In this document: positions 1-62,143 of the stretch, in pieces
How positions within the stretch are numbered: the first letter of the stretch is position 1
Layout of the letters: every line of letters starts with the position of its first letter
Source: Alphaproteobacteria bacterium
GTDB lineage: Bacteria; Pseudomonadota; Alphaproteobacteria; Bin65
Direction: 5' to 3'
Assembly: GCA_021776685.1 (NCBI GenBank)
Contig: JAJFFJ010000033.1
Location: 1-62,143 of the forward strand
DNA length: 62,143 bases
Notes under the pieces: generated by a model
The model's input: the letters and a program-made list of their open reading frames with translations, nothing else
The model's database searches: none
Told to the model about the DNA's origin: nothing
Made by a program: the position numbers and the translations under genes

Positions 1-1
1 G

Positions 2-121
2 GAACTGCGCGACAACCGTATTGGCATCGACACTGGCGCCTTCGCCACCGGCATCCTGACCGCCCTCGTGCTCGAAAATCACGAGTTCGACACCCTGCAA
101 ATTACCGACAAGGACCTGTAG
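2..121 (+). CDS. C-terminal fragment of a calcineurin-like serine/threonine phosphatase (cut by left edge)
   Basis: Only the last 39 residues are present, in frame from base 2 to a TAG at 119-121. The segment NRIGIDTGAFATG followed by LTALVLE matches the closing strands of bacterial PPP-type metallophosphatases, where an Asn/Gly-rich 'IDTGA' element precedes the last beta strands. The catalytic metal-binding motifs would lie upstream of the window and cannot be checked. It ends convergently with the Lrp regulator, 30 bp away. The assignment rests on the short tail only. Confidence 0.6.
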   Translation, partial: ELRDNRIGIDTGAFATGILTALVLENHEFDTLQITDKDL

Positions 122-151
122 GCGCCTATCCGGGTATAACGCCCGGGCGCA

Positions 152-628
152 TCAGGAAGGGTCGAGTGGCAGGGCGGTGGTGTATTTGACTTCGCCCAGC
201 GAAAAATTGGTACGGGTCTTGTCGACACCGGGCATGCCGATCAGCACATTCATGATGAAGTGCCGGAACGCCGCCACATCGGCCGTAGCGACCCGCAACA
301 GGTAGTCGTAATCGCCGGTGGTGATATGGCATTCCATGACCTCCGGCCTGGCGCTGATGGCCTTTTCAAACACCGCGACGCTCTCCGGATCTTTCCGGCC
401 CAGGGCCACATCGACAAAGACCGTCAGGCCGAGCCCCAGCTTGGTCCTGTCCAGCAACGTCACATAGTCGAGCACCAGTCCGGCCTCTTCGATCCGCCTG
501 ACGCGCCGGTGGCAGGGCGACGGTGACAGGCCGACCGCATTGGCGAGGTCGACGTTGGAGATGCGGCCGTTGGCCTGCAGCTTACCTAGAATGCGCCGGT
601 CCATTGCATCCAATTCGATTGAGGTCAT
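152..628 (-). CDS. Lrp/AsnC family transcriptional regulator
   Basis: This 158-residue protein has the usual Lrp length and layout. An N-terminal winged HTH (about residues 8-60, with ISNVDLANAVGLS followed by the recognition helix HRRVRRIEEAGLV) precedes a C-terminal RAM/ligand-binding domain (about 70-150). Such proteins bind amino acids or related effectors and regulate adjacent and distant operons as dimers or octamers. It starts with ATG at 628 and is divergent from the radical SAM gene across a 134-bp region, so that gene is a plausible target (inference). The effector cannot be told from sequence. Confidence 0.92.
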   Translation of the reverse strand: MTSIELDAMDRRILGKLQANGRISNVDLANAVGLSPSPCHRRVRRIEEAGLVLDYVTLLDRTKLGLGLTVFVDVALGRKDPESVAVFEKAISARPEVMECHITTGDYDYLLRVATADVAAFRHFIMNVLIGMPGVDKTRTNFSLGEVKYTTALPLDPS

Positions 629-762
629 TTATTGCTCAGTTTGGCTAAATTTCAGAAATAGATGCTCCCAATAATCTGAATTAAGGGAGAAATCGCAAGA
701 TAATCCCGTTGAAAATCGAAGATCATGTCTGTCGAAATTACAGGTTGCCCGAGGGCCGCACC

Positions 763-2076
763 ATGAATGAAGTGATCGCGCCGTCCACCCCAACGGTTGA
801 GATTTATGCCCGGAAATATCCGGATGTGCCGATGGAGGTGATCCTCAAGGAAGATCTGCTGCGGCTTGGCCTGTCGATCACGCCGGACGGACTGGCCGTG
901 GCCAAAGGCAAGCGCCAGCAGGCCTACTATCTCTTCAGCTACAACATCTCCGACCATCAGGAGATGGGCGAGGAAATGTCCACCGGCGCGCCTGAGGACA
1001 TCATCTTTCGGGATGGACCATATGGCTTGCGCCGGACCTCGGTCCGGGTGGTCCTGAATGACAAGTCCCCCTACGCCCTGGATGTGCAGGACGGCAAGAC
1101 CGTCATCACCCAGAACGGCGTCGTCGTGGCCGATGCGGTCTATCCAGACAAGCCGGCCTACTACGGGCGCACCTTCGACGACGGCCTCAAGTATGAGCAG
1201 GTGGTGCCGCTCCTCTACAATTCCTACGCCTTCGTCACCACCTTTCGCGCCTGCCATTACTGGGGCGACAAGGAGGAGTGCCGGTTCTGTGACATCAACT
1301 ACAACCTGCGTGAGATCCGGCGCCTGACCGGCGAGCATGTCACCGCCGACGCCATCAAGGACAGCGACAAGGTTGTTGGTGTGCTGGGCGCGATGGTCGA
1401 CGAACCAGACCCGGCGAACCGTCTGATCACCATCATCATGACCGGCGGCTCGATCGTCAGGAAGGTGAAGGGCGGCCCGGACAATGCCGCGGATTTCAAT
1501 GCGCCCTATGTGGCAGCGATCCGCGAGCGGATTGGTCACCGGGTGCCGATCGTCATGATTACCGAGAGCCAGCCCATGGACAAGTTGCGGGTGCTGCGCG
1601 ATGCCGGCATCACCTGTCACAACGCCAATCTGGAAGTCTGGGACGAGCGCCTGTTCAAGTGGCTGGCGCCGGGCAAGGATCACTATATCGGCTACGACAC
1701 CTGGGTGCGCCGGCTCTACGACGCGGTGGGGGTGATGGGCGAGGGCCGGGTCAGCCCCAACATGGTGTCTGGCATCGAGATGGCCAAACCCTACGGTTTC
1801 GAGACGGTCAAGGAGGCTGTCGCCTCGGCCCGGGATGGCTTCGAGACGCTCATGTCACACGGTGTGATTCCGCATCTGGATACCTGGTGCATCGAGCCCG
1901 GCACGCGCCTGTCTGAAAACCCACCAGTCTCGCTCGATTTTCTGATTCAGGCGGACATCGCCTGGTATGAGACCTGGCGAAAATACAAGCTGCCGCCGTT
2001 CGAGGGCTACGGCCCCATGGGCAGCCCCGGCGTCGCCGTCTACGGCAACACCGGCAGTGTCGATATGGGCGGGTAG
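763..2076 (+). CDS. Radical SAM protein of unknown reaction
   Basis: A 437-residue protein. Residues 1-160 form an N-terminal extension without a recognised domain. It is followed by a cysteine cluster C164-x8-C173-x2-C176 (ACHYWGDKEECRFCD), read here as the ligand set of the [4Fe-4S] cluster that cleaves S-adenosylmethionine, although the canonical spacing is Cx3Cx2C. Downstream are a glycine motif (IIMTGGSI) and a TIM-barrel-like region. The layout, an N-domain ending in a Tyr-rich 'PAYYGRTFDDGLKY' segment before the Cys cluster, recalls the biotin-synthase-like MSMEG_0568 group, but I cannot assign the substrate. I chose ATG 763 because GAGG at 751-754 is correctly spaced; an in-frame TTG at 709 would add 18 unremarkable residues. 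It is divergent from the Lrp gene and convergent with the aminotransferase. Confidence 0.85.
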   Translation: MNEVIAPSTPTVEIYARKYPDVPMEVILKEDLLRLGLSITPDGLAVAKGKRQQAYYLFSYNISDHQEMGEEMSTGAPEDIIFRDGPYGLRRTSVRVVLNDKSPYALDVQDGKTVITQNGVVVADAVYPDKPAYYGRTFDDGLKYEQVVPLLYNSYAFVTTFRACHYWGDKEECRFCDINYNLREIRRLTGEHVTADAIKDSDKVVGVLGAMVDEPDPANRLITIIMTGGSIVRKVKGGPDNAADFNAPYVAAIRERIGHRVPIVMITESQPMDKLRVLRDAGITCHNANLEVWDERLFKWLAPGKDHYIGYDTWVRRLYDAVGVMGEGRVSPNMVSGIEMAKPYGFETVKEAVASARDGFETLMSHGVIPHLDTWCIEPGTRLSENPPVSLDFLIQADIAWYETWRKYKLPPFEGYGPMGSPGVAVYGNTGSVDMGG

Positions 2077-2129
2077 GCGCGGCCGGGTGTGGATTGGCGT
2101 GGGCAGACCCGGTCAAGCGCGGATAGACG

Positions 2130-3272
2130 TTAAGCGCGGAGCGCGGCTTCCAGCACCTCGAAGAACCGGTCTTCATCGGCGTCGTTGACCCACAGGTGGG
2201 GCGTGACGCGCATGGCGGTGGCGCCGCGGACGCTGACATAGACCTGCGCCGCGGCCAGCCTGTCCGCGAGCCCTTCCGGGACACCGCCTGGAAAACGAAA
2301 GCCCAGATAGTGGCCCGCCCGCCCTTCCGGCGGCAGACACTGGATACCCAGATCGGCGGCACGTTCGGCCATCCGTTCTGTCCGCGCCTGCAAGGTTTCC
2401 TGAATCTCGGCGACACCCCAGTCCAGCAGCTGCGAGACCGCGGCATTGGCCATAGGCAACAGGTGGATGTTGCCCCGCTCGCCAACGTCGAAGCGCCGGG
2501 CGCCCGGCTGGAAGTCGTCCTGATAGGCCACCAGTCCGGCGAAATTCTCACTGCCCTTGCGGTCGATCCAGTTGTGCTCAATCGGCTCGCTGTTCTGCCA
2601 TTTCGGCGCCACGTAGAGATAGCCGAGGCCATAGGGCCCCAACAGCCACTTGTAGGTCGCGACAGCCAGGAAGTCGGGCTGGATCGCCTGCACATCGAAC
2701 GGAAGGGCGCCGACAGACTGGGTGCCGTCGACCACCAGCGCCGCACCCACGGCCCGGCAACGTTCACCCACGGCGACCAGGTCGATCAGCCCGCCATCCG
2801 TCCAGTGAATGTGAGGCAGGGCCGCAATTGCCACCCGTTCGTCCATGACCGACAGAATCGCAGCGGTCCAGTTGTCGTCCGCTGGCCGGGGCACGGTCAA
2901 AATGGCGGCGTCCCGGGCCCGGGCCAGTTCACGCCAGGGATAGACGTTTGACGGAAACTGATCTTCCAGCACCAGAATGCGTTGTCCGGCAGTGACCGGC
3001 AGATTGCGGGCCGCAGTTGCGGTGCCATAACTGGCGGCCGGGATCACGGCGATGTCTTCCGGGCTCGCGTTGACCAGGCGCGCAAACAGCTCCCGCCCGG
3101 CTTCCGCATCGGTGAAAAAATCAGGCGGATGGATATGCCAGGGTTGGGATTTACGCGCCGCACCCACAAGCCCGATATCCCGCACACTGTTGGGGATCGC
3201 GCCAATATAGGCGCAGTTCAGATAGGCGATGTCGTCCGGGATGTCGAACAGGTGGCGCTGACACGGAATCAT
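2130..3272 (-). CDS. Class V aminotransferase-fold PLP enzyme
   Basis: A 380-residue fold-type I PLP protein of the cysteine desulfurase/kynureninase/isopenicillin N epimerase superfamily. Visible landmarks are the cofactor-contacting Asp182 in VVDGTQS and the probable Schiff-base Lys208 in ATYKWLLGPYG, followed by GLGYLYV. No conserved cysteine loop of NifS/SufS desulfurases is seen. The reaction is therefore unassigned: an aminotransferase, lyase or epimerase are all possible. It starts with ATG at 3272 and is transcribed away from the hbd-etf block on the same strand, with a 77-bp gap. The next gene downstream is the convergent radical SAM gene. Confidence 0.85.
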   Translation of the reverse strand: MIPCQRHLFDIPDDIAYLNCAYIGAIPNSVRDIGLVGAARKSQPWHIHPPDFFTDAEAGRELFARLVNASPEDIAVIPAASYGTATAARNLPVTAGQRILVLEDQFPSNVYPWRELARARDAAILTVPRPADDNWTAAILSVMDERVAIAALPHIHWTDGGLIDLVAVGERCRAVGAALVVDGTQSVGALPFDVQAIQPDFLAVATYKWLLGPYGLGYLYVAPKWQNSEPIEHNWIDRKGSENFAGLVAYQDDFQPGARRFDVGERGNIHLLPMANAAVSQLLDWGVAEIQETLQARTERMAERAADLGIQCLPPEGRAGHYLGFRFPGGVPEGLADRLAAAQVYVSVRGATAMRVTPHLWVNDADEDRFFEVLEAALRA

Positions 3273-3349
3273 CGTCGCGACCCTATACCGGCGGGGAGGT
3301 CATGTCGTTACTGCGTCGTCGGTGCAAAGCCGCTGAGGCTTAGATGCCG

Positions 3350-4267
3350 TTATCGAGTCGGCACCGGCGTTTCGCCGGAATAGTCATAGAAGCCGCGGTT
3401 GGCCTTGCGGCCCAGCCAGCCGGCTTCCACATATTTCACCAGCAGAGGACAGGGGCGGTATTTGGAATCGGCGAGGCCATCATACAGCACCTGCATGACC
3501 GACAGGCACACGTCCAGGCCGATAAAGTCCGCCAGCTCCAGGGGTCCCATGGGGTGGTTGGCGCCGAGCTTCATGGCCGTGTCGATGCCCTCCACCGTGC
3601 CGACGCCTTCATAGAGCGTGTAGATCGCTTCGTTGATCATCGGCAGCAAAATGCGGTTGACGATGAAGGCCGGGAAATCTTCCGACTGGGCGATGGTTTT
3701 ACCGAGCGAGTAGGTCAGCTCCTTGACCACGGCATAGGTCGGCTCGTCCGTCGCCAGGCCGCGAATCAGCTCCACCAGCTTCATCATCGGCACCGGGTTC
3801 ATGAAATGCATGCCCATGAACTTTTCCGGCCGGTCTGTGGCGGCGGCCAGGCGGGTGATCGAGATGGACGAGGTGTTGGTGGCGATGATCGCGTCTGCCT
3901 TCAGGGTCTCGCTGACCTTCTGCAGGATGCCGCGCTTGACCTCTTCGTTCTCCGTCGCCGCCTCGATGACGATGTCGCAATCGGAGAGCTCCGCCATGTG
4001 GGCGGTACAGCCGATCCGGCCCATGGCAGCGGCCATGTCGTCGTCGCTGATGGCGCCCCGCTTGGCCTGGCGGCTCATGTTGCCGCGAATTGATTCGACT
4101 GCCTTGTCGAGCTGCGCCTGTTCAATGTCGCTGAGCATGACGTCATAGCCGGCAAGGGACGCCACATGGGCGATGCCATGGCCCATCTGCCCGGCGCCGA
4201 TGATACCGATCTTGCGGATTACGACGGGCGCGTCCTGCGCGGCCTCGGATTGCGTGCCGTCCATCAT
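3350..4267 (-). CDS. hbd: 3-hydroxybutyryl-CoA dehydrogenase
   Basis: A 305-residue NAD(P)-dependent 3-hydroxyacyl-CoA dehydrogenase of the stand-alone type. The N-terminal Rossmann fold carries GIIGAGQMGHGIAH. The middle contains the family signature GMHFMNPVPMMKLVELI with the catalytic His, and the C-terminal helical dimerisation domain starts near FPAFIVNRIL. The enzyme interconverts acetoacetyl-CoA and 3-hydroxybutyryl-CoA. I start it at ATG 4267, right after the etfA stop; a longer frame to 4336 would overlap etfA and adds an implausible Arg/Ser-rich leader. It is the third gene of the etfB-etfA-hbd operon. Confidence 0.95.
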   Translation of the reverse strand: MMDGTQSEAAQDAPVVIRKIGIIGAGQMGHGIAHVASLAGYDVMLSDIEQAQLDKAVESIRGNMSRQAKRGAISDDDMAAAMGRIGCTAHMAELSDCDIVIEAATENEEVKRGILQKVSETLKADAIIATNTSSISITRLAAATDRPEKFMGMHFMNPVPMMKLVELIRGLATDEPTYAVVKELTYSLGKTIAQSEDFPAFIVNRILLPMINEAIYTLYEGVGTVEGIDTAMKLGANHPMGPLELADFIGLDVCLSVMQVLYDGLADSKYRPCPLLVKYVEAGWLGRKANRGFYDYSGETPVPTR

Positions 4268-4268
4268 C

Positions 4269-5219
4269 TTATTTCCTGACCTCAATCTTGCCGAGCTCCT
4301 CATTGAGCTCCGGCACCGCCTTGAAAAGATCCGCAACCAGTCCGTAGTCGGCGATCTGGAAGATCGGCGCTTCTTCGTCTTTGTTGATGGCGACGATCAC
4401 TTTTGAGTCCTTCATGCCGGCCAGATGCTGGATCGCGCCGGAAATACCCACGGCGATATAAAGCTCCGGCGCCACGACCTTACCGGTCTGGCCCACCTGA
4501 TAGTCGTTAGGCACAAAGCCGGCGTCGACGGCTGCGCGCGACGCGCCCACAGCAGCGCCCAGCTTGTCGGCGATCTCCTCCAGCATCGGAAAATTGTCGC
4601 CGGACTGCATGCCCCGGCCACCGGAGATGATTACCCGGGCCGAGGTCAGCTCAGGCCGGTCGGACTTGGACAGTTCCTGGCCGACAAATTCCGAGCCGGC
4701 CACGTCTTCGCCCGCGCCGATCTGCTCGACCGTCCCGCTGCCGCCTTCTTCGGCGACGGCGTCATAGGCGGTCTGGCGCACGGTGATGACCTTGATGGCG
4801 TCTTTCGATTTGACCTTGGCCATGGCGTTGCCGGCGTAGATCGGGCGGATGAACGTATCCGCGTCCTCGATGGAGGTAATATCGGACACCTGCTGTACAT
4901 CGAGCAGCGCTGCGGCCCGCGGCATGACGTTTTTGCCGAAGGTGCTGGCCGGCGCCAGAATGTGGCTGTAGTCGCCCGCCATGCTGACGATCAGCGCCGC
5001 CAGATCTTCGGCCAACTGATGTGCCAGATGGCTGCCGTCCGCATGAAGCGCCTTGGTGACGCCCTCGCACTTGGCCGCCGCTTCCGCTGCCGCGCCGCAA
5101 TTCTCGCCGGCAACCAGCACGTTGATATCACCGCCCAGGACTTTCGCCGCTGCGATGGTGCAGAGCGTCGACGCCTTCAGGGTGTCATTGTCATGTTCCG
5201 CTACGACCAGGATGGCCAT
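4269..5219 (-). CDS. etfA: Electron transfer flavoprotein alpha subunit
   Basis: A 316-residue ETF alpha subunit. The N-terminal half is the alpha/beta domain, and the C-terminal half holds the FAD site: ISGGRGM, then [27 protein letters not shown] and [13 protein letters not shown], all diagnostic. ETF takes electrons from acyl-CoA dehydrogenases and passes them to ETF-ubiquinone oxidoreductase. It lies 66 bp downstream of etfB and touches hbd at its stop codon. Mcd at 16.6-18.3 kb is a potential electron donor encoded in the same window. Confidence 0.97.
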
Positions 5220-5285
5220 TCTGCTCTCCTTGCGCCAGGGGGTGCCCCGGCTGTGGTAATTTCGGGTGCCGGCTGGTGCGCCGCG

Positions 5286-6035
5286 TCAGATGACTTTCGC
5301 TTCGTTCTGCAGCTTGTCGATCAGCTCCGCCACGGTCTCGACCTTGACGCCGCCTTCGCGCTTTTCGGGCTCGACCACGCTGACCGTCTCCAGCCGCGGC
5401 GTCACGTCCACGCCCAGGTCCGCCGGGGCCATCTGGTCGATGGGCTTTTTCTTGGCCTTCATGATATTGGGCAGCGAGGCATAGCGCGGCTCGTTCAGGC
5501 GCAGGTCGGTAGTGATCACGGCCGGCAGGCTGATCTTGATGGTCTCAAGGCCGCCATCCACTTCACGCACAACTTCCAGGCTATCGCCGTTGGCGGTCAG
5601 CTTCGAGGCGAAGGTGCCCTGGGGCCAGCCAAGGAGAGCCGCCAGCATCTGACCGGTCTGGTTGGCGTCGTCGTCGATCGCCTGCTTGCCCAGGATCACC
5701 ATGTCCGGGCTTTCCTTGTCGACGATCGCTTTCATTAGCTTGGCAACGGCCAACGGCTCGAGCACGTCGTCAGTCAGCACATGGATGCCCCGGTCGGCGC
5801 CCATGGCCAGTGCGGTGCGGATGGTCTCCTGGCACTGTTGCACGCCCAATGAAATCGCGATGACTTCCGTGGCCGTGCCGGCTTCCTTCAGGCGCACCGC
5901 TTCTTCGATGCCAATTTCATCGAAGGGGTTCATGGACATTTTGACGTTGGCGGTCTCAACGCCGGTGCCGTCAGACTTGACCCGCACCTTGACGTTGTAA
6001 TCGACCACGCGTTTGACCGCGACGAGTAGCTTCAT
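5286..6035 (-). CDS. etfB: Electron transfer flavoprotein beta subunit
   Basis: A 249-residue ETF beta subunit starting at ATG 6035 ([20 protein letters not shown]). It shows the conserved [17 protein letters not shown] and AMGADRGIH segments, and [17 protein letters not shown] with the AMP-contacting residues. It is the first gene of the etfB-etfA-hbd operon, with a 218-bp upstream region before the convergently oriented 3' end of the MDR gene. In many alphaproteobacteria this gene directly follows a cobalamin adenosyltransferase gene; here that gene lies about 7.3 kb away (see findings). Confidence 0.97.
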
Positions 6036-6253
6036 GTTTGTCCCGTGGGATTGCGGCCGGATCAGCTGGGGGTCAGTCCCCGTGTCTGCCTCGGCTCAGG
6101 TTTCTCCCAATGGCCGGAAAACCGCAGAATTTGCGGCGTCCAGCATTTTACTGCAGTGCAACATATTTGTTTCGCAATTCCAGAGTCAATCAGCGCTGGC
6201 GGGACGCGCGGTCGCAGCAGATCCGCGACGTCCCGGGCATTGCCGGCGTGCCG

Positions 6254-7264
6254 TCAGTCGGGATCAGGCGCGACCCGGATCATCCGCTTGCCCACATTGT
6301 CGCCGGCCAGCAGGCCGATGAGACCCCGGGGCGCTTGCTCCAGCCCCTCCAGCACATCCTCGACAACCTTGATCTGACCGGCCGCGTGCATCGCCGCCAG
6401 GTCCGCAATGGCCTTGTCGTTGTCGTTATAGAAGTCGGTGACGATAAAGCCTTCCATGCGGAGACGCTTGAAGACGATCACCCCCGGCAGACCGCGTGGG
6501 CTGGCCATTTCCGTGGTGTCATACTGGGAGATTGCGCCACAGCAGACCACACGGCCCCGCTCCGCCATATTGAAGAGCGCGGCCTCCAGAATGTCGGCGC
6601 CGACATTGTCGAAGTAGACGTTGACGCCGCCGGGTGCCAGCTCGGCAATCCGCTTGCGCACATGCTCGCCCTTGTAGTCGATACAGGCGTCGAAGCCGAG
6701 TTCGTCGGTGACGAAGGCGCACTTCTCCGGGCCGCCTGCGATGCCGATGGCGGTGCAGTCCTTCGCTTTGGCGATCTGACCCACATACTGGCCGACGGAG
6801 CCGGCGGCCGCAGAGACCAGGACGGTCTCGCCCGCTTCCGGCCGGCCCACGGTCATCAGGCCGTGCCAGGCAGTCAGTCCGGCGATACCGAGGATGGAGA
6901 TGAAATGGCTCAAGGGGCGGTAATCATGGGGCAGCTTCACCACCCGCCGGCCGAGATGCACGGAATAATCCTGCCAACCGACCTCGCAGGCTACGATGTC
7001 GCCCACCGCGACCCCTTCGGCCTTCGACTCGACCACCTGGCCGACGCCATACCCTTCCATCACGCTGCCGCCGGTCATCTCCTTGCGGTAGGTGGCGCCC
7101 TGCATCCAGGCGCGGTTGGCTGCGTCGATGGAGATGAGCAGGGTGCGCACCAGGATCTCGCCATCGCCGGGCTCCGGCAAAGGCCCGTCGCGCAGCTCAT
7201 AGTGGCTTTCCTCAAGCGCGCCCTTGGGTTGTTCCAGTAACAAAATCTGGCGATTGGTGGTCAT
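6254..7264 (-). CDS. NADP-dependent, zinc-independent MDR oxidoreductase
   Basis: A 336-residue medium-chain reductase of the prostaglandin reductase/leukotriene B4 dehydrogenase/CurA group. The N-terminal GroES-like part (MEGYGVGQVVES) is followed by a Rossmann part with VLVSAAAGSVGQYVGQIAK and then NVYFDNVGADILEAAL and VVCCGAISQY. The structural and catalytic zinc ligands of alcohol dehydrogenases are absent, as expected for enoyl or alkenal double-bond reductases using NADPH. ATG at 7264 is divergent from the dodecin gene. The physiological substrate is not deducible. Confidence 0.92.
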   Translation of the reverse strand: MTTNRQILLLEQPKGALEESHYELRDGPLPEPGDGEILVRTLLISIDAANRAWMQGATYRKEMTGGSVMEGYGVGQVVESKAEGVAVGDIVACEVGWQDYSVHLGRRVVKLPHDYRPLSHFISILGIAGLTAWHGLMTVGRPEAGETVLVSAAAGSVGQYVGQIAKAKDCTAIGIAGGPEKCAFVTDELGFDACIDYKGEHVRKRIAELAPGGVNVYFDNVGADILEAALFNMAERGRVVCCGAISQYDTTEMASPRGLPGVIVFKRLRMEGFIVTDFYNDNDKAIADLAAMHAAGQIKVVEDVLEGLEQAPRGLIGLLAGDNVGKRMIRVAPDPD

Positions 7265-7412
7265 CGGTTCCTCCCTGTGCGTGGCGCTTCCTATGGCAGC
7301 AAACCGGCGGCGGGCGCAAGCGAACGTGGACTCTCTCCCCCAAAAGGCGCACCGTCACGGCAGGCGGTCAGCGTTCCGCCGGTCGGGGCGCGCCGCCTTT
7401 GGGAGAAGCGCC

Positions 7413-7622
7413 ATGAGCGTCTATAAAATCGTAGAACTGGTCGGCACCCATCCGGAGTCGTGGGAGAAAGCGGCGGAAGCCGCTGTGAACCGCGCCGCCG
7501 AATCCCTGCGCGACCTGCGCATCGCGTCGGTCAGCGATCTCGATATGCAGATCGAGGACGGCAAGGTCGTCGCCTACCGCGCCAAGGTAAAACTGTCATT
7601 CCGCTATGAAGGCGGCGCCTAG
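7413..7622 (+). CDS. Dodecin family flavin-binding protein
   Basis: A 69-residue protein with the dodecin pattern: MSVYKIVELVG at the start, the helix SWEKAAEAAVNRAAESLRDL, then a three-stranded sheet with IEDGKVVAYRAKVKLSFRYEG. Dodecins assemble into hollow dodecamers that store or buffer flavins or CoA. I use ATG 7413, preceded by GGGAGAAG; an upstream in-frame extension to 7224 has no family match. It is divergent from the MDR gene. Confidence 0.95.
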   Translation: MSVYKIVELVGTHPESWEKAAEAAVNRAAESLRDLRIASVSDLDMQIEDGKVVAYRAKVKLSFRYEGGA

Positions 7623-7776
7623 CCAAAATTAGGCGTAAGGCGTAGGAAATCCGCCGGTCTGCCGCGCCTGTCCGGCCGGCGGAGGGCGTTGGTACGCGCC
7701 GTCATCGCTGATCGCCTATTGCCGCAATCGCCCGCCATTCCTATTGTTGTCGCTTCAGAAAAGAAGGATCAGTGCC

Positions 7777-8412
7777 ATGCCGAATGTTGACTGGTGGTTC
7801 AAGGGACCGTCGATCCAGACCTGTAACTGTGATTGGGGCTGTCCCTGCCAGTTTAATGCCTTGCCAACCCACGGCGATTGCCGGGCGGTGACCGCAGTGA
7901 AGGTGGACGAGGGCCATTTTGGCGACGTTGACCTGGCGGGCGCCAAATGGGTCGGCATGTTCGCCTGGCCGAAGGCAATTCACGAAGGCAATGGCGAGGC
8001 TTTCCTGATCATGGACAGCGGCACCTCGGACGCCCAGCGCGAGGCACTGTTCACAATCCTGAAAGGCGAAGAAACCGAACCGGGCGCGACCATCTTCAAC
8101 GTGCTGGCAGCCACCTTCACCGAGTTCCATCCGCCCCAGTTCCTGCCGATCGAGTTCGACTTCGATCTTGAGCGCCGCCACGCCCGCGTGATGGTCGATG
8201 GCCTCGTCGAGGCATCCACCGAGCCGATCAAGAATCCGATTACCGGCGAGGAGCATTACGCCACCGTCCGCCTGCCCCACGGTTTTGAGTACCTGGAAGC
8301 GGAATATGCCAGCGGCAATGCCAGGGCCACCGGTCCCATCCCGCAGGACTGGTCCCAGGCCCACGCCCACCTGAACATCATGGAGCTGACTCCCTCCGGC
8401 CCGAAGATGTAG
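7777..8412 (+). CDS. DUF1326 protein, copy 1
   Basis: A 211-residue protein of the uncharacterised DUF1326 family. A cysteine cluster near the N-terminus (C16-x-C18-x3-C22-x-C24, then His33 and C35 in THGDC) looks like a soft-metal or redox site, but no function is established to my knowledge. The rest is beta-rich and acidic with no membrane segment or signal peptide. ATG 7777 has a good RBS (AGAAGGA at 7762-7768); a 12-residue upstream extension is unlikely. A paralogue on the opposite strand (11703-12344) and a DUF2182 membrane protein (8974-9786) are close by; DUF1326 and DUF2182 genes are often neighbours in proteobacteria. Confidence 0.92.
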   Translation: MPNVDWWFKGPSIQTCNCDWGCPCQFNALPTHGDCRAVTAVKVDEGHFGDVDLAGAKWVGMFAWPKAIHEGNGEAFLIMDSGTSDAQREALFTILKGEETEPGATIFNVLAATFTEFHPPQFLPIEFDFDLERRHARVMVDGLVEASTEPIKNPITGEEHYATVRLPHGFEYLEAEYASGNARATGPIPQDWSQAHAHLNIMELTPSGPKM

Positions 8413-8466
8413 GCCGCCTGCGGGCATTTCCGTCCTGATGCCATTTTTCTTCGAGATATCCTGACA

Positions 8467-8781
8467 ATGATTCTCCGCGTACTTCGGGTAACCGTTCATG
8501 ACGGAAAGACGGCGGAATTTGAGGAGTTCAGTAGGAAAATCGCTCTGCCTTTGGTGAAGCGCTATGACGGCCTGCAATCCGTGGTTGTTGGCAAACCCCG
8601 CGCGGCGGCGCCGGCGACCTTCTGTATTGCAATGGTGTGGGAAAGCATTGATGCCCTGAAGGAGTTTGCCGGCGATAACTGGACGGAAGCGCTTGTCGAG
8701 CCGGAGGAAGAGCATCTGGTTGCGTCGATAGATATCGAACACTACGACCTGCTTGCGGCGGCTGGCGGATTGGACCTCTGA
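8467..8781 (+). CDS. Small ABM/dimeric alpha-beta barrel protein
   Basis: A 104-residue protein with the ferredoxin-like beta-alpha-beta pattern of the antibiotic-biosynthesis-monooxygenase (ABM) group: ILRVLRVTVHDGKTAEFEEF, a central strand with SVVVGKPR, AMVWESIDALKEFAG, and a C-terminal strand with the H/Y residues IEHYDL. Such proteins dimerise and may be monooxygenases, heme-binding proteins or sensors. It lies 54 bp behind the DUF1326 gene on the same strand and may be co-transcribed. No specific substrate can be named. Confidence 0.75.
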   Translation: MILRVLRVTVHDGKTAEFEEFSRKIALPLVKRYDGLQSVVVGKPRAAAPATFCIAMVWESIDALKEFAGDNWTEALVEPEEEHLVASIDIEHYDLLAAAGGLDL

Positions 8782-8973
8782 AACAGCGGCACCTGATCAC
8801 TGCCGGTTGGCCTGGGCTGCATCCATCAACGCACCGCCCCCGGGGCAAACGGACCCTGCTGTCAGGATCACGGGACCCGGCGGGCCAAATCCAGCCAGAC
8901 AATGCGCAACCGAACCTGCATCACTGACATTGAGGCCGATTGGGGCCGTAGAAATGTGATCCAAGGGCGAGCC

Positions 8974-9786
8974 TCAGGCGCTCGCCATCACCCAGATACC
9001 GCCGGTCAGGAACAATCCGCCCGTGATCCGTGCGAACCACTGGCCGTGGGGGGCCAGCTTTTCGACCAGAACGAAGATCGCGAGGCCGGCAATCCAGAAA
9101 AGGTTCATGATGCCGCCGGCGAACAGCAGCGCCATTAGGAACCAGCAGCAGCCGATGCAGTAAAGGCCGTGCTTCAGCCCGATGCGGAGCGCGCCCATCC
9201 GGCCCTTGCGGAAATTGCGGGACAGATATTCCGCGGGCGTCCGGCAGTGGCGCAGGCAGATGTCCTTGATGGGTGAGAGCTGATAGGCGCCTGCCGCCAG
9301 CAGCAGCCCGCCGGAGAGCCAGGGATTGAGGCTCCACATCAGCATCGCATGCATCAGCCCGGCTTGCTCCATCCCCCACTGCAATACGGTTGCCGCCAGG
9401 CTGAAGCCCAGCCAGGCGATGAGATAGCCCAGGCCGAAGATGGCTGTCGGCACCGCCGTGCCTTCCATCTGGCCCTTCTTTTGCGCGTGCCGGGTGACGC
9501 GGGCGTAGAGCAGGATCATCGGCGCGGCCGACGGCACCATCATGGCCACCATCATCACCCACCACATGACGAGCATGACCAGCCAGTAGTCCAGGCCCCA
9601 GCCCGCATTCGCGTGCGGCGCCACCGGTGGCGGAAACTGCCACGTGGACATGGCGCGCACACTCATGCCGGTGCCAGCGCCATCCAGCACGAACAGCCAG
9701 GCGAGCACGGCGATCAACGCGAGGCCGATGCCGACGATCCAGCGGTCGCGGCGGAGCAGTTCTTCTGTGGCGGAGGTGTCTTCCAT
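8974..9786 (-). CDS. DUF2182 integral membrane protein (predicted metal-binding)
   Basis: A 270-residue multi-pass protein, about six or seven transmembrane helices by eye. Family features are WWVMMVAMMVPSAAPM, the cytosolic-loop motif CLRHCRTPAEY, and GLYCIGCCWFLMALLF, giving five clustered cysteines plus Met-rich helices. This fits the annotation of the family as a predicted metal-binding membrane protein, whose function is not established. I prefer ATG 9786; an upstream TTG at 9807 would add seven residues. It is divergent from the cyclase-TPR gene and sits between two DUF1326 genes. Confidence 0.9.
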   Translation of the reverse strand: MEDTSATEELLRRDRWIVGIGLALIAVLAWLFVLDGAGTGMSVRAMSTWQFPPPVAPHANAGWGLDYWLVMLVMWWVMMVAMMVPSAAPMILLYARVTRHAQKKGQMEGTAVPTAIFGLGYLIAWLGFSLAATVLQWGMEQAGLMHAMLMWSLNPWLSGGLLLAAGAYQLSPIKDICLRHCRTPAEYLSRNFRKGRMGALRIGLKHGLYCIGCCWFLMALLFAGGIMNLFWIAGLAIFVLVEKLAPHGQWFARITGGLFLTGGIWVMASA

Positions 9787-9878
9787 CGGTCTCGTCTGAT
9801 ACGTCAATCTGGTCCGCTGTGGCCAGGGTTTCCCACGGCCATGCGGTTGCTATAGTACTGCGGGATGAAGGGTCTGCA

Positions 9879-11654
9879 ATGAACGATCAGCCGGTTGAGC
9901 GGCGGCTTTCCGCGATTCTCGCAGCAGATGTTGTTGGCTATTCGCGCCTGATGGGGGCGGATGAAGCCGGCACGCTTGCGCGGCTCAAGGCTGCGCGGCG
10001 CGAGGTGACTGACGCCCAGATCGAGAGCTTCGGCGGCCGGATCGTGAAAACCACTGGTGACGGCATGCTGGTGGAGTTTTCCAGCGCCGTCGCGGCGGTC
10101 GAGTGTGGTGTTGCGGTTCAGACGGCGATGTCTGGCAGGGAGCTTGAGCTGCCTGCGGATGACCGCCTGCGGTTTCGTATTGGCGTCAATATGGGCGACA
10201 TCATCATCGATGGTGATGACATCTTCGGTGATGGCGTCAATGTTGCTGCCCGCATTGAGGCAATCGCGGAGCCTGGGGGCGTGAGCATTTCGGGCGCGCT
10301 GTGGGACCAGGTGTCCGGCCGCATCAACGCCGGCTTCGTGGACGGCGGCATCCATCAGGTGAAGAATATCGACAGGCCCATTCAGGTCTGGCGATGGACC
10401 CCGGACGCCAACGCTGAACGTCACGCCGCCCCAGCGAAAATCAGCCAGATTTCTCCGGCAGAGCCAGATGTGCCATCGATCGCCGTCCTGCCCTTCGACA
10501 ATTTGAGCGGCGACCCGGACCAAGAATTTTTCGCCGACGGTCTCGCGGAAGACATCATCACGGCTTTGTCCAAGGTGCGCGGCCTGTTCGTCATCGCCCG
10601 CAGTTCGACCTTCGTATACAAGGATCAGGCGGTCGATATTCGCAAGGTGGCCGCAGATCTGGGGGTGCGCTACGTGCTGGAAGGCAGCGTCCGCAAAGGT
10701 GGCGAGCGCTTGCGCATTACCGCGCAGCTCATCGAAGCAGAATCCGGCAGTCACATTTGGGCCGAGCGCTATGACCGCATCGCGGCCGACGTGTTCGACG
10801 TCCAGGACGAGATGACCAAGGAGATCGTCGTCGCTCTGCGTGGTGAACTGACCGAAGGCGAAACCGCGCTGATGATTGGTGGCGGGACCAAAAGTCTTGA
10901 GGCGTGGAGTTATGGCGTAGAGGCCAACAAGCTGCTTGACCGCTTCACGGCTGCCGAGACCAAAAACGCCCGTGAACTGGCGCAAAAGGCGCTGGCTATC
11001 GACCCAGGTTATGCATTCGCCTGGGCGATTCTGGCGACCTGCTATTGGTACGAAGGCCGCCTCAAGGTGATCGGCGCCACGGGCCCGCTGATCGAAGCGA
11101 CACGCGAAAACCTTGACCGTGCCCTTGAACTGGACCCGAACCACCCGGCCGCTTTGGGCGTCAAGGCGCTGTCATGGTTGCCGCTCGGGCAGTGGGAAGA
11201 CGCAGTCGCGACCGCGGCGGAAGGTGTTCGAACGAATCCGGGAAGCGCGGATTCTCGGGGGTATTTGGGCTTTGCGCTGGCGAGTGCGGGAAGGCCGGAA
11301 GAAGCAATCGAGGCCTTCCGGGATGCGGCCCGGCTGAATCCTCATCATCCGATCTGGTATTTTGGCCTGTCGGCCCGCGCGCTGGAGGCAGTTGGCCGGT
11401 TTGACGATGCGATGGCGCAGTTGAGGCTGGCCCTAAAGCGGGAAGCTGACAATTTTCCAGCACACCTGCAGATCGCCAGCCTCGCCGCGCGCATGGGCGA
11501 CCGCGAAGCGAGCAAGGCTTCCGCGAGCTTTGTCATGCGCACAGTGCCCGATTTCAATTTGGAAACGGCGCGAACCTGGCTGGTGACAAAGCCAGGACCG
11601 TTCGTTGACGGATTTATCGAGGGCTTACGCCTGGCTGGCATCCCGGAAGGCTGA
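9879..11654 (+). CDS. Class III adenylate/guanylate cyclase with TolB-N-like and TPR domains
   Basis: A 591-residue cytosolic protein. Residues 1-185 are a class III nucleotide cyclase domain: AILAADVVGYSRLM with the first metal Asp, KTTGDGMLVEF with the second, and NVAARIEAIAEPGG with the conserved Asn and Arg. Residues about 205-330 form the TolB-N-like segment common in these proteins (IAVLPFDNLSGDPDQEFFADGLAEDI). Residues about 370-580 are TPR repeats. It should make cAMP or cGMP; substrate preference is not clear. ATG 9879 is used; upstream codons in frame lack family similarity. The architecture is common in rhizobia and relatives. It converges with DUF1326 copy 2. Confidence 0.92.
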   Translation: MNDQPVERRLSAILAADVVGYSRLMGADEAGTLARLKAARREVTDAQIESFGGRIVKTTGDGMLVEFSSAVAAVECGVAVQTAMSGRELELPADDRLRFRIGVNMGDIIIDGDDIFGDGVNVAARIEAIAEPGGVSISGALWDQVSGRINAGFVDGGIHQVKNIDRPIQVWRWTPDANAERHAAPAKISQISPAEPDVPSIAVLPFDNLSGDPDQEFFADGLAEDIITALSKVRGLFVIARSSTFVYKDQAVDIRKVAADLGVRYVLEGSVRKGGERLRITAQLIEAESGSHIWAERYDRIAADVFDVQDEMTKEIVVALRGELTEGETALMIGGGTKSLEAWSYGVEANKLLDRFTAAETKNARELAQKALAIDPGYAFAWAILATCYWYEGRLKVIGATGPLIEATRENLDRALELDPNHPAALGVKALSWLPLGQWEDAVATAAEGVRTNPGSADSRGYLGFALASAGRPEEAIEAFRDAARLNPHHPIWYFGLSARALEAVGRFDDAMAQLRLALKREADNFPAHLQIASLAARMGDREASKASASFVMRTVPDFNLETARTWLVTKPGPFVDGFIEGLRLAGIPEG

Positions 11655-11682
11655 AGAAGTCTCTGACCCTCCGGGAATGCCA
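11637..11682. terminator. Candidate hairpin between convergent genes
   Basis: An imperfect inverted repeat (GGCATCCCGGAAGG against CCTCCGGGAATGCC, allowing one bulge) overlaps the end of the cyclase gene and the 48-bp gap to the convergent DUF1326 gene. There is no T-run on either side, so it is only a weak candidate for a shared transcription end. Confidence 0.3.
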
Positions 11683-11702
11683 AACGCGCTTCAGGTAAGA
11701 AT

Positions 11703-12344
11703 CTAGGCGCCGCGCGGATTGACGATGCCGTGGTTGTTCAGATGAAGGTGGGCGAACTGGCCATAGGCATTTTCCCAGGACAGCTCGATGGGCCCCTGGG
11801 TCTTTGCCGTGCCACTACCCATTTCGGCGACTTCATACTCAAACCCGCCAACCAGATCGATTCGCGCGCGATGTTCTTCGCCGCTCATCGGGTTCTTGAT
11901 CGGCTCCCCAGCGGTTTCGATCAGACCGTCCACTTTGACATGGCCGACGCGCCCTTCCACATCGACGCCGATGTCGATCGACTTGAAGACTGGGTCGTGC
12001 ACGGTCGTCATCGTGGACGCGAAGACGTTCCACATGGTGGCAAACGGGTCTGTGTCCTGGCCCGTGAGGATTGCGAGCAGCGCGTTGCGTTGCGCGTCGT
12101 CCGCGTTTTCATCAACCACGGCGAACACCTCGCCATTCCCCTCATGAATGGCCCCCGGCCATTTGAGCACGGCCACTGCGGTCAACCCATCCAGATTGAC
12201 GTCGCCATAGTGGCCCTTTTTGATGACAAAACCGGCCACCGCCTGGCAGTCGCCGTGGGTCGGCAGCGCATTGAACTGGCATGGGCAGCCATAGTCGCAG
12301 TTGCACGTGACGAACTCGTCGCCCTGGATTTCCCATGGTGTCAT
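11703..12344 (-). CDS. DUF1326 protein, copy 2
   Basis: A 213-residue paralogue of the protein at 7777-8412. It keeps the same cysteine cluster (C14-x-C16-x3-C20-x-C22 and C33) in an almost identical context, and the shared GEPIKNPMSGEEH and FEYEVAEMGSG segments near the C-terminus. ATG 12344 is chosen because GGAGGG lies about eight bases upstream; a start seven codons earlier would swallow this RBS. It is transcribed towards the cyclase-TPR gene and divergent from the cyclase-family hydrolase at 12506. The function is unknown. Confidence 0.92.
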   Translation of the reverse strand: MTPWEIQGDEFVTCNCDYGCPCQFNALPTHGDCQAVAGFVIKKGHYGDVNLDGLTAVAVLKWPGAIHEGNGEVFAVVDENADDAQRNALLAILTGQDTDPFATMWNVFASTMTTVHDPVFKSIDIGVDVEGRVGHVKVDGLIETAGEPIKNPMSGEEHRARIDLVGGFEYEVAEMGSGTAKTQGPIELSWENAYGQFAHLHLNNHGIVNPRGA

Positions 12345-12505
12345 TGATTGTCCCTCCTGTTTCACCGCCCTGAAATTTGCGCGGCGCCGACTCTTGCGGC
12401 CGGAACGGAGAATATAGCGGAATCCCGCACAAACGGGTGCACTTTTGGCAGATGCCCGCTAGGCTTTCCGCGCAACACTGGGTTCAAACCATCGAGAGAT
12501 TCGCC

Positions 12506-13282
12506 ATGGCTCGCCAGATCATCGACCTGTCGATCTGCATAGAAAACGAGATTATTTCCGACCCTGTGCCCTTCAATCCGCAGGTGCAGTATTTCGACCA
12601 TGAGATGACCGCCGGCCAGATGGCGCAATTCTTTCCGGGCCTGAAAAAAGACGACTTGCCGGACGGGGAAGGCTGGGCGATCGAGCGGATCGAACTGATC
12701 ACCCACAACGGCACCCACCTGGATGCGCCCTATCATTTCGCGTCGACCATGAACCAGGGCGAGCGGGCAATCACCATCGACGAGGTGCCCCTGGAATGGT
12801 GCATGGGGCCGGGGGTGAAGCTGGATTTCCGCCATTTCGATGACGGCTATGTGGTGACGGAGGACGATGTGGAAGCGGAATTGAAGCGCATCGGCCACGA
12901 CCTCCAGCCCATGGAGATCGTTGTGGTCAACACCCGTGCGGGCGAGGCCTATGGCGGCGACGGTTATGTGGATGCGGGCTGCGGCATGGGCCGGGAGGCG
13001 ACCCTCTATCTGCTGGAACGCGGTGTGCGGGTGACCGGCACCGACGCCTGGTCATGGGACGCACCCTTCAGCCATACGGCGGAGAAATGGGAGGAAAGCC
13101 ACGACCCCTCCATCATCTGGGAAGGTCATCGCGCCAGCCGGGAGATCGGCTATTGCCACCTGGAGAAGTTGCACAATCTGGAAGTGCTGCCCGGCGATGG
13201 CTTCCAGGTCATCTGCCTGCCCGTGAAGATCAAGGGGGCGTCCGCGGGTTGGACCCGCGCGGTCGCGGTGATCGAGGACTAG
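12506..13282 (+). CDS. Cyclase-family (kynurenine formamidase-like) metal-dependent hydrolase
   Basis: A 258-residue protein of the cyclase/arylformamidase family. The metal-binding signature HNGTHLDAPYHF is visible at about residues 69-80, and a further conserved segment GCGMGREATLYLLERGVRVTGTDAWSWD lies in the second half. Family members hydrolyse N-formylkynurenine, isatin or related amides; this substrate is not known. ATG 12506 has GAGAGA upstream. Longer in-frame starts (from 12377) run into the promoter region shared with DUF1326 copy 2 and are not used. Confidence 0.9.
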   Translation: MARQIIDLSICIENEIISDPVPFNPQVQYFDHEMTAGQMAQFFPGLKKDDLPDGEGWAIERIELITHNGTHLDAPYHFASTMNQGERAITIDEVPLEWCMGPGVKLDFRHFDDGYVVTEDDVEAELKRIGHDLQPMEIVVVNTRAGEAYGGDGYVDAGCGMGREATLYLLERGVRVTGTDAWSWDAPFSHTAEKWEESHDPSIIWEGHRASREIGYCHLEKLHNLEVLPGDGFQVICLPVKIKGASAGWTRAVAVIED

Positions 13283-13293
13283 CGGGCGATTCT

Positions 13294-13857
13294 TTAACGG
13301 TTCTGGCCGGGGACCCAGAGGACGTCGGTGGCGCCATTGTCGTTCAGCTTGCGGGCCAGCACGAACAGGTGGTCCGACAGGCGGTTGATATACTGGATCG
13401 CCACCGGATTGATGTCCTCGGTTTCGGCTGTTGCGGTCATCTCCCGCTCGGCCCGGCGCGCCACGGTGCGCGCCAGATGCAGCCATGCGGCTGCGGCACT
13501 GCCACCGGGCAGGATGAAGGATGTCAGCGGCGGGATTTCCGCATTCATCGCGTCGATCTCATTCTCCAGCCGCGTTACCTGCTCAGGGCTCATGCGCAGC
13601 GGCGGATATTTCGGATCTTCCTGCTCCGGCGTGCAGAGGTCCGCGCCCAGGTCGAACAGATCATTCTGGATGCGGGCGATCATCTCATCGGCATCACCGT
13701 CCGTGTGCTGGCGCGAAAGGCCCAGAATACCGTTGCATTCGTCGGTGGTACCATAGGCGGCGACCCGGGGGTCGTGCTTCGCCACCCGTTCGCCGTCGCC
13801 AAGGGACGTCTGCCCCTTGTCACCGCCGCGCGTATAGATCTTGTCGAGTTTGACCAT
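13294..13857 (-). CDS. pduO: PduO-type cob(I)alamin adenosyltransferase
   Basis: A 187-residue ATP:cob(I)alamin adenosyltransferase. Diagnostic features are the N-terminal ATP-binding segment YTRGGDKGQTSL, AAYGTTDECNGILG, and the C-terminal helix ARTVARRAEREM with QYINRLSDHLFVLAR. It makes adenosylcobalamin, the cofactor of methylmalonyl-CoA and ethylmalonyl-CoA mutases. It lies directly downstream of the twin-TM gene (42-bp gap), an arrangement common in alphaproteobacteria, where etfB normally follows; here etfB is displaced by about 7.3 kb. Confidence 0.95.
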   Translation of the reverse strand: MVKLDKIYTRGGDKGQTSLGDGERVAKHDPRVAAYGTTDECNGILGLSRQHTDGDADEMIARIQNDLFDLGADLCTPEQEDPKYPPLRMSPEQVTRLENEIDAMNAEIPPLTSFILPGGSAAAAWLHLARTVARRAEREMTATAETEDINPVAIQYINRLSDHLFVLARKLNDNGATDVLWVPGQNR

Positions 13858-13899
13858 AGGTATCTGTCCTGGCTCAGGTAGTCATTTCAGGTGGCCGTT

Positions 13900-14094
13900 T
13901 CAGGTAGTCAGGGCAAAATAGGCGAGCAGGAAGGCGACCGCGAGCACCTGGAAGAAGACGCGCGAACGCATCAGCTTGTTGCCCCACTTGTCGTTGAACT
14001 CGCCACCGCGCGCCATACCGATAATGCCGGCGAACAAGGAAGCGACCACCAGCACAATGCAGATGATCGCCAGGATAAGAATAAACGTAGCCAT
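13900..14094 (-). CDS. Twin-transmembrane HIG1-domain protein
   Basis: A 64-residue membrane protein with two hydrophobic helices (about residues 3-27 and 46-63) joined by a short polar loop, GGEFNDKWGNKLMRSRVFFQ. This is the HIG1-type pattern, related to mitochondrial respiratory supercomplex factors (Rcf1/Hig1). In alphaproteobacteria this small gene typically precedes the PduO-type adenosyltransferase, as here. Its bacterial function is not established. Confidence 0.9.
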   Translation of the reverse strand: MATFILILAIICIVLVVASLFAGIIGMARGGEFNDKWGNKLMRSRVFFQVLAVAFLLAYFALTT

Positions 14095-14181
14095 GGGACG
14101 AATATAGGTGCTGGCCGGGCCGCTGCCCAGCCAGTCACCTGTGCCAGAGCGTAGCGGCGGCCCGGTTCAGCCGGTCAGGTG

Positions 14182-14469
14182 TTACGCGTTGGCGGCAGCG
14201 ACGATGCCCCGGTAGGGACCAACCGCATAGACCTCGGCGGTCAGTAGCCCGGCCTTGACCAGCGGCAGCTCGCCGAGACGGGAATTCACCTCGTCTTCGC
14301 TGGCCGCTTCGATGACGAGCACCGCGCCCATGCCGTCGTTGCGGCTGTAAATCTCCCGAATGAAGTCGGCGGCGAACATCTGAAGCGCCATCTTGGATTC
14401 TGCTTCCATGTGCGGCGCAAATTCCTCGGCCGGCTTGTCTGCGCGTGTGGCGACCACAATAACTTTCAT
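14182..14469 (-). CDS. YCII-domain (muconolactone isomerase-like) protein
   Basis: A 95-residue single-domain protein with the ferredoxin-like fold of YCII/muconolactone isomerase relatives: MKVIVVATRADKPAEEFAPHMEAE with a conserved His, GAVLVIEAASEDEVNSRLGELPLVKAG, and AEVYAVGPY. The His/Asp pair is typical, but no reaction can be assigned. A barstar identity was considered because the next gene upstream encodes a barnase-like RNase; the sequence does not fit that family. Confidence 0.8.
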   Translation of the reverse strand: MKVIVVATRADKPAEEFAPHMEAESKMALQMFAADFIREIYSRNDGMGAVLVIEAASEDEVNSRLGELPLVKAGLLTAEVYAVGPYRGIVAAANA

Positions 14470-14567
14470 CTGATTTCTCCTCCCCAGAGTTCATTTTCAG
14501 CGCAGTCACTAGCACAAGGCTGCCGTCGACTGCCATGTCGTCTGTGCAAGGCGGGGGTCTTCCCTAT

Positions 14568-15071
14568 TCAGCGCGACGGCACCCGGCGGAAGCTGCGGTA
14601 ATGATCCATGGTCACCCAGATGCGCCAGCGTCCTTTGGTGCTGCGCGCGAATACCAGTCTGCGCGCGCCGCGGCGGCCGCCGCGCCAGCGCCCGTCATAG
14701 TCCAGATCCGCCTCCACATAGCGGTAATCCCGCGGCAGCCGGCGCTCGCGGTTGCTGAATCGGTTACCGCCAATCGCGTGGCCCCGCGCAACCCGCCACA
14801 GGCTGCTGCCGCGCCGCCAGCCGCGTCGCCGCGCCTGGCCTTTTGTCAGATAGCACCGGGGCAGCCTGCCGGTGCTATGAACTGTCCAGATCACGCCCAC
14901 CGCCGCCCGGGTGTAGCGCAGGCCCATCCGCTCAACGAAACGCCGCAGCTGCGCCCGCGCCGCCTCCGGCATGGTGACCCTGGCGCCACAGACAGGCGTC
15001 TGCGCAGCAACCGGCGACACCTCAAGGGCAAGGCCGGAAACGGCGAACAGGATGGCGGCTATTCGGATCAA
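14568..15071 (-). CDS. Secreted barnase-type ribonuclease
   Basis: A 167-residue protein with a signal peptide (residues 1-24, cleavage after VAA-Q) and a C-terminal barnase/guanyl-preferring RNase domain (about 68-163). All key barnase positions are recognisable: Lys27 corresponds to K77 (YLTKGQA), Glu73 to E120 (VEADLDY), Arg83 and Arg87 to R130 and R138, and His102 to H157 (TMDHYRSF); the SIGGDxFSNRE element appears as AIGGNRFSNRE. It should cleave RNA outside the cytoplasm. Cys28 and Cys73 could form a disulphide. The start is TTG 15071, supported by AAGGAG eight bases upstream. The mature protein is extremely Arg-rich. No barstar-like inhibitor gene is adjacent. Confidence 0.9.
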   Translation of the reverse strand: MIRIAAILFAVSGLALEVSPVAAQTPVCGARVTMPEAARAQLRRFVERMGLRYTRAAVGVIWTVHSTGRLPRCYLTKGQARRRGWRRGSSLWRVARGHAIGGNRFSNRERRLPRDYRYVEADLDYDGRWRGGRRGARRLVFARSTKGRWRIWVTMDHYRSFRRVPSR

Positions 15072-15220
15072 GGGCGGACTCCTTCCTGGTGTGGCGGGCC
15101 CAATGTCGCCGGATCTCGTTACTCGACCTCGTTACGCGACCTCGTGACTGGACCTCGCGGCAGGTTCGGCCCATTTTGGCAGAGACCACGCGCAAGTGAA
15201 GTCCTCAGGAGTGCACAAGC

Positions 15221-15700
15221 ATGGCAGCCAAGACCCACCTTTATCGCGCCACAGTCGCCTGGACCGGTGCGGCCGGCGGCACCACGGAAAGCTATGACAG
15301 CTATTCCCGGGACTATGATATCCGCATGGAGGGCAAGCCAGCCCTGCCGGGTTCCGCCGATCCGGGATTTCGCGGCGATCCGGCGCGGCACAATCCCGAA
15401 GACCTGATGGTGGGCGCGCTCTCCTCCTGCCACATGCTCTGGTACCTGCACCTGTGCTCGGCCAAGGGCGTCAAGGTCGTGGCCTACGAGGATGCTGCAG
15501 AGGGCGCCATGGTCGAAGAACCGGGCAATGGCCGCTTTACGGAAGTGGTCCTCAGGCCGGTGGTGACGATCACGGCGGACAGTGATGCCGACCGCGCTCG
15601 TGACCTGCACGGTCGTGCCCACGACGAATGCTTCATCGCCAACTCGGTGAATTTTCCGGTGCGCTGCGAACCGGATATCAGAGTGGCCAGCGCCCCGTGA
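15221..15700 (+). CDS. OsmC family protein
   Basis: A 159-residue OsmC/Ohr-type protein. The two redox cysteines sit in SSCHMLWYLHLC and HDECFIANSVNFPV, and NPEDLMVGALSSCH is the hallmark helix start. Family members reduce organic peroxides or act as thiol-dependent detoxification proteins; OsmC and YhfA subgroups are hard to separate by eye. It is translationally coupled to the next small gene (GTGA overlap at 15697-15700). Confidence 0.93.
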   Translation: MAAKTHLYRATVAWTGAAGGTTESYDSYSRDYDIRMEGKPALPGSADPGFRGDPARHNPEDLMVGALSSCHMLWYLHLCSAKGVKVVAYEDAAEGAMVEEPGNGRFTEVVLRPVVTITADSDADRARDLHGRAHDECFIANSVNFPVRCEPDIRVASAP

Positions 15701-15939
15701 GCCCGACGCTGCGCGACCAATCCGGCGCCGGCGCGTGGCCGCTGGTGGTTTGGGGCCTCGGCATGATTCCAACGACGATCTGGGTCTGGATCACCGACTG
15801 GCCGACAACCTGTGCTCCCGGCACCGTTGATTGGGCGAGCTGCATCGGTGAGGCGGTGCTGCTCTCAGTTGTTGGCTTGATGTATGGGTTGTTCTGGCCG
15901 GTTTACTGGTTTGTCATGCTGATTGAGGCCGCGACCTAG
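15697..15939 (+). CDS. Small two-TM membrane protein coupled to osmC
   Basis: An 80-residue protein starting with GTG at 15697 inside the OsmC stop (GTGA), so translation is probably coupled. It has two hydrophobic segments (about residues 12-30, AWPLVVWGLGMIPTTIWVW, and 48-72, AVLLSVVGLMYGLFWPVYWF) separated by a loop with two cysteines (TTCAPGTVDWASC). I do not recognise the family. A longer frame from 15628 would overlap OsmC deeply and is rejected. Confidence 0.7.
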   Translation: MSPTLRDQSGAGAWPLVVWGLGMIPTTIWVWITDWPTTCAPGTVDWASCIGEAVLLSVVGLMYGLFWPVYWFVMLIEAAT

Positions 15940-15942
15940 GGC

Positions 15943-16572
15943 CTAGCCTTGCCGCCGGGCGAGCGCGAGGCCCAGGCTCACGCCCAAAAGCAACGTACCG
16001 CTGACGCCGTTTCGAATTCGCGCCAGCCGACGGCTGACCAGCCAGGGCCGGAGTTGCCCTGCCAGCAGGGCATATCCGCTGTCCAGAACCACCGCGATGG
16101 CCAGGAAGGCGAGGCTCAGAACCAGCAACTGCGGCCCGACCGATATCGCCGGATCAATGAACTGCGGGAAGAAGGCGACGTAGAAGACCACCGACTTCGG
16201 ATTGGTGAAGCCAACGACGAAGCCTTGCCAGAACAGGTTGCGGATCGCGGGCGCCGGCACCTCGCCGCTCGCCTCTGGCGGCCAGAGAGCGGCACGCCAG
16301 AATTTCCACGCCAGCCATACCAGCCAGGCAACGCCGATCCACCGCACCCATTCGAAGATGTCCGCCATCAGGGTCAGCACAGTGGTCAGCCCGATGGCGC
16401 CGAAGCCGATCAGGATCGCCGTGCCGACGAGCGCGCCAAAGACGGTCATCAGCCCCGCCTGCCGCCCGTGGCCCAGCGCATTCGCCACCACCAGCGTCAC
16501 CACCGGACCGGGAATGATCACCACTGCCGCTGCCGTGATGCAAAAGGCAAGAAACAGGTCGGGGTTGATCAC
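15943..16572 (-). CDS. LysE family amino-acid exporter
   Basis: A 209-residue LysE/RhtB-type translocator with about six transmembrane helices. The N-terminus (MINPDLFLAFCITAAAVVIIPGPVV) carries the family's conserved PGP, followed by GRQAGLMTVFGALVGT and GFVVGFTNPKSVVFYVAFFPQFI. Such proteins export amino acids or derivatives across the inner membrane. The start is GTG 16572. It converges with the small membrane protein gene and lies 16 bp downstream of mcd on the same strand. Confidence 0.93.
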   Translation of the reverse strand: MINPDLFLAFCITAAAVVIIPGPVVTLVVANALGHGRQAGLMTVFGALVGTAILIGFGAIGLTTVLTLMADIFEWVRWIGVAWLVWLAWKFWRAALWPPEASGEVPAPAIRNLFWQGFVVGFTNPKSVVFYVAFFPQFIDPAISVGPQLLVLSLAFLAIAVVLDSGYALLAGQLRPWLVSRRLARIRNGVSGTLLLGVSLGLALARRQG

Positions 16573-16588
16573 GATTTTGTCCTAGGGA

Positions 16589-18286
16589 TCAGTTTCGCCG
16601 TTCCAGCAGGCCGCGGGTGATGATCTGGGCCTGAATCTCGGCGGCACCCTCGAAGATGTTGAGGATGCGCGCGTCGGCGAGGACGCGGCTGATCTGGAAT
16701 TCCTCTGAATAGCCGTTGCCGCCATGTACCTGCACGCCCATGTCGGCATTTGCCCAGGCGATGCGGGCGGCCAGCAGCTTGGCCATGCCGGCCTCGATAT
16801 CGCAGCGGCGGCCGGTGTCCTTTTCGCGGGCCGCAAAGTAGCTGAGCTGGCGGGCGATCATCGTCTCCACCGCCATCCAGGCGATTTTCCCGGACACCCG
16901 TGGGAAGGCATATATCGCCTTGCCGAACTGGTTGCGGTCTGTGGCGTAGGTGAGGGAGAGCTCCAACGCATTCTGTGCCACGCCGAGCGACCGTGCCGCG
17001 GTCTGGATGCGCGCCGATTCGAAGGTGGTCATGAGCTGCTTGAAGCCCTGGCCCTCCGCCTCACCCAGCAGGCAGTCCGCCGGCACCTCGAAGCCGTCGA
17101 AGGCGATGTCATATTCCTTCATGCCGCGATAGCCGAGCACACGGATCTCGCCGCCGCTCATGCCTTCCGCCGGGAAGGGGTTGTCGACCGTCCCCCGCGG
17201 TTTTGGCGCCAGGAACATGCTGATGCCCTTGAACCCGCTGCCGGCCTCGCCCGTGCGCGCCAACAGGGTCATCAGATCCGTGCGCGCGCCATGGGTGATC
17301 CAGGTCTTTGCGCCGTAAATCTTGTAGACGTCTTCGCCCTGGGCGTTCTTCCCGCGCACCGCCCGGGTTGAGATCGACGCCAGGTCCGACCCGGTGTTGG
17401 GTTCGGTGAAGACCGCGGTCGGCCATACTTCGCCAGTGGCAAGCGGCTTCAGCCAGCGGTCTTTCTGCGCCTGCGTGCCGTTCTGCAGAACCAGTTCGCC
17501 CGCGATCTCGGAGCGCGTGGCCAGCGATCCGACGCCCAGGAAGCCGCGGGACAGTTCTTCGGTCACCACACAGACAGACACCTTGCCCAGGCCCGAGCCG
17601 CTCCATTCCTCCGGCAGGGTCAGCCCGAAGACGCCCAGCTCAGCCAGCGCCTCGACCACTTCGTCGGGGATCAGAAGATCGGCCCGGTGCCAGTCATTGG
17701 CAAAGGGCACCACCCGTTCGTCAGCGAAGCGGCGGAACTGGTCGCGCATCATCAGGTGGATATCGTCGTCCAGGCCCAGATCGCCAAAGTTGCCGGCTTC
17801 CACCAGCTGGGCAATTCGCAGGCGCACGTCACTGGTGTTGCCGCCATGGGTCAGGGTTGTGACCGCATCATTGGAGATTGCTTCCAGGTCGGCCGGCGAC
17901 AGGCCAATATCCGCCGGGCGTAAAATCTCGCCCTGGCTCATGGCGATGCCGGAGAAAAGCTGAAAGAGATATTCGCCGAAACCCGCCTGCAGGATCAGCC
18001 GTTCCAGCTCGCCGAGCCGCCCGTCCGCCTCCAGCCGCTCCGCCCAGTTGAACAGTTCGCGAAGCGCGGTGACATAGGTCGCGACCCAGGCATAGCCATG
18101 GCCGGCGAACTGCTCGCGCTCCGCGGCGGGTCCGTCGATGCGCCCGTCGCGCATCACCCGCCCGGCAACCTGCTGGCGCACGGCCTCGCCGTAGGACTCA
18201 GCCGCCTGCTGCGCCGACCGGCACAGGTCGATTAAACCGTTCAGAGCAGGCGTCTTGCCCGCATCGGGCCGGATCGCTTCATTCAT
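16589..18286 (-). CDS. mcd: (2S)-methylsuccinyl-CoA dehydrogenase-like acyl-CoA dehydrogenase
   Basis: A 565-residue acyl-CoA dehydrogenase with an N-terminal extension of about 170 residues before the usual fold; this length and layout are characteristic of methylsuccinyl-CoA dehydrogenase of the ethylmalonyl-CoA pathway (oxidises methylsuccinyl-CoA to mesaconyl-CoA). Visible motifs are WPTAVFTEPNTGSDLAS (FAD and substrate contacts), KTWITHGARTDLM, LGYRGMKEYDIAFDGFEVP, and the C-terminal VQVHGGNGYSEEFQISR with IFEGAAEIQ. ATG 18286 is preceded by AGGGA; the frame is open further upstream into capA but has no similarity there. ETF (4.3-6.0 kb) would be its electron acceptor. Confidence 0.88.
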   Translation of the reverse strand: MNEAIRPDAGKTPALNGLIDLCRSAQQAAESYGEAVRQQVAGRVMRDGRIDGPAAEREQFAGHGYAWVATYVTALRELFNWAERLEADGRLGELERLILQAGFGEYLFQLFSGIAMSQGEILRPADIGLSPADLEAISNDAVTTLTHGGNTSDVRLRIAQLVEAGNFGDLGLDDDIHLMMRDQFRRFADERVVPFANDWHRADLLIPDEVVEALAELGVFGLTLPEEWSGSGLGKVSVCVVTEELSRGFLGVGSLATRSEIAGELVLQNGTQAQKDRWLKPLATGEVWPTAVFTEPNTGSDLASISTRAVRGKNAQGEDVYKIYGAKTWITHGARTDLMTLLARTGEAGSGFKGISMFLAPKPRGTVDNPFPAEGMSGGEIRVLGYRGMKEYDIAFDGFEVPADCLLGEAEGQGFKQLMTTFESARIQTAARSLGVAQNALELSLTYATDRNQFGKAIYAFPRVSGKIAWMAVETMIARQLSYFAAREKDTGRRCDIEAGMAKLLAARIAWANADMGVQVHGGNGYSEEFQISRVLADARILNIFEGAAEIQAQIITRGLLERRN

Positions 18287-18303
18287 GTCTCGGTCCCTGG
18301 GCT

Positions 18304-19770
18304 TTACCGCTGACCGGTTTTCGCGGTCGCCTTGCCCGATGCTGCGCTGGAAATTCTGGTGGGCGGCAGATTGCCCACGGCGCGCAGCCAGACCCCGGAC
18401 TTTGCGCTGGCGCGGGTCAGCACCGGCGTCCGCTTCCTGTTCTTCCGTTCCGAAGTGTTGGCATTTTTCGGCGGCTGGCGGCAGGCCATATGGGTCCAGT
18501 AGGGCGTCTTCGGTGGATGCAGGTTGCCTGCAGGCAAGTGCTTCAGCAGGTGACGTCGATGCCATTTGGGATGTTTGACCCGGTCAATCGCTTCCGCCTG
18601 CATCAAGCCGCCGGCGTTGCGCATCCAGATTGGGACCCAACCCATCGCCGCCATGACCAGTTTCTCGCCCTGGGGTTTCAACCCCAGAAGCAGAATTGCC
18701 GATGTGCGGCGGGCCAGGCCAATTTGGTTGCTGACAAAATTACCCATCGAATAGGCAATCACGGTCTCGCGTTTGTCTTTGGTGACGTATTTCTCGATCG
18801 GCTGCATCACATGGGGGTGGCTGCCGATGACGGCTGTGGCGCCTGCTTCCAGTGCCTGACGGGCCAGAAGCCGCTGCTTGGCATCGGGCTTGTGCCGATA
18901 TTCAGGGCCCCAGTGAGGCACGAACATCACCGCGTGCACATCCTTGCGCTTGGCCAGCGCGCGAATGGTTTTCAGCACTTCCGCCCGCTGGTCATAGCAA
19001 TGCAGCACCTGGCGATGCCGGTCCGGAATGCCGTTGGTGCCATAGGTGCAGCCCAGCCACGCGATGTTCCAGGTTCGCCGGCCCTGTGTGACAGGGGTAA
19101 TCGTATGCCAGGGAGATGTCCGGTCGCCTTTTTTGCGCGTGCCGGTGAAGGCGACTCCAGCAGCGGTGATCGCGTCGATGGTCTTGTCCGCCCCGGCGGC
19201 ATAGCGGTCCAGTGTGTGATTGTTCGCTGTCTGAAGCACATCAAAGCCGGCTGCTTTCAGGTCGCCGACGATGGAGGGGTGATAGTTGAACATGGGATAG
19301 CCGGAATAGACCCAGCCGTCGTAGCGCCGCGCGCTGGGTTTGACCCGGCGGCCCGTCTTGCTGATCCCTTCGGCAGCCGGCCCTTCCAGATTGGCGAAGG
19401 AGATGTCAGCGGCCTTGATTAGGTCTGCAACGGGCGCGAACAGGTCGGCGAAGCCGCCTTTTCTGAACGACGCATAGCGCTGCACCGAATCGTGCAGCAA
19501 CACGTCGCCGACGCCCGCGATAGTGATCATCCGCATGGGGTCGACGGTTTGATTGAAGCTGATCATCCCTGGCTTCCTGACCTTTGCGCAGGATGGATAT
19601 TTGCTGACCCGCGCCGCGTCATCGCGTGAGATGTCCTGGGGCCTGCGGGTGGCTGCTTTTTCGGCCGCTTCCCACGTACAGCCGGCCAGAACGGCGACCG
19701 ATGCTGCCAACAGCGCCAGCGCCCGGCACCCGGGCAATATGCTTTCAACTCGCCGCATCGCTCCCAACAT
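18304..19770 (-). CDS. CapA/PgsA-like lipoprotein (metallophosphatase-fold)
   Basis: A 488-residue protein with a lipoprotein signal (hydrophobic stretch ending in VLAGC, Cys31) and a CapA-type domain (about 80-385): AGVGDVLLHDSV, ISFANLEGP, TANNHTLDRY, FVPHWGPEY, and GSHPHVMQPIEKY followed by AYSMGNFVSNQ. This superfamily (poly-gamma-glutamate capsule protein CapA) has a metallophosphatase-like metal site. The last 90 residues are basic, Ser/Lys/Arg-rich and probably disordered. Whether it takes part in polymer synthesis is unknown; no capB/capC genes are nearby. ATG 19770 or 19758 are both possible. Confidence 0.88.
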   Translation of the reverse strand: MLGAMRRVESILPGCRALALLAASVAVLAGCTWEAAEKAATRRPQDISRDDAARVSKYPSCAKVRKPGMISFNQTVDPMRMITIAGVGDVLLHDSVQRYASFRKGGFADLFAPVADLIKAADISFANLEGPAAEGISKTGRRVKPSARRYDGWVYSGYPMFNYHPSIVGDLKAAGFDVLQTANNHTLDRYAAGADKTIDAITAAGVAFTGTRKKGDRTSPWHTITPVTQGRRTWNIAWLGCTYGTNGIPDRHRQVLHCYDQRAEVLKTIRALAKRKDVHAVMFVPHWGPEYRHKPDAKQRLLARQALEAGATAVIGSHPHVMQPIEKYVTKDKRETVIAYSMGNFVSNQIGLARRTSAILLLGLKPQGEKLVMAAMGWVPIWMRNAGGLMQAEAIDRVKHPKWHRRHLLKHLPAGNLHPPKTPYWTHMACRQPPKNANTSERKNRKRTPVLTRASAKSGVWLRAVGNLPPTRISSAASGKATAKTGQR

Positions 19771-20063
19771 TCCCCAACCCTTTAGGATTTGGCCATCTTA
19801 GCGATGTTTGTTTTCCGTGCATCTGATTTTGCGCGGAAATCCCTGAAAAACTGTCAATTTTCAGAATCGCCGAAAAAACCCGATTGGTTTCTCACAAATC
19901 TGTGATTGTAGCCTTTAGTAAGCGTCCCCTATGATTTCGGAAGTTTGCGAAAGCTGTCGGAGGCATTTCGCGCCAGGGAGACCGATGTCAGTTGATGGCG
20001 ATTTCCCTGGGGCTGCATCGAACCTGGCGCCAACCGTCAGGAAACGAGGGGCAAGGGCGAAGA

Positions 20064-20969
20064 ATGGAAGGCTTCTGGCAGAGCCCCGAAATACAGGGGG
20101 GCGTGATCCCGTTCGCCGTGGCGATGGCGGCCGCACTGGTGATTCGGCTGGTTTGCGGCCGGGAGTGGGGCGGGCGTCTGGCGATCCTGGCCGCAGGCAT
20201 TGCCTTTCTGGTGGCCTACGGAATTCTTGAATCGATTACCTGGCCCGCAGTTTCCTCCAAACAAAAAGTATTCTGGCTTGCGGGCATCGCCCTCGTGCTG
20301 GGCCTTGCCATGGAGATGCGGGGCGGCGGCCGCGTTGGCGCATTGATCGTTGCGCATCTGTTTCCCATTGGCGCACTCGGCTGGCTGGCCTGGCAGAAGA
20401 TCATAAGTGGTCCGTCACAGGAGTTGTTGATCACCCTGGTGCTGCTCTATCTGGGCAGCCTGGTGGTGATCTGGATGCTGGTCACCGCGACACCGGCCCG
20501 CAGACAGGAAAGCCGTATCGGTTGCGGCCGAATTAATTCGCCCGCAATGCTGATGCTTGTTGGGTTTGCGGCGGGTGTAATTTCCATCACGGGCGCAGAG
20601 ATCGGCATGGCGCAATTGTCGGTCGCGATCGGCGCAGTTCTGGCCGGCGTGCTGGTGCCGAGCTATCTGCTCTATGTGGCCAGGGGCGAGGCGTTCAAGT
20701 TCGGGCCCATCGGTGTGATCGGCCTGGGCGGCGCCTGGATGACCTGTATCTATGTGATGGTGCTGTTCGGCAGCAGTGTCAGCCTGATCGCGTTGGCCAT
20801 ATTGTTGCTCACATTCCTTATGAATATCGCGGCGCGCCGCATTCGGTTCGGTGACGGGCGGGTGGCCCGCTTCATCGAGCCGGTGCTCTTCGGCGCCCTT
20901 GTTGCAATTCCTGCGGTTGTCGCCGTTGCCTATGTGGTGCTGACCGCTGAACCAGACTCCGGATACTGA
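20064..20969 (+). CDS. Polytopic membrane protein of unknown function
   Basis: A 301-residue protein with about nine or ten hydrophobic helices. The central loop has a polar Arg-rich stretch (ATPARRQESRIGCGR), and no catalytic or transport motif is recognised. ATG 20064 is chosen with AGGG six bases upstream; an in-frame extension to 19992 reads poorly. It lies 43 bp upstream of the YceI gene on the same strand and may be co-transcribed. It is divergent from capA across a 293-bp AT-richer region that must hold promoters for both; I could not define boxes there. Confidence 0.7.
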   Translation: MEGFWQSPEIQGGVIPFAVAMAAALVIRLVCGREWGGRLAILAAGIAFLVAYGILESITWPAVSSKQKVFWLAGIALVLGLAMEMRGGGRVGALIVAHLFPIGALGWLAWQKIISGPSQELLITLVLLYLGSLVVIWMLVTATPARRQESRIGCGRINSPAMLMLVGFAAGVISITGAEIGMAQLSVAIGAVLAGVLVPSYLLYVARGEAFKFGPIGVIGLGGAWMTCIYVMVLFGSSVSLIALAILLLTFLMNIAARRIRFGDGRVARFIEPVLFGALVAIPAVVAVAYVVLTAEPDSGY

Positions 20970-21012
20970 CCGGTGTCGCAAATCTTGTCTCAGCTAACAC
21001 AGGGAGTGAATC

Positions 21013-21603
21013 ATGCTGACACGTAAAATGTTTGGGTCGCTGGCCGTCGCCGCACTGGTCGGGTCGGCTACTGCCGGCCAGGTCCAGGCTGCCGAGACCT
21101 ACAAGATCGATCCCGGCCATGCCTTCGTCTACTACAAGGTCAACCATTTCGGCTGGTCCAACAATATGGGCCGCTTTAACAAGGTTTCCGGCTCCTTCGT
21201 GCTGGATGAGAAAAACCCCGGCGCCAGCAAGGTGAGTGTCGAAATCGCTGCCGGTAGCGTCGACACAAACCATGCCGCGCGGGACAAGCACCTGCGCAGT
21301 GCGGATTTCTTCAACGCCAAGGAATTCCCGACGATCAAGTTCGTCAGCACCAAAATCGTCAAGACCGGCGCCAAATCCGGAAAGATGACCGGCAACCTGA
21401 CCATGCTGGGCGTCACCAAGGCGGTGTCTATGGACTTCACATGGAACCGGCGCGGCAAGCATTTCCGCACCAAAAAGACCCATACCGGATTTTCCGCACA
21501 GGTGACGATAAACCGGTCGGATTGGGGAATGAAAAAGTTCCCTGCAGCCGCCATCGGCCACAAGATCACGCTGATGCTGGAAATCGAAGGCATTCTGCAA
21601 TAG
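21013..21603 (+). CDS. YceI family periplasmic lipocalin-like protein
   Basis: A 196-residue secreted protein. The signal peptide ends at VQA-AE (about residue 26). The rest is the YceI beta-barrel: YKIDPGHAFVYYKVNHFGWSN, VSVEIAAGSVDTNHAARDKHLRSADFFNAKEFPTI, GNLTMLGVTKAVSM, and AQVTINRSDWGM. These proteins bind long isoprenoid or amide lipids in a hydrophobic pocket and are often linked to stress or quinone biology. It is followed by a strong intrinsic terminator. Confidence 0.95.
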   Translation: MLTRKMFGSLAVAALVGSATAGQVQAAETYKIDPGHAFVYYKVNHFGWSNNMGRFNKVSGSFVLDEKNPGASKVSVEIAAGSVDTNHAARDKHLRSADFFNAKEFPTIKFVSTKIVKTGAKSGKMTGNLTMLGVTKAVSMDFTWNRRGKHFRTKKTHTGFSAQVTINRSDWGMKKFPAAAIGHKITLMLEIEGILQ

Positions 21604-21639
21604 GCGCGGTGATCTCAAGTCACTCGTGACGTTTGGATC

Positions 21640-21673
21640 AGGCCGGTCCCGAAAAATCGGGGCCGGCCTTTTT
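21640..21673 (+). terminator. Rho-independent terminator of the YceI gene
   Basis: A 13-bp stem (AGGCCGGTCCCGA with TCGGGGCCGGCCT, one G-T pair) closes a four-base A loop and runs into a T-run (TTTTT). It sits 37 bp after the yceI stop codon. Confidence 0.92.
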
Positions 21674-21865
21674 CGTTTTGGCTCAACCTTGACCTGATCC
21701 ATTCCAATACCTACCCTCTCTCTATGAACCGGACCTTCCCAGGACTGCGAATTACGACCCCGGCACGCGGCTAACCGCCAGCGAGCCGGAAACCTTTGCG
21801 CCACCGCGCAATTTGATAGGGGCGCTCTTGCGCCGTCGTATCCGCAAACATTCCGGGAAAATTCC

Positions 21866-22192
21866 ATGACCTCCGCACGTCCTGTGGCCGCTCTGGCGGC
21901 CAGCCATTCCGTCGCCGTTTCCCAACGGTCAGACCAACCCTCAACCTTTTGGTACTTTCTTGTCGCCGAGCCTGATCCGGGGCTGTTGCCCCGTGTGCTT
22001 GGCCAATTCGCCAAACGCAGTCTTGTCCCGGACCATCTGCATTGCAGTCGTGGCCCTGATGGCCTGCATCTGGATATCCGGACTGCCGGCGTCGATGGCG
22101 CGACGGCGCAGATCCTGGCTGCTGCGCTGCGGCAGATCGTGGGCGTCCGCTCGATGCTCAGCACGGAAGGCACGGCACCGCCGCTTTCCTGA
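21866..22192 (+). CDS. Small ACT-domain protein
   Basis: A 108-residue protein with one ACT-like beta-alpha-beta-beta-alpha-beta unit (about residues 28-98): FWYFLVAEPDPGLLPRVLGQFAKRSLVPDHL, GLHLDIRTAGVDGATAQILAAALRQIVGVRSM. The pattern resembles the regulatory small subunit of acetolactate synthase, but it is shorter and no ilvB is nearby. It could bind an amino acid or act as a stand-alone sensor. The preceding 190 bp after the YceI terminator is intergenic. Confidence 0.7.
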   Translation: MTSARPVAALAASHSVAVSQRSDQPSTFWYFLVAEPDPGLLPRVLGQFAKRSLVPDHLHCSRGPDGLHLDIRTAGVDGATAQILAAALRQIVGVRSMLSTEGTAPPLS

Positions 22193-22237
22193 ACCCGGAC
22201 CCCGAGGTATGATCGGGCGAATCTTGGGAGGGAAAAG

Positions 22238-22612
22238 ATGGCCAGTGCCGCGATTGACGTAACGAAGGCTGCACCGGACCAGTCCTGGCGCGAGACGCTG
22301 GACATCGCTGACCTCGAGACGGTGGCGGAGGCGCCGGACCTGCGCGTTGTGCGCCTGACCCTCGGGCCGGACGACATCGTGCAGTGGCACTGGCATACCC
22401 ACATCGCCGACCACTTCATCTGCGTGAAGGGCGAAATCCAGGTTGAGACCCGCGCGCCAAAGGCGCTGCACACCCTGATGCCCGGCCAGGAAATCGTGGT
22501 CCTGGCGAAGACGGCGCACCAGGTAACCAACCTTACCGATGGTGACAGCCAGTTCCTGATCATCCAGGGCGTCGGCGAATACGACTTCAACGAAGTTGGC
22601 GGCGACGGCTAG
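22238..22612 (+). CDS. Cupin-domain protein
   Basis: A 124-residue single cupin. Metal-binding His residues are visible in VQWHWHTHIADHFICVKGEI (motif 1 pattern with the conserved Glu), and motif 2 appears as PGQEIVVLAKTAHQVTN. The reaction is unknown; many such proteins are small dioxygenases, isomerases or binding proteins. A GGGAGGG RBS precedes ATG 22238. It is followed after 24 bp by the Nudix gene. Confidence 0.87.
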   Translation: MASAAIDVTKAAPDQSWRETLDIADLETVAEAPDLRVVRLTLGPDDIVQWHWHTHIADHFICVKGEIQVETRAPKALHTLMPGQEIVVLAKTAHQVTNLTDGDSQFLIIQGVGEYDFNEVGGDG

Positions 22613-22636
22613 AGCCCGAGCATCAACTGCCCTCCG

Positions 22637-23488
22637 ATGTCATTTCTCGACCGGATCCGGGAATGCAACTCGTATGACATCGAGCGTTATGAAGCGTTCT
22701 TTGCCCGCAACCAGCATGCAGGGTGGGTCCGCAGAGATCGCGTCGATCATCTCCGGCAATTCGGCTCCAGCTTCCGTTTCGAAGAAAATGCGTTGGGGTT
22801 GAACCCGGCGCTGGAAAGCGCGCAGGAATGCACCGACGCGATGCCTCAGGTGGTTGAAGCACTGGCGGCTGATCCAGCCTTCCCCGGCGTCTCCATCCGC
22901 AATGAGATCTATGCGGTTCGGCAGAATTTTGCAGATCCGCCATTGCTTCGCGTGGATCGTGGGGCGGTGTCCTTTTTCGGGTTTCGCGCCTACGGCGTGC
23001 ACATGAACGGATATGTGAGGGATGGCGACGTCCTGAAAATGTGGATCGGCCGTCGCGCAGCCGACCGGCAGGTTTGCCCCGGCATGCTGGACAACATGGT
23101 CGCCGGCGGCCAACCGGCGGATTTGGGGTTGCGGGAAAATCTGGTGAAGGAGTGCGCAGAGGAAGCGGCAATTCCAGCAGAGTTGGCAGACCGCGCCGTC
23201 TCGGCAGGGGCGATCAGCTACTGCATGGAGGCGCCAGAGGGGCTCAAGCCCGATGTGATGTTCTGCTATGATCTGGAATTACCGGCGGATTTCCTGCCCA
23301 CAAACACAGATGGCGAGATCGACAGTTTCGAGCTAATGCCAGTCGGCGAGGTTGCAGCGCTGGTGCACGACACACAGGAGTTCAAATTCAACTGCAATCT
23401 GGTCATCATCGACTTCCTGTTGCGCCATGGCGTCATTCCGCCTGAGCATTCCGACTATCTCGACCTTCAGAAAGGCCTGCGCCAATGA
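22637..23488 (+). CDS. DUF4743 Nudix hydrolase
   Basis: A 283-residue protein with an N-terminal DUF4743-type domain (about 1-115) and a Nudix domain (about 120-260). The Nudix box is recognisable though diverged: GGQPADLGLRENLVKECAEEAAI, with the metal-binding Glu residues in KECAEEA. Related eukaryotic proteins are annotated as thiamine-pyrophosphokinase-associated Nudix enzymes that may hydrolyse damaged thiamine diphosphates. The amidase gene overlaps its end by four bases (ATGA at 23485-23488), indicating coupling. Confidence 0.88.
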   Translation: MSFLDRIRECNSYDIERYEAFFARNQHAGWVRRDRVDHLRQFGSSFRFEENALGLNPALESAQECTDAMPQVVEALAADPAFPGVSIRNEIYAVRQNFADPPLLRVDRGAVSFFGFRAYGVHMNGYVRDGDVLKMWIGRRAADRQVCPGMLDNMVAGGQPADLGLRENLVKECAEEAAIPAELADRAVSAGAISYCMEAPEGLKPDVMFCYDLELPADFLPTNTDGEIDSFELMPVGEVAALVHDTQEFKFNCNLVIIDFLLRHGVIPPEHSDYLDLQKGLRQ

Positions 23489-24891
23489 CCGATATCGCTC
23501 TCAAGACCGCGACCGAGCTGGTTGACCTGTTTGCGCAGAAGGAGGCTTCGCCCGTGGAGGCCGCAGAGGCGTCGCTTGCGCGGGCGCACAGGTTCCAGGA
23601 GACGTTGAACCCCTTTGTCCTGATCGATGATGACAGTGCACTCGCCGCCGCCCGGGAGAGCGAGGCGCGGTGGCAGAAGGGTGAGCCGGCCGGCCCCGTG
23701 GACGGTGTGCCGGTGACGATCAAGGATCTGGTCTATACCAAGGGCTGGCCCACGCGCCGGGGGTCGACGGCAATCCCCGAGGATCAGCCGTGGGATGATG
23801 ATGCGCCTGTCACCGCCCGCCTCCGCGAATCGGGCGCGGTGATCCTGGGCAAGACGACCACGCCGGAGATGGGCTGGAAAGGCGTCACGGACAGCCCGTT
23901 GACCGGCATCACCCGTAATCCCTGGAATCCGGAAAAGACGCCTGGCGGTTCGTCGGGCGGCGCGGCGGCGGCCTGCGCGGTGGGCGCCGGCGCGCTGCAT
24001 ATCGGCACCGACGGCGGCGGCTCGATCCGCATCCCGGCCGGATTCACAGGGATCTTCGGTCACAAGGCGACCTTTGGCCGGGTCCCGGCCTGGCCACTCA
24101 GCCCCTTTGGCACCATTGCCAATGTGGGGCCGATGACCCGCAGCGTGACTGACGCCGCGATGATGCTGAATGTGATCGCCCGGCCGGACTGGCGCGACTG
24201 GTACAGCATCGGCAACGACCGGAACGACTTTCTGGACGGGCTGGGCGACGGCATTGCGGGCCTGAAGGTGGGGTTCAGCCCGACCCTCGGCGGCAATCCG
24301 GTGGAGCCCGGAGTCGCGTCAGCGGTTGCGGCGGCGGCGCAGAAGATGGCCGATCTGGGCGCGACGGTCGAAGAGGCGGAACCCGCCCTAGACCCGGATC
24401 ATGTGACCGATGTCTTCCTCAAACACTGGTTCACCGTCGCCAATACGGTGGTGAATAGCTTCGACATGGCCGCCCAGGCGGAGATGGATTCGGGCCTGCT
24501 GCACATCGCGTTGGTGGGCAGCCAATACTCCATGCAGGATCTGGTGCGGGCCGAGACCGCGCGGCGCGAGATCGGCTTCGCCATCAACAGTTTCTTCCAG
24601 GACTATGACCTGTTGCTGTCGCCCAGCCTGCCGCTGCCGGCATTCGATGTGGGTATTTTGGCGCCGCCGTCCGATGACCCGGGCCGTACCTGGATCAATT
24701 GGACGCCGTTCACATATCCCTTCAACCTGTCCCGCAACCCGGCCTGTTCCGTGCCTTGCGGCCTGGTGGATGGTTTGCCCGTTGGGCTGCAGATTGTTGG
24801 CCGCCACTACGAGGACAATCTGGTGCTGCGCGCGGCCCGTGCATTTGAAGCGGCCAACCCGTGGGAGCTGCCGCCCATGGCTACGGCCTAA
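23485..24891 (+). CDS. Amidase-signature family amidase
   Basis: A 468-residue amidase-signature enzyme. The Ser-cisSer-Lys triad is readable: Lys in VPVTIKDLVYTKG, cis-Ser in TPGGSSGGAAAACAVG, and the nucleophile Ser in GTDGGGSIRIPAGFTG. The C-terminus (SVPCGLVDGLPVGLQIVGRHYED) is typical. It hydrolyses a carboxamide; GatA is unlikely because no gatB/gatC are adjacent. It is coupled to the preceding Nudix gene. Confidence 0.95.
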   Translation: MTDIALKTATELVDLFAQKEASPVEAAEASLARAHRFQETLNPFVLIDDDSALAAARESEARWQKGEPAGPVDGVPVTIKDLVYTKGWPTRRGSTAIPEDQPWDDDAPVTARLRESGAVILGKTTTPEMGWKGVTDSPLTGITRNPWNPEKTPGGSSGGAAAACAVGAGALHIGTDGGGSIRIPAGFTGIFGHKATFGRVPAWPLSPFGTIANVGPMTRSVTDAAMMLNVIARPDWRDWYSIGNDRNDFLDGLGDGIAGLKVGFSPTLGGNPVEPGVASAVAAAAQKMADLGATVEEAEPALDPDHVTDVFLKHWFTVANTVVNSFDMAAQAEMDSGLLHIALVGSQYSMQDLVRAETARREIGFAINSFFQDYDLLLSPSLPLPAFDVGILAPPSDDPGRTWINWTPFTYPFNLSRNPACSVPCGLVDGLPVGLQIVGRHYEDNLVLRAARAFEAANPWELPPMATA

Positions 24892-24907
24892 AGATTCAGG
24901 TCGAGGA

Positions 24908-25660
24908 TTAGCGCGAGGCCAGACGGCGCAGCAGGATCACTAGCGCCAGCACGGTGCCGAGGATGACGAGGCCGATCAGGGCGGGAACCGCCAGATGGGT
25001 TTGGACATTGAGGGCATAGTCATTGAACACCGCCAGATTGACATAGGCGACGATGCCGGAGACCACGAAATAGCGGAGCGCGATGGTGTAGCCGGCGAAC
25101 AGCTGGCCAATGCCGCCGGGCTTGCTGAGGGCGCGGTAGGCTCCCCACGGAATCACCAGGTAGCAAGGGGTCAGGAGCGCCGCCAGCAGCAATTGTGAGT
25201 CGCGCAGGCCGCCGCCTTCCAGGGCATTGGCCAGATAGGCCGCCGGACCGGGCAGGTAGATCAACTGGTCGCCGAACCGGTGAAAGGGCAGGCCGTTGCC
25301 AAGCGCTTGCGCCAGAAACTCGGAGAAAGCGACTGCCACCACGAACAGCAGCAGGGCGTCGAGCGCCGGGCTGCCGCCGGCCGTTGCGGCTTTACTTCGG
25401 GTCGATGGAGGCTGCCGTCTCTGCTTCGCGGGACCCTTCTGCAGCGTGCCGGCTCTTTTGGCACCGCGCGCCGCCACGTCTCTGTCATCGTCCGCTTCCC
25501 GGTCAACGGTGGCCTGCACCCGCGCCGCGTCATCCACCGCAATATCGTCGGCATGGATGGCCAGGAGATGCTCCTTGGCGCGGCGATAGGCATATTCCGA
25601 AAGACCGCCATGCAGTTGGCGTTTGTCCAGCGCGGTCAGTTGCTCAAGGAAGGTGGCCAT
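24908..25660 (-). CDS. Membrane protein with soluble N-terminal region
   Basis: A 250-residue protein. Residues 1-105 are soluble and charged with a basic linker (about 70-100, Lys/Arg/Pro-rich). An N-terminal EQLTALDKRQLHGGLSEYAYRRAKEHLLA helix pair resembles SHOCT-type oligomerisation segments. Four or five transmembrane helices follow. No family is recognised with confidence. ATG 25660 is chosen because the upstream extension to 25741 lacks plausible signal or homology. It lies downstream of gluQ on the same strand. Confidence 0.65.
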   Translation of the reverse strand: MATFLEQLTALDKRQLHGGLSEYAYRRAKEHLLAIHADDIAVDDAARVQATVDREADDDRDVAARGAKRAGTLQKGPAKQRRQPPSTRSKAATAGGSPALDALLLFVVAVAFSEFLAQALGNGLPFHRFGDQLIYLPGPAAYLANALEGGGLRDSQLLLAALLTPCYLVIPWGAYRALSKPGGIGQLFAGYTIALRYFVVSGIVAYVNLAVFNDYALNVQTHLAVPALIGLVILGTVLALVILLRRLASR

Positions 25661-25741
25661 TAGCGGGTGCGTTGCAGGTGCGTTGCGGGGGCGGAAGGTC
25701 GATGGTGTTGTTCTCCCATCCTGGCTGGGCGTCAATGGCAA

Positions 25742-26593
25742 TTATCCCGGCGCAAGGTCGGCAATCATGCGGCGAATGTCGGTCGGAGTGTTTCCTGCCT
25801 CCCTCAAAGCGCGCAAACTTATGGCCTTGTCGCGTTTGGCAAGCCGCTCGCCCCCCACATTGGTCAGCAGGGGATGATGGTGATAGTCCGGCACCGGGAG
25901 GTCGAGGAGCGCCTGCAGGAGCCGATGTACGTGGGTCGCGCCAAACAGGTCTTCGCCCCGTATGACAAGCGTGATCCCCTGAGCGGCATCGTCCACCGTC
26001 ACCGCCAGATGATAGCTGGTGGGAATATCCTTGCGGGCCAGCACCACGTCACCATGGCTGTCTGGTTGCGCCGCCTGGTTGCCGGCGGTCCGGTCGTTCC
26101 AGCTGAGCGGGCCTGTCATGTCCACCGCCCGCTGTGCGTCCAGGCGAAGGGCAAAGCTCACCCCCTCCGCAATGCGCGCCTGCCGTTCGTCTGCCGACAG
26201 ATGCCGGCAGGTGCCGGGGTAGATTGGGCCTTCCGCTGTGTGCGGTGCGTAACCTGCCGCCGCCACCTCGCGCAGAATGTCCTTACGCGTGCAGAAGCAG
26301 GGATAGAGAAGCTCCGCCTTGGTCAGGCGGTCAAGCGCTGCCTGATATTCCGCCATATGTTCTGACTGCCGCCTGACCGGGGTTTCCCAGGTAAGCCCGA
26401 GCCAGGCAAGGTCCTCATAGATCAAAGCTTCGAATTCCGGCTTGCATCGCGCCTGGTCGATATCCTCGATCCGCAGCAGGTACCGCCCGCCTGCCTGCTC
26501 AGCGCATTCGGCGGCGAAGAGCGCGGCATAGGCGTGCCCCAGATGAAGGTGGCCTGTGGGGCTGGGCGCGAAGCGGGTGATGGTTTCGGTCAT
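25742..26593 (-). CDS. gluQ: Glutamyl-Q tRNA(Asp) synthetase
   Basis: A 283-residue truncated glutamyl-tRNA synthetase that lacks the anticodon-binding domain, as expected of GluQRS, which glutamylates queuosine-34 of tRNA-Asp. The HIGH-type motif is in FAPSPTGHLHLGHAYAAL and the KMSKS-type motif in GGERLAKRDKAI. Zinc-site cysteines are in YPCFCTRKDI and YPGTCRHL. ATG at 26593 is the only good start. Confidence 0.95.
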   Translation of the reverse strand: MTETITRFAPSPTGHLHLGHAYAALFAAECAEQAGGRYLLRIEDIDQARCKPEFEALIYEDLAWLGLTWETPVRRQSEHMAEYQAALDRLTKAELLYPCFCTRKDILREVAAAGYAPHTAEGPIYPGTCRHLSADERQARIAEGVSFALRLDAQRAVDMTGPLSWNDRTAGNQAAQPDSHGDVVLARKDIPTSYHLAVTVDDAAQGITLVIRGEDLFGATHVHRLLQALLDLPVPDYHHHPLLTNVGGERLAKRDKAISLRALREAGNTPTDIRRMIADLAPG

Positions 26594-26682
26594 GGGAGAA
26601 TGATATCTGAAAGGGATCCGACCTTATCCCGCGGCGTGCCAGCGCCAAAGCGGTCCCTTTAAGACGCTCCTCAGGAATCTCG

Positions 26683-27321
26683 ATGCCCAGACTGACTAAA
26701 AAATCTCTGCGCGATGGGCTGGATGAACTGGCGGCGCGAGATGTCCATGTGGCCGGCGCGCTTGAAGAAGCCGGTTACCCTGATCTGCGGCGGCGGCCGG
26801 CAGGTTTTCGCAGCCTGCTGCGCGCGATCGTCGGGCAGCAACTGTCGATTGCCTCGGCGGCGGCAATCTGGGGCCGGTTGGAGAAAGCCTGCGGTGAGGT
26901 CGAAGCTGGTACTTTCCTGGCGCTCAGCGATGACGATCTGAGGGCAGTCGGCTTCAGCCGGCAGAAAACCGGGTATGCCCGCAGCCTGGCGGGAATGATC
27001 GACGACGGCACCGTCCGGCTCAATCGTCTGTCGCGGCTGGACGATGAAGCAGCAATTTCGGAGCTGGTACAGATCAAGGGCATCGGCCGCTGGACCGCGG
27101 AGGTCTATTTGCTGAGTGCGCTGGGCCGGCCGGACATTTTCCCGGCGGATGATCTCGCCCTGATGGTCGGGGCCCAATATCTCAAGAATCTTCGTACCCG
27201 CCCGGACAAGAAACGGTTGTTGAAGATATCGGCACCCTGGCGGCCTCACCGCACCGCCGCCGCCCACTTGCTCTGGCACTATTACAAGCATCGCCGCGAC
27301 ATCGAAGCCGATGTTATCTAG
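26683..27321 (+). CDS. DNA-3-methyladenine glycosylase (AlkA/HhH-GPD type)
   Basis: A 212-residue HhH-GPD glycosylase. The helix-hairpin-helix and catalytic Asp are in LVQIKGIGRWTAEVYLLSALGRPDIFPADDLAL, and FRSLLRAIVGQQLSIASAAAIW opens the domain. There is no [4Fe-4S] cysteine loop at the C-terminus, consistent with AlkA rather than endonuclease III. It excises alkylated bases. Divergent from gluQ with a 89-bp gap. Confidence 0.93.
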   Translation: MPRLTKKSLRDGLDELAARDVHVAGALEEAGYPDLRRRPAGFRSLLRAIVGQQLSIASAAAIWGRLEKACGEVEAGTFLALSDDDLRAVGFSRQKTGYARSLAGMIDDGTVRLNRLSRLDDEAAISELVQIKGIGRWTAEVYLLSALGRPDIFPADDLALMVGAQYLKNLRTRPDKKRLLKISAPWRPHRTAAAHLLWHYYKHRRDIEADVI

Positions 27322-27376
27322 CGCGTGATCTAGGGCGTGATTTAGGCCGGAATCCGATGCAGCGCCCGCCGCGGGC

Positions 27377-28570
27377 CTACCGTCCCGGCATTCGATCGAT
27401 ATCGCCCGCAGCGAGGATTTCTTCCCGGCTGCCAACGGGCGGGTAGATGATCTGGCCATTGATCAGCTGTTTGCGCGCCTTGGCGTCTGCGCCGGTCGCT
27501 TCGACCTGACGGTCCCAGCCGCTGGTCAGGACAGCGCCGCGCCGTCCGAGGTCCAGGCAGGTGACATAGCGTTCCTGCCGGTAGGGCCGTGGCTCCAGGC
27601 CCACCAGACTGCGCGCTGCGTTATAGCCGGCGGCCTTGCCCATGGGCATGCCATGCTGACAGGACATGAGCGCGATATGGCCTGCGTCATCCACCTCCGC
27701 CCGGGCGATGTCGCCGGCGGCATAGATGTCATCGAATCCCAGGACCCGAAGCTGGTCATCGGTAGGCAACCGTCCCAGATCATCGACCTGCGCGCCGAGC
27801 GTCTTGGCAATCGGGCTGGCGACCAGTCCGGCCGTATTCACGACGGTGCAGCAGGGCAGGGTTTCGCCGTTGCTGAGGGTAACCGTTTCTGCACTGACCG
27901 CTTCGACGCTGCAGTTGAGCCGCAGGTCGACCCGGGCATCCGCGAGCGCCGCGAGGATCTCGTCCCGAGGGCCAGCTCCCAGTTCCGGCCCGGCGTCGTC
28001 CGCCTGTTCTATCAGCAGGATAGTGGCGCGTTCGCCATCGGCGCCATGGGCAGCCAGCCGGTCACGCATCTCTGTCGCCAGTTCGATGCCGGTAAACCCG
28101 GCGCCGACAATCGCGAAGGTATCGTTGCCAGGTCCGTCCTGGGTGGCGAGACCGGCCAGGTGGCGATCCAGCTTCACCGCACCTGCCCAGCTGTCGATAT
28201 CAAAGCCATGATCGCCCAGCCCTGGCACTGGCAGTGGCTTGAGGACGCTGCCAGCGGCCAACACCAGCTTGTCATAGTCCAAAGATGTTTCTCCGCCCGC
28301 CATTGAGGCGCGGACGTTTGATGCCGCCGGGTGGATGGCGGTGACCGTGCCGTCCACCATGTCCACGCCGATGGGCTCCAGGGTGGGCGTCAGCGATACG
28401 CGGTAGGCGTCCGGATCGGCCTCATAGAGGCGGGGGCGGATAACGATATGACTGTCGGGAGAGACCATGCGGATCGGGAAGTTGCCGCCGGCCTGCTGCC
28501 GCTCGTAGGCTGCCGTCACTGCGGCCCACATGCCGGCAAAGCCACTGCCAATGATCAAAAGGCCATTCAT
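27377..28570 (-). CDS. NDH-2-like FAD-dependent NAD(P)H oxidoreductase
   Basis: A 397-residue two-dinucleotide-binding flavoprotein of the type II NADH dehydrogenase/disulfide reductase-like superfamily. The FAD fold starts at once with LLIIGSGFAGMWAAVTA; the NAD(P) fold has FAIVGAGFTGIELATEM; the FAD-Asp motif is FDDIYAAGDIARA. The C-terminal membrane helix of classical NDH-2 is not obvious. ATG 28570 overlaps the stop of the Rrf2 gene (ATGA) and has AGGAGA six bases upstream, so the pair is one coupled unit and the Rrf2 protein probably senses the same redox signal. Confidence 0.9.
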   Translation of the reverse strand: MNGLLIIGSGFAGMWAAVTAAYERQQAGGNFPIRMVSPDSHIVIRPRLYEADPDAYRVSLTPTLEPIGVDMVDGTVTAIHPAASNVRASMAGGETSLDYDKLVLAAGSVLKPLPVPGLGDHGFDIDSWAGAVKLDRHLAGLATQDGPGNDTFAIVGAGFTGIELATEMRDRLAAHGADGERATILLIEQADDAGPELGAGPRDEILAALADARVDLRLNCSVEAVSAETVTLSNGETLPCCTVVNTAGLVASPIAKTLGAQVDDLGRLPTDDQLRVLGFDDIYAAGDIARAEVDDAGHIALMSCQHGMPMGKAAGYNAARSLVGLEPRPYRQERYVTCLDLGRRGAVLTSGWDRQVEATGADAKARKQLINGQIIYPPVGSREEILAAGDIDRMPGR

Positions 28571-29112
28571 GTCAGATCTCCTGATGGGGCCGGCCGGTTG
28601 CGGTGGCCGCGGTTTCGTTCCCGGTCGCCGAACCACTGGTTCGCCTGGTCGTAGAAGGCCGGCGGTATTTTCTCGGCAGTGCTGGTCGCAATGTCCTGCA
28701 GGCTGGTGGCCGCCAGCCGGTCGCGCATGGCGATTTCCGCATCCAGGAAGACCGAGTGGATGCCGCAGACGCCGCCGCTGGCCCAGGACGGCGGCTCTTC
28801 GTCATACAGCACACAGTTCCGGCGCACCTCGCGGCAGCGGAATAGCGGCTTGTCCGCCTCTACGGCGTCGACAACGCCCAGTACCGTGATGTCCCCGGCA
28901 GGCCGGGCCAGACGAAAACCGCCCTGCGCACCCTGGGCGGCCCGTACAAGGCCCGCTTTCTCCAGTTTGGTGAACAGCTTGGCGACAAAGGACGGGGACA
29001 CACCCTGAAACTCCGCCAGGTCCCGTGCGCTGGGGCATCGGTCCTCGGTCTGGCCCACCATGTTCAGCAGGCAGTGCAGGGCAAGTTCGACGGAGCTTCC
29101 GTAGTGGCTCAT
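28567..29112 (-). CDS. Rrf2 family Fe-S cluster transcriptional regulator
   Basis: A 181-residue Rrf2-type regulator. The winged HTH (about 1-70) includes RDLAEFQGVSPSFVAKLFTKLEKAGLV and AQGGFRLAR. Three cysteines C93, C100 and C116 match the Fe-S ligand region of IscR/NsrR-type members, although the spacing (x6, x15) differs from NsrR. Such proteins sense NO, oxidants or Fe-S status. The gene is the first of a two-gene unit with the FAD oxidoreductase, and a perfect inverted repeat lies just upstream of its start. Confidence 0.92.
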   Translation of the reverse strand: MSHYGSSVELALHCLLNMVGQTEDRCPSARDLAEFQGVSPSFVAKLFTKLEKAGLVRAAQGAQGGFRLARPAGDITVLGVVDAVEADKPLFRCREVRRNCVLYDEEPPSWASGGVCGIHSVFLDAEIAMRDRLAATSLQDIATSTAEKIPPAFYDQANQWFGDRERNRGHRNRPAPSGDLT

Positions 29113-29464
29113 CTTTAACTCCGATTAAATTAGTCGTAATTAAATACGATAAAATCAATCGGAGTTCAAGCGCGGCGTTGGAGGCAGGCGTTCGCCCGTA
29201 TTTTCGGGCTCATTTGATGCCTGCGCTGTTGCCGCCCCTTGGCGGGGTGCGGAAATCGGGCTATATCTCTGGCGCAATAAAGCACCCGAATCGCCGGGCG
29301 CGCCGGCATCCCGGCGGGCTTGGTTGAAAGGATTGCCGCACCTGATGGTTGGGAGATGTGCCGCCTGTTACCGTGATGTCTTGCCGGACGGCGATGGTCC
29401 GCGCATGAACACGGGCGCGGATGGCATCATGGCCTACCAGCGGCACCGGAGTAGGTGCTGACCC
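29113..29464. other. 352-bp intergenic region between rrf2 and the HNH gene
   Basis: Divergent intergenic region. The left 50 bp hold the rrf2 operator candidate. The remainder is GC-rich with a palindromic GC stretch around 29296-29320 (GCCGGGCG/CGGCGGGC) and no convincing gene or promoter box. Confidence 0.6.
29117..29166 (-). promoter_or_regulatory. Inverted-repeat operator candidate of the Rrf2 gene
   Basis: AACTCCGATT at 29117-29126 is repeated in perfect inverse as AATCGGAGTT at 29157-29166. Between them lies a second, AT-rich dyad TCGTA-ATTAAA-TACGA (29134-29149). The whole element ends four bases before the Rrf2 start codon, so a bound protein would cover the leader or promoter. Autoregulation by the Rrf2 protein is the simplest reading. 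Confidence 0.65.
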
Positions 29465-30031
29465 ATGTCGATGGTCGCGCATCTGGATCGCCTGCCTGCC
29501 CTGGTCCTCAATGCCGACTTCCGGCCGCTCAGCTATTTTCCCTTGTCGGTCTGGACCTGGCAGGACGCCGTCAAGGCGGTGTTCATGGAACGGGTCAACG
29601 TCCTCTCGGAATATGATGCCGTGGTGCATTCGCCCTCGACGGAGTTCCGGCTGCCCAGCGTCATCTCCCTGAAGGAATATGTGCAGACGTCCCGCCGCGC
29701 GGCCTTCACGCGCTTCAACGTGTTCCTGCGGGACAAGTTCACCTGCCAGTATTGCAATTATCGCGGCCCGGCGGAGCGGCTGACCTTCGACCATGTCATC
29801 CCACGGTCAAAGGGCGGGCACACCACGTGGCAGAACGTGGTCACTGCCTGCTCGCCCTGCAACCTGCGCAAGGGCAATCGGCTGCCCCGACAGTGCAGCA
29901 TGGTGCCACGCCGGGAAGCGCGGGAGCCCTCCAACTTTCTGCTGCAGGAAAACGGCCGGCGCTTTCCGCCCAACTACCTGCACGAAAGCTGGAACGATTT
30001 TCTCTACTGGGACTCCGAGCTGGAAGACTAG
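29465..30031 (+). CDS. HNH endonuclease family protein
   Basis: A 188-residue HNH protein of the type widespread in alphaproteobacteria. The HNH core is CQYCNYRGPAERLTFDHVIPRSKGG, followed by CSPCNLRKGNRLP, so four cysteines form the structural zinc site around the catalytic His. The N-terminal 75 residues (LVLNADFRPLSYFPLSVWTWQDAVKAVF) are typical of this subgroup. There is no restriction-methylase partner nearby, so a housekeeping role is more likely than defence. Confidence 0.92.
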   Translation: MSMVAHLDRLPALVLNADFRPLSYFPLSVWTWQDAVKAVFMERVNVLSEYDAVVHSPSTEFRLPSVISLKEYVQTSRRAAFTRFNVFLRDKFTCQYCNYRGPAERLTFDHVIPRSKGGHTTWQNVVTACSPCNLRKGNRLPRQCSMVPRREAREPSNFLLQENGRRFPPNYLHESWNDFLYWDSELED

Positions 30032-30063
30032 GTTCGGTCCCGGGCCCTTACCGGTCTCTCAAC

Positions 30064-31047
30064 CTAAGCCAATCCCATCTGTGCGCGGAATTCCGAGACG
30101 CTTTGCGGCCGGTCCTTGGCGCGGGGCGCCAGGGCCGCATCGATGGCAGATTTGATGCGTCGGGGGAATCGCCGCCCGATCAGTTGGGCCACGGGTACAT
30201 AGGCGTCGGTGGTCAACCGGTCCAACCCCTCCGGTGGCATCGTCCCGGTGATCGCCAGATACATCGTCGCGGCCATGGAATAGATGTCCGTGGCCGGGGT
30301 TTGAAGGGATTCGCAGCGATACTGCTCAGAGGGGCTGAAGCCGCGGGTTACCGCCTCCCCCAGGGCCGAGCACCGGCGATTGTGCGTCGTGCGCGCAGTG
30401 CCAAAATCGATCAGATAAGGGACGTCGCGATTGGTGATGTAGATGTTCGCCGGCTTGATATCGCGATGCAGAAATCCCCGATCGTGAACATATTCAAGGG
30501 CATCAAGTGTCGGCGGGAAGATTTTCTCGAAGCGGCGTTGATTGAGAGGACCCGCGCCCAGTAGCTCCTGCCCCAGGGTCTGGCCCAGGGAATAGGGCAT
30601 GGCGAAGTAGGCGGTGCCCCGGGCGGTCAGGAACCGACCCAGGCGCGGAATGTTCGGGTGATCCAGCCGGTCCAGGCGATCGGCTTCGCGGGCAAATTCT
30701 GAAAGGCCCTCGAAAAAGTCGACCGCCGCCAGCGGCGACTCTGGGCGGATGCTGCCATCGGGCTCACGGTAAGCGATGTCATGGGGGAAATACTCCTTCA
30801 GGACAAATCGTTGGGACGGGCCGGTTTTGGTCAGGTAGACCGCGCCAAATCCACCCCGGCCAAGGGTGCCAAGAATTTCGAACTCCGCCACCCGGTCGCC
30901 CGCACCCAGGCACCGGGTGTGATCGCGGGTGCGTTTGGTGGCCGCGCGGGGGCCAGTCTTGCCAATGATCCGGGTTGACGTGGTCTGCCCGGACAGACCG
31001 GCCGGTGGCGCGGCGCAGTCAGGGATGAGGGGTTGGTCCAACAACAT
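30064..31047 (-). CDS. Hanks-type serine/threonine protein kinase
   Basis: A 327-residue protein with a complete kinase domain (about 52-320). The G-loop is GTLGRGGFGAVY, the ATP-binding Lys is in FVLKEYF, the catalytic loop is LHRDIKPANIYI, and the metal-binding DFG is in YLIDFGTAR. There is no transmembrane helix or extracellular sensor domain, and no cognate PP2C phosphatase or FHA protein adjacent. It is 27 bp downstream of the DUF417 gene on the same strand and may be co-transcribed with it. Confidence 0.93.
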   Translation of the reverse strand: MLLDQPLIPDCAAPPAGLSGQTTSTRIIGKTGPRAATKRTRDHTRCLGAGDRVAEFEILGTLGRGGFGAVYLTKTGPSQRFVLKEYFPHDIAYREPDGSIRPESPLAAVDFFEGLSEFAREADRLDRLDHPNIPRLGRFLTARGTAYFAMPYSLGQTLGQELLGAGPLNQRRFEKIFPPTLDALEYVHDRGFLHRDIKPANIYITNRDVPYLIDFGTARTTHNRRCSALGEAVTRGFSPSEQYRCESLQTPATDIYSMAATMYLAITGTMPPEGLDRLTTDAYVPVAQLIGRRFPRRIKSAIDAALAPRAKDRPQSVSEFRAQMGLA

Positions 31048-31074
31048 GGCGAGGCTCCCGGTTGGCGGTAATGA

Positions 31075-31566
31075 TTACCTGGCCCGTGCTGCGGAAAGGC
31101 TTTCACGCAGCAGGACCAGAGAGAAGAACAACAGCGCCAGATCCTTGAGCAGGAACTGACCCGGAACCACCGAAATGGCGAAGGGGCCATGACCAGCAAG
31201 GCCGACGCCGGGCGTGCTCAGGAAGAAGCTGAAGGTGAGGAGAAAGGTGACCGCGGCGCCCGCAGCACCCAGTGCTGACAGTCGGGGTGAAATCAGCCTG
31301 CCGAGCAACAACGCGGCGACGGTGATCTCCACAAGACCGATCAGCACACTGACCGTCTGGACGCTAAAGATCTCGTAGACGAAGGAGATCAATGGGCTGT
31401 TCGCAACGAGGCCCTGGATCGCTTTCGCTTCATAGGCGGTGAACTTCATTCCGCCGAACCACAAAAAGACGATCGCCAGTGCAATATACGGTGCCTTGGT
31501 GGCAGCGATGTTGAGGATACCGCTTGCCGCTGAGTTGTGAGGTAGCGCTTCATTGTATGAGGACAT
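31075..31566 (-). CDS. DUF417 family membrane protein (YkgB/RclC-like)
   Basis: A 163-residue membrane protein with about four helices. The segment IVFLWFGGMKFTAYEAKAIQGLVANSPL is the DUF417 signature, and LSTPGVGLAGHGPFAI follows. E. coli relatives include RclC of the reactive-chlorine response. The start at ATG 31566 has GGAGGGG five bases upstream, better than a frame beginning at 31608, which would overlap the operator. A TetR operator copy lies at 31586-31606, so the TetR gene probably represses it. Confidence 0.9.
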   Translation of the reverse strand: MSSYNEALPHNSAASGILNIAATKAPYIALAIVFLWFGGMKFTAYEAKAIQGLVANSPLISFVYEIFSVQTVSVLIGLVEITVAALLLGRLISPRLSALGAAGAAVTFLLTFSFFLSTPGVGLAGHGPFAISVVPGQFLLKDLALLFFSLVLLRESLSAARAR

Positions 31567-31585
31567 GTTCCCCTCCCTTGTGTGA

Positions 31586-31606
31586 GTTACGGACCAATTG
31601 GTAAAC
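31586..31606. promoter_or_regulatory. TetR operator copy 1 (upstream of the DUF417 gene)
   Basis: The sequence GTTACGGACCAATTGGTAAAC contains the perfect palindrome ACCAATTGGT inside a wider imperfect dyad (TTAC...GTAA). It sits 20 bp upstream of the DUF417 start codon and is nearly identical to the copy at 31661-31680. Confidence 0.8.
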
Positions 31607-31660
31607 AACTGGCCAAAAAGAATGCCGCGGGTTGAAGCGGCCTATCGCTGATAATATATA

Positions 31661-31680
31661 GTTACGGACCGATTGGTAAA
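31661..31680. promoter_or_regulatory. TetR operator copy 2 (upstream of the tetR gene)
   Basis: GTTACGGACCGATTGGTAAA differs from copy 1 at a single base (A to G in the centre). It lies about 48 bp upstream of the TetR start codon. Two near-identical dyads in a divergent tetR-target intergenic region are typical of autoregulation plus target repression. Confidence 0.8.
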
Positions 31681-31727
31681 ATAACATTTATGTGATGGCC
31701 GCAGCAGACCCGAAAAGGACAAAGGAA

Positions 31728-32345
31728 ATGGCGCGACCCCGGGAGTTTGAAATCGATGAAGCCGCACGAGCGCTGCTCGAGGTTTTCTGGGCCAAAGGCT
31801 ATGAGGGTGCGTCTCTCAGCGATATCGAGGCCGCGACCCGCTTGAACAAGCAAAGCCTGTATCGGGTATTTGAGAGCAAGCGGGGCATGTATCTGGCGGC
31901 GCTCGCCACCTATGACCGGGATCATGTGGCGGCGGCCCGGACGATCCTGCGTCAGGCCGCCGATCCCCCTGCTGGCTTTGCCACGCTCCTGAATGGGGTG
32001 GTCGACAGCGCGCTCGCGTCAGGCGACCGGCGCGGCTGCTTTCTGTGCAACGCCAGTATCGATCAGGCCCCCCAGGACCCGGAGACATCTGGCCGGGTGG
32101 CGTCAATGATTGCCGGACTGGAGCGCACATTTGCCGAAGCGCTGGCGTCCGGCCCCGGCGGTGTTGGCAAGGTTGACGCCCGCCGGCGCGCACGCAAGAT
32201 CATGGCCGGATATTTCGGGCTCAGAGTGCTGGTTAGATCCGGCGCCGCCGGGCGCGTTCTGCGGGACGTGGTCGATCAGCTTCTGGAAGACGTGCCTGCC
32301 GCCGAGAAATCGGCCCCTGGAAAGGCTGTCTCCAAGCCCGGCTAA
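31728..32345 (+). CDS. TetR/AcrR family repressor
   Basis: A 205-residue TetR regulator. The N-terminal HTH reads IDEAARALLEVFWAKGYEGASLSDIEAATRLNKQSLYRVFESKRGMYLAAL. The C-terminal ligand domain contains GCFLCNASIDQAP, a motif common in one TetR subgroup. I use ATG 31728 (AAAGGAA and AGGA upstream); a GTG 12 codons earlier is possible. Divergent from the DUF417 gene with an operator in front of each. The end overlaps the convergent cupin gene by four bases. Confidence 0.92.
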   Translation: MARPREFEIDEAARALLEVFWAKGYEGASLSDIEAATRLNKQSLYRVFESKRGMYLAALATYDRDHVAAARTILRQAADPPAGFATLLNGVVDSALASGDRRGCFLCNASIDQAPQDPETSGRVASMIAGLERTFAEALASGPGGVGKVDARRRARKIMAGYFGLRVLVRSGAAGRVLRDVVDQLLEDVPAAEKSAPGKAVSKPG

Positions 32346-32707
32346 GGCGTATCCGTGTAGGCGTTTGTGAAGTCGATCGGCGGCGCCGTTACCGCCATAT
32401 AGACGAAGGGCGCATCCGGGCCATTCTCAAGGCCATGAATGTCGCCGTCCGCGAATCGGGCCACATCGCCAGCCCGGAACGGCCGGGTCGCCCCGTCCGC
32501 CAGCAGCAGTGTTCCTGCCCCTTCCAGCACAACCCAGGTTTGTTCGGAGGCGTTATGCTGGTGCCGGGGCTGGACCCCGCCGGGTTCGACGGTGACATGG
32601 GTGATGGTGACCCGGCTGCCGGGTGCGTTATGGGGGGCGATCAACTGGCGGGAGACAACGCCCGGATTTGTCAGCTCCCGCAACTCGCCCCGGCGGAAGA
32701 ACTCCAC
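32342..32707 (-). CDS. Small cupin protein
   Basis: A 121-residue single-domain cupin with motif 1 PGGVQPRHQHNASEQTWVVLEG and motif 2 FRAGDVARFADGDIHGLEN. The metal-ligand His residues are present. It starts with GTG 32707, three bases after the stop of the enoyl-CoA hydratase gene, so the two are probably one transcript. Its substrate is unknown. Confidence 0.85.
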   Translation of the reverse strand: MEFFRRGELRELTNPGVVSRQLIAPHNAPGSRVTITHVTVEPGGVQPRHQHNASEQTWVVLEGAGTLLLADGATRPFRAGDVARFADGDIHGLENGPDAPFVYMAVTAPPIDFTNAYTDTP

Positions 32708-32710
32708 GCC

Positions 32711-33502
32711 TTATCGGCCCTTGTATTCCGGCGTGCGCTTGTCACGAAATGCGGACAATCCTTCCATCAGGTCTTCCGCGCCGGCGTGGGCGTCCCATGC
32801 ATAGACCTCGTTGCGGAGCGCTGTGTCGATCGACACTTCGAGCCCTTCGTCCACCATCCACTTCATCCGCCGCAACACCAGGGCGCTCTTGCTGGCCAGC
32901 TTGTCGGCGAGCTTGCCTGTCTCCGCCAGAAGCTGGTCGTCCGCCGTGACCTGATGCACCAGTCCCCAGTCGCACAGAGTTTGCGCGGGGATCAGGTCAC
33001 CGCTGTAGAGCAGATATTTCGCCCGGGCCGGACCAATCTTGCGGGGCAGTCTCGCGCTCGAGCCGCCGCCCGGCAACAAGCCGTAATTTGAATGCGCGTC
33101 CCCCAGCCGCGCCGATTCCGCCGCCAGGACGATGTCGCAACAGAGGGTGAGTTCAATGCCGCCCGCCGCGGCGATGCCGTTGATGGCGCCGATCAGCGGT
33201 TTCGGAAATGCGCCGACATGGGCGAATAGCTTGTAGGCCTGATTGATGACGGCTTGCACACCGGCAGCGCCTTCAGTCTCCAAACCGCCGAGCACAAATT
33301 TCAGATCCGCGCCGGCACAGAAGGCCCTTCCCGAGCCGGTGATGACGGCCAGCCCCACCGTGTCGTCCGCTGCCGCTGCGTCAAACGCTGTGCGCAGCTC
33401 CTCCATCATGGTGTCGTTGATGGCGTTCAGCGCATCGGGCCGGTTCAACGTCACCCAGGCGACGCCACCTCTCACCTCATAGATGATGGTTTCGTAGCTC
33501 AT
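32711..33502 (-). CDS. Enoyl-CoA hydratase/isomerase family protein (crotonase fold)
   Basis: A 263-residue crotonase. WVTLNRPDALNAINDTMMEEL, SGRAFCAGADLKF (first oxyanion-hole segment) and GAINGIAAAGGIELTLCCDIVLAAESARLG (second) are typical, while PKPLIGAINGIAAAGG lacks the usual first catalytic Glu of hydratases in a position I can verify. The reaction (hydration, isomerisation, hydrolysis) remains open. Probable operon with the downstream cupin. Confidence 0.9.
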   Translation of the reverse strand: MSYETIIYEVRGGVAWVTLNRPDALNAINDTMMEELRTAFDAAAADDTVGLAVITGSGRAFCAGADLKFVLGGLETEGAAGVQAVINQAYKLFAHVGAFPKPLIGAINGIAAAGGIELTLCCDIVLAAESARLGDAHSNYGLLPGGGSSARLPRKIGPARAKYLLYSGDLIPAQTLCDWGLVHQVTADDQLLAETGKLADKLASKSALVLRRMKWMVDEGLEVSIDTALRNEVYAWDAHAGAEDLMEGLSAFRDKRTPEYKGR

Positions 33503-33532
33503 CTGCTCCCCCCCTCAAATCCAAATGTATTT

Positions 33533-34147
33533 CTAAACCCGCTCTGAAAGCCAGATTGCCAGGCGCGAGGCGTCCTTGATTCCGCGGTTCAACAGCGGAT
33601 AGCCGGGCGCCTGATGCGCATCATGGGCGACTGCGGCCTCCTTGTGAGCGATCTCGTCGTCGCGGAATTCCAGGATGGTTTCCCGCAATTCGGTCTCGTC
33701 GTCGCCCAACTGTTGTGCCTGCTTGGCATAATGCTCGTCGATGACGTCTTCGATCGCCTCGGTGCAGGCCATCGCCGCTTGCGGCCCCAACAGCGCCGTG
33801 GCGGCGCCCAGCGCAAAGCCAGCCACGTGCCAGAAGGGTTGCAGTGCAGTGGGTCGTACCTGCCGGTCCGCCATCATCTGGTTAAAGCGTTCCAGGTGCT
33901 TCTGCTCCTGATCTGCCATTTCCCGCAGCAGTGGGCCGGACTCCGTATTGCCCAGCACGGCCAGCTGTCCGGCGTAGATGCGGGCAGCACCGTACTCGCC
34001 CGCCTGGTCGACCCGGATCATGCGATTGACCAATTCTTCCCGCGGCGGGTCTCCCGGCAGGGAGTTGTCACCGGTGACCTTCGGATGATCCTCCGGGTCA
34101 AACGGCTTTGGCTCCTGGTGCGTGTCGTCTTGTGTTTCGGCGGTCAT
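33533..34147 (-). CDS. coq7: Demethoxyubiquinone hydroxylase (Coq7 family)
   Basis: A 204-residue di-iron protein of the Coq7/CAT5 family, a monooxygenase of ubiquinone biosynthesis at the membrane surface. Iron-ligand Glu/His motifs are visible: RVDQAGEYGAARIYAGQ, ADQEQKHLERFN, EAIEDVIDEHY and RDDEIAHKEAAV. ATG 34147 overlaps the dsbB stop (ATGA), so the two genes are translationally coupled. A longer frame to 34252 would lie inside dsbB and is rejected. Confidence 0.95.
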   Translation of the reverse strand: MTAETQDDTHQEPKPFDPEDHPKVTGDNSLPGDPPREELVNRMIRVDQAGEYGAARIYAGQLAVLGNTESGPLLREMADQEQKHLERFNQMMADRQVRPTALQPFWHVAGFALGAATALLGPQAAMACTEAIEDVIDEHYAKQAQQLGDDETELRETILEFRDDEIAHKEAAVAHDAHQAPGYPLLNRGIKDASRLAIWLSERV

Positions 34148-34674
34148 GCCGGCCTCCGGCCAATGCGCATCAGGCCCCAAACCGCGATGCCCGCCATCAG
34201 CAAAGAAGCGACGACGTTCCAGCCGGCTAGCGACAGGCCGAAGAGCGACCACGGCTTCTCATCGCAGCGTATGACCGGGCCTTGCTCTGCCCCCTGGATC
34301 AGTTTGGTCGGGTCCGGCGGTGCGGTGCCCAGGGTGTCACCGCTGCATCCGGCCAGCCCTTCCCACCATTTCGCCTCGACGCCCACATGGAAAAAGGCCA
34401 TTGCCGCACTGCCCAGGAGGCCAAGCGCGACCCCGCTCAGTAAAAATGCGCGCCAGCGTGGATCGGGCGCCAGAAACGCGGCGCCAGCCAGGATGGCCAC
34501 GGCGATATGGAAATAACGTTGCGGCATGCAGAGCGGGCAGGGTGGCAGGCCGCCCCAATACTGGAACATGAGTGCCCCCATCAGCAGCGTCGCGCTGCCT
34601 GCCAGCACCAGGGCTGCCGCACTGCGCCCATGGTCCTGTGGGGCAAGAGGGCCGTCGCTCGGGGTCTCCGTCAT
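34144..34674 (-). CDS. dsbB: Disulfide bond formation protein B
   Basis: A 176-residue four-helix inner-membrane protein. The quinone-proximal cysteine pair is in GGLPPCPLCMPQRY and the second periplasmic pair in LAGCSGD and VIRCDEKPW, so DsbB is complete. It reoxidises DsbA and passes electrons to ubiquinone, which fits its coupling to coq7. No dsbA is in the window. Confidence 0.93.
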   Translation of the reverse strand: MTETPSDGPLAPQDHGRSAAALVLAGSATLLMGALMFQYWGGLPPCPLCMPQRYFHIAVAILAGAAFLAPDPRWRAFLLSGVALGLLGSAAMAFFHVGVEAKWWEGLAGCSGDTLGTAPPDPTKLIQGAEQGPVIRCDEKPWSLFGLSLAGWNVVASLLMAGIAVWGLMRIGRRPA

Positions 34675-34783
34675 TCAGGAAATATAGGTATTGTGCTCGC
34701 TGAGCGCCACGGGGCCGGTGGTCACATACAGGTGGGCGGCCCCGTGGGCGGGATCATCAGAGACCCCGGGGGCAGCCGGTGGG

Positions 34784-35365
34784 TCACAAGACGTAGAAGA
34801 CCGCAACGAACCCGCCGACAAGGAGCACCATCACAATCGTGGTGAACAGCTTCAGCCGCTTGTCCATGAAGTTTTTGACCCACGGCCCGGTCCAGTAAAG
34901 CACCGCGCCCACGGCGAGGAAGCGGACCATCCGGGTGCTGTAGGAGGTCAGGTTGTATTCCCAGAAATCCATCTGGAAGAACCCGCTGGTGATCGTCACC
35001 AGTTTATAGGGGATCGGCGAAATCGCGCCGACCGCCACAATCCAATTGCCCAGTTCCCGGTATTGCTGGGCCAGTTTCTCTACCTGATCGGTCAGCCCGT
35101 AAAAGTCGATGATCGGCTGGCCAATGCTCTCAAAGGCGTAGAAACCGATAAGCCAGCCCACCATGCCGCCCGTGGATGATGCCAGGGCGCAGGCGATGGA
35201 CAGGATCCAGGCGCGGTGGCGCGCTGCGATCACCATGGGGACCAGCAACACATCCGCTGGGATGGGGAAGAAGGTCGCCTCCGCAAAGGCGAACACCATG
35301 AGGTACCACACCGCGTGCGGATGGGCGGCTTTCTCCAGGGTCCACTGATACAGGCGTTCGAGCAC
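34784..35365 (-). CDS. YqaA/VTT-domain membrane protein
   Basis: A 193-residue membrane protein of the DedA/VTT superfamily, YqaA type. VFAFAEATFFPIPADVLLVPMVI holds the re-entrant loop with E and PIP, and ISPIPYKLVTITSGFFQM corresponds to the second conserved hairpin. DedA-superfamily proteins act as phospholipid scramblases or undecaprenyl-phosphate recyclers. The start is GTG 35365. Confidence 0.88.
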   Translation of the reverse strand: MLERLYQWTLEKAAHPHAVWYLMVFAFAEATFFPIPADVLLVPMVIAARHRAWILSIACALASSTGGMVGWLIGFYAFESIGQPIIDFYGLTDQVEKLAQQYRELGNWIVAVGAISPIPYKLVTITSGFFQMDFWEYNLTSYSTRMVRFLAVGAVLYWTGPWVKNFMDKRLKLFTTIVMVLLVGGFVAVFYVL

Positions 35366-35500
35366 GGCGGTCGCTCAATCCAGGCGGGAAGGACAATGAT
35401 GGGCGGAAAGCCCGGCAAACCCACATAGCAGGCGCGTCCGTGGGCGTCTACGGATTGTCATGCTGGCGTCCTATGCCCGCACTTCCGCGCGACCGGTCGT

Positions 35501-36292
35501 CTACCAGTCAGTCTGGGAGCCGGTGAAGCTGGGTTTGCGCTTCTCGACAAAGGCGGCGACGCCTTCCCGGCCATCGGGTGATGCCGCCGTCGCGGAAATG
35601 CCCCGGGTCTCCAGCTCCATCTGGGTTTCCAATGAATTCGAGAAGCTGTCCCCCAGCAAGCGCTTGACCCAGCCATAGGCGCCGGTGGGCCCGGCCGCGA
35701 ATCGGCTCGCCAGTTTCTGCGCCTCAGCCATCAGCTCGTCCTTCGGCACCGCCCGGGTGGCCACGCCCATTTCGACGGCTTCATTGGCGTCCAGCTGGCG
35801 GTTGGTCAGGGTCAGCTCCATCGCACGGCGCATGCCGACAACCCGTGGCAGGAAATAGGACGACGAGCCGTCCATACACAGGCCTGCAGCGGTATAGCCC
35901 ATGGTGAATTTCACATGGTCCGCACACAGCACAATATCGCCGATCAGCGCCAGGCTCATACCGCCGCCCGCCGCCTGGCCGTTGACAGCAACGATCAGCG
36001 GCGCGCGCATGCGCATCAGTTTGGCAATTGCACCGTGGAAATAGGTGGTGCCGCTCTTGAGCAACGCATCAATTTTGGGGTCGCTGGCGAAGGATTTGAG
36101 ATCGCCGCCGGCGCAGAAGAATCCCTCGCCGGCACCCGTCAGGATCACCGCGCGCACGTCATTCGAATCACAGCGGATCGCGATCGGCAGCAACTCTTCC
36201 AGCGTTGGCACGTCCAGCGCGTTGGCGGCGTCAGGACGATTCAGGGTGACCGTGGCCACGCCGTCGGTCAGATCAAACAGGATGTTGGGCAT
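35501..36292 (-). CDS. Enoyl-CoA hydratase/isomerase family protein
   Basis: A 263-residue crotonase-fold protein: VTLNRPDAANALDVPTL, GEGFFCAGGDLKSF, and VNGQAAGGGMSLALIGDIVLCADHVKFTMGYTAAGL. It keeps both oxyanion-hole glycine segments. ATG 36292 has AAGGA six bases upstream; the frame stays open into the molybdenum hydroxylase gene but is a shadow there. It lies 50 bp downstream of the hydroxylase, probably in one operon. The substrate is unknown. Confidence 0.92.
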   Translation of the reverse strand: MPNILFDLTDGVATVTLNRPDAANALDVPTLEELLPIAIRCDSNDVRAVILTGAGEGFFCAGGDLKSFASDPKIDALLKSGTTYFHGAIAKLMRMRAPLIVAVNGQAAGGGMSLALIGDIVLCADHVKFTMGYTAAGLCMDGSSSYFLPRVVGMRRAMELTLTNRQLDANEAVEMGVATRAVPKDELMAEAQKLASRFAAGPTGAYGWVKRLLGDSFSNSLETQMELETRGISATAASPDGREGVAAFVEKRKPSFTGSQTDW

Positions 36293-36342
36293 TGTGTGTC
36301 CTTGGGTAGAAGGGTGTGTGGGGCCGCCAGGCGGCGCCGTGT

Positions 36343-38652
36343 TTATCCGTGAATTGCCCGCCACAACTTTTCGGACGTCGCGGGCATGACGACGGGTTTG
36401 CCAATGGCGTCGGTGATCGCGTTCATCACGCAGGGCATCCCGCCAACTGCGCCTGCCTCGCCCGCGCCCTTGATGCCGAGCGGATTGCTGGGCGTGGGTG
36501 ACGGATTGCTCTCCACCTCGATCATCGGGATCTGGTCTGCCTTGGGCATGCAATAGTCCATGAAGGAGCCGGTAATGAGCTGGCCATCGTCGGCCCAAAC
36601 CACTTCCTCGCAGATGATCTGGCCGATGCCTTGCGCCACCCCGCCCTGGATCTGCCCTGCCAGGAGCATTGGGTTCATCACCGTGCCCACATCGCCGACA
36701 ACCACATAGCGGTCGATTTTCATGACACCGGTGTCCGGATCGATTTCCACCTCGCACACATGCGTGCCATTGGGAAATGTGGGTGCGGTCGGTTTGTGGG
36801 TCGCAAATGCGGCCAGGCCGCCGTCCATGCCCGGCGGCTGCAGCGCTGGCGCATGGGCCATGCGGGCCACGTCTGTCAGGTCGATGGTCCGGTCGGTGCC
36901 AGCCACGGTAAAGCTGCCGTCGTCGAATTCGATGTCGCCGGCGTCGGTCTCGAAGTGATGCGCGGCGATCAGCTTGCCCTTGTCGATGATCTTGTCCGCA
37001 GCTTTGGCCAACGCGCCGCCGCCAAGACCCGAAGAACGGGACCCGAAGGTGCCGTGGCCGTAGGGCACCTGGTCGGTGTCGCCCTGGACGTAGCGGATCT
37101 GCTCGAACTCAAGACCCAGCCGGTCGGCCAGCAACTGCTTGAAGACGGTTTCGTGGCCCTGGCCGTGATTGTGGGTGCCGAGCTTGACCGTGGCGCCGCC
37201 GTCGGGGTCGAAGCTGATCTCCGCGCCTTCGTCAAACAGGCCTGCGGATTGCTCGATGGCGTTGGCGATGCCAAGTCCGCGAAGCTTGCCGCGGGATTCG
37301 CTGTCGGCCTTGCGGGCGGCGAATCCGTCCACATCCGCCTTGGCAAAGGCCTTGTCCATATTCTCTTCGAACTTGCCGCTGTCGTAATTGAAGACGAGGC
37401 CGGTCTGGAACGGCATGGCGTCAGCGGGAATGATGTTCTGGCGGCGCAGGGCGACCCGGTCGACGCCCAGCTCTTTCGCTGCCTGATCGACGACCATTTC
37501 CATCATCGTTGCCGACTCCGGCCGTCCGGCGCCGCGGTAGGGGCCGATGGGCACGCAGTTGGTGAAGGCGGCGGTGACATTCACATAGGCGCAGGGCGTT
37601 TTGTAGACGCCGATGACCGAGCCCATGTTGCCAAATGTGGGGAACGGACCGAAGAGTGAGAGATAGGCGCCGAGGGACGCCTTGCTGGTGACCCTCAGAC
37701 CCGTGAAGTCATTATCGGCGTTCAGCGCCAGTTCCACGGTCAGACGCGAATCGCGGCCATGGTCGTCTGAGACAAAGGCCTCGCTGCGGTCGCCATTCCA
37801 TTTGACTGGCCGGCCGACCTTGCGCGCCGCCCAGAGGACCAGTGCCTGCTCTGGGAAGATGCCGCCGCGCAGACCGAAGCCGCCACCCATATCGTTGGCG
37901 ACAACGCGAATCTGCCGCTCCGGCACATGAAAGACCTGCTGCGCCAGGAACCGGCGGGTGTCGTGCGGGCCCTGGGTGCCGCCCCAGAGCGTGAAGCGCT
38001 CATCGAACTTGTTGTATTCGCCAAGTGCGGCGCGCGGCTCCATGGGGTTCTGCACCACCCGGCTCACATGAATGTCGAGCTTGGAGACGTGGGCGGCGTC
38101 AGCGAATGCCGTATCGACCGCCGCCTTGTCACCCATCTCGCGGGCGAAACAGATGTTGTCCGGGCACTCATCCCAAACAGCCGGCGCGCCGGATTCAATG
38201 GCGGCGGCAGGGTCAGTGACCGCCGGCAGTTCATCATAGTCGACGTCGATCAACTCCGCCGCGTCTCGCGCCTGGTCGTGGGTCTCGGCCACCACCATGG
38301 CCACATAGTCGCCAACGAAGCGCACCTTGTCGGACAGCAGGGCCGGCCGATCGGGATCGAACATCGGCGTGCCGTCCGGCCGCTCCAGCGGCAGTAGCGA
38401 GGATACCAGACAGGGCAGGCCGCCATGGCCGTCCGCCGCCCAGTCCGCCCCGGTCAGCACCGCCAGCACCCCCGGCGCCGTTTCTGCCGCCGAGGTGTCC
38501 ACAGACACGATCCGCGCATGGGCGACCGGCGAGCGCAGGATATAGGCGCGTGTCTGACCGGGCAGATTGATGTCATCGGTATAGCGGCCACCGCCGCGCA
38601 ACAAACGCGGGTCTTCAACCCGCGGCACAGCCTGTCCCATGCCAAACTTCAT
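36343..38652 (-). CDS. Xanthine dehydrogenase family molybdopterin-binding (large) subunit
   Basis: A 769-residue Mo-hydroxylase large subunit of the CoxL/XDH family. QAVPRVEDPRLLRGGGRYTDDI opens the first domain; GGGFGLRGGIFPE and GPYRGAGRPESAT are molybdopterin-domain motifs; the catalytic Glu is in IKGAGEAGAVGG. The active-site loop has YRGAGR, not the AYRCSFR of true CO dehydrogenase, so it belongs to the 'form II' or general hydroxylase group. The FAD and 2Fe-2S subunits are not encoded next to it. ATG 38652 is used, with GGAGG upstream. Confidence 0.93.
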   Translation of the reverse strand: MKFGMGQAVPRVEDPRLLRGGGRYTDDINLPGQTRAYILRSPVAHARIVSVDTSAAETAPGVLAVLTGADWAADGHGGLPCLVSSLLPLERPDGTPMFDPDRPALLSDKVRFVGDYVAMVVAETHDQARDAAELIDVDYDELPAVTDPAAAIESGAPAVWDECPDNICFAREMGDKAAVDTAFADAAHVSKLDIHVSRVVQNPMEPRAALGEYNKFDERFTLWGGTQGPHDTRRFLAQQVFHVPERQIRVVANDMGGGFGLRGGIFPEQALVLWAARKVGRPVKWNGDRSEAFVSDDHGRDSRLTVELALNADNDFTGLRVTSKASLGAYLSLFGPFPTFGNMGSVIGVYKTPCAYVNVTAAFTNCVPIGPYRGAGRPESATMMEMVVDQAAKELGVDRVALRRQNIIPADAMPFQTGLVFNYDSGKFEENMDKAFAKADVDGFAARKADSESRGKLRGLGIANAIEQSAGLFDEGAEISFDPDGGATVKLGTHNHGQGHETVFKQLLADRLGLEFEQIRYVQGDTDQVPYGHGTFGSRSSGLGGGALAKAADKIIDKGKLIAAHHFETDAGDIEFDDGSFTVAGTDRTIDLTDVARMAHAPALQPPGMDGGLAAFATHKPTAPTFPNGTHVCEVEIDPDTGVMKIDRYVVVGDVGTVMNPMLLAGQIQGGVAQGIGQIICEEVVWADDGQLITGSFMDYCMPKADQIPMIEVESNPSPTPSNPLGIKGAGEAGAVGGMPCVMNAITDAIGKPVVMPATSEKLWRAIHG

Positions 38653-38847
38653 GGCGTTCTCCTCCCCCAACAGTTTTGTTGAGGCGAATTTAGCGGGGCA
38701 GGCGAAGCCTGAACAGTGGGTTTTCGGTTGCTACCGACTGGAATGGTCGAATGCGCAATGAATCATGCGCACTTCTTTTTTCTCCGCGGCCGTTCCTGGG
38801 GAGAGTCGCCGGCCCGCTCCCTCTCTTGTTTGCCGGGGTGGGAAGCC

Positions 38848-38875
38848 CGTCGTTCCCGCCTTCGCAGGAATGACG
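38848..38875. repeat. Palindromic interspersed repeat (GTCATTCC-type)
   Basis: A 28-bp near-palindrome (CGTCGTTCC...GGAATGACG) of the kind that occurs as scattered copies in many proteobacterial genomes. When translated it gives the familiar spurious signature VVPAFAGMT. It lies in the 259-bp region between the hydroxylase gene and the M20 peptidase gene. Only one copy is in this window. Confidence 0.7.
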
Positions 38876-38911
38876 TATAGAGAATGGCTCTGGCCCTCAG
38901 CGAAAATTCAC

Positions 38912-40195
38912 ATGACCGATACTCAATTGCAGCAACAGATCCTCGATGCCGTCGATGCCCAATTCGACGAGCAGGTGGCGTTCACCCGCGATCTGGTGGT
39001 CTATCCGTCGCTCCGCGGGCAGGAACATACGGCGCAGGAGTTTCTCTATAACGCGCTGGCGGGCCGGGGCTACGCCATGGACCGCTGGGCCATCGACATC
39101 AGCGAGATCGAGAATCACCCGGGATTCTCGCCGGTCACGGCCAACTATGACAACGCCATCAATGTTGTCGGCACCCACACCCCGCGGGAGCCGAAAGGCA
39201 AGTCTCTGGTGTTGAACGGCCATGTAGACGTGGTGCCGACAGGGCCGACCGACATGTGGAGCAACCCGCCGTTCGAGCCCCATGTGGACGGCGACTGGCT
39301 GTTCGGCCGCGGCAGCGGCGACATGAAGGCCGGCATTGCGGCCAACATCTATGCGCTGGATGCGCTGCGGTCGCTCGGCTACCAGCCGGCCGCAACCGTC
39401 TACGTACAGTGCGTCACCGAGGAAGAGTGCACGGGCAATGGCGCGCTGGCCTGCATGGCCCGGGGCTATCAGGCGGACGCGGCGATCATTCCGGAGCCGG
39501 TGGACGACATGCTGGTGCGCGCCAATGTGGGGGTCATCTGGTTTCAGGTGAAGGTGCGCGGCCTGCCGGTGCACGTGCGCGAGGCAGGCGAGGGCTCGAA
39601 CGCCATTGAGGCGGCCTATACCCTGATCCGGGCGTTGCGCGGACTTGAGAAAGACTGGAACAGCCGCAAGGACCAGTACCCGCACTTCGGCGATACCGAC
39701 CACCCGATCAATTTCAACATCGGCAAGATCCGGGGCGGCGACTGGGCCTCTTCCGTACCTGCCTGGTGCACCCTCGACTGCCGGATAGCGCTGTTTCCCG
39801 GCATGACGGCCGCGGACGGTGCGCGGGAGATCGAGGATTGCCTGCAGACCGCCGCGCGCAACGACCCCTTCCTCGCAAACAACCCGCCAGAGGTGGTCTA
39901 TAACGGCTTCTTCGCCGAGGGCTATACGCTGGCCGAAGGCAGCGAGGCCGAGGCGGTGCTCGCCCGCACCCACGCCCAGGTCTATGGCCACGACCTCAAA
40001 AGCTTCATCACGCCGGCCTATCTGGATGGCCGGGTCTTTGTGCTTTATCAGGATACGCCCTGCCTGGTGTATGGCCCGATCTCGAAGCATATCCACGGCT
40101 TCGACGAACGTGTCAGCCTGAGTTCGACCAAAAAGGTCACCCAGTCCATCGCCCTCTTCATCGCCGAATGGTGCGGGTTGGAAGCGATTGACTGA
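38912..40195 (+). CDS. ArgE/DapE-type M20 deacylase/peptidase
   Basis: A 427-residue M20 zinc hydrolase. Metal ligands are in LNGHVDVVPTGP (His, Asp), GRGSGDMKAGIAA (bridging Asp), VTEEECTGNGAL (catalytic and ligand Glu pair) and the C-terminal SKHIHGFDE. A dimerisation domain sits at about 205-320. It hydrolyses an N-acyl amino acid or peptide; the substrate is unclear. ATG 38912 is used because the upstream in-frame extension to 38765 translates an interspersed repeat. Confidence 0.93.
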   Translation: MTDTQLQQQILDAVDAQFDEQVAFTRDLVVYPSLRGQEHTAQEFLYNALAGRGYAMDRWAIDISEIENHPGFSPVTANYDNAINVVGTHTPREPKGKSLVLNGHVDVVPTGPTDMWSNPPFEPHVDGDWLFGRGSGDMKAGIAANIYALDALRSLGYQPAATVYVQCVTEEECTGNGALACMARGYQADAAIIPEPVDDMLVRANVGVIWFQVKVRGLPVHVREAGEGSNAIEAAYTLIRALRGLEKDWNSRKDQYPHFGDTDHPINFNIGKIRGGDWASSVPAWCTLDCRIALFPGMTAADGAREIEDCLQTAARNDPFLANNPPEVVYNGFFAEGYTLAEGSEAEAVLARTHAQVYGHDLKSFITPAYLDGRVFVLYQDTPCLVYGPISKHIHGFDERVSLSSTKKVTQSIALFIAEWCGLEAID

Positions 40196-40272
40196 CGTCC
40201 TGCTGGCGGCCAATCCCTCGATATGTCGCCGAGTCGAAGGATGTTCGACTCCCCCTCACAATAGAGACACCC

Positions 40273-42366
40273 ATGCCCGATAAACCCTGGCTCACGCACA
40301 CGCCTCCCACCGCCGAGAAAATTCCGGTCGAAATCGCCCGACACGGCGACACCCGCGTCGACGATTACGCCTGGATGCGCGACCCCGGCTATCCGGAGGT
40401 CACGGACGAAAAGATCCTGGCCCATCTGAAGGCGGAGAACGCCTATCGCGAGGCGGTGATGGCGCCGCTCGCAGATCTGCAGGAAACGCTGTTTCAGGAG
40501 CTAAAGGGCCGGATTAAGGACGACGACAGCGGCGTCCCTATGCGCAAGGGCGATTGGTATTGGACCTGGCGGTTTGATGCCGGCGCCCAGTATCGCACTT
40601 ATCTGCGCATTCCCCTGGCAGACGGCCCCGATGGGGACGCAGCCACCGTTCTGGACGAAAACCTGCTCGCCGAGGGTCATGATTTTTTGGCGGTTCGCGG
40701 GCTGGAGGCCGAGCCGGGTGGTCAGATTCTCGCCTGGGCGATGGACACGGATGGCTCGGAGCAGTTCACCATCCACTTCCGCGATCTGGAAACGGGCGCG
40801 GACCTGCCGGACGCCATTCCCGGCACCAGCGGCACCTTCGCCTGGTCCACAGACAGGCAGACGCTGTTCTATCTGAAGCTCGATGATCAGCAACGGCCTT
40901 CCAGCGTCTGGCGGCACCGGCTTGGCGCCGACGTGGCGGACGATGTGCTGGTCTATGACGAGCCTGACCCCGGTTTCTTCGTCGGCGTGGATCTGACGCT
41001 GGACGAGCGCTTCATCGTCATTGGTTGCGGCAACAACGAGACCAGTGAGGCGCGCCTGATCTCTGCGGATCAACCGGAGGCAGAGGCGCGGGTGGTGGAG
41101 CCGCGGCACACCGGCCGCCTCTATGACGTGGAGCATGCCCATGGGCGCCTCTACATTCTGACCGACGACACACATCCCAACAGGCGGCTGGTGACAGCGC
41201 CGGCCGATGCGCCCGGCCGGGACAACTGGCAGGAACTGATCGCGCCGTCGGACGACGTATACCTGTCCGACCACGCGCTGTTCCGGGATCATCTGGTAGT
41301 TAGCGAGCGGGAGGCAGCGGTCAATCACCTCCGCATTCACCGGCTTTCGGACGGCGCCGAGCACCGCGTCGACTTTCCTGAACCCGCCTACTCAATCCAT
41401 CTGGTCGGCCATCGTGAGTTCGACACCTTGGAAATTCGGCTGGTCTATCACTCGCTGGTAACGCCACCGACGGTGTTCGACTATCACCTGGAGACGCGCG
41501 AGAAGACCGTTCGCAAGGTACAAGAAATCCCGTCGGGCTACGACGCGGAACAATATGTGTCCGAGCGGGAATGGGCGACCGCCGACGATGGCGAGAAAGT
41601 GCCGGTGACGATCGTCCGCCGGAAAGATACGCCGGTGGATGGCTCGGCGCCGCTCTATCTCAATGCCTATGGCTCCTACGGCGCGACCATCGACCCCTAT
41701 TTCTCGACCCATCGCCTGTCGCTGCTCGACCGGGGTTTTGTCTGGGCGCTGGCCCATCCGCGCGGGGGTTCGGACCTGGGCCGCCGCTGGTATGAAGCGG
41801 GCCGGCTCGAGCACAAGGAAAATACCTTCAGGGACATGGTGTCCGTGGCGAAACACCTGGCGGCGGAAAACTATACCCGCGAAGGCCGGATCACCCTGAG
41901 CGGTGGCAGCGCCGGTGGCCTGATGGTGGGGGCGACGATCAACCGGGCGCCGGAGTTGTTTCACGCGGCCGCGGGTCATGTGCCCTTCGTGGATATGCTC
42001 AACACCATGCTCGACGACACGCTGTGGCTGACCCCCGGCGAATTCCCGGAATGGGGGAACCCGATCGAGGATGAAGCCGCCTATCGGCGCATAAAAGGCT
42101 ACAGCCCCTATGACAATGTTACCGCCAAAGGCTACCCGCATCTCTACATCACCGGCGGGCTCAGTGACCCGCGGGTTACCTATTGGGAGCCGGCCAAGTG
42201 GCTGGCGAAGTTGCGCGATCTCAAGACCGACGACAACGCCGCGGTCATGCGCATGAATATGGGCGCAGGGCACGGCGGCGCGTCAGGCCGCTACGAACAC
42301 CTGCACGAACTGGCCGAGGAATATGCCTTTCTGCTGATGATCTACGGGATGTCGGAGGCCGGCTGA
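40273..42366 (+). CDS. ptrB: Oligopeptidase B-type S9 prolyl oligopeptidase
   Basis: A 697-residue S9A peptidase: N-terminal beta-propeller (about 70-410) and C-terminal alpha/beta hydrolase. The nucleophile Ser is in LSGGSAGGLMVG, and the catalytic His region reads MGAGHGGASGRYE. DDYAWMRDP at the start and SYGATIDPYFS are oligopeptidase B hallmarks. It cleaves short peptides after basic residues in the cytoplasm. It lies 77 bp downstream of the M20 gene on the same strand and converges with the aldolase gene. Confidence 0.93.
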   Translation: MPDKPWLTHTPPTAEKIPVEIARHGDTRVDDYAWMRDPGYPEVTDEKILAHLKAENAYREAVMAPLADLQETLFQELKGRIKDDDSGVPMRKGDWYWTWRFDAGAQYRTYLRIPLADGPDGDAATVLDENLLAEGHDFLAVRGLEAEPGGQILAWAMDTDGSEQFTIHFRDLETGADLPDAIPGTSGTFAWSTDRQTLFYLKLDDQQRPSSVWRHRLGADVADDVLVYDEPDPGFFVGVDLTLDERFIVIGCGNNETSEARLISADQPEAEARVVEPRHTGRLYDVEHAHGRLYILTDDTHPNRRLVTAPADAPGRDNWQELIAPSDDVYLSDHALFRDHLVVSEREAAVNHLRIHRLSDGAEHRVDFPEPAYSIHLVGHREFDTLEIRLVYHSLVTPPTVFDYHLETREKTVRKVQEIPSGYDAEQYVSEREWATADDGEKVPVTIVRRKDTPVDGSAPLYLNAYGSYGATIDPYFSTHRLSLLDRGFVWALAHPRGGSDLGRRWYEAGRLEHKENTFRDMVSVAKHLAAENYTREGRITLSGGSAGGLMVGATINRAPELFHAAAGHVPFVDMLNTMLDDTLWLTPGEFPEWGNPIEDEAAYRRIKGYSPYDNVTAKGYPHLYITGGLSDPRVTYWEPAKWLAKLRDLKTDDNAAVMRMNMGAGHGGASGRYEHLHELAEEYAFLLMIYGMSEAG

Positions 42367-42367
42367 C

Positions 42368-43099
42368 CTACACGCCGTCCAGATCTGCGCGGTGGCACCA
42401 GAAGTCCCAGGTGCGTTCGGCGACCAGGGGCAGGGCGGTCATGTCGGCAGTGGCGGCCATTTCGCCGGGGCTGAGCGTGATCATGTCCCCGCCAAGCAAT
42501 TGTGAATCCAGCACCAGCCGCGCATTGACCTGCAGATAGATCGCCAGATGCACGGCGCGCTTCAGGGTCTCCGCCGCCACCACACAGCCGTGGCCGCGCA
42601 TCAGGGAAACAGCCCCGCCGCCCAGCGCGGTCGCCAGGTCGCGGCCCTGGTCCTGGGTGGTGACCAGCAGGTTGGTGTCGCCGAACCGGTCGCGTATGTC
42701 CCAGACCGGCACGGTGTCGTTGCCGCCGCCGACAATGCCGCCCGCAACATGCAGGATCTGTGGCAGGGGCCGGCCGGTCACACCGAAGGGAATCACCGCG
42801 TGGCTGTGATTGTGCACCACTGACATCACATCGGGGCGGGCCTCGTAGATGGCGCCGTGGATCGGTCGCTCCGCATACATGGGCCGGTCTCGCTGGTCCA
42901 CGGGGGCGTTGTCCAGGCCGTATTCCATCAGGTCGCCGCGGTTGACGATGCCCGGGCTTCGCGAGCAGGACAGGAAATATCGCTCCGGGTTGTCCGGATG
43001 GCGAATGCTGACATGGCCGAACGCGTCGACCACATCTTCCCGCGCAAGGATTCGATTTGCGACAGCCAAATCCCACAGGGCCTGATCAAGATTGGACAT
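42368..43099 (-). CDS. Class II aldolase/adducin family protein
   Basis: A 243-residue class II aldolase-like protein (fuculose-phosphate aldolase/RhaD fold). Zinc-ligand His residues are in SVVHNHSHAVIPFG, and SLMRGHGCVVA holds the further conserved His. VDAFGHVSIRHPDNPERYFLS opens the domain. Members include aldolases, epimerases and decarboxylases; the reaction is not deducible. Its end abuts the ptrB stop (one base between). Confidence 0.9.
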   Translation of the reverse strand: MSNLDQALWDLAVANRILAREDVVDAFGHVSIRHPDNPERYFLSCSRSPGIVNRGDLMEYGLDNAPVDQRDRPMYAERPIHGAIYEARPDVMSVVHNHSHAVIPFGVTGRPLPQILHVAGGIVGGGNDTVPVWDIRDRFGDTNLLVTTQDQGRDLATALGGGAVSLMRGHGCVVAAETLKRAVHLAIYLQVNARLVLDSQLLGGDMITLSPGEMAATADMTALPLVAERTWDFWCHRADLDGV

Positions 43100-43491
43100 G
43101 GGCGATATAGCTCCCGTCTGGATGCGCCGGAATTCGGCAATTGATGACTTGTCACTTTAGGACCTGGGCCGTCAATTTGACTGTGCAATTTTGCATAATG
43201 ATTTTTCAAGGTTTGGCTGACACGCCGGCCATTAAGCAAGAATCTTCAGCAAAACTCGAACTATTTATCAACGAGTTGGGCCGGCCGCACGGTAAATTTT
43301 AAGTCGAAATTAACCATGTGCGTCAGCCATTCCTCAAAAGTCTTCCGGCATAAATCCAAACCGTGAGGAGTCAAGAGTCAGGGGTCCCGCACAACGGGGA
43401 TGGGCAATTGCCCATAATCGTACCTACCGAGGGTGTGGGAACTGGACCGTATTGGTCCCTGGCTGGAACTAACGGTTTTGGAGGACCAATT
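43100..43491. other. 392-bp intergenic region upstream of the pilus-like locus
   Basis: AT-richer region between the class II aldolase start and the first subunit gene. It includes the short dyad TGCAA-TT-TTGCA (43184-43195) and a hairpin AACTCG/CGAGTT (43253-43277). These may be regulatory. Promoters for both divergent genes should lie here, but I could not place -35/-10 boxes with acceptable spacing. Confidence 0.5.
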
Positions 43492-44019
43492 ATGCGCAAA
43501 ATCACGATCGCAAGCGCGCTCATCGCGGCACTTCTCGCCGCTACACCTTTCGGTGGTACGGCACATGCTGCCAACCAGGGTTCCCTGGGCGCCACGTCGA
43601 CGGGTGACATCGATATCAACCTTATTGTGCCCAATCTGGCGCAGATCTCCCGTCTCAACGACGTCGGCACCACCTGGTCCGGCGGCAATGTTGTCCTGAA
43701 CGAGAGCTTCTGTGTGTTCAGCACCACCCGCCTCTATACGATCCAGGCGGACAGCACCAACGGTACTGGCACGACCTTCCGCCTGCACGACAGCGGCAAC
43801 TACATCCCGTACGAGGTCGATTGGACCGATACGGGCGGTACGCCGGCCAATATGGATCATGGCACGCCTCTGGCCAGCCAGGCCACCACGGCCACGGCCG
43901 TGGATTGTGGCGCCGCCGACAATACGACGCTGACCATCAACATCACCGGAACCGACATCGCGGCGGTACCGGCAGCGACGTACACCGATACGCTGACACT
44001 GCTGGTCACCCCCCAGTAA
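43492..44019 (+). CDS. Secreted pilus-subunit-like protein 1 (candidate major subunit)
   Basis: A 175-residue protein with a signal peptide (MRKITIASALIAALLAA to HAA, about residue 26). The mature part is beta-rich and acidic, with two cysteines (C79-type in ESFCVFS, and VDCGAAD). It starts LGATSTGDIDINLIVPN and ends with the strand TYTDTLTLLVTPQ. The third subunit (44710-45177) ends in the similar SGSYTGRLTIVVSPI, so they are paralogous. I infer a fimbrial subunit because the genes precede an usher-like gene. GGAGGACC is a good RBS for ATG 43492. A terminator follows the gene, consistent with higher expression than downstream genes. Confidence 0.7.
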   Translation: MRKITIASALIAALLAATPFGGTAHAANQGSLGATSTGDIDINLIVPNLAQISRLNDVGTTWSGGNVVLNESFCVFSTTRLYTIQADSTNGTGTTFRLHDSGNYIPYEVDWTDTGGTPANMDHGTPLASQATTATAVDCGAADNTTLTINITGTDIAAVPAATYTDTLTLLVTPQ

Positions 44020-44043
44020 GTAGTATATCGGCCCTGTCCCAGG

Positions 44044-44084
44044 TCGGGACGTCGGCACCTGCCGGCGTCCCGATTTCTTTGTCT
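44044..44084 (+). terminator. Rho-independent terminator after subunit 1
   Basis: A 12-bp stem (TCGGGACGTCGG with CCGGCGTCCCGA, one G-T pair) with loop CACCTG is followed by TTTCTTTGTCT. It lies 25 bp behind the subunit 1 stop codon, inside the presumed pilus operon, and should partially uncouple the first gene from the rest. Confidence 0.88.
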
Positions 44085-44266
44085 GGAGCACTATCCCAGC
44101 GAGGAACAGGAAAATAGAGCCCAAGCAATGCTGTGGTTCAGCAAAATAAAACGCCGCCTATCGGTTGTTAACCTTCCGTTAACAAATCGCTTGTTTCCTG
44201 CCGCCTGCATCCGTAGCCTTTCCGTAATTCGCCAAAAAAGCGAAGCTTGCGGGGAAGGTAAGCGGT

Positions 44267-44683
44267 ATGTATTGGGTCGGAGCGATTGTATCGGGACTCC
44301 TGTTGACCGTGAGTGGCGGCGCGCAGGCGGCCGAGGATGGCAAATTTGGCGCGACTTCCAGAGGATCTGTGGGCATTACGCTGGTCAAACCCGAAGCGGT
44401 TTCGGCCCCGAGCGATTTCAGTGTGCAGATGCAGCGGGCCGGCGACGTCTATCTGGGGGCGACCACCCAATGCCTGACCGGCGCCATCAACCTCAATCCT
44501 ACCGCAACACAAGGCGCGCCTCGGCCGGACGCCGGCGGTGCGGTTCTCGTGCAGGCCCGCTCTCTGGGGCCCTGCGCAGGCGGCGGCCAGGCCTACCGGC
44601 TGTTGTTCATGGCCGGAACCCAAACCGGCAACCAAACCAGCACCGTCAATCCCGACGGCGCGGTTCTGCTGCGTCCGGAATAA
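44267..44683 (+). CDS. Secreted pilus-subunit-like protein 2
   Basis: A 138-residue secreted protein. Signal peptide to about residue 21 (SGGAQA-AE). The mature start GKFGATSRGSVGITLVKP mirrors LGATSTGDIDINLIVP of subunit 1, and there are two cysteines (TTQCLTG, LGPCAGG). It lacks the long C-terminal part of subunit 1. The function is inferred only from position between other subunit genes and the usher-like gene. ATG 44267 has a GGGGAAGG element about 9 bases upstream. Confidence 0.65.
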   Translation: MYWVGAIVSGLLLTVSGGAQAAEDGKFGATSRGSVGITLVKPEAVSAPSDFSVQMQRAGDVYLGATTQCLTGAINLNPTATQGAPRPDAGGAVLVQARSLGPCAGGGQAYRLLFMAGTQTGNQTSTVNPDGAVLLRPE

Positions 44684-44709
44684 TCGTTCGCCTCTATCGC
44701 GCCGTTTTC

Positions 44710-45177
44710 GTGGCGGCGCTTCTGTCCCTGGGCGCCTCGGCATTCATGCCACCGGCGTCCGCGCAGCGGATCATCATTAACCAGTTGAATGACGTAAACC
44801 TGGGGCAGTGGCCCGGCTCCGGCGATATGCAGGGGGTCGAGCCCCATTGCGTTGGCCGCGACACGCCAAATTTCAGCACCGCGCAGCAATTCCGGCTGCG
44901 TGCTCGGGGGTCTGGGCCAGGCAATCGTTTCGTGATCTCCAGCGGTGCCAACACTATCGACTACATCGTGGAATATCGGGACAACGTCAATTCGACCGCC
45001 TGGACGGAGCTGCGGGCAAACGCGAACAACCAGCGGTTTTTTGCACCTCACTGGATCTTCTGTTTCTTCGGATTCAACACCCAGGAACTCCGGATCACTG
45101 TCCGGGAGGCGGATTTGATCGGCAAGCCCTCAGGCAGCTACACCGGCCGGCTGACGATCGTCGTTTCGCCAATTTAG
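44710..45177 (+). CDS. Secreted pilus-subunit-like protein 3 (start uncertain)
   Basis: At least 155 residues from GTG 44710. The mature domain, from RIIINQLNDVNLGQW to the end SGSYTGRLTIVVSPI, parallels subunit 1 (SRLNDVGTTW to TYTDTLTLLVTPQ), including an FCFF/FCVF cysteine strand. The predicted signal peptide looks truncated with this start: the charged n-region (VRLYR) lies just upstream, at 44686-44700, and the only codons before it are ATA (44680) and ATC (44683), overlapping the subunit 2 stop. A non-canonical start coupled to that stop is therefore possible. A tip or minor subunit is a guess. Confidence 0.62.
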   Translation: MAALLSLGASAFMPPASAQRIIINQLNDVNLGQWPGSGDMQGVEPHCVGRDTPNFSTAQQFRLRARGSGPGNRFVISSGANTIDYIVEYRDNVNSTAWTELRANANNQRFFAPHWIFCFFGFNTQELRITVREADLIGKPSGSYTGRLTIVVSPI

Positions 45178-45273
45178 GCCGCGCGTTAGCGATTTATTTA
45201 CCCTGTCCAGCAAGTATTGATCTGACGCCACCCGGAAATCCCGGCGTCAAACCCTAATATCGAGCAGGTAGCC

Positions 45274-45627
45274 GTGAGCCGGCTGATCCTCATATTACTC
45301 GTGGGCGGCATCGTCATGATGATGCGCATTCAGGCGGAGACAGATCCGTCGCCTGAGGCGTTGAACCGGATTGCGCCTGCCGCTGGTCAGGCGTCATACC
45401 CCGCGCGTGCCCGGCCCCGGACGTCAGCGCGCCGCGCTGCCAGGGGTCGCGCCCACCGTGGACGCACCCATCGCCCCCGGGCGCATCGTCCCCGTTCGCA
45501 TCGTCCCCGTCCACATCGCGCCCGTCCGCAGCGGAATGCCCGAAGCAAGCAGCGATCCCGCCGATATCTCGCGGGCCGGGCAAATGCAGGTCGAAGACCT
45601 GCCAAGAGGCGTTCGCACCGCCGCTAA
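45274..45627 (+). CDS. Small secreted His/Arg-repeat protein
   Basis: A 117-residue protein starting at GTG 45274. Residues 2-20 form a hydrophobic signal or anchor (LILILLVGGIVMMM). Residues 59-88 are six 5-residue units of type R-x-H-R-P, and the whole mature part is extremely basic. I know no family for it. It lies 96 bp behind subunit 3 and 255 bp before the usher-like gene. It could bind polyanions such as DNA, LPS or peptidoglycan, but this is speculation. An alternative frame across the repeat (45371-45655) is open too, so the reading is not certain. Confidence 0.45.
   Translation: MSRLILILLVGGIVMMMRIQAETDPSPEALNRIAPAAGQASYPARARPRTSARRAARGRAHRGRTHRPRAHRPRSHRPRPHRARPQRNARSKQRSRRYLAGRANAGRRPAKRRSHRR
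45448..45537 (+). repeat. Six degenerate 15-bp tandem repeats
   Basis: Six 15-bp units with consensus CGCNCCCATCGNCCC-like sequence encode the R-x-H-R-P pentapeptides of the small secreted protein. Units differ at several positions, so the array is old or under selection for the encoded pattern. Confidence 0.7.
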
Positions 45628-45882
45628 AATAAACTATCCCCAGGAACGTGGATAACTCGCGGCATTACTTAATACGCTGCTTGAGACCTTAACCATATTT
45701 GCCAAAAATTAAGTGCCAGTGCCTCAGAATATCGGTGTTTTGAGGCGACTCTAGCACGTGCGTCCATAGAGAACCGGTCAACCATACCGGTGGGCGACCT
45801 GCCGCTTGCGTCGCGGCATCGTCGCCAGCCGGACTACGCCGACTCCCTGCCGTCCGTTCGATCGGACTGCAAATCGGGCCGC

Positions 45883-48800
45883 GTGAAGCTGTGCCCGAAA
45901 TTGGGCCGGAACTTTTATCAGACAATATTGCTGAGATTTGCGCTGACGGCGCTGTTCTGCCTGGCCGTTGGTTTGCCGCGTGACGCCGTCGCCCAGTCCG
46001 TACCGTACACCCCCGGAAAAAAGCTGCCCGACGCCGACAAGGCAAAGAAGCCTGCCGGCAAGACCAAGAAGCCGCCACGTCGCAAGGCGCGCCAGGTGGA
46101 GGCGGCGCCACCCGCTGGATTTGAAAAGCTGCTGAAGCCCCAGCGCACACTGGTGGATCTGTTTCATTCAAACCGGCGCATTGGCCAGACCTTCGCAGTC
46201 TACAAACCGGGTTTGATGCGATTTGAAAAACCGGCGGCCATCATCAAACTGATCGGTATCCGCAAAAAGCATGTCGCCGCCGTTACCAAGGCCTTCAGTG
46301 GTTGGCTCAAGACCAACGTGGACCAGCTCTGCAGTCAGACCTATCGGCAGAAAGCCTGCGGTGATCTTTCGCCTAGTGTCGCTGGCATCATTTTCAATGA
46401 AGCCCGGCTGAAGGTGACGGTCTTCGTCAATACGGGGCTGCTGAAGGCGCAGGACAAGTGGCGCAGCAAGTTCCTGCGCTCTCCCAGCAAGAATGTGAGT
46501 TTTCTCTCACAGTTTGATGGGTCCCTAGCCGGCCAGAGTCAGACCGCCACTTCGCGGCTGGATTCCAACCTTCGGATGCTCAACCTGTTGAGTTGGCGGG
46601 ACTTCCGGCTGCGCAGCCAGACCAACACGTCACCCAAAGATGGCATCCAGGTCGAAACATTTGCAGCCGAGTGGGACCGGCGGGGTTTCGCCGCCCGGGC
46701 CGGTCTGATCCGCTCTACCGGGTCCCTGCTGTTGCCGCAGGTGACGCTTTATGGCGGCCATGTGGGAACGTCGGTCGATACCCGTATTGACCTTGATCAG
46801 GCCTTCGGTTCGCAATTGTCGATCTTCCTGCGGCGCCAGGCGATTGTCGAAGTCATCCGCGATGGTCGCGTGCTATCTGCGCGGTTCTATCCGTCGGGCA
46901 ATCAGTTGCTGGATACCCGAAATCTGCCATCGGGTGCCTACAACGTCACCCTGCGGATTCGCGAGACGGATGGCGCTGTGCGCGAGGAGACCCGCTTCTT
47001 TTCGAAGAGCTCCCAAATTCCGCCCAAGGACCTGCCGCTGATATTCGTGGAAGGCGGTGTCATCGGGCGGGTGCGCGACTCGGGCGTACCGGAACGCAGC
47101 GACATTCCCTACATCAACATCGGCGGCCGCCTGCGGGTGCGGGATAACCTGGCTCTGGGCGCCCAATTCTCCGCAACGGACGGTGAAGGCGCGGGCGAGG
47201 TCAATCTGTTCTTCCTGAGCCGATACCTGCGCTTCAATTTCTCGGCCGTTGGCACCAGTCGAGGTGACTGGGGCGTCGGCGCGGGCATCTCGGGCAACTA
47301 CAAGGGCATCAACGGCGGCATCAATGCGCGGTATGTGCGGGGACCAAAAGACCGGGTCATCAACCCGACCTTTCCCAAGACCTTCCGCTTCATCGGCGAC
47401 CGCGCGTTGCAGGTCACCGGCAGTATTTCCTACCGCTACCGCGACATCGACTTCGGTGTGTCCGCATCAGTCACGGATTCTCCGGTATCCGGTCTCAGCT
47501 GGACGGTCAGCCCCAAGGTGACGGTGCCCTTGTGGCGCAAGCGCGAGCACAACCTCTCCTTTGTGGGCAATGCGTCCGCGGGAAATCGCGACATCCAGAT
47601 CCTCGGCAAGCTGGTCTATCGCTGGCGGCGGCCGAAATATTCGGTGGCGGCAGAGGCGGGCGCGCGATATCGCCGGTCAAGTGACGGCTCATCCAGCGTT
47701 AGTGACGTGGCGACCCTGCGGGGTACCTACAACCTGCCGGACTGGCGCGGGCACAGCACAACGACCCGGGCCGAGGCCCGCCGGGACAACAACCGAACGC
47801 AGTTTGGCGCGGGCGCCCGCACCACCGGGCCCCTGGGCCGCTATTCGGTCTCGGCAAACCATTCGCGGGGCGGCAGTAGCTCCAACACCAGCTATGCCGC
47901 CACCCTTTCCGTGGGCCTGGCGCTTGACCGCAAGGGTGTCGCCGTGGGTGGCCGGTCGCGCACAGAATCAGCCATCATCGTCAAGATTCGCGGCGCCGAC
48001 AGCCAGTCGAAATTCCGGGTGTTGGTGGACGGCCAGTCCCGGCAGATTTTCACCGGCGACACCACCAAGCCGATCTTCCTCCGGCCTTATAAGAAATACC
48101 GCATCGCGATCCGGCCGCTGGTGGTCAACCGGGAGAAATCCTTCGCCAACGTCGATACGGGTCAACGCGAAGTCATCCTTTATCCTGGCACCGTGCGGAC
48201 CATCGAATGGCGTGTGGTGCAGGTCTATGTGGTCTTTGGCCGGGCGCTGGCACCGGGTGGCGCCCCCATCGGCAATGCCGAAATCAAGGGCGTCAATGGC
48301 GTCGCGGAGACCGGACCCAAGGGGTATTTCCAGGCCGAGATCAAGTCGACCACGCGGCGGCTGCGCTTCATCGCCGGCAAGGGCCGGGAATGTGTGGTGG
48401 CGCTGCCCAGGCTGAAGGCGAAGAACGGGTTCGCCCGGATCGGCGATCTGGTTTGTGGCCTGAAGCAGGCGAGCACCTCTCCACGTCTGCCGCCGGTCGC
48501 GGCCAAAAAAACGCCGGCAGCTGGTGGCGGGACATCCAGTCTCAAACTTGCCCAGAACTACCGCGCCGTCAGAGGTTTTCGCCTGGGACAAGGACGCGGC
48601 CAGAACCGTGGCCAGAACCGTGGCCAGAACCGTGGCGCAGGTCGCGCCTCGGCCCCGCGGCGGCCGTCTGTCGCCAGGCCGCAAGCAGCCGTCAAAAGCG
48701 CCCGCGAACTCGAGGCCGCCCATCGGCCAGCCGCCGGCAAGGGCAAGCGGCTCCGCCGGCGACGCAGCTATTGGATACAGGTGGGCTCCCACCGGGCGCG

Positions 48801-49203
48801 ATCGGCGGCAAGGCGGCGTGAGGCCGAGGTGCGCCCGGCAATAAACCGTTTGATGGCCAGGGCGCCCCTGGCCGGCAAGGTGCTGCCGGGGCGGTCCCGC
48901 AACGCCAAGAAGAGATACTACAAGGTCGTGTTCGGCCCCTTGTCGAACCGGCAACACGCAGTACGGCTTTGCCGTGCGCTCAGGAAAACACGCATTGGCT
49001 GTCTGGTGACCCGGCGGACCGGTCCGGCACTTGCCAAACGTCAGCGTGGTGCCTTGAGCAATCGGCAGCCGGCGCGGCGCGCAGTTTCCCGCGCGGCGTC
49101 CACCCGAGGCCCGTCAGACCGGCGGCGTATGAAAGCCAAACCAGGCGACGCACCTGGTTTGCCGATCAGCACGTCGCCGGGATTGAAGGGTCTGGGGAAA
49201 TGA
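45883..49203 (+). CDS. Usher-like outer-membrane protein with C-terminal SPOR domain
   Basis: A 1106-residue secreted protein. Signal peptide to about residue 38 (LLRFALTALFCLAVGL to AVAQ). A basic linker and an N-terminal domain precede a long beta-strand-rich barrel region (about 230-690), with usher-like features such as SIFLRRQAIVEVIRDGRVLSARFYPSG, NLPSGAYNVTLRIRETDG and PLIFVEGGVIGRVRDSG. Carboxypeptidase-like folds follow (APGGAPIGNAEIKGVNGV). Then come a GQNR repeat and a SPOR domain (about 962-1046: SYWIQVGS to YYKVVFGPLSNRQHAVRLCRAL). The pattern fits the alternative (CS1/TcfC, EcpC-like) usher group. GTG 45883 gives a normal signal peptide; GTG 45790 would place it at residue 48. 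Confidence 0.72.
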   Translation: MKLCPKLGRNFYQTILLRFALTALFCLAVGLPRDAVAQSVPYTPGKKLPDADKAKKPAGKTKKPPRRKARQVEAAPPAGFEKLLKPQRTLVDLFHSNRRIGQTFAVYKPGLMRFEKPAAIIKLIGIRKKHVAAVTKAFSGWLKTNVDQLCSQTYRQKACGDLSPSVAGIIFNEARLKVTVFVNTGLLKAQDKWRSKFLRSPSKNVSFLSQFDGSLAGQSQTATSRLDSNLRMLNLLSWRDFRLRSQTNTSPKDGIQVETFAAEWDRRGFAARAGLIRSTGSLLLPQVTLYGGHVGTSVDTRIDLDQAFGSQLSIFLRRQAIVEVIRDGRVLSARFYPSGNQLLDTRNLPSGAYNVTLRIRETDGAVREETRFFSKSSQIPPKDLPLIFVEGGVIGRVRDSGVPERSDIPYINIGGRLRVRDNLALGAQFSATDGEGAGEVNLFFLSRYLRFNFSAVGTSRGDWGVGAGISGNYKGINGGINARYVRGPKDRVINPTFPKTFRFIGDRALQVTGSISYRYRDIDFGVSASVTDSPVSGLSWTVSPKVTVPLWRKREHNLSFVGNASAGNRDIQILGKLVYRWRRPKYSVAAEAGARYRRSSDGSSSVSDVATLRGTYNLPDWRGHSTTTRAEARRDNNRTQFGAGARTTGPLGRYSVSANHSRGGSSSNTSYAATLSVGLALDRKGVAVGGRSRTESAIIVKIRGADSQSKFRVLVDGQSRQIFTGDTTKPIFLRPYKKYRIAIRPLVVNREKSFANVDTGQREVILYPGTVRTIEWRVVQVYVVFGRALAPGGAPIGNAEIKGVNGVAETGPKGYFQAEIKSTTRRLRFIAGKGRECVVALPRLKAKNGFARIGDLVCGLKQASTSPRLPPVAAKKTPAAGGGTSSLKLAQNYRAVRGFRLGQGRGQNRGQNRGQNRGAGRASAPRRPSVARPQAAVKSARELEAAHRPAAGKGKRLRRRRSYWIQVGSHRARSAARRREAEVRPAINRLMARAPLAGKVLPGRSRNAKKRYYKVVFGPLSNRQHAVRLCRALRKTRIGCLVTRRTGPALAKRQRGALSNRQPARRAVSRAASTRGPSDRRRMKAKPGDAPGLPISTSPGLKGLGK
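48598..48633 (+). repeat. Three exact 12-bp tandem repeats in the usher gene
   Basis: GGCCAGAACCGT is repeated three times without change and encodes GQNR x3, in the disordered linker before the SPOR domain. Exact repetition suggests recent slippage or length variation between strains. Confidence 0.85.
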
Positions 49204-49310
49204 GGACGTTGTGCATCATGGGAGATTGCGCCCGCGCCGGATATCGGGGCCATTTGGCCCGCCAGGAAGGGGCCCGGCCAGCGCGCACGCATTTTAGGTG
49301 AGACGCACGC

Positions 49311-50003
49311 CTAGAATGTAAGCCGCTCGGTCTGGGTGCCGACCTGCATGAGATATTGCACCGGTCCGCGTCCGCGCAGCTTGATGCGCACCGTGGTGCC
49401 GGGGTAAAGCCGCCGTGCCGGCAGGGCCGCGCAGCGTTTGCTGCCGCGTGGGCACTGCTTGCCTTCCAGCAGCAGGGCGTTGGTGTTGCCGTTGTTGGTG
49501 ACCACGAGGTTGCGACCCTCCCGTGTGCCGGTCACGTTGGCGCGTGCCTTGGCCGGCCGCTGGATGACCAGCAGGTCGTAGCCGACAACGATCTTTACCG
49601 CATTCCGCTTGGATTTGATCTTGCCGACCACCGGCTTGATCGTGACCCGATAGATCCGGTCACTGCCGTCGGGCGCGGACAGGGAAGCAAAACGCACAAT
49701 GCGCCGCTGGCCCGGTTCCAGGATCATGCGCAGGGGCGACACCAGCAGGCCGTGCTGGCCGGGATCGACAATGCGCACCCGCGCCTCGTTGCTTTTGCCC
49801 GGGTTCATGATCTGCGATGGCTCAATCACGATATACATGCGCGCGCGGCCGCGGTTGAGTACCTCGATATCCGCTCGGCGTTTGGCCGGAGAAACAAAGT
49901 CGACAATCACCTGGCTGATGACCATATCGGCGGTGGCCGGCGCGGGAGCCAAGGTGGCGAGCGGGAAAAACAGGGCAGGGACAAGCAGGCGTTTGGCAAG
50001 CAT
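49311..50003 (-). CDS. PapD-like periplasmic pilus chaperone
   Basis: A 230-residue secreted protein with a signal peptide to about residue 26 (LLVPALFFPLATLAPAPATA). Two Ig-like domains follow. Chaperone-like features are ADIEVLNRGRARMYIVIEPSQI, GLLVSPLRMILEPGQRRIVRF (the edge-strand region before the inter-domain hinge) and DGSDRIYRVTIKPV. The fit is best to the alternative (EcpB/CfaA-type) chaperones. It converges with the usher-like gene, 108 bp apart, so it needs its own promoter, unusual for such loci. Two cysteines (CPRGSKRC) occur near the C-terminus. ATG 50003 is chosen from the signal peptide; the frame further up crosses the tRNA. Confidence 0.78.
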   Translation of the reverse strand: MLAKRLLVPALFFPLATLAPAPATADMVISQVIVDFVSPAKRRADIEVLNRGRARMYIVIEPSQIMNPGKSNEARVRIVDPGQHGLLVSPLRMILEPGQRRIVRFASLSAPDGSDRIYRVTIKPVVGKIKSKRNAVKIVVGYDLLVIQRPAKARANVTGTREGRNLVVTNNGNTNALLLEGKQCPRGSKRCAALPARRLYPGTTVRIKLRGRGPVQYLMQVGTQTERLTF

Positions 50004-50239
50004 TGGCAGAACAGGGTCCTTCAGGTCTTTGGCCGCGTCAGGTTTAGATGGGCCAGGCCGTCTGTAGGCAGGGATTATAGCGAGGTTAGGGCGAAGCCAT
50101 TGACGAATTATTAACCATGATCGCCCGGGTGGCGGAGCGGTGCAAGATACAGCCGCCTGCGGCGAGAATTTTGTCCACCGCCGCTTGACCGCCGCCGCCG
50201 CGCCACTATCATCCGCCCCTCGCGTGCGTACGGCCCGGT

Positions 50240-50326
50240 GCCCCTGTGGCGGAATTGGTAGACGCGCTGGATTCAAAATCCAGTTCCGGCAACGGAGTGG
50301 GAGTTCGACTCTCCCCGGGGGCACCA
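50240..50326 (+). tRNA. tRNA-Leu (anticodon CAA)
   Basis: An 87-nt class II tRNA with the CCA end encoded. Acceptor stem GCCCCTG (50240-50246) pairs with CGGGGGC (50316-50322), discriminator A at 50323, CCA at 50324-50326. The anticodon arm is CTGGA-TTCAAAA-TCCAG, giving CAA (reads UUG). The long variable arm and the T-arm GAGTTCGACTCTC are present. Confidence 0.97.
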
Positions 50327-50637
50327 ATTTCGGCCGGACGCAGGCGCGCTCACGTCGCTTACAATGTCGCTTACAACGTCGAAAGCAACGTCGGCCCGCC
50401 GGAAGGCTCTATCTGTTCTTCGTTGGTTGGTTCAACTGATTGGACCGCGTTGCCGCGTGGATCAGCAAATAAGCCTTTCACCCGGCGCGGCAATGGACCA
50501 AAGGCACCGTCATAATTTCGGGTAAAGAATGCATCACGATCAACTACTGACGTGAGAAGGTTGTTTATTTCGAGCGTCGTTCGGTCAACAATGCGCAGGG
50601 ATATAATCGACAAGCCCGAAAAAAACGGAGCAGTCGA
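50327..50637. other. 311-bp region downstream of tRNA-Leu
   Basis: Between tRNA-Leu and the Slam-like gene. It begins with three 12-bp repeats (GTCGCTTACAAT, GTCGCTTACAAC, GTCGAAAGCAAC at 50354-50389) and is less GC-rich than its surroundings. An 80-codon reverse frame (50371-50613) has no family match and no RBS I trust. No integrase, no duplicate of the tRNA 3' end within this window. The promoter of the downstream gene should be here. Confidence 0.5.
50354..50389 (+). repeat. Three 12-bp tandem repeats 3' of tRNA-Leu
   Basis: Two units differ in the last base only and the third is degenerate. They lie 28 bp behind the tRNA CCA end. Role unknown. Confidence 0.7.
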
Positions 50638-52089
50638 GTGGGGAGAATTAGGGGGGGTGGTTTTCCACTCCAGTACATTCGCACTTATGGTGCGGTGTTG
50701 ATTGGCATTTATTGCCTGATCGGCCGTGATGGCGCGTCAGCGCAGGGCATCACGCGCACGATTGAGCGACCCTCGCAAGATATCGAGAAGCGCCGGCGCA
50801 CGGTCGATTCCGTCCGGAAGTCTCGCAAACAGGTCCTCCTGCGCGGCGCGAAGGTTACCTTCGAACAGGTGGTTGCCAATCCCCGGGATCTGAACCTCGC
50901 TTTTCGTTACGCGCAGCAGCAGATCCGGGCCGGCGATCTGTTGGGCGCCTCAGGTACGCTGGAACGAATTCTTATTGCCAATGCCAATCTGCACAGGGTT
51001 CGTGCGGTCTATGCGATTGTTCTGTTTCGCCTGAAGAATTTCATCGAGGCAGAACGGGAACTGGCCACTGTCCTGCGCGCTAAAATTCCGGACTCGCTCC
51101 GGCGCCAGCTGCAGCCTTTTGCCGAGACCGCCAAGCGCCGGCAGAAGGACACGCGTTTCACCGCCCTGTTCAGCTTCGGATATGTCTGGGACAGCAACCG
51201 CAACGCGTCGGCGTCGAAGGAAGATCTGACCCGCCTGTTTGGTCCGACGGCCACCAATCCAACAGGCGCCGGCGGCGCGCCTGACAACGCATTCCAGGTC
51301 ATTGTCAGCCTTGGCGGTGAGCATGACGTCAGCGTGCAAAAACGCCACCGCCTCGTCGGCTCAGTTGCCTACTACTACCAGAACCAGACCAAACTGCATT
51401 TTTTTGACACCCAGTCGGTGGCCGTTCAAGGCGGCGGCGTCTACGACGGCGGGGCCTGGGAATTGCAGGCGCTTCTGTTTTATCGGTTCCAGAATCTTTC
51501 TCAGCAGCCGCTTGCCCATGTGGTGGGCGGTCGGGTGGACTATATTCGCCCGCTAACCCGCAAGACCCGCCTGACTGCCTTCATGCAGCTCGAGGCGCAG
51601 AGTTTCAGGAAACTGCGTGAAGTGCCCATCCAGCATCTGCGGACCGGGCCGGAATATCGCGCCGGCCTCGATCTTGTGCATTTGTGGAGAGGTGATCTTC
51701 AGATTGTTGGCGGCGCAACAGCGATCCGGAAAGCCGCAACAGGGTTTTTCAACGACTACACGGGCGTTTTGCTCACCGGGCGCGCTGTCTATCTTTTTGG
51801 CGCGGGGCTGTTTGTGTTGGGTCAGGCCTCTTGGGAGTACGATCTCTATGATGAAGCCGATGGCTTCGTCAGTACCCGGCGGCGGCAGGATCATATTGTA
51901 CGTGTGGTCGGCACAATTGGCGTGCCGGTGACAGCGATGGTTCCGAGCAGCGTCGTCTTGCCCAGATATTTAAGGGGCACGGTGTTCACCCTTACGGGGG
52001 AAATGTACCGGGCCTTCTCCAACGTGCGGGTTTTTGCCTACACGAATTTCCGGATTGGGGCAGCCGTCACTTTCCGATTCGATTTCTAG
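50638..52089 (+). CDS. Slam/DUF560-like outer-membrane protein (TPR plus beta-barrel)
   Basis: A 483-residue protein. A signal peptide (to about SAQG, residue 37) is followed by a helical TPR-like region (about 60-170: NLAFRYAQQQIRAGDLLGASGTLERIL, AVYAIVLFRLKNFIEAERELATVL) and a C-terminal barrel of about 300 residues that starts with ALFSFGYVWDSNRNASAS and ends in Phe (AAVTFRFDF). This is the layout of surface lipoprotein assembly modulators (type XI secretion OMPs), which move barrel-tailed cargo through the outer membrane. The start is GTG 50638, with GGAG seven bases upstream. A 44-bp gap separates it from the FecR gene, its likely partner. Confidence 0.78.
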   Translation: MGRIRGGGFPLQYIRTYGAVLIGIYCLIGRDGASAQGITRTIERPSQDIEKRRRTVDSVRKSRKQVLLRGAKVTFEQVVANPRDLNLAFRYAQQQIRAGDLLGASGTLERILIANANLHRVRAVYAIVLFRLKNFIEAERELATVLRAKIPDSLRRQLQPFAETAKRRQKDTRFTALFSFGYVWDSNRNASASKEDLTRLFGPTATNPTGAGGAPDNAFQVIVSLGGEHDVSVQKRHRLVGSVAYYYQNQTKLHFFDTQSVAVQGGGVYDGGAWELQALLFYRFQNLSQQPLAHVVGGRVDYIRPLTRKTRLTAFMQLEAQSFRKLREVPIQHLRTGPEYRAGLDLVHLWRGDLQIVGGATAIRKAATGFFNDYTGVLLTGRAVYLFGAGLFVLGQASWEYDLYDEADGFVSTRRRQDHIVRVVGTIGVPVTAMVPSSVVLPRYLRGTVFTLTGEMYRAFSNVRVFAYTNFRIGAAVTFRFDF

Positions 52090-52133
52090 GGCGCGGCGTA
52101 TCGCGGCGCGGCCTGCAAAAAGAGAGCCGAAAC

Positions 52134-53483
52134 ATGATCAAGCATCACATTTTCGCTATTGGCCACATTCCCGCAATTGGATTGTCGCTGGCTCTTGCAA
52201 CCGTATCTTTTTCCAATCCCGCCGCCGCCGCTCCAGGTGACCGGGCCGGCATCATTGCAGTCGCCAGGGGCGCCGTTACTCGTGTTGCGTTCAATGGCAG
52301 CCGGCGCGGCGTCGGCCAGAATGTCACGACCGGCCAGTCGGTTCTGCTTGGAGATGTGATCGCGACCGGCCGGCAAGGCCGGCTACAAATTCTGCTGCTT
52401 GATCAGACGATGTTCACGATCGGCCCGAACTCGCGGATGACGATTGACGAGTTTGTCTACAATCCACGAACCGCCAACGGCAAGATCACCGCAACAGTCA
52501 CGCGCGGGTTTTTCCGCTTCATATCGGGCAAGATCGCGGCGAAATCGCCGAACCGGGTAAAGATCCATACTCCGGTTGCGACCTTGTCGATCCGCGGAAC
52601 GTCAATCTTCGGCTTCATCCGGCCGGTCCAGCGGGCCTACCTGCCGCGACGCAGTCTCGCTCAGGCCGGCCGAGGCGGGGTCGTCGCCACGTTCGGGCTG
52701 CTTGGCTCCAGCGGGTTAGGTGAAAAGCCGCCGTCTTTCTCCGCGACCAGCTCGGATGGATCGCAAAGCGTGACAATTTCCAAAGCTGGTGTGGCATTCA
52801 ATGTCAATGGTGCCGGCGCCTTTCAGCCGCCCCGGAAAATCCACATCGGTAATTTCAATTCGCTGACCCGCCAGGTTGTACGGAACAGCAGGTCCTCCGG
52901 CAGTGGTTCAGGGGGCGGTGGCAATGCGGTGGCCCGATCCGGTGCTTCTAAGGATGCCGGTATTAAAAGTGCACGTAACGCGATTCGGTCTTTGAAGGCC
53001 AGCAACCTCAATACGTTCGCAACCAACAGGTCGGCGCAAACCACCAGCACCCTCACATCAGGCGTCACCAAATACAGTCATATTTTCGCCATCAGCAGCG
53101 GGTCCATCTCGGGCACCACGATTACGACCCTGGTGCCGGTTACCGGGACCGGCACCGCCACAAACACTGCAACGTGGACCGTCAATTTCGGCAGTCGCAC
53201 AATGGGACTGGTGACGCGGACCACGAACCTGTCGACGCCGGCAACCGGCGGTCCCTTTGACAGCGGCGTGATTACGGTTGGACCTTTCAGCGTCGCCGGC
53301 CAGAGCCCGGGCAGCAAAGTGGTCCTGAGTGGAGCGCTGAATGGAGCGACCTTCGACACCTTTCGAACCACAACATTTTCGAACACGGCGGCGGGCGTGG
53401 CGCGCAATTTTACGACAACACTGACAATTGACGACAGATTAGGAAATGTTCTGGAAGGAACAAGTTCGGCGACTCTCAAGTAG
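52134..53483 (+). CDS. Secreted FecR-domain protein with a TbpB-like C-terminal barrel
   Basis: A 449-residue protein. Signal peptide to about residue 34 (no lipobox). A FecR domain occupies about 45-165: GQSVLLGDVIATGRQGRLQILLLDQTMFTIGPNSRMTIDEFVYNP, with IHTPVATLSIRGTSIFG. A Ser/Gly-rich linker follows (about 255-280). The C-terminal 120 residues (from VPVTGTGTATNTATWTVNFGSRTM to the end) have the alternating strand pattern of the small barrel of Slam-dependent proteins (TbpB handle, HphA-like). No FecI sigma factor or TonB receptor is near, so it is not a classical FecR anti-sigma factor. It probably is cargo of the preceding Slam-like protein (inference). Confidence 0.78.
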   Translation: MIKHHIFAIGHIPAIGLSLALATVSFSNPAAAAPGDRAGIIAVARGAVTRVAFNGSRRGVGQNVTTGQSVLLGDVIATGRQGRLQILLLDQTMFTIGPNSRMTIDEFVYNPRTANGKITATVTRGFFRFISGKIAAKSPNRVKIHTPVATLSIRGTSIFGFIRPVQRAYLPRRSLAQAGRGGVVATFGLLGSSGLGEKPPSFSATSSDGSQSVTISKAGVAFNVNGAGAFQPPRKIHIGNFNSLTRQVVRNSRSSGSGSGGGGNAVARSGASKDAGIKSARNAIRSLKASNLNTFATNRSAQTTSTLTSGVTKYSHIFAISSGSISGTTITTLVPVTGTGTATNTATWTVNFGSRTMGLVTRTTNLSTPATGGPFDSGVITVGPFSVAGQSPGSKVVLSGALNGATFDTFRTTTFSNTAAGVARNFTTTLTIDDRLGNVLEGTSSATLK

Positions 53484-53487
53484 CTGC

Positions 53488-53508
53488 TGACCGCGAGTCA
53501 CGCGGTCA
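53488..53508 (+). terminator. Hairpin behind the FecR gene
   Basis: TGACCGCG-AGTCA-CGCGGTCA forms a perfect 8-bp stem five bases after the stop codon. There is no T-run, so it may be a weak terminator or an RNA-stability element. Confidence 0.4.
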
Positions 53509-53760
53509 CGAGCATCCACCGCGGGGACAGGCGGGCCGTTCAGGCGAATTCCTGCATTCAAAGTTAGCCGGGCTGTGGCCTGTGCGGGGGTCGTCGCTGC
53601 GGCGCGCCAGCATGGCGCGAAATTCACAAGTGTGTCTCTGCCCGGTGATCCATCCGCGCGGACGGGGCGTAAGAGTTTGTGAGATCTCAACGGCGGTGGC
53701 CGGGACGCCGGACGCTGCCGAAAGACACCGATCACCTCACTCATTCTACGGAGTCACATC

Positions 53761-54297
53761 ATGTCTCGTACAACTCTCGCTGCCCGAATGGGCGGCGCAC
53801 TCGCTGCTGCCATGGTCGCCATCGCGCCGGCTTCGGCCGACAGTTCAAAGCACCAGGTTGCTGCCCATCACGCTGCGGGCGACATCGTCGATGTCGCTGC
53901 CAAGGCGGGCACGTTCAAGACCTTGATCGCAGCGGCTAAGGCCGCGGGCCTGGTCGGCGCGCTCAAGGGCAAGGGGCCGATCACGCTCTTCGCACCCACC
54001 GATGCGGCCTTCGCCAAGCTGCCCAAGGGCACGGTCGCCATGCTGCTGAAGCCGGAGAACAAGGCCAAGCTGCAGGCAATTCTGAAATATCACGTGGTGG
54101 CGGGCAAAGTGCCGTCATCGGCAATCGTCAAGGCCGGCACCGCCAACGCCATGACCCTGCAGGGCAAGACCGTTCGCGCCATGTATGACCCCAAGTCCAA
54201 GTCGGTGTTCGTCAACCGCGCCCGGGTCATCAAGGCCAACGTTAAAGCCTCCAATGGTCTGATCCATGTTATCGACCGGGTGCTGATGCCAAAATAG
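53761..54297 (+). CDS. Secreted fasciclin-domain protein
   Basis: A 178-residue protein with a signal peptide (to about residue 26, PASA-D) and one FAS1 domain (about 40-175): DIVDVAAKAGTFKTLIAAAKAAGL, ITLFAPTDAAFAKLP (H1 motif), YHVVAGKVPSSAIVKAG and NGLIHVIDRVLMP (H2 motif). FAS1 proteins mediate adhesion or surface interactions. It stands alone in a 277-bp gap after the FecR gene and ends in a terminator. Confidence 0.93.
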   Translation: MSRTTLAARMGGALAAAMVAIAPASADSSKHQVAAHHAAGDIVDVAAKAGTFKTLIAAAKAAGLVGALKGKGPITLFAPTDAAFAKLPKGTVAMLLKPENKAKLQAILKYHVVAGKVPSSAIVKAGTANAMTLQGKTVRAMYDPKSKSVFVNRARVIKANVKASNGLIHVIDRVLMPK

Positions 54298-54318
54298 GGC
54301 TGCACCGTTTCACCGCTG

Positions 54319-54355
54319 AAGGCCGCGCTCCCCACCGGAGTGCGGCCTTTCTTTT
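54319..54355 (+). terminator. Rho-independent terminator of the fasciclin gene
   Basis: A 13-bp stem (AAGGCCGCGCTCC with GGAGTGCGGCCTT, one G-T pair) with a five-base loop is followed by TTTCTTTT. It is placed 22 bp after the stop codon and may serve the convergent dehydrogenase gene less well. Confidence 0.9.
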
Positions 54356-54361
54356 GGGCTC

Positions 54362-55213
54362 CTACTCCGCAGCAGCCTTGGAATCGCCTGCCGCCAGAGT
54401 GGCGAGAATTTCGTCAAGCGCCGCATCGCCCCTGTCCTTGAATCCGTCGAGTTGGCGATAGAGCTCCGCTGCGGTGTCGTGGAAGCCGCCGAGGCTGCCG
54501 GCGGCGCGGAGGGTGGCGGCGATCTCTTCCATCTCGGCGACCCAACGCCAGGCCTTGGGCGCGGCAACCTCGATGCTTTTGGTGATGCGGCCGGGCAGGG
54601 CGCTGTCTTCGGATGCAAGCCGGGCCTCGAGGGCATCGCGAACGCCGAGCCGCTCGGCGGCCGTCATCACCGCCGCCAGGAGTGCGATGGTGCCCTTGGT
54701 GCGGGCGGCATAGACCATCTTGAGGGCGGAGGCGGTGTCGATCCCGTCGTCCAGCACCTGAGCCTCCAGCACCGAGCCGTCGAAGAGCGCGGCCACCGCC
54801 GCCGCCTCCGGCCCGGAGAGATAAAGACAGGTGCCGGGCTTCCAGGCGGGCGGGCCGACGATGCCGCCGTCCACAAAGCGCGCGCTGGCGGCGGTCACAA
54901 TCTCCGCCACCTGCCGCGTGGTGGCGGGAGAGACCGCGTTGCCATCCACGAAAAGGCCGCCAAAGCCGGTTGCCGCCACCTGCCGGGCCACGTCCAAGGC
55001 GGCGTGCGGTGGGCAGACTGACAGGATCATCGGACAGGCGGCGATATCCGTCAGCGTGGCGGGCGTCAGGCCATGCTCATTTGCCCGCGCGCGGGTTTCC
55101 GCACCGCGCCCCTCCGGCAACCACAGGCAGGTGTGCCCTGCGGCCTGGGCCGCGGCGGCGATGGAGATGCCCATGGCCCCTGGATGCAGGATGCCGATTT
55201 TGTGATCTGTCAT
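54362..55213 (-). CDS. NAD(P)-dependent oxidoreductase with DUF1932 C-terminal domain
   Basis: A 283-residue 6-phosphogluconate dehydrogenase-like enzyme. The Rossmann part opens with IGILHPGAMGISIAAAAQAAGH; DGGIVGPPAWKPGTCLYLSGP precedes the helical DUF1932 domain with ALKMVYAARTKGTIALLAAVM. The reaction is likely oxidation of a hydroxy acid, substrate unknown. ATG 55213 has GGGAGGG five bases upstream; the open frame beyond (to 55393) lacks homology. Confidence 0.9.
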   Translation of the reverse strand: MTDHKIGILHPGAMGISIAAAAQAAGHTCLWLPEGRGAETRARANEHGLTPATLTDIAACPMILSVCPPHAALDVARQVAATGFGGLFVDGNAVSPATTRQVAEIVTAASARFVDGGIVGPPAWKPGTCLYLSGPEAAAVAALFDGSVLEAQVLDDGIDTASALKMVYAARTKGTIALLAAVMTAAERLGVRDALEARLASEDSALPGRITKSIEVAAPKAWRWVAEMEEIAATLRAAGSLGGFHDTAAELYRQLDGFKDRGDAALDEILATLAAGDSKAAAE

Positions 55214-55295
55214 GGAGCCCTCCCCCGCGCCCAACCTGATGACTTGTGCTATCATAAGCTGCCGCCGCAGTAAGAGGTAGCAGGGAGACCCGTCA

Positions 55296-56111
55296 ATGAT
55301 TGTCCAGACCGCGCCCGCGGGCGAACCCAGATTTGTCATCAAAATGGCAGAGCACACCGCATTTGCCGGCGCCCTGGCCCGCGCATTCGGCAACGACCGG
55401 TTCGAGCCGGTCAGCCCGCGGGAGGAGATGCTCTACGTCATCGACCATCACGATCAGGGCTGGTTTGACGTGGACGAAAATCCCGGACGCGATCCGGAAA
55501 CCGGGCTGCCCTGGAACCTGATCGGCACCCCGCGGGATATCCTGCTGGAAACCGGCAAACGCTCGCCTGCCTTCAACAGCCAGCACAGCGCCTATGCAGG
55601 GCTGTTGTCCTCGATGCACATATGGGGGCTCTACAATGGCCGTTACGGCTATTCGGAGCAGGTGCTGCTGAACAAGATACCCGGCGAGTTTCGCGCCGAT
55701 TATGACAAGATGCTGGATGCCCAACTCAGTCATCAGGCGGCGCTGCGGGAAGTGCTGGCTGGGGACCCGGAAACCGAAGCCTGGATCGACGAGGGCCGGT
55801 TGTTTCAGAATTATAAGGCCCTGCAGTTTTTCGACACGCTCGCCCTCTATTTCAACTGCAATGGCGGCGCCGACCGGGAGGCCGCAGACTTTACCCACGT
55901 GCCAATCTCAGCGACCGACGATGTCACCGTCACCGTGACGCCCATGGACGACGTGACCTATGCCTTCGACCCGTACCCCTTTCGGGAACCGGAGATGGTG
56001 CTGGGCTTTGGCGGTCGCTACCTGACGCCGGTGGACGACGACGACAGCCTGCAGGCCGCCATGCGTGGGACGCCAACGGCAGAGCAGCAGGTGCGGCTGG
56101 TGGCTGCGTGA
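55296..56111 (+). CDS. DUF3891 family protein
   Basis: A 271-residue cytosolic protein of the DUF3891 family: an alpha-helical protein with conserved His and Asp residues (YVIDHHDQGWFDVDENP, FNSQHSAYAGLLSSMH). The HHD arrangement suggests an HD-like metal site, but the function is unknown. Its stop overlaps the next gene by four bases (GTGA at 56108-56111), indicating coupling to a secreted protein. Confidence 0.87.
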   Translation: MIVQTAPAGEPRFVIKMAEHTAFAGALARAFGNDRFEPVSPREEMLYVIDHHDQGWFDVDENPGRDPETGLPWNLIGTPRDILLETGKRSPAFNSQHSAYAGLLSSMHIWGLYNGRYGYSEQVLLNKIPGEFRADYDKMLDAQLSHQAALREVLAGDPETEAWIDEGRLFQNYKALQFFDTLALYFNCNGGADREAADFTHVPISATDDVTVTVTPMDDVTYAFDPYPFREPEMVLGFGGRYLTPVDDDDSLQAAMRGTPTAEQQVRLVAA

Positions 56112-56713
56112 GTCCACGGATTGCTGTCGCGCTCGTCCTCTTGTCTGGGGGAGCGGTCCACGCGCAAACATCGCTGCCCTTCCGCCCGCCGGCTCCCGGC
56201 ACGGTCTTTGTTTTCGAGCGTTTGACGATGACCATCGGCCCCACCCAGGGGCGTTATACCTGCGTGCGTCTGAAGACGCCGAAGCGAAACCCCGCCACGG
56301 TGTTGCTGCGTAACCTCTTCTTCTTTCAGCAGTGGGCGTCGCGTGATGGCGCACCTCCGCCGGATGCGCGCCTGTGGCCCCTGCGTCCCGGTGCGGTGAT
56401 CAATATTCGGCCCCGGTCCAAACCGGGTGTCATTACGCTCGCGGGGAGCGCCACCATCCGCGTGGCCACGCGCTGGCGTGAGGTCCGCGCGGCGGGCCGC
56501 ACCTTTCGCACGCTTGATGTCACCGTCCGGACGGAAGCGCGGCTGCCGGCCGGGCAAAAGCTCGTCAAGATTCAGCGCTATGCCTACGCGCCGGCGCTCG
56601 GTTTCTACGTGCAGATGGACTTCCAGCTGGGCGCGCGGCGACAGGTGCGCCGCCTGCTCCGGATCGGCAAGACCACGGCCAAGCTGAAGAACTGCCCCGG
56701 CGGACGGGTTTGA
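56108..56713 (+). CDS. Secreted protein of unknown function, paralogue A
   Basis: A 201-residue protein starting at GTG 56108. The signal peptide runs to about residue 19 (VHAQ). The mature N-terminus TSLPFRPPAPGTVFVFE and segments LWPLRPGAVINI and YAYAPALGFYVQMDF match paralogue B at 56809 (TALPYGPPPAGTTLSYN, LWPLRPGGRYRY, LFYAPALGFWVKEE). Beta-rich, basic, with two cysteines. I recognise no family. Confidence 0.72.
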   Translation: MSPRIAVALVLLSGGAVHAQTSLPFRPPAPGTVFVFERLTMTIGPTQGRYTCVRLKTPKRNPATVLLRNLFFFQQWASRDGAPPPDARLWPLRPGAVINIRPRSKPGVITLAGSATIRVATRWREVRAAGRTFRTLDVTVRTEARLPAGQKLVKIQRYAYAPALGFYVQMDFQLGARRQVRRLLRIGKTTAKLKNCPGGRV

Positions 56714-56808
56714 CGGCGGGAAATTGACGGGGTGCGGGTTGACGCCGGGCTGGACAAACCCGCCCTGGCTGGGAATCCTTGCCCATGGCAGCGCCCCGAC
56801 GAGGCAGC

Positions 56809-57426
56809 ATGAAAACGGTCACCACATTGGCAGCGACGCTTTTTGCTTTGGGAATTGCGAGCCCCAGGGCCCAGACAGCGCTGCCTTACGGGCCGCCGCC
56901 TGCGGGCACGACCCTTTCCTACAATGGCGTCGACTATGTTTTCGGCGGAACCCACAACGGTCTGACCCGGCTGACCCTGCGTTTCGCCCGCCAGTCGACC
57001 CGGGTCACCCTGCATCTGCGCGATCTGTTGCTGACGGAATTTCGCCGGGTGGGCCGGCAGAAGGCAACGTTTCAAATCACCCTCGCCCAGACGCTCTGGC
57101 CGCTCCGCCCCGGCGGTAGATATCGTTACAGCTGGCGTGCGCGTATTGATGGGCGCGACGACGGCGGCGGGCGCGGCACCCTGCGCGTCTTCTCTGGGTT
57201 CGACACGTTGGATGCTGCCGGCCAGCGGTTCCGGGTCATACTGATCGTCAAGGATCAGACATGGACCAACCGGCGCGGCGACCGCTTCCGGTCACGGCAG
57301 AATCTGTTCTATGCGCCGGCCCTGGGCTTCTGGGTGAAGGAGGAGCGGTTTCTCTTCCGCAACGGCCGCGCCCTGCCGCCCATCGTGCTGACCCTCAAGG
57401 CCATCCGGCGGCCAGCAAAAAACTAG
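56809..57426 (+). CDS. Secreted protein of unknown function, paralogue B
   Basis: A 205-residue paralogue of the preceding protein, 95 bp behind it. Signal peptide to about residue 22 (RAQ). It shares the motifs listed there and has no cysteine in the mature part. ATG 56809 is preceded by GAGG; an in-frame ATG ten codons earlier lies in a poor context. It ends convergently with the SDR gene, overlapping by four bases. Confidence 0.75.
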   Translation: MKTVTTLAATLFALGIASPRAQTALPYGPPPAGTTLSYNGVDYVFGGTHNGLTRLTLRFARQSTRVTLHLRDLLLTEFRRVGRQKATFQITLAQTLWPLRPGGRYRYSWRARIDGRDDGGGRGTLRVFSGFDTLDAAGQRFRVILIVKDQTWTNRRGDRFRSRQNLFYAPALGFWVKEERFLFRNGRALPPIVLTLKAIRRPAKN

Positions 57427-58208
57427 CTGAAGCTGGAGCCGCGGGCGTTGTGGCCGCCATCCACATAGACCACCGAGCCGCTGACGTAGGATGCCAGGTC
57501 CGACGACAGGAACGTGACCACGTTGGCAACTTCTTTCGGCGTGCCGGCGCGGCCGTCCGGAAGGTTGGCGAAATAGTCCTGGAAGCGGTCCGGGTCGCCT
57601 TTCTCCGCCTCCGCTTTCGCGCGCATCATTGAGACAATGCGGTCGGTCTGGATGGCGCCAGGGCTGACCGCCACCACACGCACCTTGTTGTCCAGGCCAT
57701 AGGCGCCCTGGGCTTTGGTGAAGGCGTCCAGGCTGGCGTTGCCCATGGCGCCGGCAATGTAGTTGTGATCCAGCTTGGTGCCGGCGACGCCGGTGATGTT
57801 GATGATGACCCCGCCGCCCTGCTCGCGCATATGGGCGAAGAAAGCCCGGGTCATGTTCACATAGCCGAACACCTTGAGGTCCCAGGATGTGCGCCAGGTC
57901 TCCTCGTCAATGGTTTCCAGATTACCCCCGGGAATGGCGCCCGCGTTGTTGACCAGAATGCTGGCGTCGCCACAGGCGGCGAGAAGCTGCCCCACGGCGG
58001 CGCTGTCAGAAATATCCGCGGTATGGGGTGTGACGGTGACGCCATGTTCGCCTGCGATCCGCGCCGCGTGGTCGGCCAGCAAATCGGCGGACCGCGCCGC
58101 CAGGTGCAGGTTGACGCCTTCGGCGGCCAGCGCTTCCGCACAGGCCAGGCCAATGCCCTTGGACGCGCCGGTAACCAGCGCGGTCCGGCCTTTGAGATTC
58201 AGTTCCAT
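57423..58208 (-). CDS. SDR family oxidoreductase (atypical active site)
   Basis: A 261-residue short-chain dehydrogenase fold. The cofactor loop is LVTGASKGIGLACAEALA, with ILVNNAGAIPGG. The canonical YxxxK is missing: the aligned segment reads GAMGNASLDAFTKA, so the Tyr and Lys positions are Gly and Asn. A related subgroup of SDRs has this GNAxLxAFT pattern. It is the last gene of the TRAP operon (25 bp behind the large permease gene) and may act on its substrate. Confidence 0.88.
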   Translation of the reverse strand: MELNLKGRTALVTGASKGIGLACAEALAAEGVNLHLAARSADLLADHAARIAGEHGVTVTPHTADISDSAAVGQLLAACGDASILVNNAGAIPGGNLETIDEETWRTSWDLKVFGYVNMTRAFFAHMREQGGGVIINITGVAGTKLDHNYIAGAMGNASLDAFTKAQGAYGLDNKVRVVAVSPGAIQTDRIVSMMRAKAEAEKGDPDRFQDYFANLPDGRAGTPKEVANVVTFLSSDLASYVSGSVVYVDGGHNARGSSFS

Positions 58209-58233
58209 ATGTTCTTCTCCCTCAGATTATTTG

Positions 58234-59754
58234 CTATCCGCCGCGCATGGTGCTGGGCAGCCATGTGGCGATTTCCGGCACCAGCACCAGCAGAATTATC
58301 AGAACAATTTCTGCAATCACGAAGGGTATGACGCCCCGGTAGATGCGCCCCAGGGGCACGTCGGTCGCGATGCCCTTGATCACGAACACATTCATACCGA
58401 TGGGTGGCGATATCAGCCCCAGCTCCACCACCATCACGACGATGACGCCAAACCAGATCGCTGCTTCCTCCGCCGGCATACCCAAGTCCAGATTACCCAG
58501 GATCGGGAAGAAGATCGGGATCGTCAGCAGAATCATCGCCAGCGCATCCAGCGCGCAGCCGAGCACGAGATAGATCAACAGAATGACGATGATCGTCGTC
58601 CACGGGGAGACGTTCAGGTCTTCCACCCACTCGCCGATAAAGTCCGCCAGCCCGCCGATGGTCAGAAATTTGTTCAGCAGAATGGCGCCGATCAGGATCA
58701 TGAAGATCATCGCCGTGGTCTTCGTGGTCTCCATCAGGCAATAGCCGATGATGGGTCGTATCGGCAGCGCCAGCCACAGAAAGATCAGCTGCGCGGCAAT
58801 CAGCAGAATGAAGGCGGGCCAGCGATACCAGTCCGGCCAGGCGCCGGCGTCCTGGCCCAGCACCATATTTATGGCGACGAACAGCCCAAGGGAGACGATC
58901 AATACCACCAGGATGCCCACGCCCACCTTCAGGAGCGGGCGTGCGCGCGGCCGTTTGGTGGCGTGGGCGATGGCTGCCAGGTTGAAGGCGCCGATGGCGC
59001 CGATGCCTGCGGCTTCCGTTGGCGTGAAGGCGCCGGTGTAGATGCCGCCAATCACCAGCAGGAACAGCACCATCGTGCCCCAGACGTCCTTGATGGCGAA
59101 AAGCATCTGCCGGCCGGTGGCTTTCTCGCCACGCGGGCCCAGGGCCGGGTTGATGGTGGTGATGATATAGACCGTCGCCATGAAGAAGATGACGGTCAGC
59201 ACGCCCGGCAGCACCCCGGCGGCGAACAGTGCGCCGATGTCGCCCTCGGTCAATATGCCGTAGATCACCAGGATGACTGACGGCGGAATCAGAATGCCGA
59301 TGGTGCCGCCGGCGGCGATCGCACCGGTGGCCAGCCGGTCGTCATAATTGTAACGGCGCATCTCCGGCAGGGCGACCTGGCTCATGGTGGCCGCCGTCGC
59401 CAGGCTGGAGCCACAAATGGCCGCGAACGCGCCGCAGCCGCCGATGGTCGCCATGGCGAGGCCGCCGCGGCGGTGGCCGAGCCAGGTGTTGCAGGCGCGA
59501 TAGAGCGCTTCGCTCAGCCCCGAATGGGTGGCGAAATAGCCCATCAGGATGAATAACGGCACCACACTCAGTTCAGCTTCGCGGGCGGTCTCGAACGCCG
59601 TCTGGCCGAGCAGCGACAGCGCCGGGTCCAAGCCGATCAGAAAGCTGACGCCGACAAATCCCGCGACCGCCATGGCAAAGCCGATGGGCATGCCGAATGC
59701 GAGCAGCGCGAACATGCCGCCGAGGCCGATCAGGTTGAGAGTCAGGCCATCCAC
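58234..59754 (-). CDS. TRAP transporter large permease (DctM family)
   Basis: A 506-residue membrane protein with the 12-14 helix layout of DctM/SiaM permeases. Typical segments are MFALLAFGMPIGFAMAVAGFVG, GSSLATAATMSQVALPEM, GTIGILIPPSVILVIYGILTE and ELGLISPPIGMNVFVIKGI. The start is GTG 59754. It works with the small permease and binding protein upstream to import an organic acid using the sodium gradient. Confidence 0.95.
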   Translation of the reverse strand: MDGLTLNLIGLGGMFALLAFGMPIGFAMAVAGFVGVSFLIGLDPALSLLGQTAFETAREAELSVVPLFILMGYFATHSGLSEALYRACNTWLGHRRGGLAMATIGGCGAFAAICGSSLATAATMSQVALPEMRRYNYDDRLATGAIAAGGTIGILIPPSVILVIYGILTEGDIGALFAAGVLPGVLTVIFFMATVYIITTINPALGPRGEKATGRQMLFAIKDVWGTMVLFLLVIGGIYTGAFTPTEAAGIGAIGAFNLAAIAHATKRPRARPLLKVGVGILVVLIVSLGLFVAINMVLGQDAGAWPDWYRWPAFILLIAAQLIFLWLALPIRPIIGYCLMETTKTTAMIFMILIGAILLNKFLTIGGLADFIGEWVEDLNVSPWTTIIVILLIYLVLGCALDALAMILLTIPIFFPILGNLDLGMPAEEAAIWFGVIVVMVVELGLISPPIGMNVFVIKGIATDVPLGRIYRGVIPFVIAEIVLIILLVLVPEIATWLPSTMRGG

Positions 59755-59761
59755 GCGCCGG

Positions 59762-60358
59762 TTACTCCATGTTCGCGGGTGGGGCCGCGGATGGGGCTGC
59801 GGGAGGGGCGGACGGTGGGGGCGCTGCCTGCGCCTCGGCCCGGCCGGACAGCGCGCGGGAAACAGAGTCGATCCACTGGGCCAGCAGCGCCAGGGCCATC
59901 ACGCCGGTGCAGATGGTGGCCACCAGCGCGACGGGCCACCATTGAAGTTCCCACAGCTCGGTAACGTCGCCCTTTTCATATTTGGTGAGCATGCGCTCAA
60001 ACAGCTGCCAGGCCATCAGGGCAATGAAGATCGTCGCGATCAGATAGGTAAAGCTGTCGAACAGGGAACGCATGCGCTGGGGCATCAGGAGATAGACGAT
60101 ATCCACCCGGATGTGTCCGCGCAGCCAGGTGGTGAGCCCCATGCCCATATAGACGAGGCCGACCATCAGAATTTCTGTCAGTTCCCGTTTGGCGGGCAGC
60201 GGCCGGTCGATCAACTCCCGCCCCACCACATCGACAAAGGTAATTGCCGCCATGATGGCAAGCGCCACCGCCCCCGCGCGGGCGAGCCAGGTTACGGCTC
60301 GCCCGGGGAGGCTGTCCGCGGCAAACGCGTTGGCGCTGTCCACGGGTGTATCAGGCAA
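59762..60358 (-). CDS. TRAP transporter small permease (DctQ family)
   Basis: A 198-residue four-helix membrane protein: ITFVDVVGRELIDRPLPAKRELTEILMVGLVYMG is the DctQ hallmark, followed by HIRVDIVYLLMPQRMRSLFDS. The C-terminus is Pro/Ala-rich. Start TTG 60358 (a GTG at 60343 is an alternative). Seven-base gap to the large permease. Confidence 0.92.
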   Translation of the reverse strand: MPDTPVDSANAFAADSLPGRAVTWLARAGAVALAIMAAITFVDVVGRELIDRPLPAKRELTEILMVGLVYMGMGLTTWLRGHIRVDIVYLLMPQRMRSLFDSFTYLIATIFIALMAWQLFERMLTKYEKGDVTELWELQWWPVALVATICTGVMALALLAQWIDSVSRALSGRAEAQAAPPPSAPPAAPSAAPPANME

Positions 60359-60378
60359 CAGTGACGGTTACGTGTCGG

Positions 60379-61398
60379 CTATTTGGCGGCCGCCACGCGT
60401 TTGCGCAGGTCTGCCAGCAGGGCTTTGCCGTTCAGGCCCTTTTTGCCGACGCGGGCAATCCACTCGTCAAACATGAACTGCACTTTGGCGCGCCACCGCG
60501 GGTACTCTTTCGGGTCGATGGTGGCGATGACATTGCCGTTGGCGACAGTGGCTTTCCTGCCTGTGGCGTCGGCGATGTCCCATTGCTGCCCCATAAAGCG
60601 CGAGCCGGCCAGGCCGCCGACCCTGTTCAGCACCGCCTTATGCTTGGCGGACAGACCGTTCCAGGTCTTCTTGCTCATGGTCATGAAGAACGGCGTGGCG
60701 TAGAGGCCGCCCGGGAATTCCAGGTGGTATTTCACCAGCTTGATCAGCCGGAAGCCCTTGAGCGCCTCCCACGGGAACAGCGTGCCCGAGGTCGTGCCGC
60801 GCAGCAGGCTTTCGTGCGCCTTCGTGGCGGACATGGCCACCGGGACTGCGCCCAGCTTCTGCGCCATGGCGACGCCGCCGCCGCCAACCCGCAGCTTCAT
60901 GCCTTTCAGGTCTTCAATCTTCGTCACCTTGGTCTTGGTGTGCAGCGCACCGGGGCCGTGGACCCACAGGAGCACCAGGTGCGTGTCGTTGAATTCGCGG
61001 CCGGCCAGCTTGTTCTGGGTATACCAGTTCCACGCGGCGACGCTGCCAACCTCGGCATTCGGCGAGACGAACGGCAGTTCCCACGCACGCAGCAGCGGGA
61101 AGCGGCCCGGCGTGTAGCCGGCTACCCCCCAGGCGATGTCGGCGATATTGTTTCGCGCCAGGTCATACTGTCCCGGCGGCTTGGCCAACGGCGCCTTCAG
61201 AATGCGGATGCGCAGGGTGCCACCCGATGCTTTCTTGACCTGTTCGGTCCAGGCCTTGAGGGCAAGCGTCAGGTGATGCTTGGGCGGCAGCCAGTTGGCC
61301 ATGCGCAGGCGCACGGTCTGGGCTGACGCCGCAGAATAACCGACGGTGGCCGCAATCAGCAGTCCACCCGTCATGGCGGTGATGGAATTCCGGAGCAT
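60379..61398 (-). CDS. TRAP transporter substrate-binding protein (DctP family)
   Basis: A 339-residue periplasmic binding protein with signal peptide to about residue 26 (SAASAQ). RMANWLPPKHHLTLALKAWTEQVKKASGGTLRIRI and DLKGMKLRVGGGG with AMSATKAHESLLRGTTSGTLFPWEAL are DctP features. The residues around the conserved Arg that binds the carboxylate (KLRVGG) suggest an organic acid ligand; which one is unknown. ATG 61398 has AGGGAGGA eight bases upstream; a longer frame (to 61590) runs into the divergent ilvD gene. Confidence 0.95.
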   Translation of the reverse strand: MLRNSITAMTGGLLIAATVGYSAASAQTVRLRMANWLPPKHHLTLALKAWTEQVKKASGGTLRIRILKAPLAKPPGQYDLARNNIADIAWGVAGYTPGRFPLLRAWELPFVSPNAEVGSVAAWNWYTQNKLAGREFNDTHLVLLWVHGPGALHTKTKVTKIEDLKGMKLRVGGGGVAMAQKLGAVPVAMSATKAHESLLRGTTSGTLFPWEALKGFRLIKLVKYHLEFPGGLYATPFFMTMSKKTWNGLSAKHKAVLNRVGGLAGSRFMGQQWDIADATGRKATVANGNVIATIDPKEYPRWRAKVQFMFDEWIARVGKKGLNGKALLADLRKRVAAAK

Positions 61399-61507
61399 GA
61401 TGGTGATCCTCCCTGTTTGATGCGGCACGTTCGGCCGCGTTGCGCTATTCTGTGCGGAAATCGTGCCCGCGCGCAACCAAGGTGACGGGCCAATCCGAGG
61501 AAACGCC

Positions 61508-62143
61508 ATGCCGGACGACAGCCCCACACCACCCGTCACGCGCACCCGCAAGCTGCGCTCCCGTGTCACCACAGACGGAATCGAGCGCACCCCCCACCGC
61601 GCCTATATGCGCGCCATGGGCCTGGATGATGAGGCGATCAGCCGGCCGATGATCGGCGTCGTCACCACGGAGAACGAGACATCTCCCTGCAATCTGGGGC
61701 TTCAGGACCAGGCAGAATACTGCCGGCAGGGGATACAGGAGACCGGCGGCACCCCGCGTGGCTTTACGACGATCAGCGTCTCCGATGCGATTTCGCAAAA
61801 CCACCAGGGCATGAAATTCTCCCTCGTCAGCCGGGAAGTGATCGCCGATTCGGTGGAAACCACCATCCGCGCCCACGCCTATGACGCGGTGATCGGCATT
61901 GGCGGCTGTGACAAGAACATGCCCGGCCTGATGATGGCCATGGTGCGCCTGAACATCCCGTCCGTCTTCATATATGGCGGCTCCATGCTGCCCGGCACCC
62001 TGAATGGTAAGGACATCACGGTCCTGAACGCCTATGAGGCGGTGGGCGGCGTCATGGCCGGCACCATGACCGAGGAAGAGCAGAAAGCGCTGGAATATGC
62101 CTGCGCGCCCACCCGCGGCGCCTGTCCCGGCCAGTTCACGGCC
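61508..62143 (+). CDS. ilvD: Dihydroxy-acid dehydratase (ilvD type), cut by right edge
   Basis: The N-terminal 212 residues are present. RVTTDGIERTPHRAYMRAMG, NETSPCNLGL (cluster Cys), DAISQNHQGMKFSLVSREVIADS, and GIGGCDKNMPGLMM with the second cluster Cys are IlvD/Edd family signatures. The third Cys is in CPGQFTA at the edge. IlvD catalyses dehydration in valine/isoleucine synthesis, but sugar-acid dehydratases of the same family are often neighbours of TRAP operons, so its substrate may not be the amino-acid precursor. ATG 61508 has GAGG upstream. Confidence 0.85.
   Translation, partial: MPDDSPTPPVTRTRKLRSRVTTDGIERTPHRAYMRAMGLDDEAISRPMIGVVTTENETSPCNLGLQDQAEYCRQGIQETGGTPRGFTTISVSDAISQNHQGMKFSLVSREVIADSVETTIRAHAYDAVIGIGGCDKNMPGLMMAMVRLNIPSVFIYGGSMLPGTLNGKDITVLNAYEAVGGVMAGTMTEEEQKALEYACAPTRGACPGQFTA

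What the first reader, a model, noticed from the sequence alone, without database searches (positions are those of the whole stretch)
14568..15071. Secreted barnase-type RNase without a visible barstar
All catalytic barnase positions are conserved (K77, E120, R130, R138, H157) in a protein with a Sec signal peptide and extra cysteines. Barnase-like enzymes usually need a cytosolic barstar; no barstar-like gene is adjacent. The protein may be a scavenging RNase or a secreted toxin whose folding depends on a periplasmic disulphide, which would make cytosolic inhibition unnecessary.
Basis: partly seen in the sequence, partly recalled or inferred. Interest (0 to 1): 0.6.

Follow-up and report, generated by a model that had tools for sequence, protein, structure and literature searches.

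The report
Secreted barnase that lost its barstar
A bacterium carries an exported RNA-cutting enzyme of the barnase family whose usual protective partner gene, found next door in nearly all its relatives, is missing, so it may be a natural case of a potentially self-killing enzyme kept safe without its inhibitor.

Summary
The gene lies on the minus strand (15071 to 14568, TTG start). It encodes a 167-aa barnase-family RNase: PF00545, 44 bits; model Z 15.4 to barnase. It has a signal-peptide-like start and two cysteines, C28 and C73. Catalytic positions are conserved, but the R83 equivalent is R134, not R130. No barstar was found in the 98.85%-complete genome with Pfam or a lineage profile.

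The new point is that this is a loss. In the class sample 17 of 21 RNase genomes have barstar, always directly downstream, as do 76 of the 80 best named loci and same-family G008 and G010. G074 reads RNase-barstar-(two genes)-YCII-HIG1-CobO; the window reads RNase-YCII-HIG1-CobO, with 98 nt after the RNase.

Yet two of three genome-wide losses fall in this cysteine clade. The enzyme is also uniquely Arg-rich (rank 1 of 91). How the cell stays safe is unproven.

The parts
14568..15071 (-). Barnase-family RNase gene, 167 aa, TTG start
   Evidence: PF00545 44.1 bits; PDB phmmer to binase/barnase; model pLDDT 92, Z 15.4 to barnase
15000..15071 (-). Predicted Sec signal peptide, residues 1-24
   Evidence: Hydrophobic core mean KD 2.47 over 12 residues; cleavage site read by eye
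15079..15087 (-). Shine-Dalgarno-like AGGAAGGAG, 7 nt before the TTG start
   Evidence: Sequence
14988..14990 (-). Codon of Cys28, predicted partner of Cys73
   Evidence: Cys positions; N-terminal Cys and the Cys four before the K27 equivalent occur together in 7 of 7 rows of this class
14853..14855 (-). Codon of Cys73, predicted partner of Cys28
   Evidence: As for Cys28
14470..14567 (.). 98-nt gap where relatives carry barstar; no barstar remnant
   Evidence: Compare G074 and G008; no barstar profile match in any frame
14182..14469 (-). YCII/MIase-like 95-aa protein, an old neighbour and not a barstar
   Evidence: Pfam MIase 22.1 and YCII 17.9 bits, both below cut-off; present beside barstar in G074
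13900..14094 (-). HIG1-domain small membrane protein, conserved neighbour
   Evidence: PF04588 35.7 bits; synteny
13294..13857 (-). Cobalamin adenosyltransferase (CobO/PduO type), conserved neighbour
   Evidence: PF01923 221 bits; synteny

Best explanation
Shown by sequence comparison: this is the RNase half of an inherited barnase-barstar pair that sits in an RNase-barstar-(YCII)-HIG1-CobO neighbourhood in relatives. In this lineage barstar is gone, while the RNase keeps every conserved catalytic and guanine-loop position, a signal-peptide-like start and a cysteine pair. Inferred: the enzyme is exported unfolded by Sec, folds outside the cytoplasm with C28-C73 pinning its N-terminal arm to the barnase core, and cleaves RNA after G in the periplasm or outside the cell, most likely to use external RNA. 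The cell survives without barstar because little folded enzyme ever exists in the cytosol (fast export, redox-dependent folding and perhaps low expression acting together).
For: Family and active site. Loss of barstar: PF01337 absent from own genome, lineage profile absent; 17 of 21 RNase genomes of the class have barstar directly downstream; 76 of 80 best named loci likewise; same-family G008 and G010 likewise; G074 shows the order with barstar and YCII together. Tree: window inside a 99/88-supported group with G008 and G074, both with barstar. Conservation without decay: 0 of 24 conserved columns changed. Cys pair occurs as a unit, 7 of 7.
Against: The mechanism of safety is not shown: 4 of 7 complete enzymes with the same Cys pair, and 43 of 45 with the commonest other pair, keep barstar. 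For barnase itself, a signal sequence alone was not relied on in E. coli (PMC8403359, passages). The genome is a 158-contig assembly, 98.85% complete, so a barstar in a missing piece is not excluded. No expression or activity data. The 4-residue insertion beside R134 lies in the weakest part of the model (block pLDDT 60).
Confidence: 0.55

Rival explanations
1. One reading: the C28-C73 disulphide alone keeps the enzyme inactive in the reducing cytosol, and this is why barstar could be dropped.
For: Genome-wide barstar-less enzymes: 3 of 7 rows in the C28/C73 class against 1 of 84 other rows (Fisher p 0.001, not corrected for relatedness; two loss events against one). The two cysteines occur together.
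Against: 4 of 7 complete rows with the same pair keep barstar, as do the truncated clade members G008 and G074. Enzymes with other Cys pairs almost all keep it.
Confidence: 0.2
2. An inhibitor still exists: a barstar in the unassembled 1% of the genome or diverged beyond the profiles, or an unrelated protein such as the YCII-like neighbour.
For: The YCII-like gene directly follows the RNase where barstar is found in relatives. Two relatives without adjacent barstar do have one elsewhere in the genome. The assembly has 158 contigs.
Against: Barstar is adjacent in 17 of 17 paired class genomes. The lineage profile finds true partners at E 8e-22 or better but nothing credible here. YCII stands beside barstar in G074 and occurs without a detectable RNase in 6 of 7 genomes.
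Confidence: 0.2
3. The enzyme has become weak or inactive, so that no inhibitor is needed; barstar loss and Arg build-up are signs of relaxed selection.
For: A 4-residue insertion directly before the R83 equivalent, low model confidence there, and an extreme Arg excess.
Against: No change at any of 24 strongly conserved columns; open frame, good start context, GC3 0.80; confident barnase fold.
Confidence: 0.15
4. It is a secreted cationic RNase used against other cells, whose charge helps it bind and enter them.
For: Net +22 over the 98-residue core with 27 Arg, rank 1 of 91; 21.6% Arg against 2 to 8% in eight neighbouring proteins. That cationic charge favours RNase cytotoxicity is recalled, not from a call.
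Against: No delivery domain, no immunity gene, no toxin cassette nearby. The barstar-less G126 and G230 enzymes are not cationic (net 0 and -2), so charge is not a general companion of barstar loss.
Confidence: 0.1

Closest known systems
Barnase (B. amyloliquefaciens) and binase (B. pumilus), guanyl-preferring RNases of the N1/T1 superfamily
   Same: Same domain family, fold (Z 15.4), catalytic residues and guanine loop; exported
   Different: Extra N-terminal arm and helix with C28 and C73 (barnase lacks disulphide bonds, PMC8625414 passage); 4-residue insertion before R134; far more Arg; no barstar in the genome
Balifase-YrdF operon (B. licheniformis RNase with its barstar)
   Same: RNase gene next to its inhibitor gene, the arrangement of the window's relatives (PMC5021464, abstract and passages)
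   Different: The window has lost the inhibitor gene
Polymorphic-toxin Tox-Barnase with Imm-Barstar (PMC3482391, passages)
   Same: Same catalytic domain type
   Different: Here a small stand-alone secreted enzyme without trafficking domains and without immunity gene
RNase I of E. coli and fungal RNase T1 (recalled, no call)
   Same: Exported, disulphide-bonded RNases without a dedicated inhibitor: a model for how the cell may stay safe
   Different: RNase I has an unrelated fold; RNase T1 is only a distant N1/T1 relative

Membership tests
Barnase-type ribonuclease (PF00545) | Profile match over the curated cut-off | tested here: met
   44.1 bits, cut-off 24
Barnase-type ribonuclease (PF00545) | Catalytic residues K27, E73, R83, R87, H102 (barnase numbers, recalled) | tested here: met
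   K77, E120, R134, R138, H157
Barnase-type ribonuclease (PF00545) | Barnase fold | tested here: met
   Model pLDDT 92; Z 15.4, rmsd 1.5 over 107 residues to barnase
Barnase-type ribonuclease (PF00545) | Export signal | tested here: inconclusive
   Hydrophobic N terminus, KD 2.47; no predictor available
Barnase-type ribonuclease (PF00545) | Guanyl-specific RNase activity | not testable with these tools
   Needs an assay
Barnase-barstar pair | Barstar (PF01337) in the genome, usually adjacent | tested here: not met
   No PF01337 at E<=10; no credible lineage-profile hit. Genome 98.85% complete
Polymorphic toxin with Tox-Barnase | Long protein with trafficking or repeat domains before the toxin domain, immunity gene after it | tested here: not met
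   167 aa with a single PF00545 match and no barstar

The most novel reading that the evidence does not exclude
A naturally barstar-free barnase. In the clade whose N-terminal arm is tied to the catalytic domain by C28-C73, folding became dependent on oxidation outside the cytoplasm. That let at least two lineages (the window's, and the G126/G230 genus) delete barstar while keeping a catalytically intact secreted RNase; in the window's lineage the enzyme then became extremely Arg-rich. It would be a natural experiment on what the textbook inhibitor is for.
Probability: 0.35. Interest if true: 0.55.

Novelty: new variant of a known kind. Interest (0 to 1): 0.4.

Why it matters
Barnase-barstar is a textbook pair in which the cell is thought to need the inhibitor. 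Separate barstar losses with an intact enzyme, set against close relatives that keep it, make it directly testable whether export plus a disulphide can replace an inhibitor. If they can, such an enzyme could also be produced in ordinary hosts without co-expressed barstar.

Tried and rejected
YCII-like gene as a replaced or diverged barstar: rejected, because G074 has both and 6 of 7 genomes with YCII have no detectable RNase.

Barstar elsewhere in the genome: the only candidate, on contig C136 at E 0.085, lies in an ORF resembling an HU-type DNA-binding protein. Hits of like strength (E 0.09 to 0.6) occur in five other genomes of that call.

Extra cysteines as a sufficient cause of barstar loss: rejected. 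High charge as a common mark of barstar-less enzymes: rejected, as G126 and G230 are near neutral.

Little gained: the order search returned the same 11 genomes as the family search; the single-protein scan of genome contigs found nothing, the alignment scan worked; NCBIfam gave no family for the RNase; the plasmid collection gave two weak matches, both Proteus mirabilis. The Cys-Cys distance could not be measured, as the script box held no model file.

Cautions on counts. The barstar profile was iterated on the same loci, though every best hit was E 1e-11 or better. Pfam missed the G066 RNase at E 1e-3 (found), so the counts are lower bounds. L024 gave no RNase row; L020 (very divergent) was left out of the tree and charge counts; L047 and L165 are cut at the N terminus and were set aside in the Cys census. 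In the coarser census rows with other pairs, and the cut ones, fall under '-'. Several class genomes and named loci are the same genome (for example L064=G010, L065=G230, L066=G126), so searches are not independent samples.

Full report
What is there. The ORF is on the minus strand, 15071 to 14568, 167 aa, with a TTG start preceded 7 nt upstream by AGGAAGGAG. It matches PF00545 with 44.1 bits (cut-off 24) and binase/barnase in the PDB at E about 1e-13 to 1e-11. An AlphaFold2 model of residues 25-167, built on 51 related sequences, has mean pLDDT 92 and aligns to barnase at Z 15.4, rmsd 1.5 over 107 residues (Foldseek). The active site is complete: K77, E120, R134, R138, H157. None of 21 columns invariant in 17 relatives, and none of 24 columns at least 95% conserved in 50 relatives, is changed. 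The N terminus has a signal-peptide-like core (KD 2.47 over 12 residues) ending in VAAQ; no predictor was run.

No barstar. The held genome G000 (4.54 Mb, 158 contigs, 98.85% complete) gives no PF01337 match at E<=10. A profile of 17 alphaproteobacterial barstars gives one hit at E 0.085, in an ORF that by eye looks like an HU-type DNA-binding protein. The same search gives E 2e-33 to 8e-22 in four genomes that do have the partner (G066, G008, G010, G317). G000 has no second PF00545 gene.

The absence is a loss. In the class sample of 385 genomes the RNase is in 21 and barstar in 24. Seventeen have both, where about 1.3 would be expected by chance, and in all 17 barstar is directly downstream on the same strand. 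RNase without barstar: G000, G126 and G230 (one genus), and G208. G066, listed there without RNase, in fact has one beside its barstar. A scan of public genomes with the RNase alignment kept the 80 best of 589 loci; 76 of 80 have barstar within about 0.8 kb downstream. Of the other four, L065 and L066 are G230 and G126; the Riemerella (L109) and Oscillospiraceae (L108) genomes have a barstar elsewhere.

Neighbourhood. In G008 (same family) the order is RNase-barstar-HIG1-CobO; in G010 (same family) RNase-barstar lies at another site. In G074 (another family) one 3.7-kb contig reads RNase-barstar-(two other genes)-YCII-HIG1-CobO. The window reads RNase-YCII-HIG1-CobO with 98 nt between RNase and YCII, and there is no barstar remnant in any frame. 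G017 shows LysE-OsmC-YCII-HIG1 without the RNase, the same flank as the window. So YCII is an old neighbour, and the simplest history is that barstar was deleted from between it and the RNase. The YCII-like gene occurs without a detectable RNase in 6 of 7 genomes, which argues against its being a replacement inhibitor. The seven other family genomes of one genus (G001-G007) have HIG1-CobO and neither RNase nor barstar.

Tree. In a 91-row RNase tree the window falls in a 9-row clade supported 99/99, nearest to G008, G074 and G010, all with barstar. The six rows without adjacent barstar need five changes. All seven complete rows of that clade carry the C28/C73 pair; the two cut rows cannot be judged.

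Cysteines. Cysteines fall mainly into three classes whose members occur together: one after the second helix with one just after the E73 equivalent (45 rows), N-terminal with C-terminal (10 rows), and N-terminal with the position four before the K27 equivalent (7 rows, the window's class). This supports a disulphide C28-C73. But adjacent barstar is kept in 43 of 45, 10 of 10 and 4 of 7 of these. As a permissive condition it remains possible: genome-wide barstar-less enzymes are 3 of 7 in the C28/C73 class against 1 of 84 other rows (Fisher p 0.001, uncorrected for relatedness; two loss events against one).

Charge. The window's core has net +22 and 27 Arg in 98 residues, rank 1 of 91 (mean 3.2, SD 5.3, next +14). 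The whole protein is 21.6% Arg, while eight neighbouring proteins have 2 to 8%. The mature protein has a computed pI of about 12. The other barstar-less enzymes are not like this, so the charge is peculiar to this lineage. Why is unknown.

Mechanism. Most likely it is an exported RNase that folds after crossing the membrane, so that little active enzyme meets cytosolic RNA, and its role is probably use of external RNA. These two steps are inference. For barnase itself, a 2021 study says that cloning needs barstar and used barstar together with a PhoA signal sequence (PMC8403359, passages). So the window's enzyme should need something that barnase lacks; C28-C73 is the obvious candidate, low activity or an unseen inhibitor the main alternatives.

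Known or new. The family is well known, and pairs with adjacent inhibitor are described (balifase-YrdF, PMC5021464, abstract and passages; polymorphic toxins and simple pairs, PMC3482391, passages). Paper searches with phrases for missing or lost barstar listed no paper whose title or abstract start describes such a loss. The library holds only open-licence papers, so this is weak evidence. I file it as a new variant of a known kind: a barnase from a pair lineage without its barstar.

Noticed in passing
window 15115-15157: A 13-nt tandem repeat, 3.3 copies, 86% matches, lies between the divergent RNase and OsmC genes; it may be a regulator site.
   Followed up: partly
G208, locus L063 4609-5154: A third barstar-less RNase, of another Cys class, has VNADRK where others have NRE: the position of barnase R59, which by recall contacts barstar, is changed. 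This fits release from barstar binding.
   Followed up: partly
L108 and L109: An Oscillospiraceae MAG and Riemerella anatipestifer have no barstar beside the RNase but hold one elsewhere in the genome, so pairs can be split.
   Followed up: partly
G008 L003, G126 L061, G074 L165, L072, L080, L084, L088 and others: The RNase(-barstar) pair sits next to HIG1 and CobO genes in several alphaproteobacterial families, an unexplained conserved neighbourhood.
   Followed up: partly
class sample: Six of 385 genomes (G032, G100, G130, G193, G348, G362) have barstar without a detected PF00545 RNase; the inhibitor may serve other partners there.
   Followed up: no

Follow-up and report, generated by a model that had tools for sequence, protein, structure and literature searches.

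A pair of adjacent genes in the window (the whole 62,143-nucleotide stretch of DNA that was analysed) encodes a Slam-family outer-membrane protein, here called A, and a FecR-domain protein, B, with a tail for which a fold like that of the Slam-cargo barrels is predicted. The two genes recur together across genomes, and a CHASE2 adenylate cyclase goes with them. We propose that they represent an undescribed branch of the Slam (T11SS) proteins, which would deliver or dock a FecR sensor that feeds CHASE2-cAMP signalling, and we give this reading an even chance of being right. Docking, export and the contact with CHASE2 are what we infer from the homology of A, the architecture and predicted fold of B, and the genomic coupling. 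T11SS/Slam proteins are known from Pseudomonadota and export host-interaction lipoproteins and hemophores.

Both reading frames proved open as drawn in the original prediction, with B lying downstream of A on the same strand after a spacing of 44 bp (Table 1). Promoter and terminator scans at the pair stayed at chance level, no CHASE2 gene lies beside it, and a search of viral contigs returned no relatives of B. The window's own genome contains a second A-B pair, on contig C68, with a CHASE2 adenylate cyclase gene adjoining it upstream; CHASE2 is also found on contig C105. We infer that the cyclase partner of the window pair is encoded elsewhere in the genome, on one of these two contigs.

Table 1. 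Positions of the two genes and of their predicted parts within the window.
Feature	Position	Strand	Description
ORF A	50638-52089	+	GTG start, 483 aa; Slam-family (T11SS) outer-membrane protein, FecR-linked branch
Putative signal peptide of A	50638-50745	+	residues 1-36, ...DGASAQ/GITR; read by eye
TPR-like helical region of A	50749-51141	+	residues 38-168; Pfam and AlphaFold2
Predicted 14-strand outer-membrane barrel of A	51151-52083	+	residues 172-482; AlphaFold2 and solved 14-strand barrels
ORF B	52134-53483	+	ATG start, 449 aa; FecR-domain protein, Sec-type leader, predicted C-terminal barrel
Putative signal peptide of B	52134-52232	+	residues 1-33, MIKHHIFAIGHIPAIGLSLALATVSFSNPAAAA; read by eye
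FecR beta domain of B	52248-52838	+	residues 39-235; Pfam core 74-158 = 52353-52607
Predicted C-terminal Slam-cargo-type barrel of B	53058-53480	+	residues 309-449; AlphaFold2 and fold comparison

By sequence homology, A is a member of the Slam superfamily. It had been described as having the Slam layout, and this description held: a signal-like N-terminus leads into helices resembling TPRs, the FGYVWDSNRNAS motif stands where the barrel begins, and the C-terminus (...FRFDF) closes with phenylalanine. The A-family profile aligned with canonical Slams from the TPRs to the C-terminus over 374 columns (hhalign 100%, E 6e-40); the reference consisted of 14 canonical Slams from the same class as the window genome, and controls with shuffled columns reached at most 0.2%. 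In the Pfam search, PF04575 stayed below cut-off in A, with SlipAM at 14.0 bits against a threshold of 22 (E 0.037, profile positions 6-238 of 288), and the PF04575 search of the window's own genome gave nothing above threshold, which we attribute to divergence rather than to absence. Among 38 relatives together with the window A, SlipAM was matched by 20 proteins (E <= 0.1; best 1.6e-9) and the Slam TPR domain (TPR_Slam) also by 20, and one FecR-linked relative of A matched SlipAM at E 8e-14 (52 bits, cut-off 22).

The AlphaFold2 model of A (mean pLDDT 86, low at residues 1-10 and 26-37) combines a helical TPR part with 14 strands, each some 12-16 residues long. The nearest solved barrels in a structure search were OmpG and CymA, both with 14 strands, a likeness that may reflect strand number alone. 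A PDB sequence search with A returned weak TPR matches and nothing else, and a canonical Slam used as the query likewise brought up no solved barrel of this family, so that A could not be compared with a Slam structure directly. In a quick maximum-likelihood tree, 66 FecR-linked proteins and 18 Slams, defined as those without FecR within 1.5 kb, split on one branch (SH-aLRT 96). Judging from this homology, A would move its partner across the outer membrane.

The original prediction further held that B joins a FecR domain to a cargo-like C-terminal barrel, which was borne out at the level of the predicted fold. FecR (PF04773) scored above cut-off (E 9e-8) and was the only domain that Pfam found in B; the barrel models PF01298 and PF08794 gave no match. 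In the AlphaFold2 model (mean pLDDT 73), the FecR domain is followed by a helical linker and a barrel. We found that the FecR domain resembles the cell-surface-signalling domain of PupR (Z 15.6, rmsd 2.7, 141 aligned), while residues 309-449 resemble the C-terminal barrel of factor H binding protein (fHbp; Z 9.8, rmsd 3.2, 117 aligned), NHBA (Z 9.2) and TbpB (Z 8.4), the fHbp score standing a little above the Z of 6.8-7.5 given by unrelated barrels. The tail of B is therefore predicted to fold like these Slam-cargo barrels. As for the eight strands that had been anticipated, the fold is closest to fHbp and seven strands are confident; the eighth would sit in a low-confidence stretch at residues 381-393.

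Profile searches gave a more distant picture of the tail. The B-family profile matched lactoferrin-binding protein B in the PDB (E 0.0084). In profile-profile comparisons, the window-type barrel showed no convincing link to canonical TbpB_B_D cargo barrels (0.8-1.7%) and a weak similarity to the tails of TbpB_B_D type that other FecR partners carry (44-47%, E 2e-4, 47-49 columns). At its other end, B has a cleavable-looking signal peptide in place of a recognisable cytoplasmic anti-sigma part and transmembrane anchor, and no lipobox cysteine was seen by eye in the leader. B is apparently a soluble, Sec-exported protein.

The window-type barrel domain was detected at E < 1e-3 in 45 of 93 FecR partners, 19 of these carriers being loci outside the model-building set, and in none of the reversed sequences. 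A barrel is absent from 30 of the 93 and is thus not required for pairing; the FecR proteins of the C68 pair and of the window's closest relatives have none either. The FecR proteins adjoining A in Paracoccus, Shinella and the class genomes gave TbpB_B_D matches below cut-off (E 2e-4 and weaker), several of which span the full profile. When profiles were compared with profiles, the TbpB_B_D-type tails of FecR partners and the barrels of canonical cargo matched at 97-98% (E 1e-11 to 1e-13). The version encoded on pAMI5 of Paracoccus aminophilus is one with a clear TbpB_B_D barrel. One FecR partner matched the NCBIfam model "Slam-dependent surface lipoprotein" at E 1.3e-9, which is below the cut-off of that model.

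The pairing of A with B exceeds chance. A FecR-seeded scan of GTDB genomes yielded 79 loci, and A was present at 65 of them, within 200 bp at 58, while reversed reading frames, used as a control, gave 0 matches; the usual order is A then B. Seeding with A in the class sample recovered FecR at 23 of 30 loci (1.5 kb each side). These counts confirm the co-occurrence that had been expected. Ten genomes had a FecR gene with no neighbouring A, and 7 of them encoded a strong A at another place. Records of the pair come from Pseudomonadota and from MAGs labelled Omnitrophota, Elusimicrobiota, Nitrospirota and Deltaproteobacteria (Myxococcota), the labels being used as given. The 25 commonest families, which were those listed for the 90 neighbouring proteins, include no TonB receptor or uptake family, no sigma-factor family and no polysaccharide family. 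Among the few other recurrent neighbours were cyclic-nucleotide-binding domains (4/90 proteins) and a beta-eliminating lyase family (4/90).

The third recurrent element is the CHASE2 adenylate cyclase. In the class sample, it was present in every one of the 49 genomes that carry this Slam branch, defined by an A-family match at E <= 1e-40, as compared to 138 of 289 genomes overall (Fisher p 8e-19, with genome size and phylogeny ignored). In contrast, genomes with only other PF04575 proteins (canonical Slams) carried CHASE2 in 6 of 22 cases. Of the 11 genomes of the order, 6 carry the pair, and precisely these 6 have CHASE2. CHASE2 was encoded at 35 of the 79 FecR-seeded loci, and at 25 of the 43 with full flanks; FecR-CHASE2 neighbours without a listed A also exist. 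Cultured species in which the genes for A, B and CHASE2 all adjoin one another include Thalassospira alkalitolerans, Paracoccus aminophilus and Hoeflea poritis. Because the cyclase goes with the pair, it is more likely that B senses or relays a signal towards cAMP than that it is secreted to bind a ligand freely. The functional reading first proposed for B survives in its rejection of an anti-sigma role, while its free ligand-binding module has become less likely. The cyclase was absent from that reading, which is incomplete in this respect.

A related combination is known from Sinorhizobium meliloti, in which the outer-membrane receptor NsrA, a protein ending in a barrel, perceives a plant signal jointly with CyaK, a cyclase of the CHASE2 type (PMC7529298). 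The gene directly upstream of cyaK, annotated FecR, encodes a 1190-aa protein with a FecR domain (E 3e-15) and TPRs. Both systems unite FecR, TPRs, a barrel of the outer membrane and a CHASE2 cyclase in one genetic module; however, NsrA fuses the first three in a single chain, the window copy has no adjacent cyclase, and the A-family HMM did not detect NsrA. The FecR domain of NsrA precedes the TPRs and the barrel in the chain and is probably periplasmic, an arrangement that points to a FecR located in the periplasm. Another FecR gene, SMc02177, adjoins the CHASE2 cyclase gene cyaD1 (SMc02176) and was not needed for signal perception (PMC5498481), which speaks against the signalling model proposed here. 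For Campylobacterota, the part of PMC9239204 considered here describes a cluster of genes for a CHASE2 adenylate cyclase, a phosphodiesterase, a FecR outer-membrane protein and a TPR protein and proposes one pathway for them. By that description the gene combination is the same, but within this part the TPR protein is not called Slam-like and a cargo barrel is not noted.

As compared to the known Slam/T11SS proteins (PF04575, DUF560), A shares the TPR N-terminus, the predicted 14-strand barrel and homology from end to end, and its gene likewise adjoins one for a protein with a C-terminal cargo-type barrel. It differs in forming a separate branch, in its FecR partner, in the coupling to CHASE2 and in having records from more phyla. 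B has a predicted C-terminal barrel in common with Slam cargo (fHbp, TbpB, LbpB, hemophilin) and NHBA, but unlike them it carries an N-terminal FecR beta domain and shows neither a PF01298/PF08794 match nor a lipobox. With the FecR/PupR regulators, it shares the fold of the FecR beta domain, whereas a recognisable anti-sigma domain, a membrane anchor and a sigma-factor partner were not found for B. FecR, CHASE and cyclases go unmentioned in the main text of either T11SS survey (PMC8406197, PMC12282271). The latter counts fHbp and TbpB as established cargo and raises the speculative idea that sensor proteins might reach the surface through T11SS.

In the model that we propose, the window pair would form the outer-membrane half of a Slam-FecR-CHASE2 module. 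B would dock on A via its barrel, and A would deliver B across the outer membrane or display it there. The state of the FecR domain would be read by an inner-membrane adenylate cyclase of the CHASE2 type, which would change cAMP accordingly. A bolder version, which we regard as unlikely, has signalling gated by export: A would set the location of B in the periplasm or at the surface, CHASE2 would read this distribution, and secretion itself would be the sensed event with cAMP as the output. If true, this would be, as far as is known, the first T11SS branch to serve a second-messenger pathway. A separate and widespread branch tied to FecR and CHASE2 would extend the Slam family to other phyla and add a function for the FecR domain beyond the control of sigma factors. 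It would also offer a testable route from surface events to CHASE2 receptors, the inputs of which are, to our knowledge, largely unknown apart from NsrA-CyaK.

The same genes could instead form a relay that involves no export, a possibility that we take seriously while holding it to be the less probable one. Here, A would be an NsrA-like receptor split into genes, and B would remain in the periplasm, its FecR domain signalling to CHASE2 and its barrel, when present, docking under A or plugging it. The fold match of B to PupR-type FecR domains, which act in the periplasm, fits such a relay, as do the FecR-CHASE2 neighbours without a listed A and the pairing of barrel-less FecR proteins with the same type of A. 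NsrA itself provides a precedent, being FecR, TPRs and barrel in one chain adjoining CyaK, with which it perceives a plant signal (PMC7529298). Against the relay, A is homologous to Slams and similarity to NsrA went undetected by the A-family HMM; half of the FecR partners bear the kind of barrel that marks Slam substrates; and the Slam architecture is kept family-wide, suggesting that the translocon function has been retained. The cargo-type barrel and the Slam homology favour surface delivery over a periplasmic relay, whereas the barrel-less partners (30/93 and the same-genome paralogue) and the NsrA fusion favour the relay. We consider it rather improbable that A simply secretes B to serve as an adhesin or binding protein, at the cell surface or in released form, with CHASE2 as a bystander. 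Slam homology combined with a cargo-type barrel would suit plain secretion, the missing lipobox recalls soluble cargo of the hemophilin type, and Lsa33-like FecR-containing surface proteins are a named family. However, a bystander would hardly be expected in 49/49 A-positive genomes (p 8e-19) against 6/22 of those with canonical Slams alone, nor so often adjacent to the pairs, and no TonB receptor or uptake family recurs among the 25 listed.

Two further explanations do without a Slam pair altogether. A TPR region joined to a barrel also fits polysaccharide-export or general porin barrels (PgaA, PelB, EpsL-like); PelB is a structural match to A, and relatives of A gave weak NCBIfam matches to EpsL and PgaA. 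This identity for A is nevertheless very unlikely in view of the end-to-end Slam profile match (E 6e-40), the 14 strands, the SlipAM and TPR_Slam matches in about 20 of 38 proteins each, and the lack of a polysaccharide family among the recurrent neighbours listed. Last, an ordinary FecR anti-sigma system that adjoins a barrel gene by chance would account for the Pfam match and the PupR-like fold of B, but the pairing with A is systematic and we see next to no likelihood in it. We rejected an anti-sigma role of B, since it begins with what looks like a cleavable signal peptide, neither an anti-sigma part for the cytoplasm nor a transmembrane anchor can be recognised in it, and no sigma-factor family occurs among the recurrent families listed for its 90 neighbouring proteins.

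A FecR domain outside anti-sigma control had been put forward as a new use of the domain, which does not hold: such FecR-like domains are already known from the Leptospira Lsa33 and LipL45 models and from the LapA-type retention domain. Within residues 32-158, B shows weak similarity to these proteins by sequence or fold, while their architectures differ from its own.

The genome that contains the window (G000) encodes CHASE2 adenylate cyclases elsewhere, on its contigs C68 and C105. In the second copy of the pair, on C68, the FecR protein has 306 aa and a proline-rich tail and is devoid of a barrel. Around the cyclase on C105, we found neither a Slam-family gene nor a FecR gene within stretch L208, and this cyclase is a candidate partner of the window pair. 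In the window itself, the pair is adjoined upstream by an alternative chaperone-usher locus composed of a TcfC-like usher and a TcfA-like chaperone. The gene immediately 3' of the FecR gene encodes a Fasciclin-domain protein.

Coordinates of the features at the window pair and at the compared loci
Feature	Location	Positions	Strand	Remarks
TcfC-like fimbrial usher	window	45790-49203	+	C-terminal SPOR domain, unusual
TcfA-like chaperone	window	49311-50327	-	strand opposite to usher
Fasciclin-domain protein	window	53761-54297	+	Pfam E 5e-37
Second copy: CHASE2 cyclase, Slam-family gene, barrel-less FecR protein	L032 (G000:C68)	4645-9335		consecutive
CHASE2 cyclase	L208 (G000:C105)	4486-6735
Very large FecR protein	L136 (Aquibium sp. 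ELW1220)	7149-12545		1799-aa open frame
Tail-less FecR protein, stop codon, separate ORF with barrel domain	L089	7836-9122		ORF in frame, 108 aa
One Slam-family gene, then three tandem FecR paralogues	L025 (G010:C202)	7222-10281

An HMM built in this analysis detected two TbpB-type barrel domains in the very large FecR protein of Aquibium sp. ELW1220, which is adjoined by a Slam-family gene and a CHASE2 cyclase. The arrangement at L089 possibly represents a split gene or a sequencing error. Last, NHLP bacteriocin export genes adjoin the FecR-CHASE2 loci on plasmids of Ensifer sp. PDNC004 and Shinella sp. H4-D48 (L047 and L049); at the Ensifer locus, the annotated length of the TPR protein is only ~104 aa.
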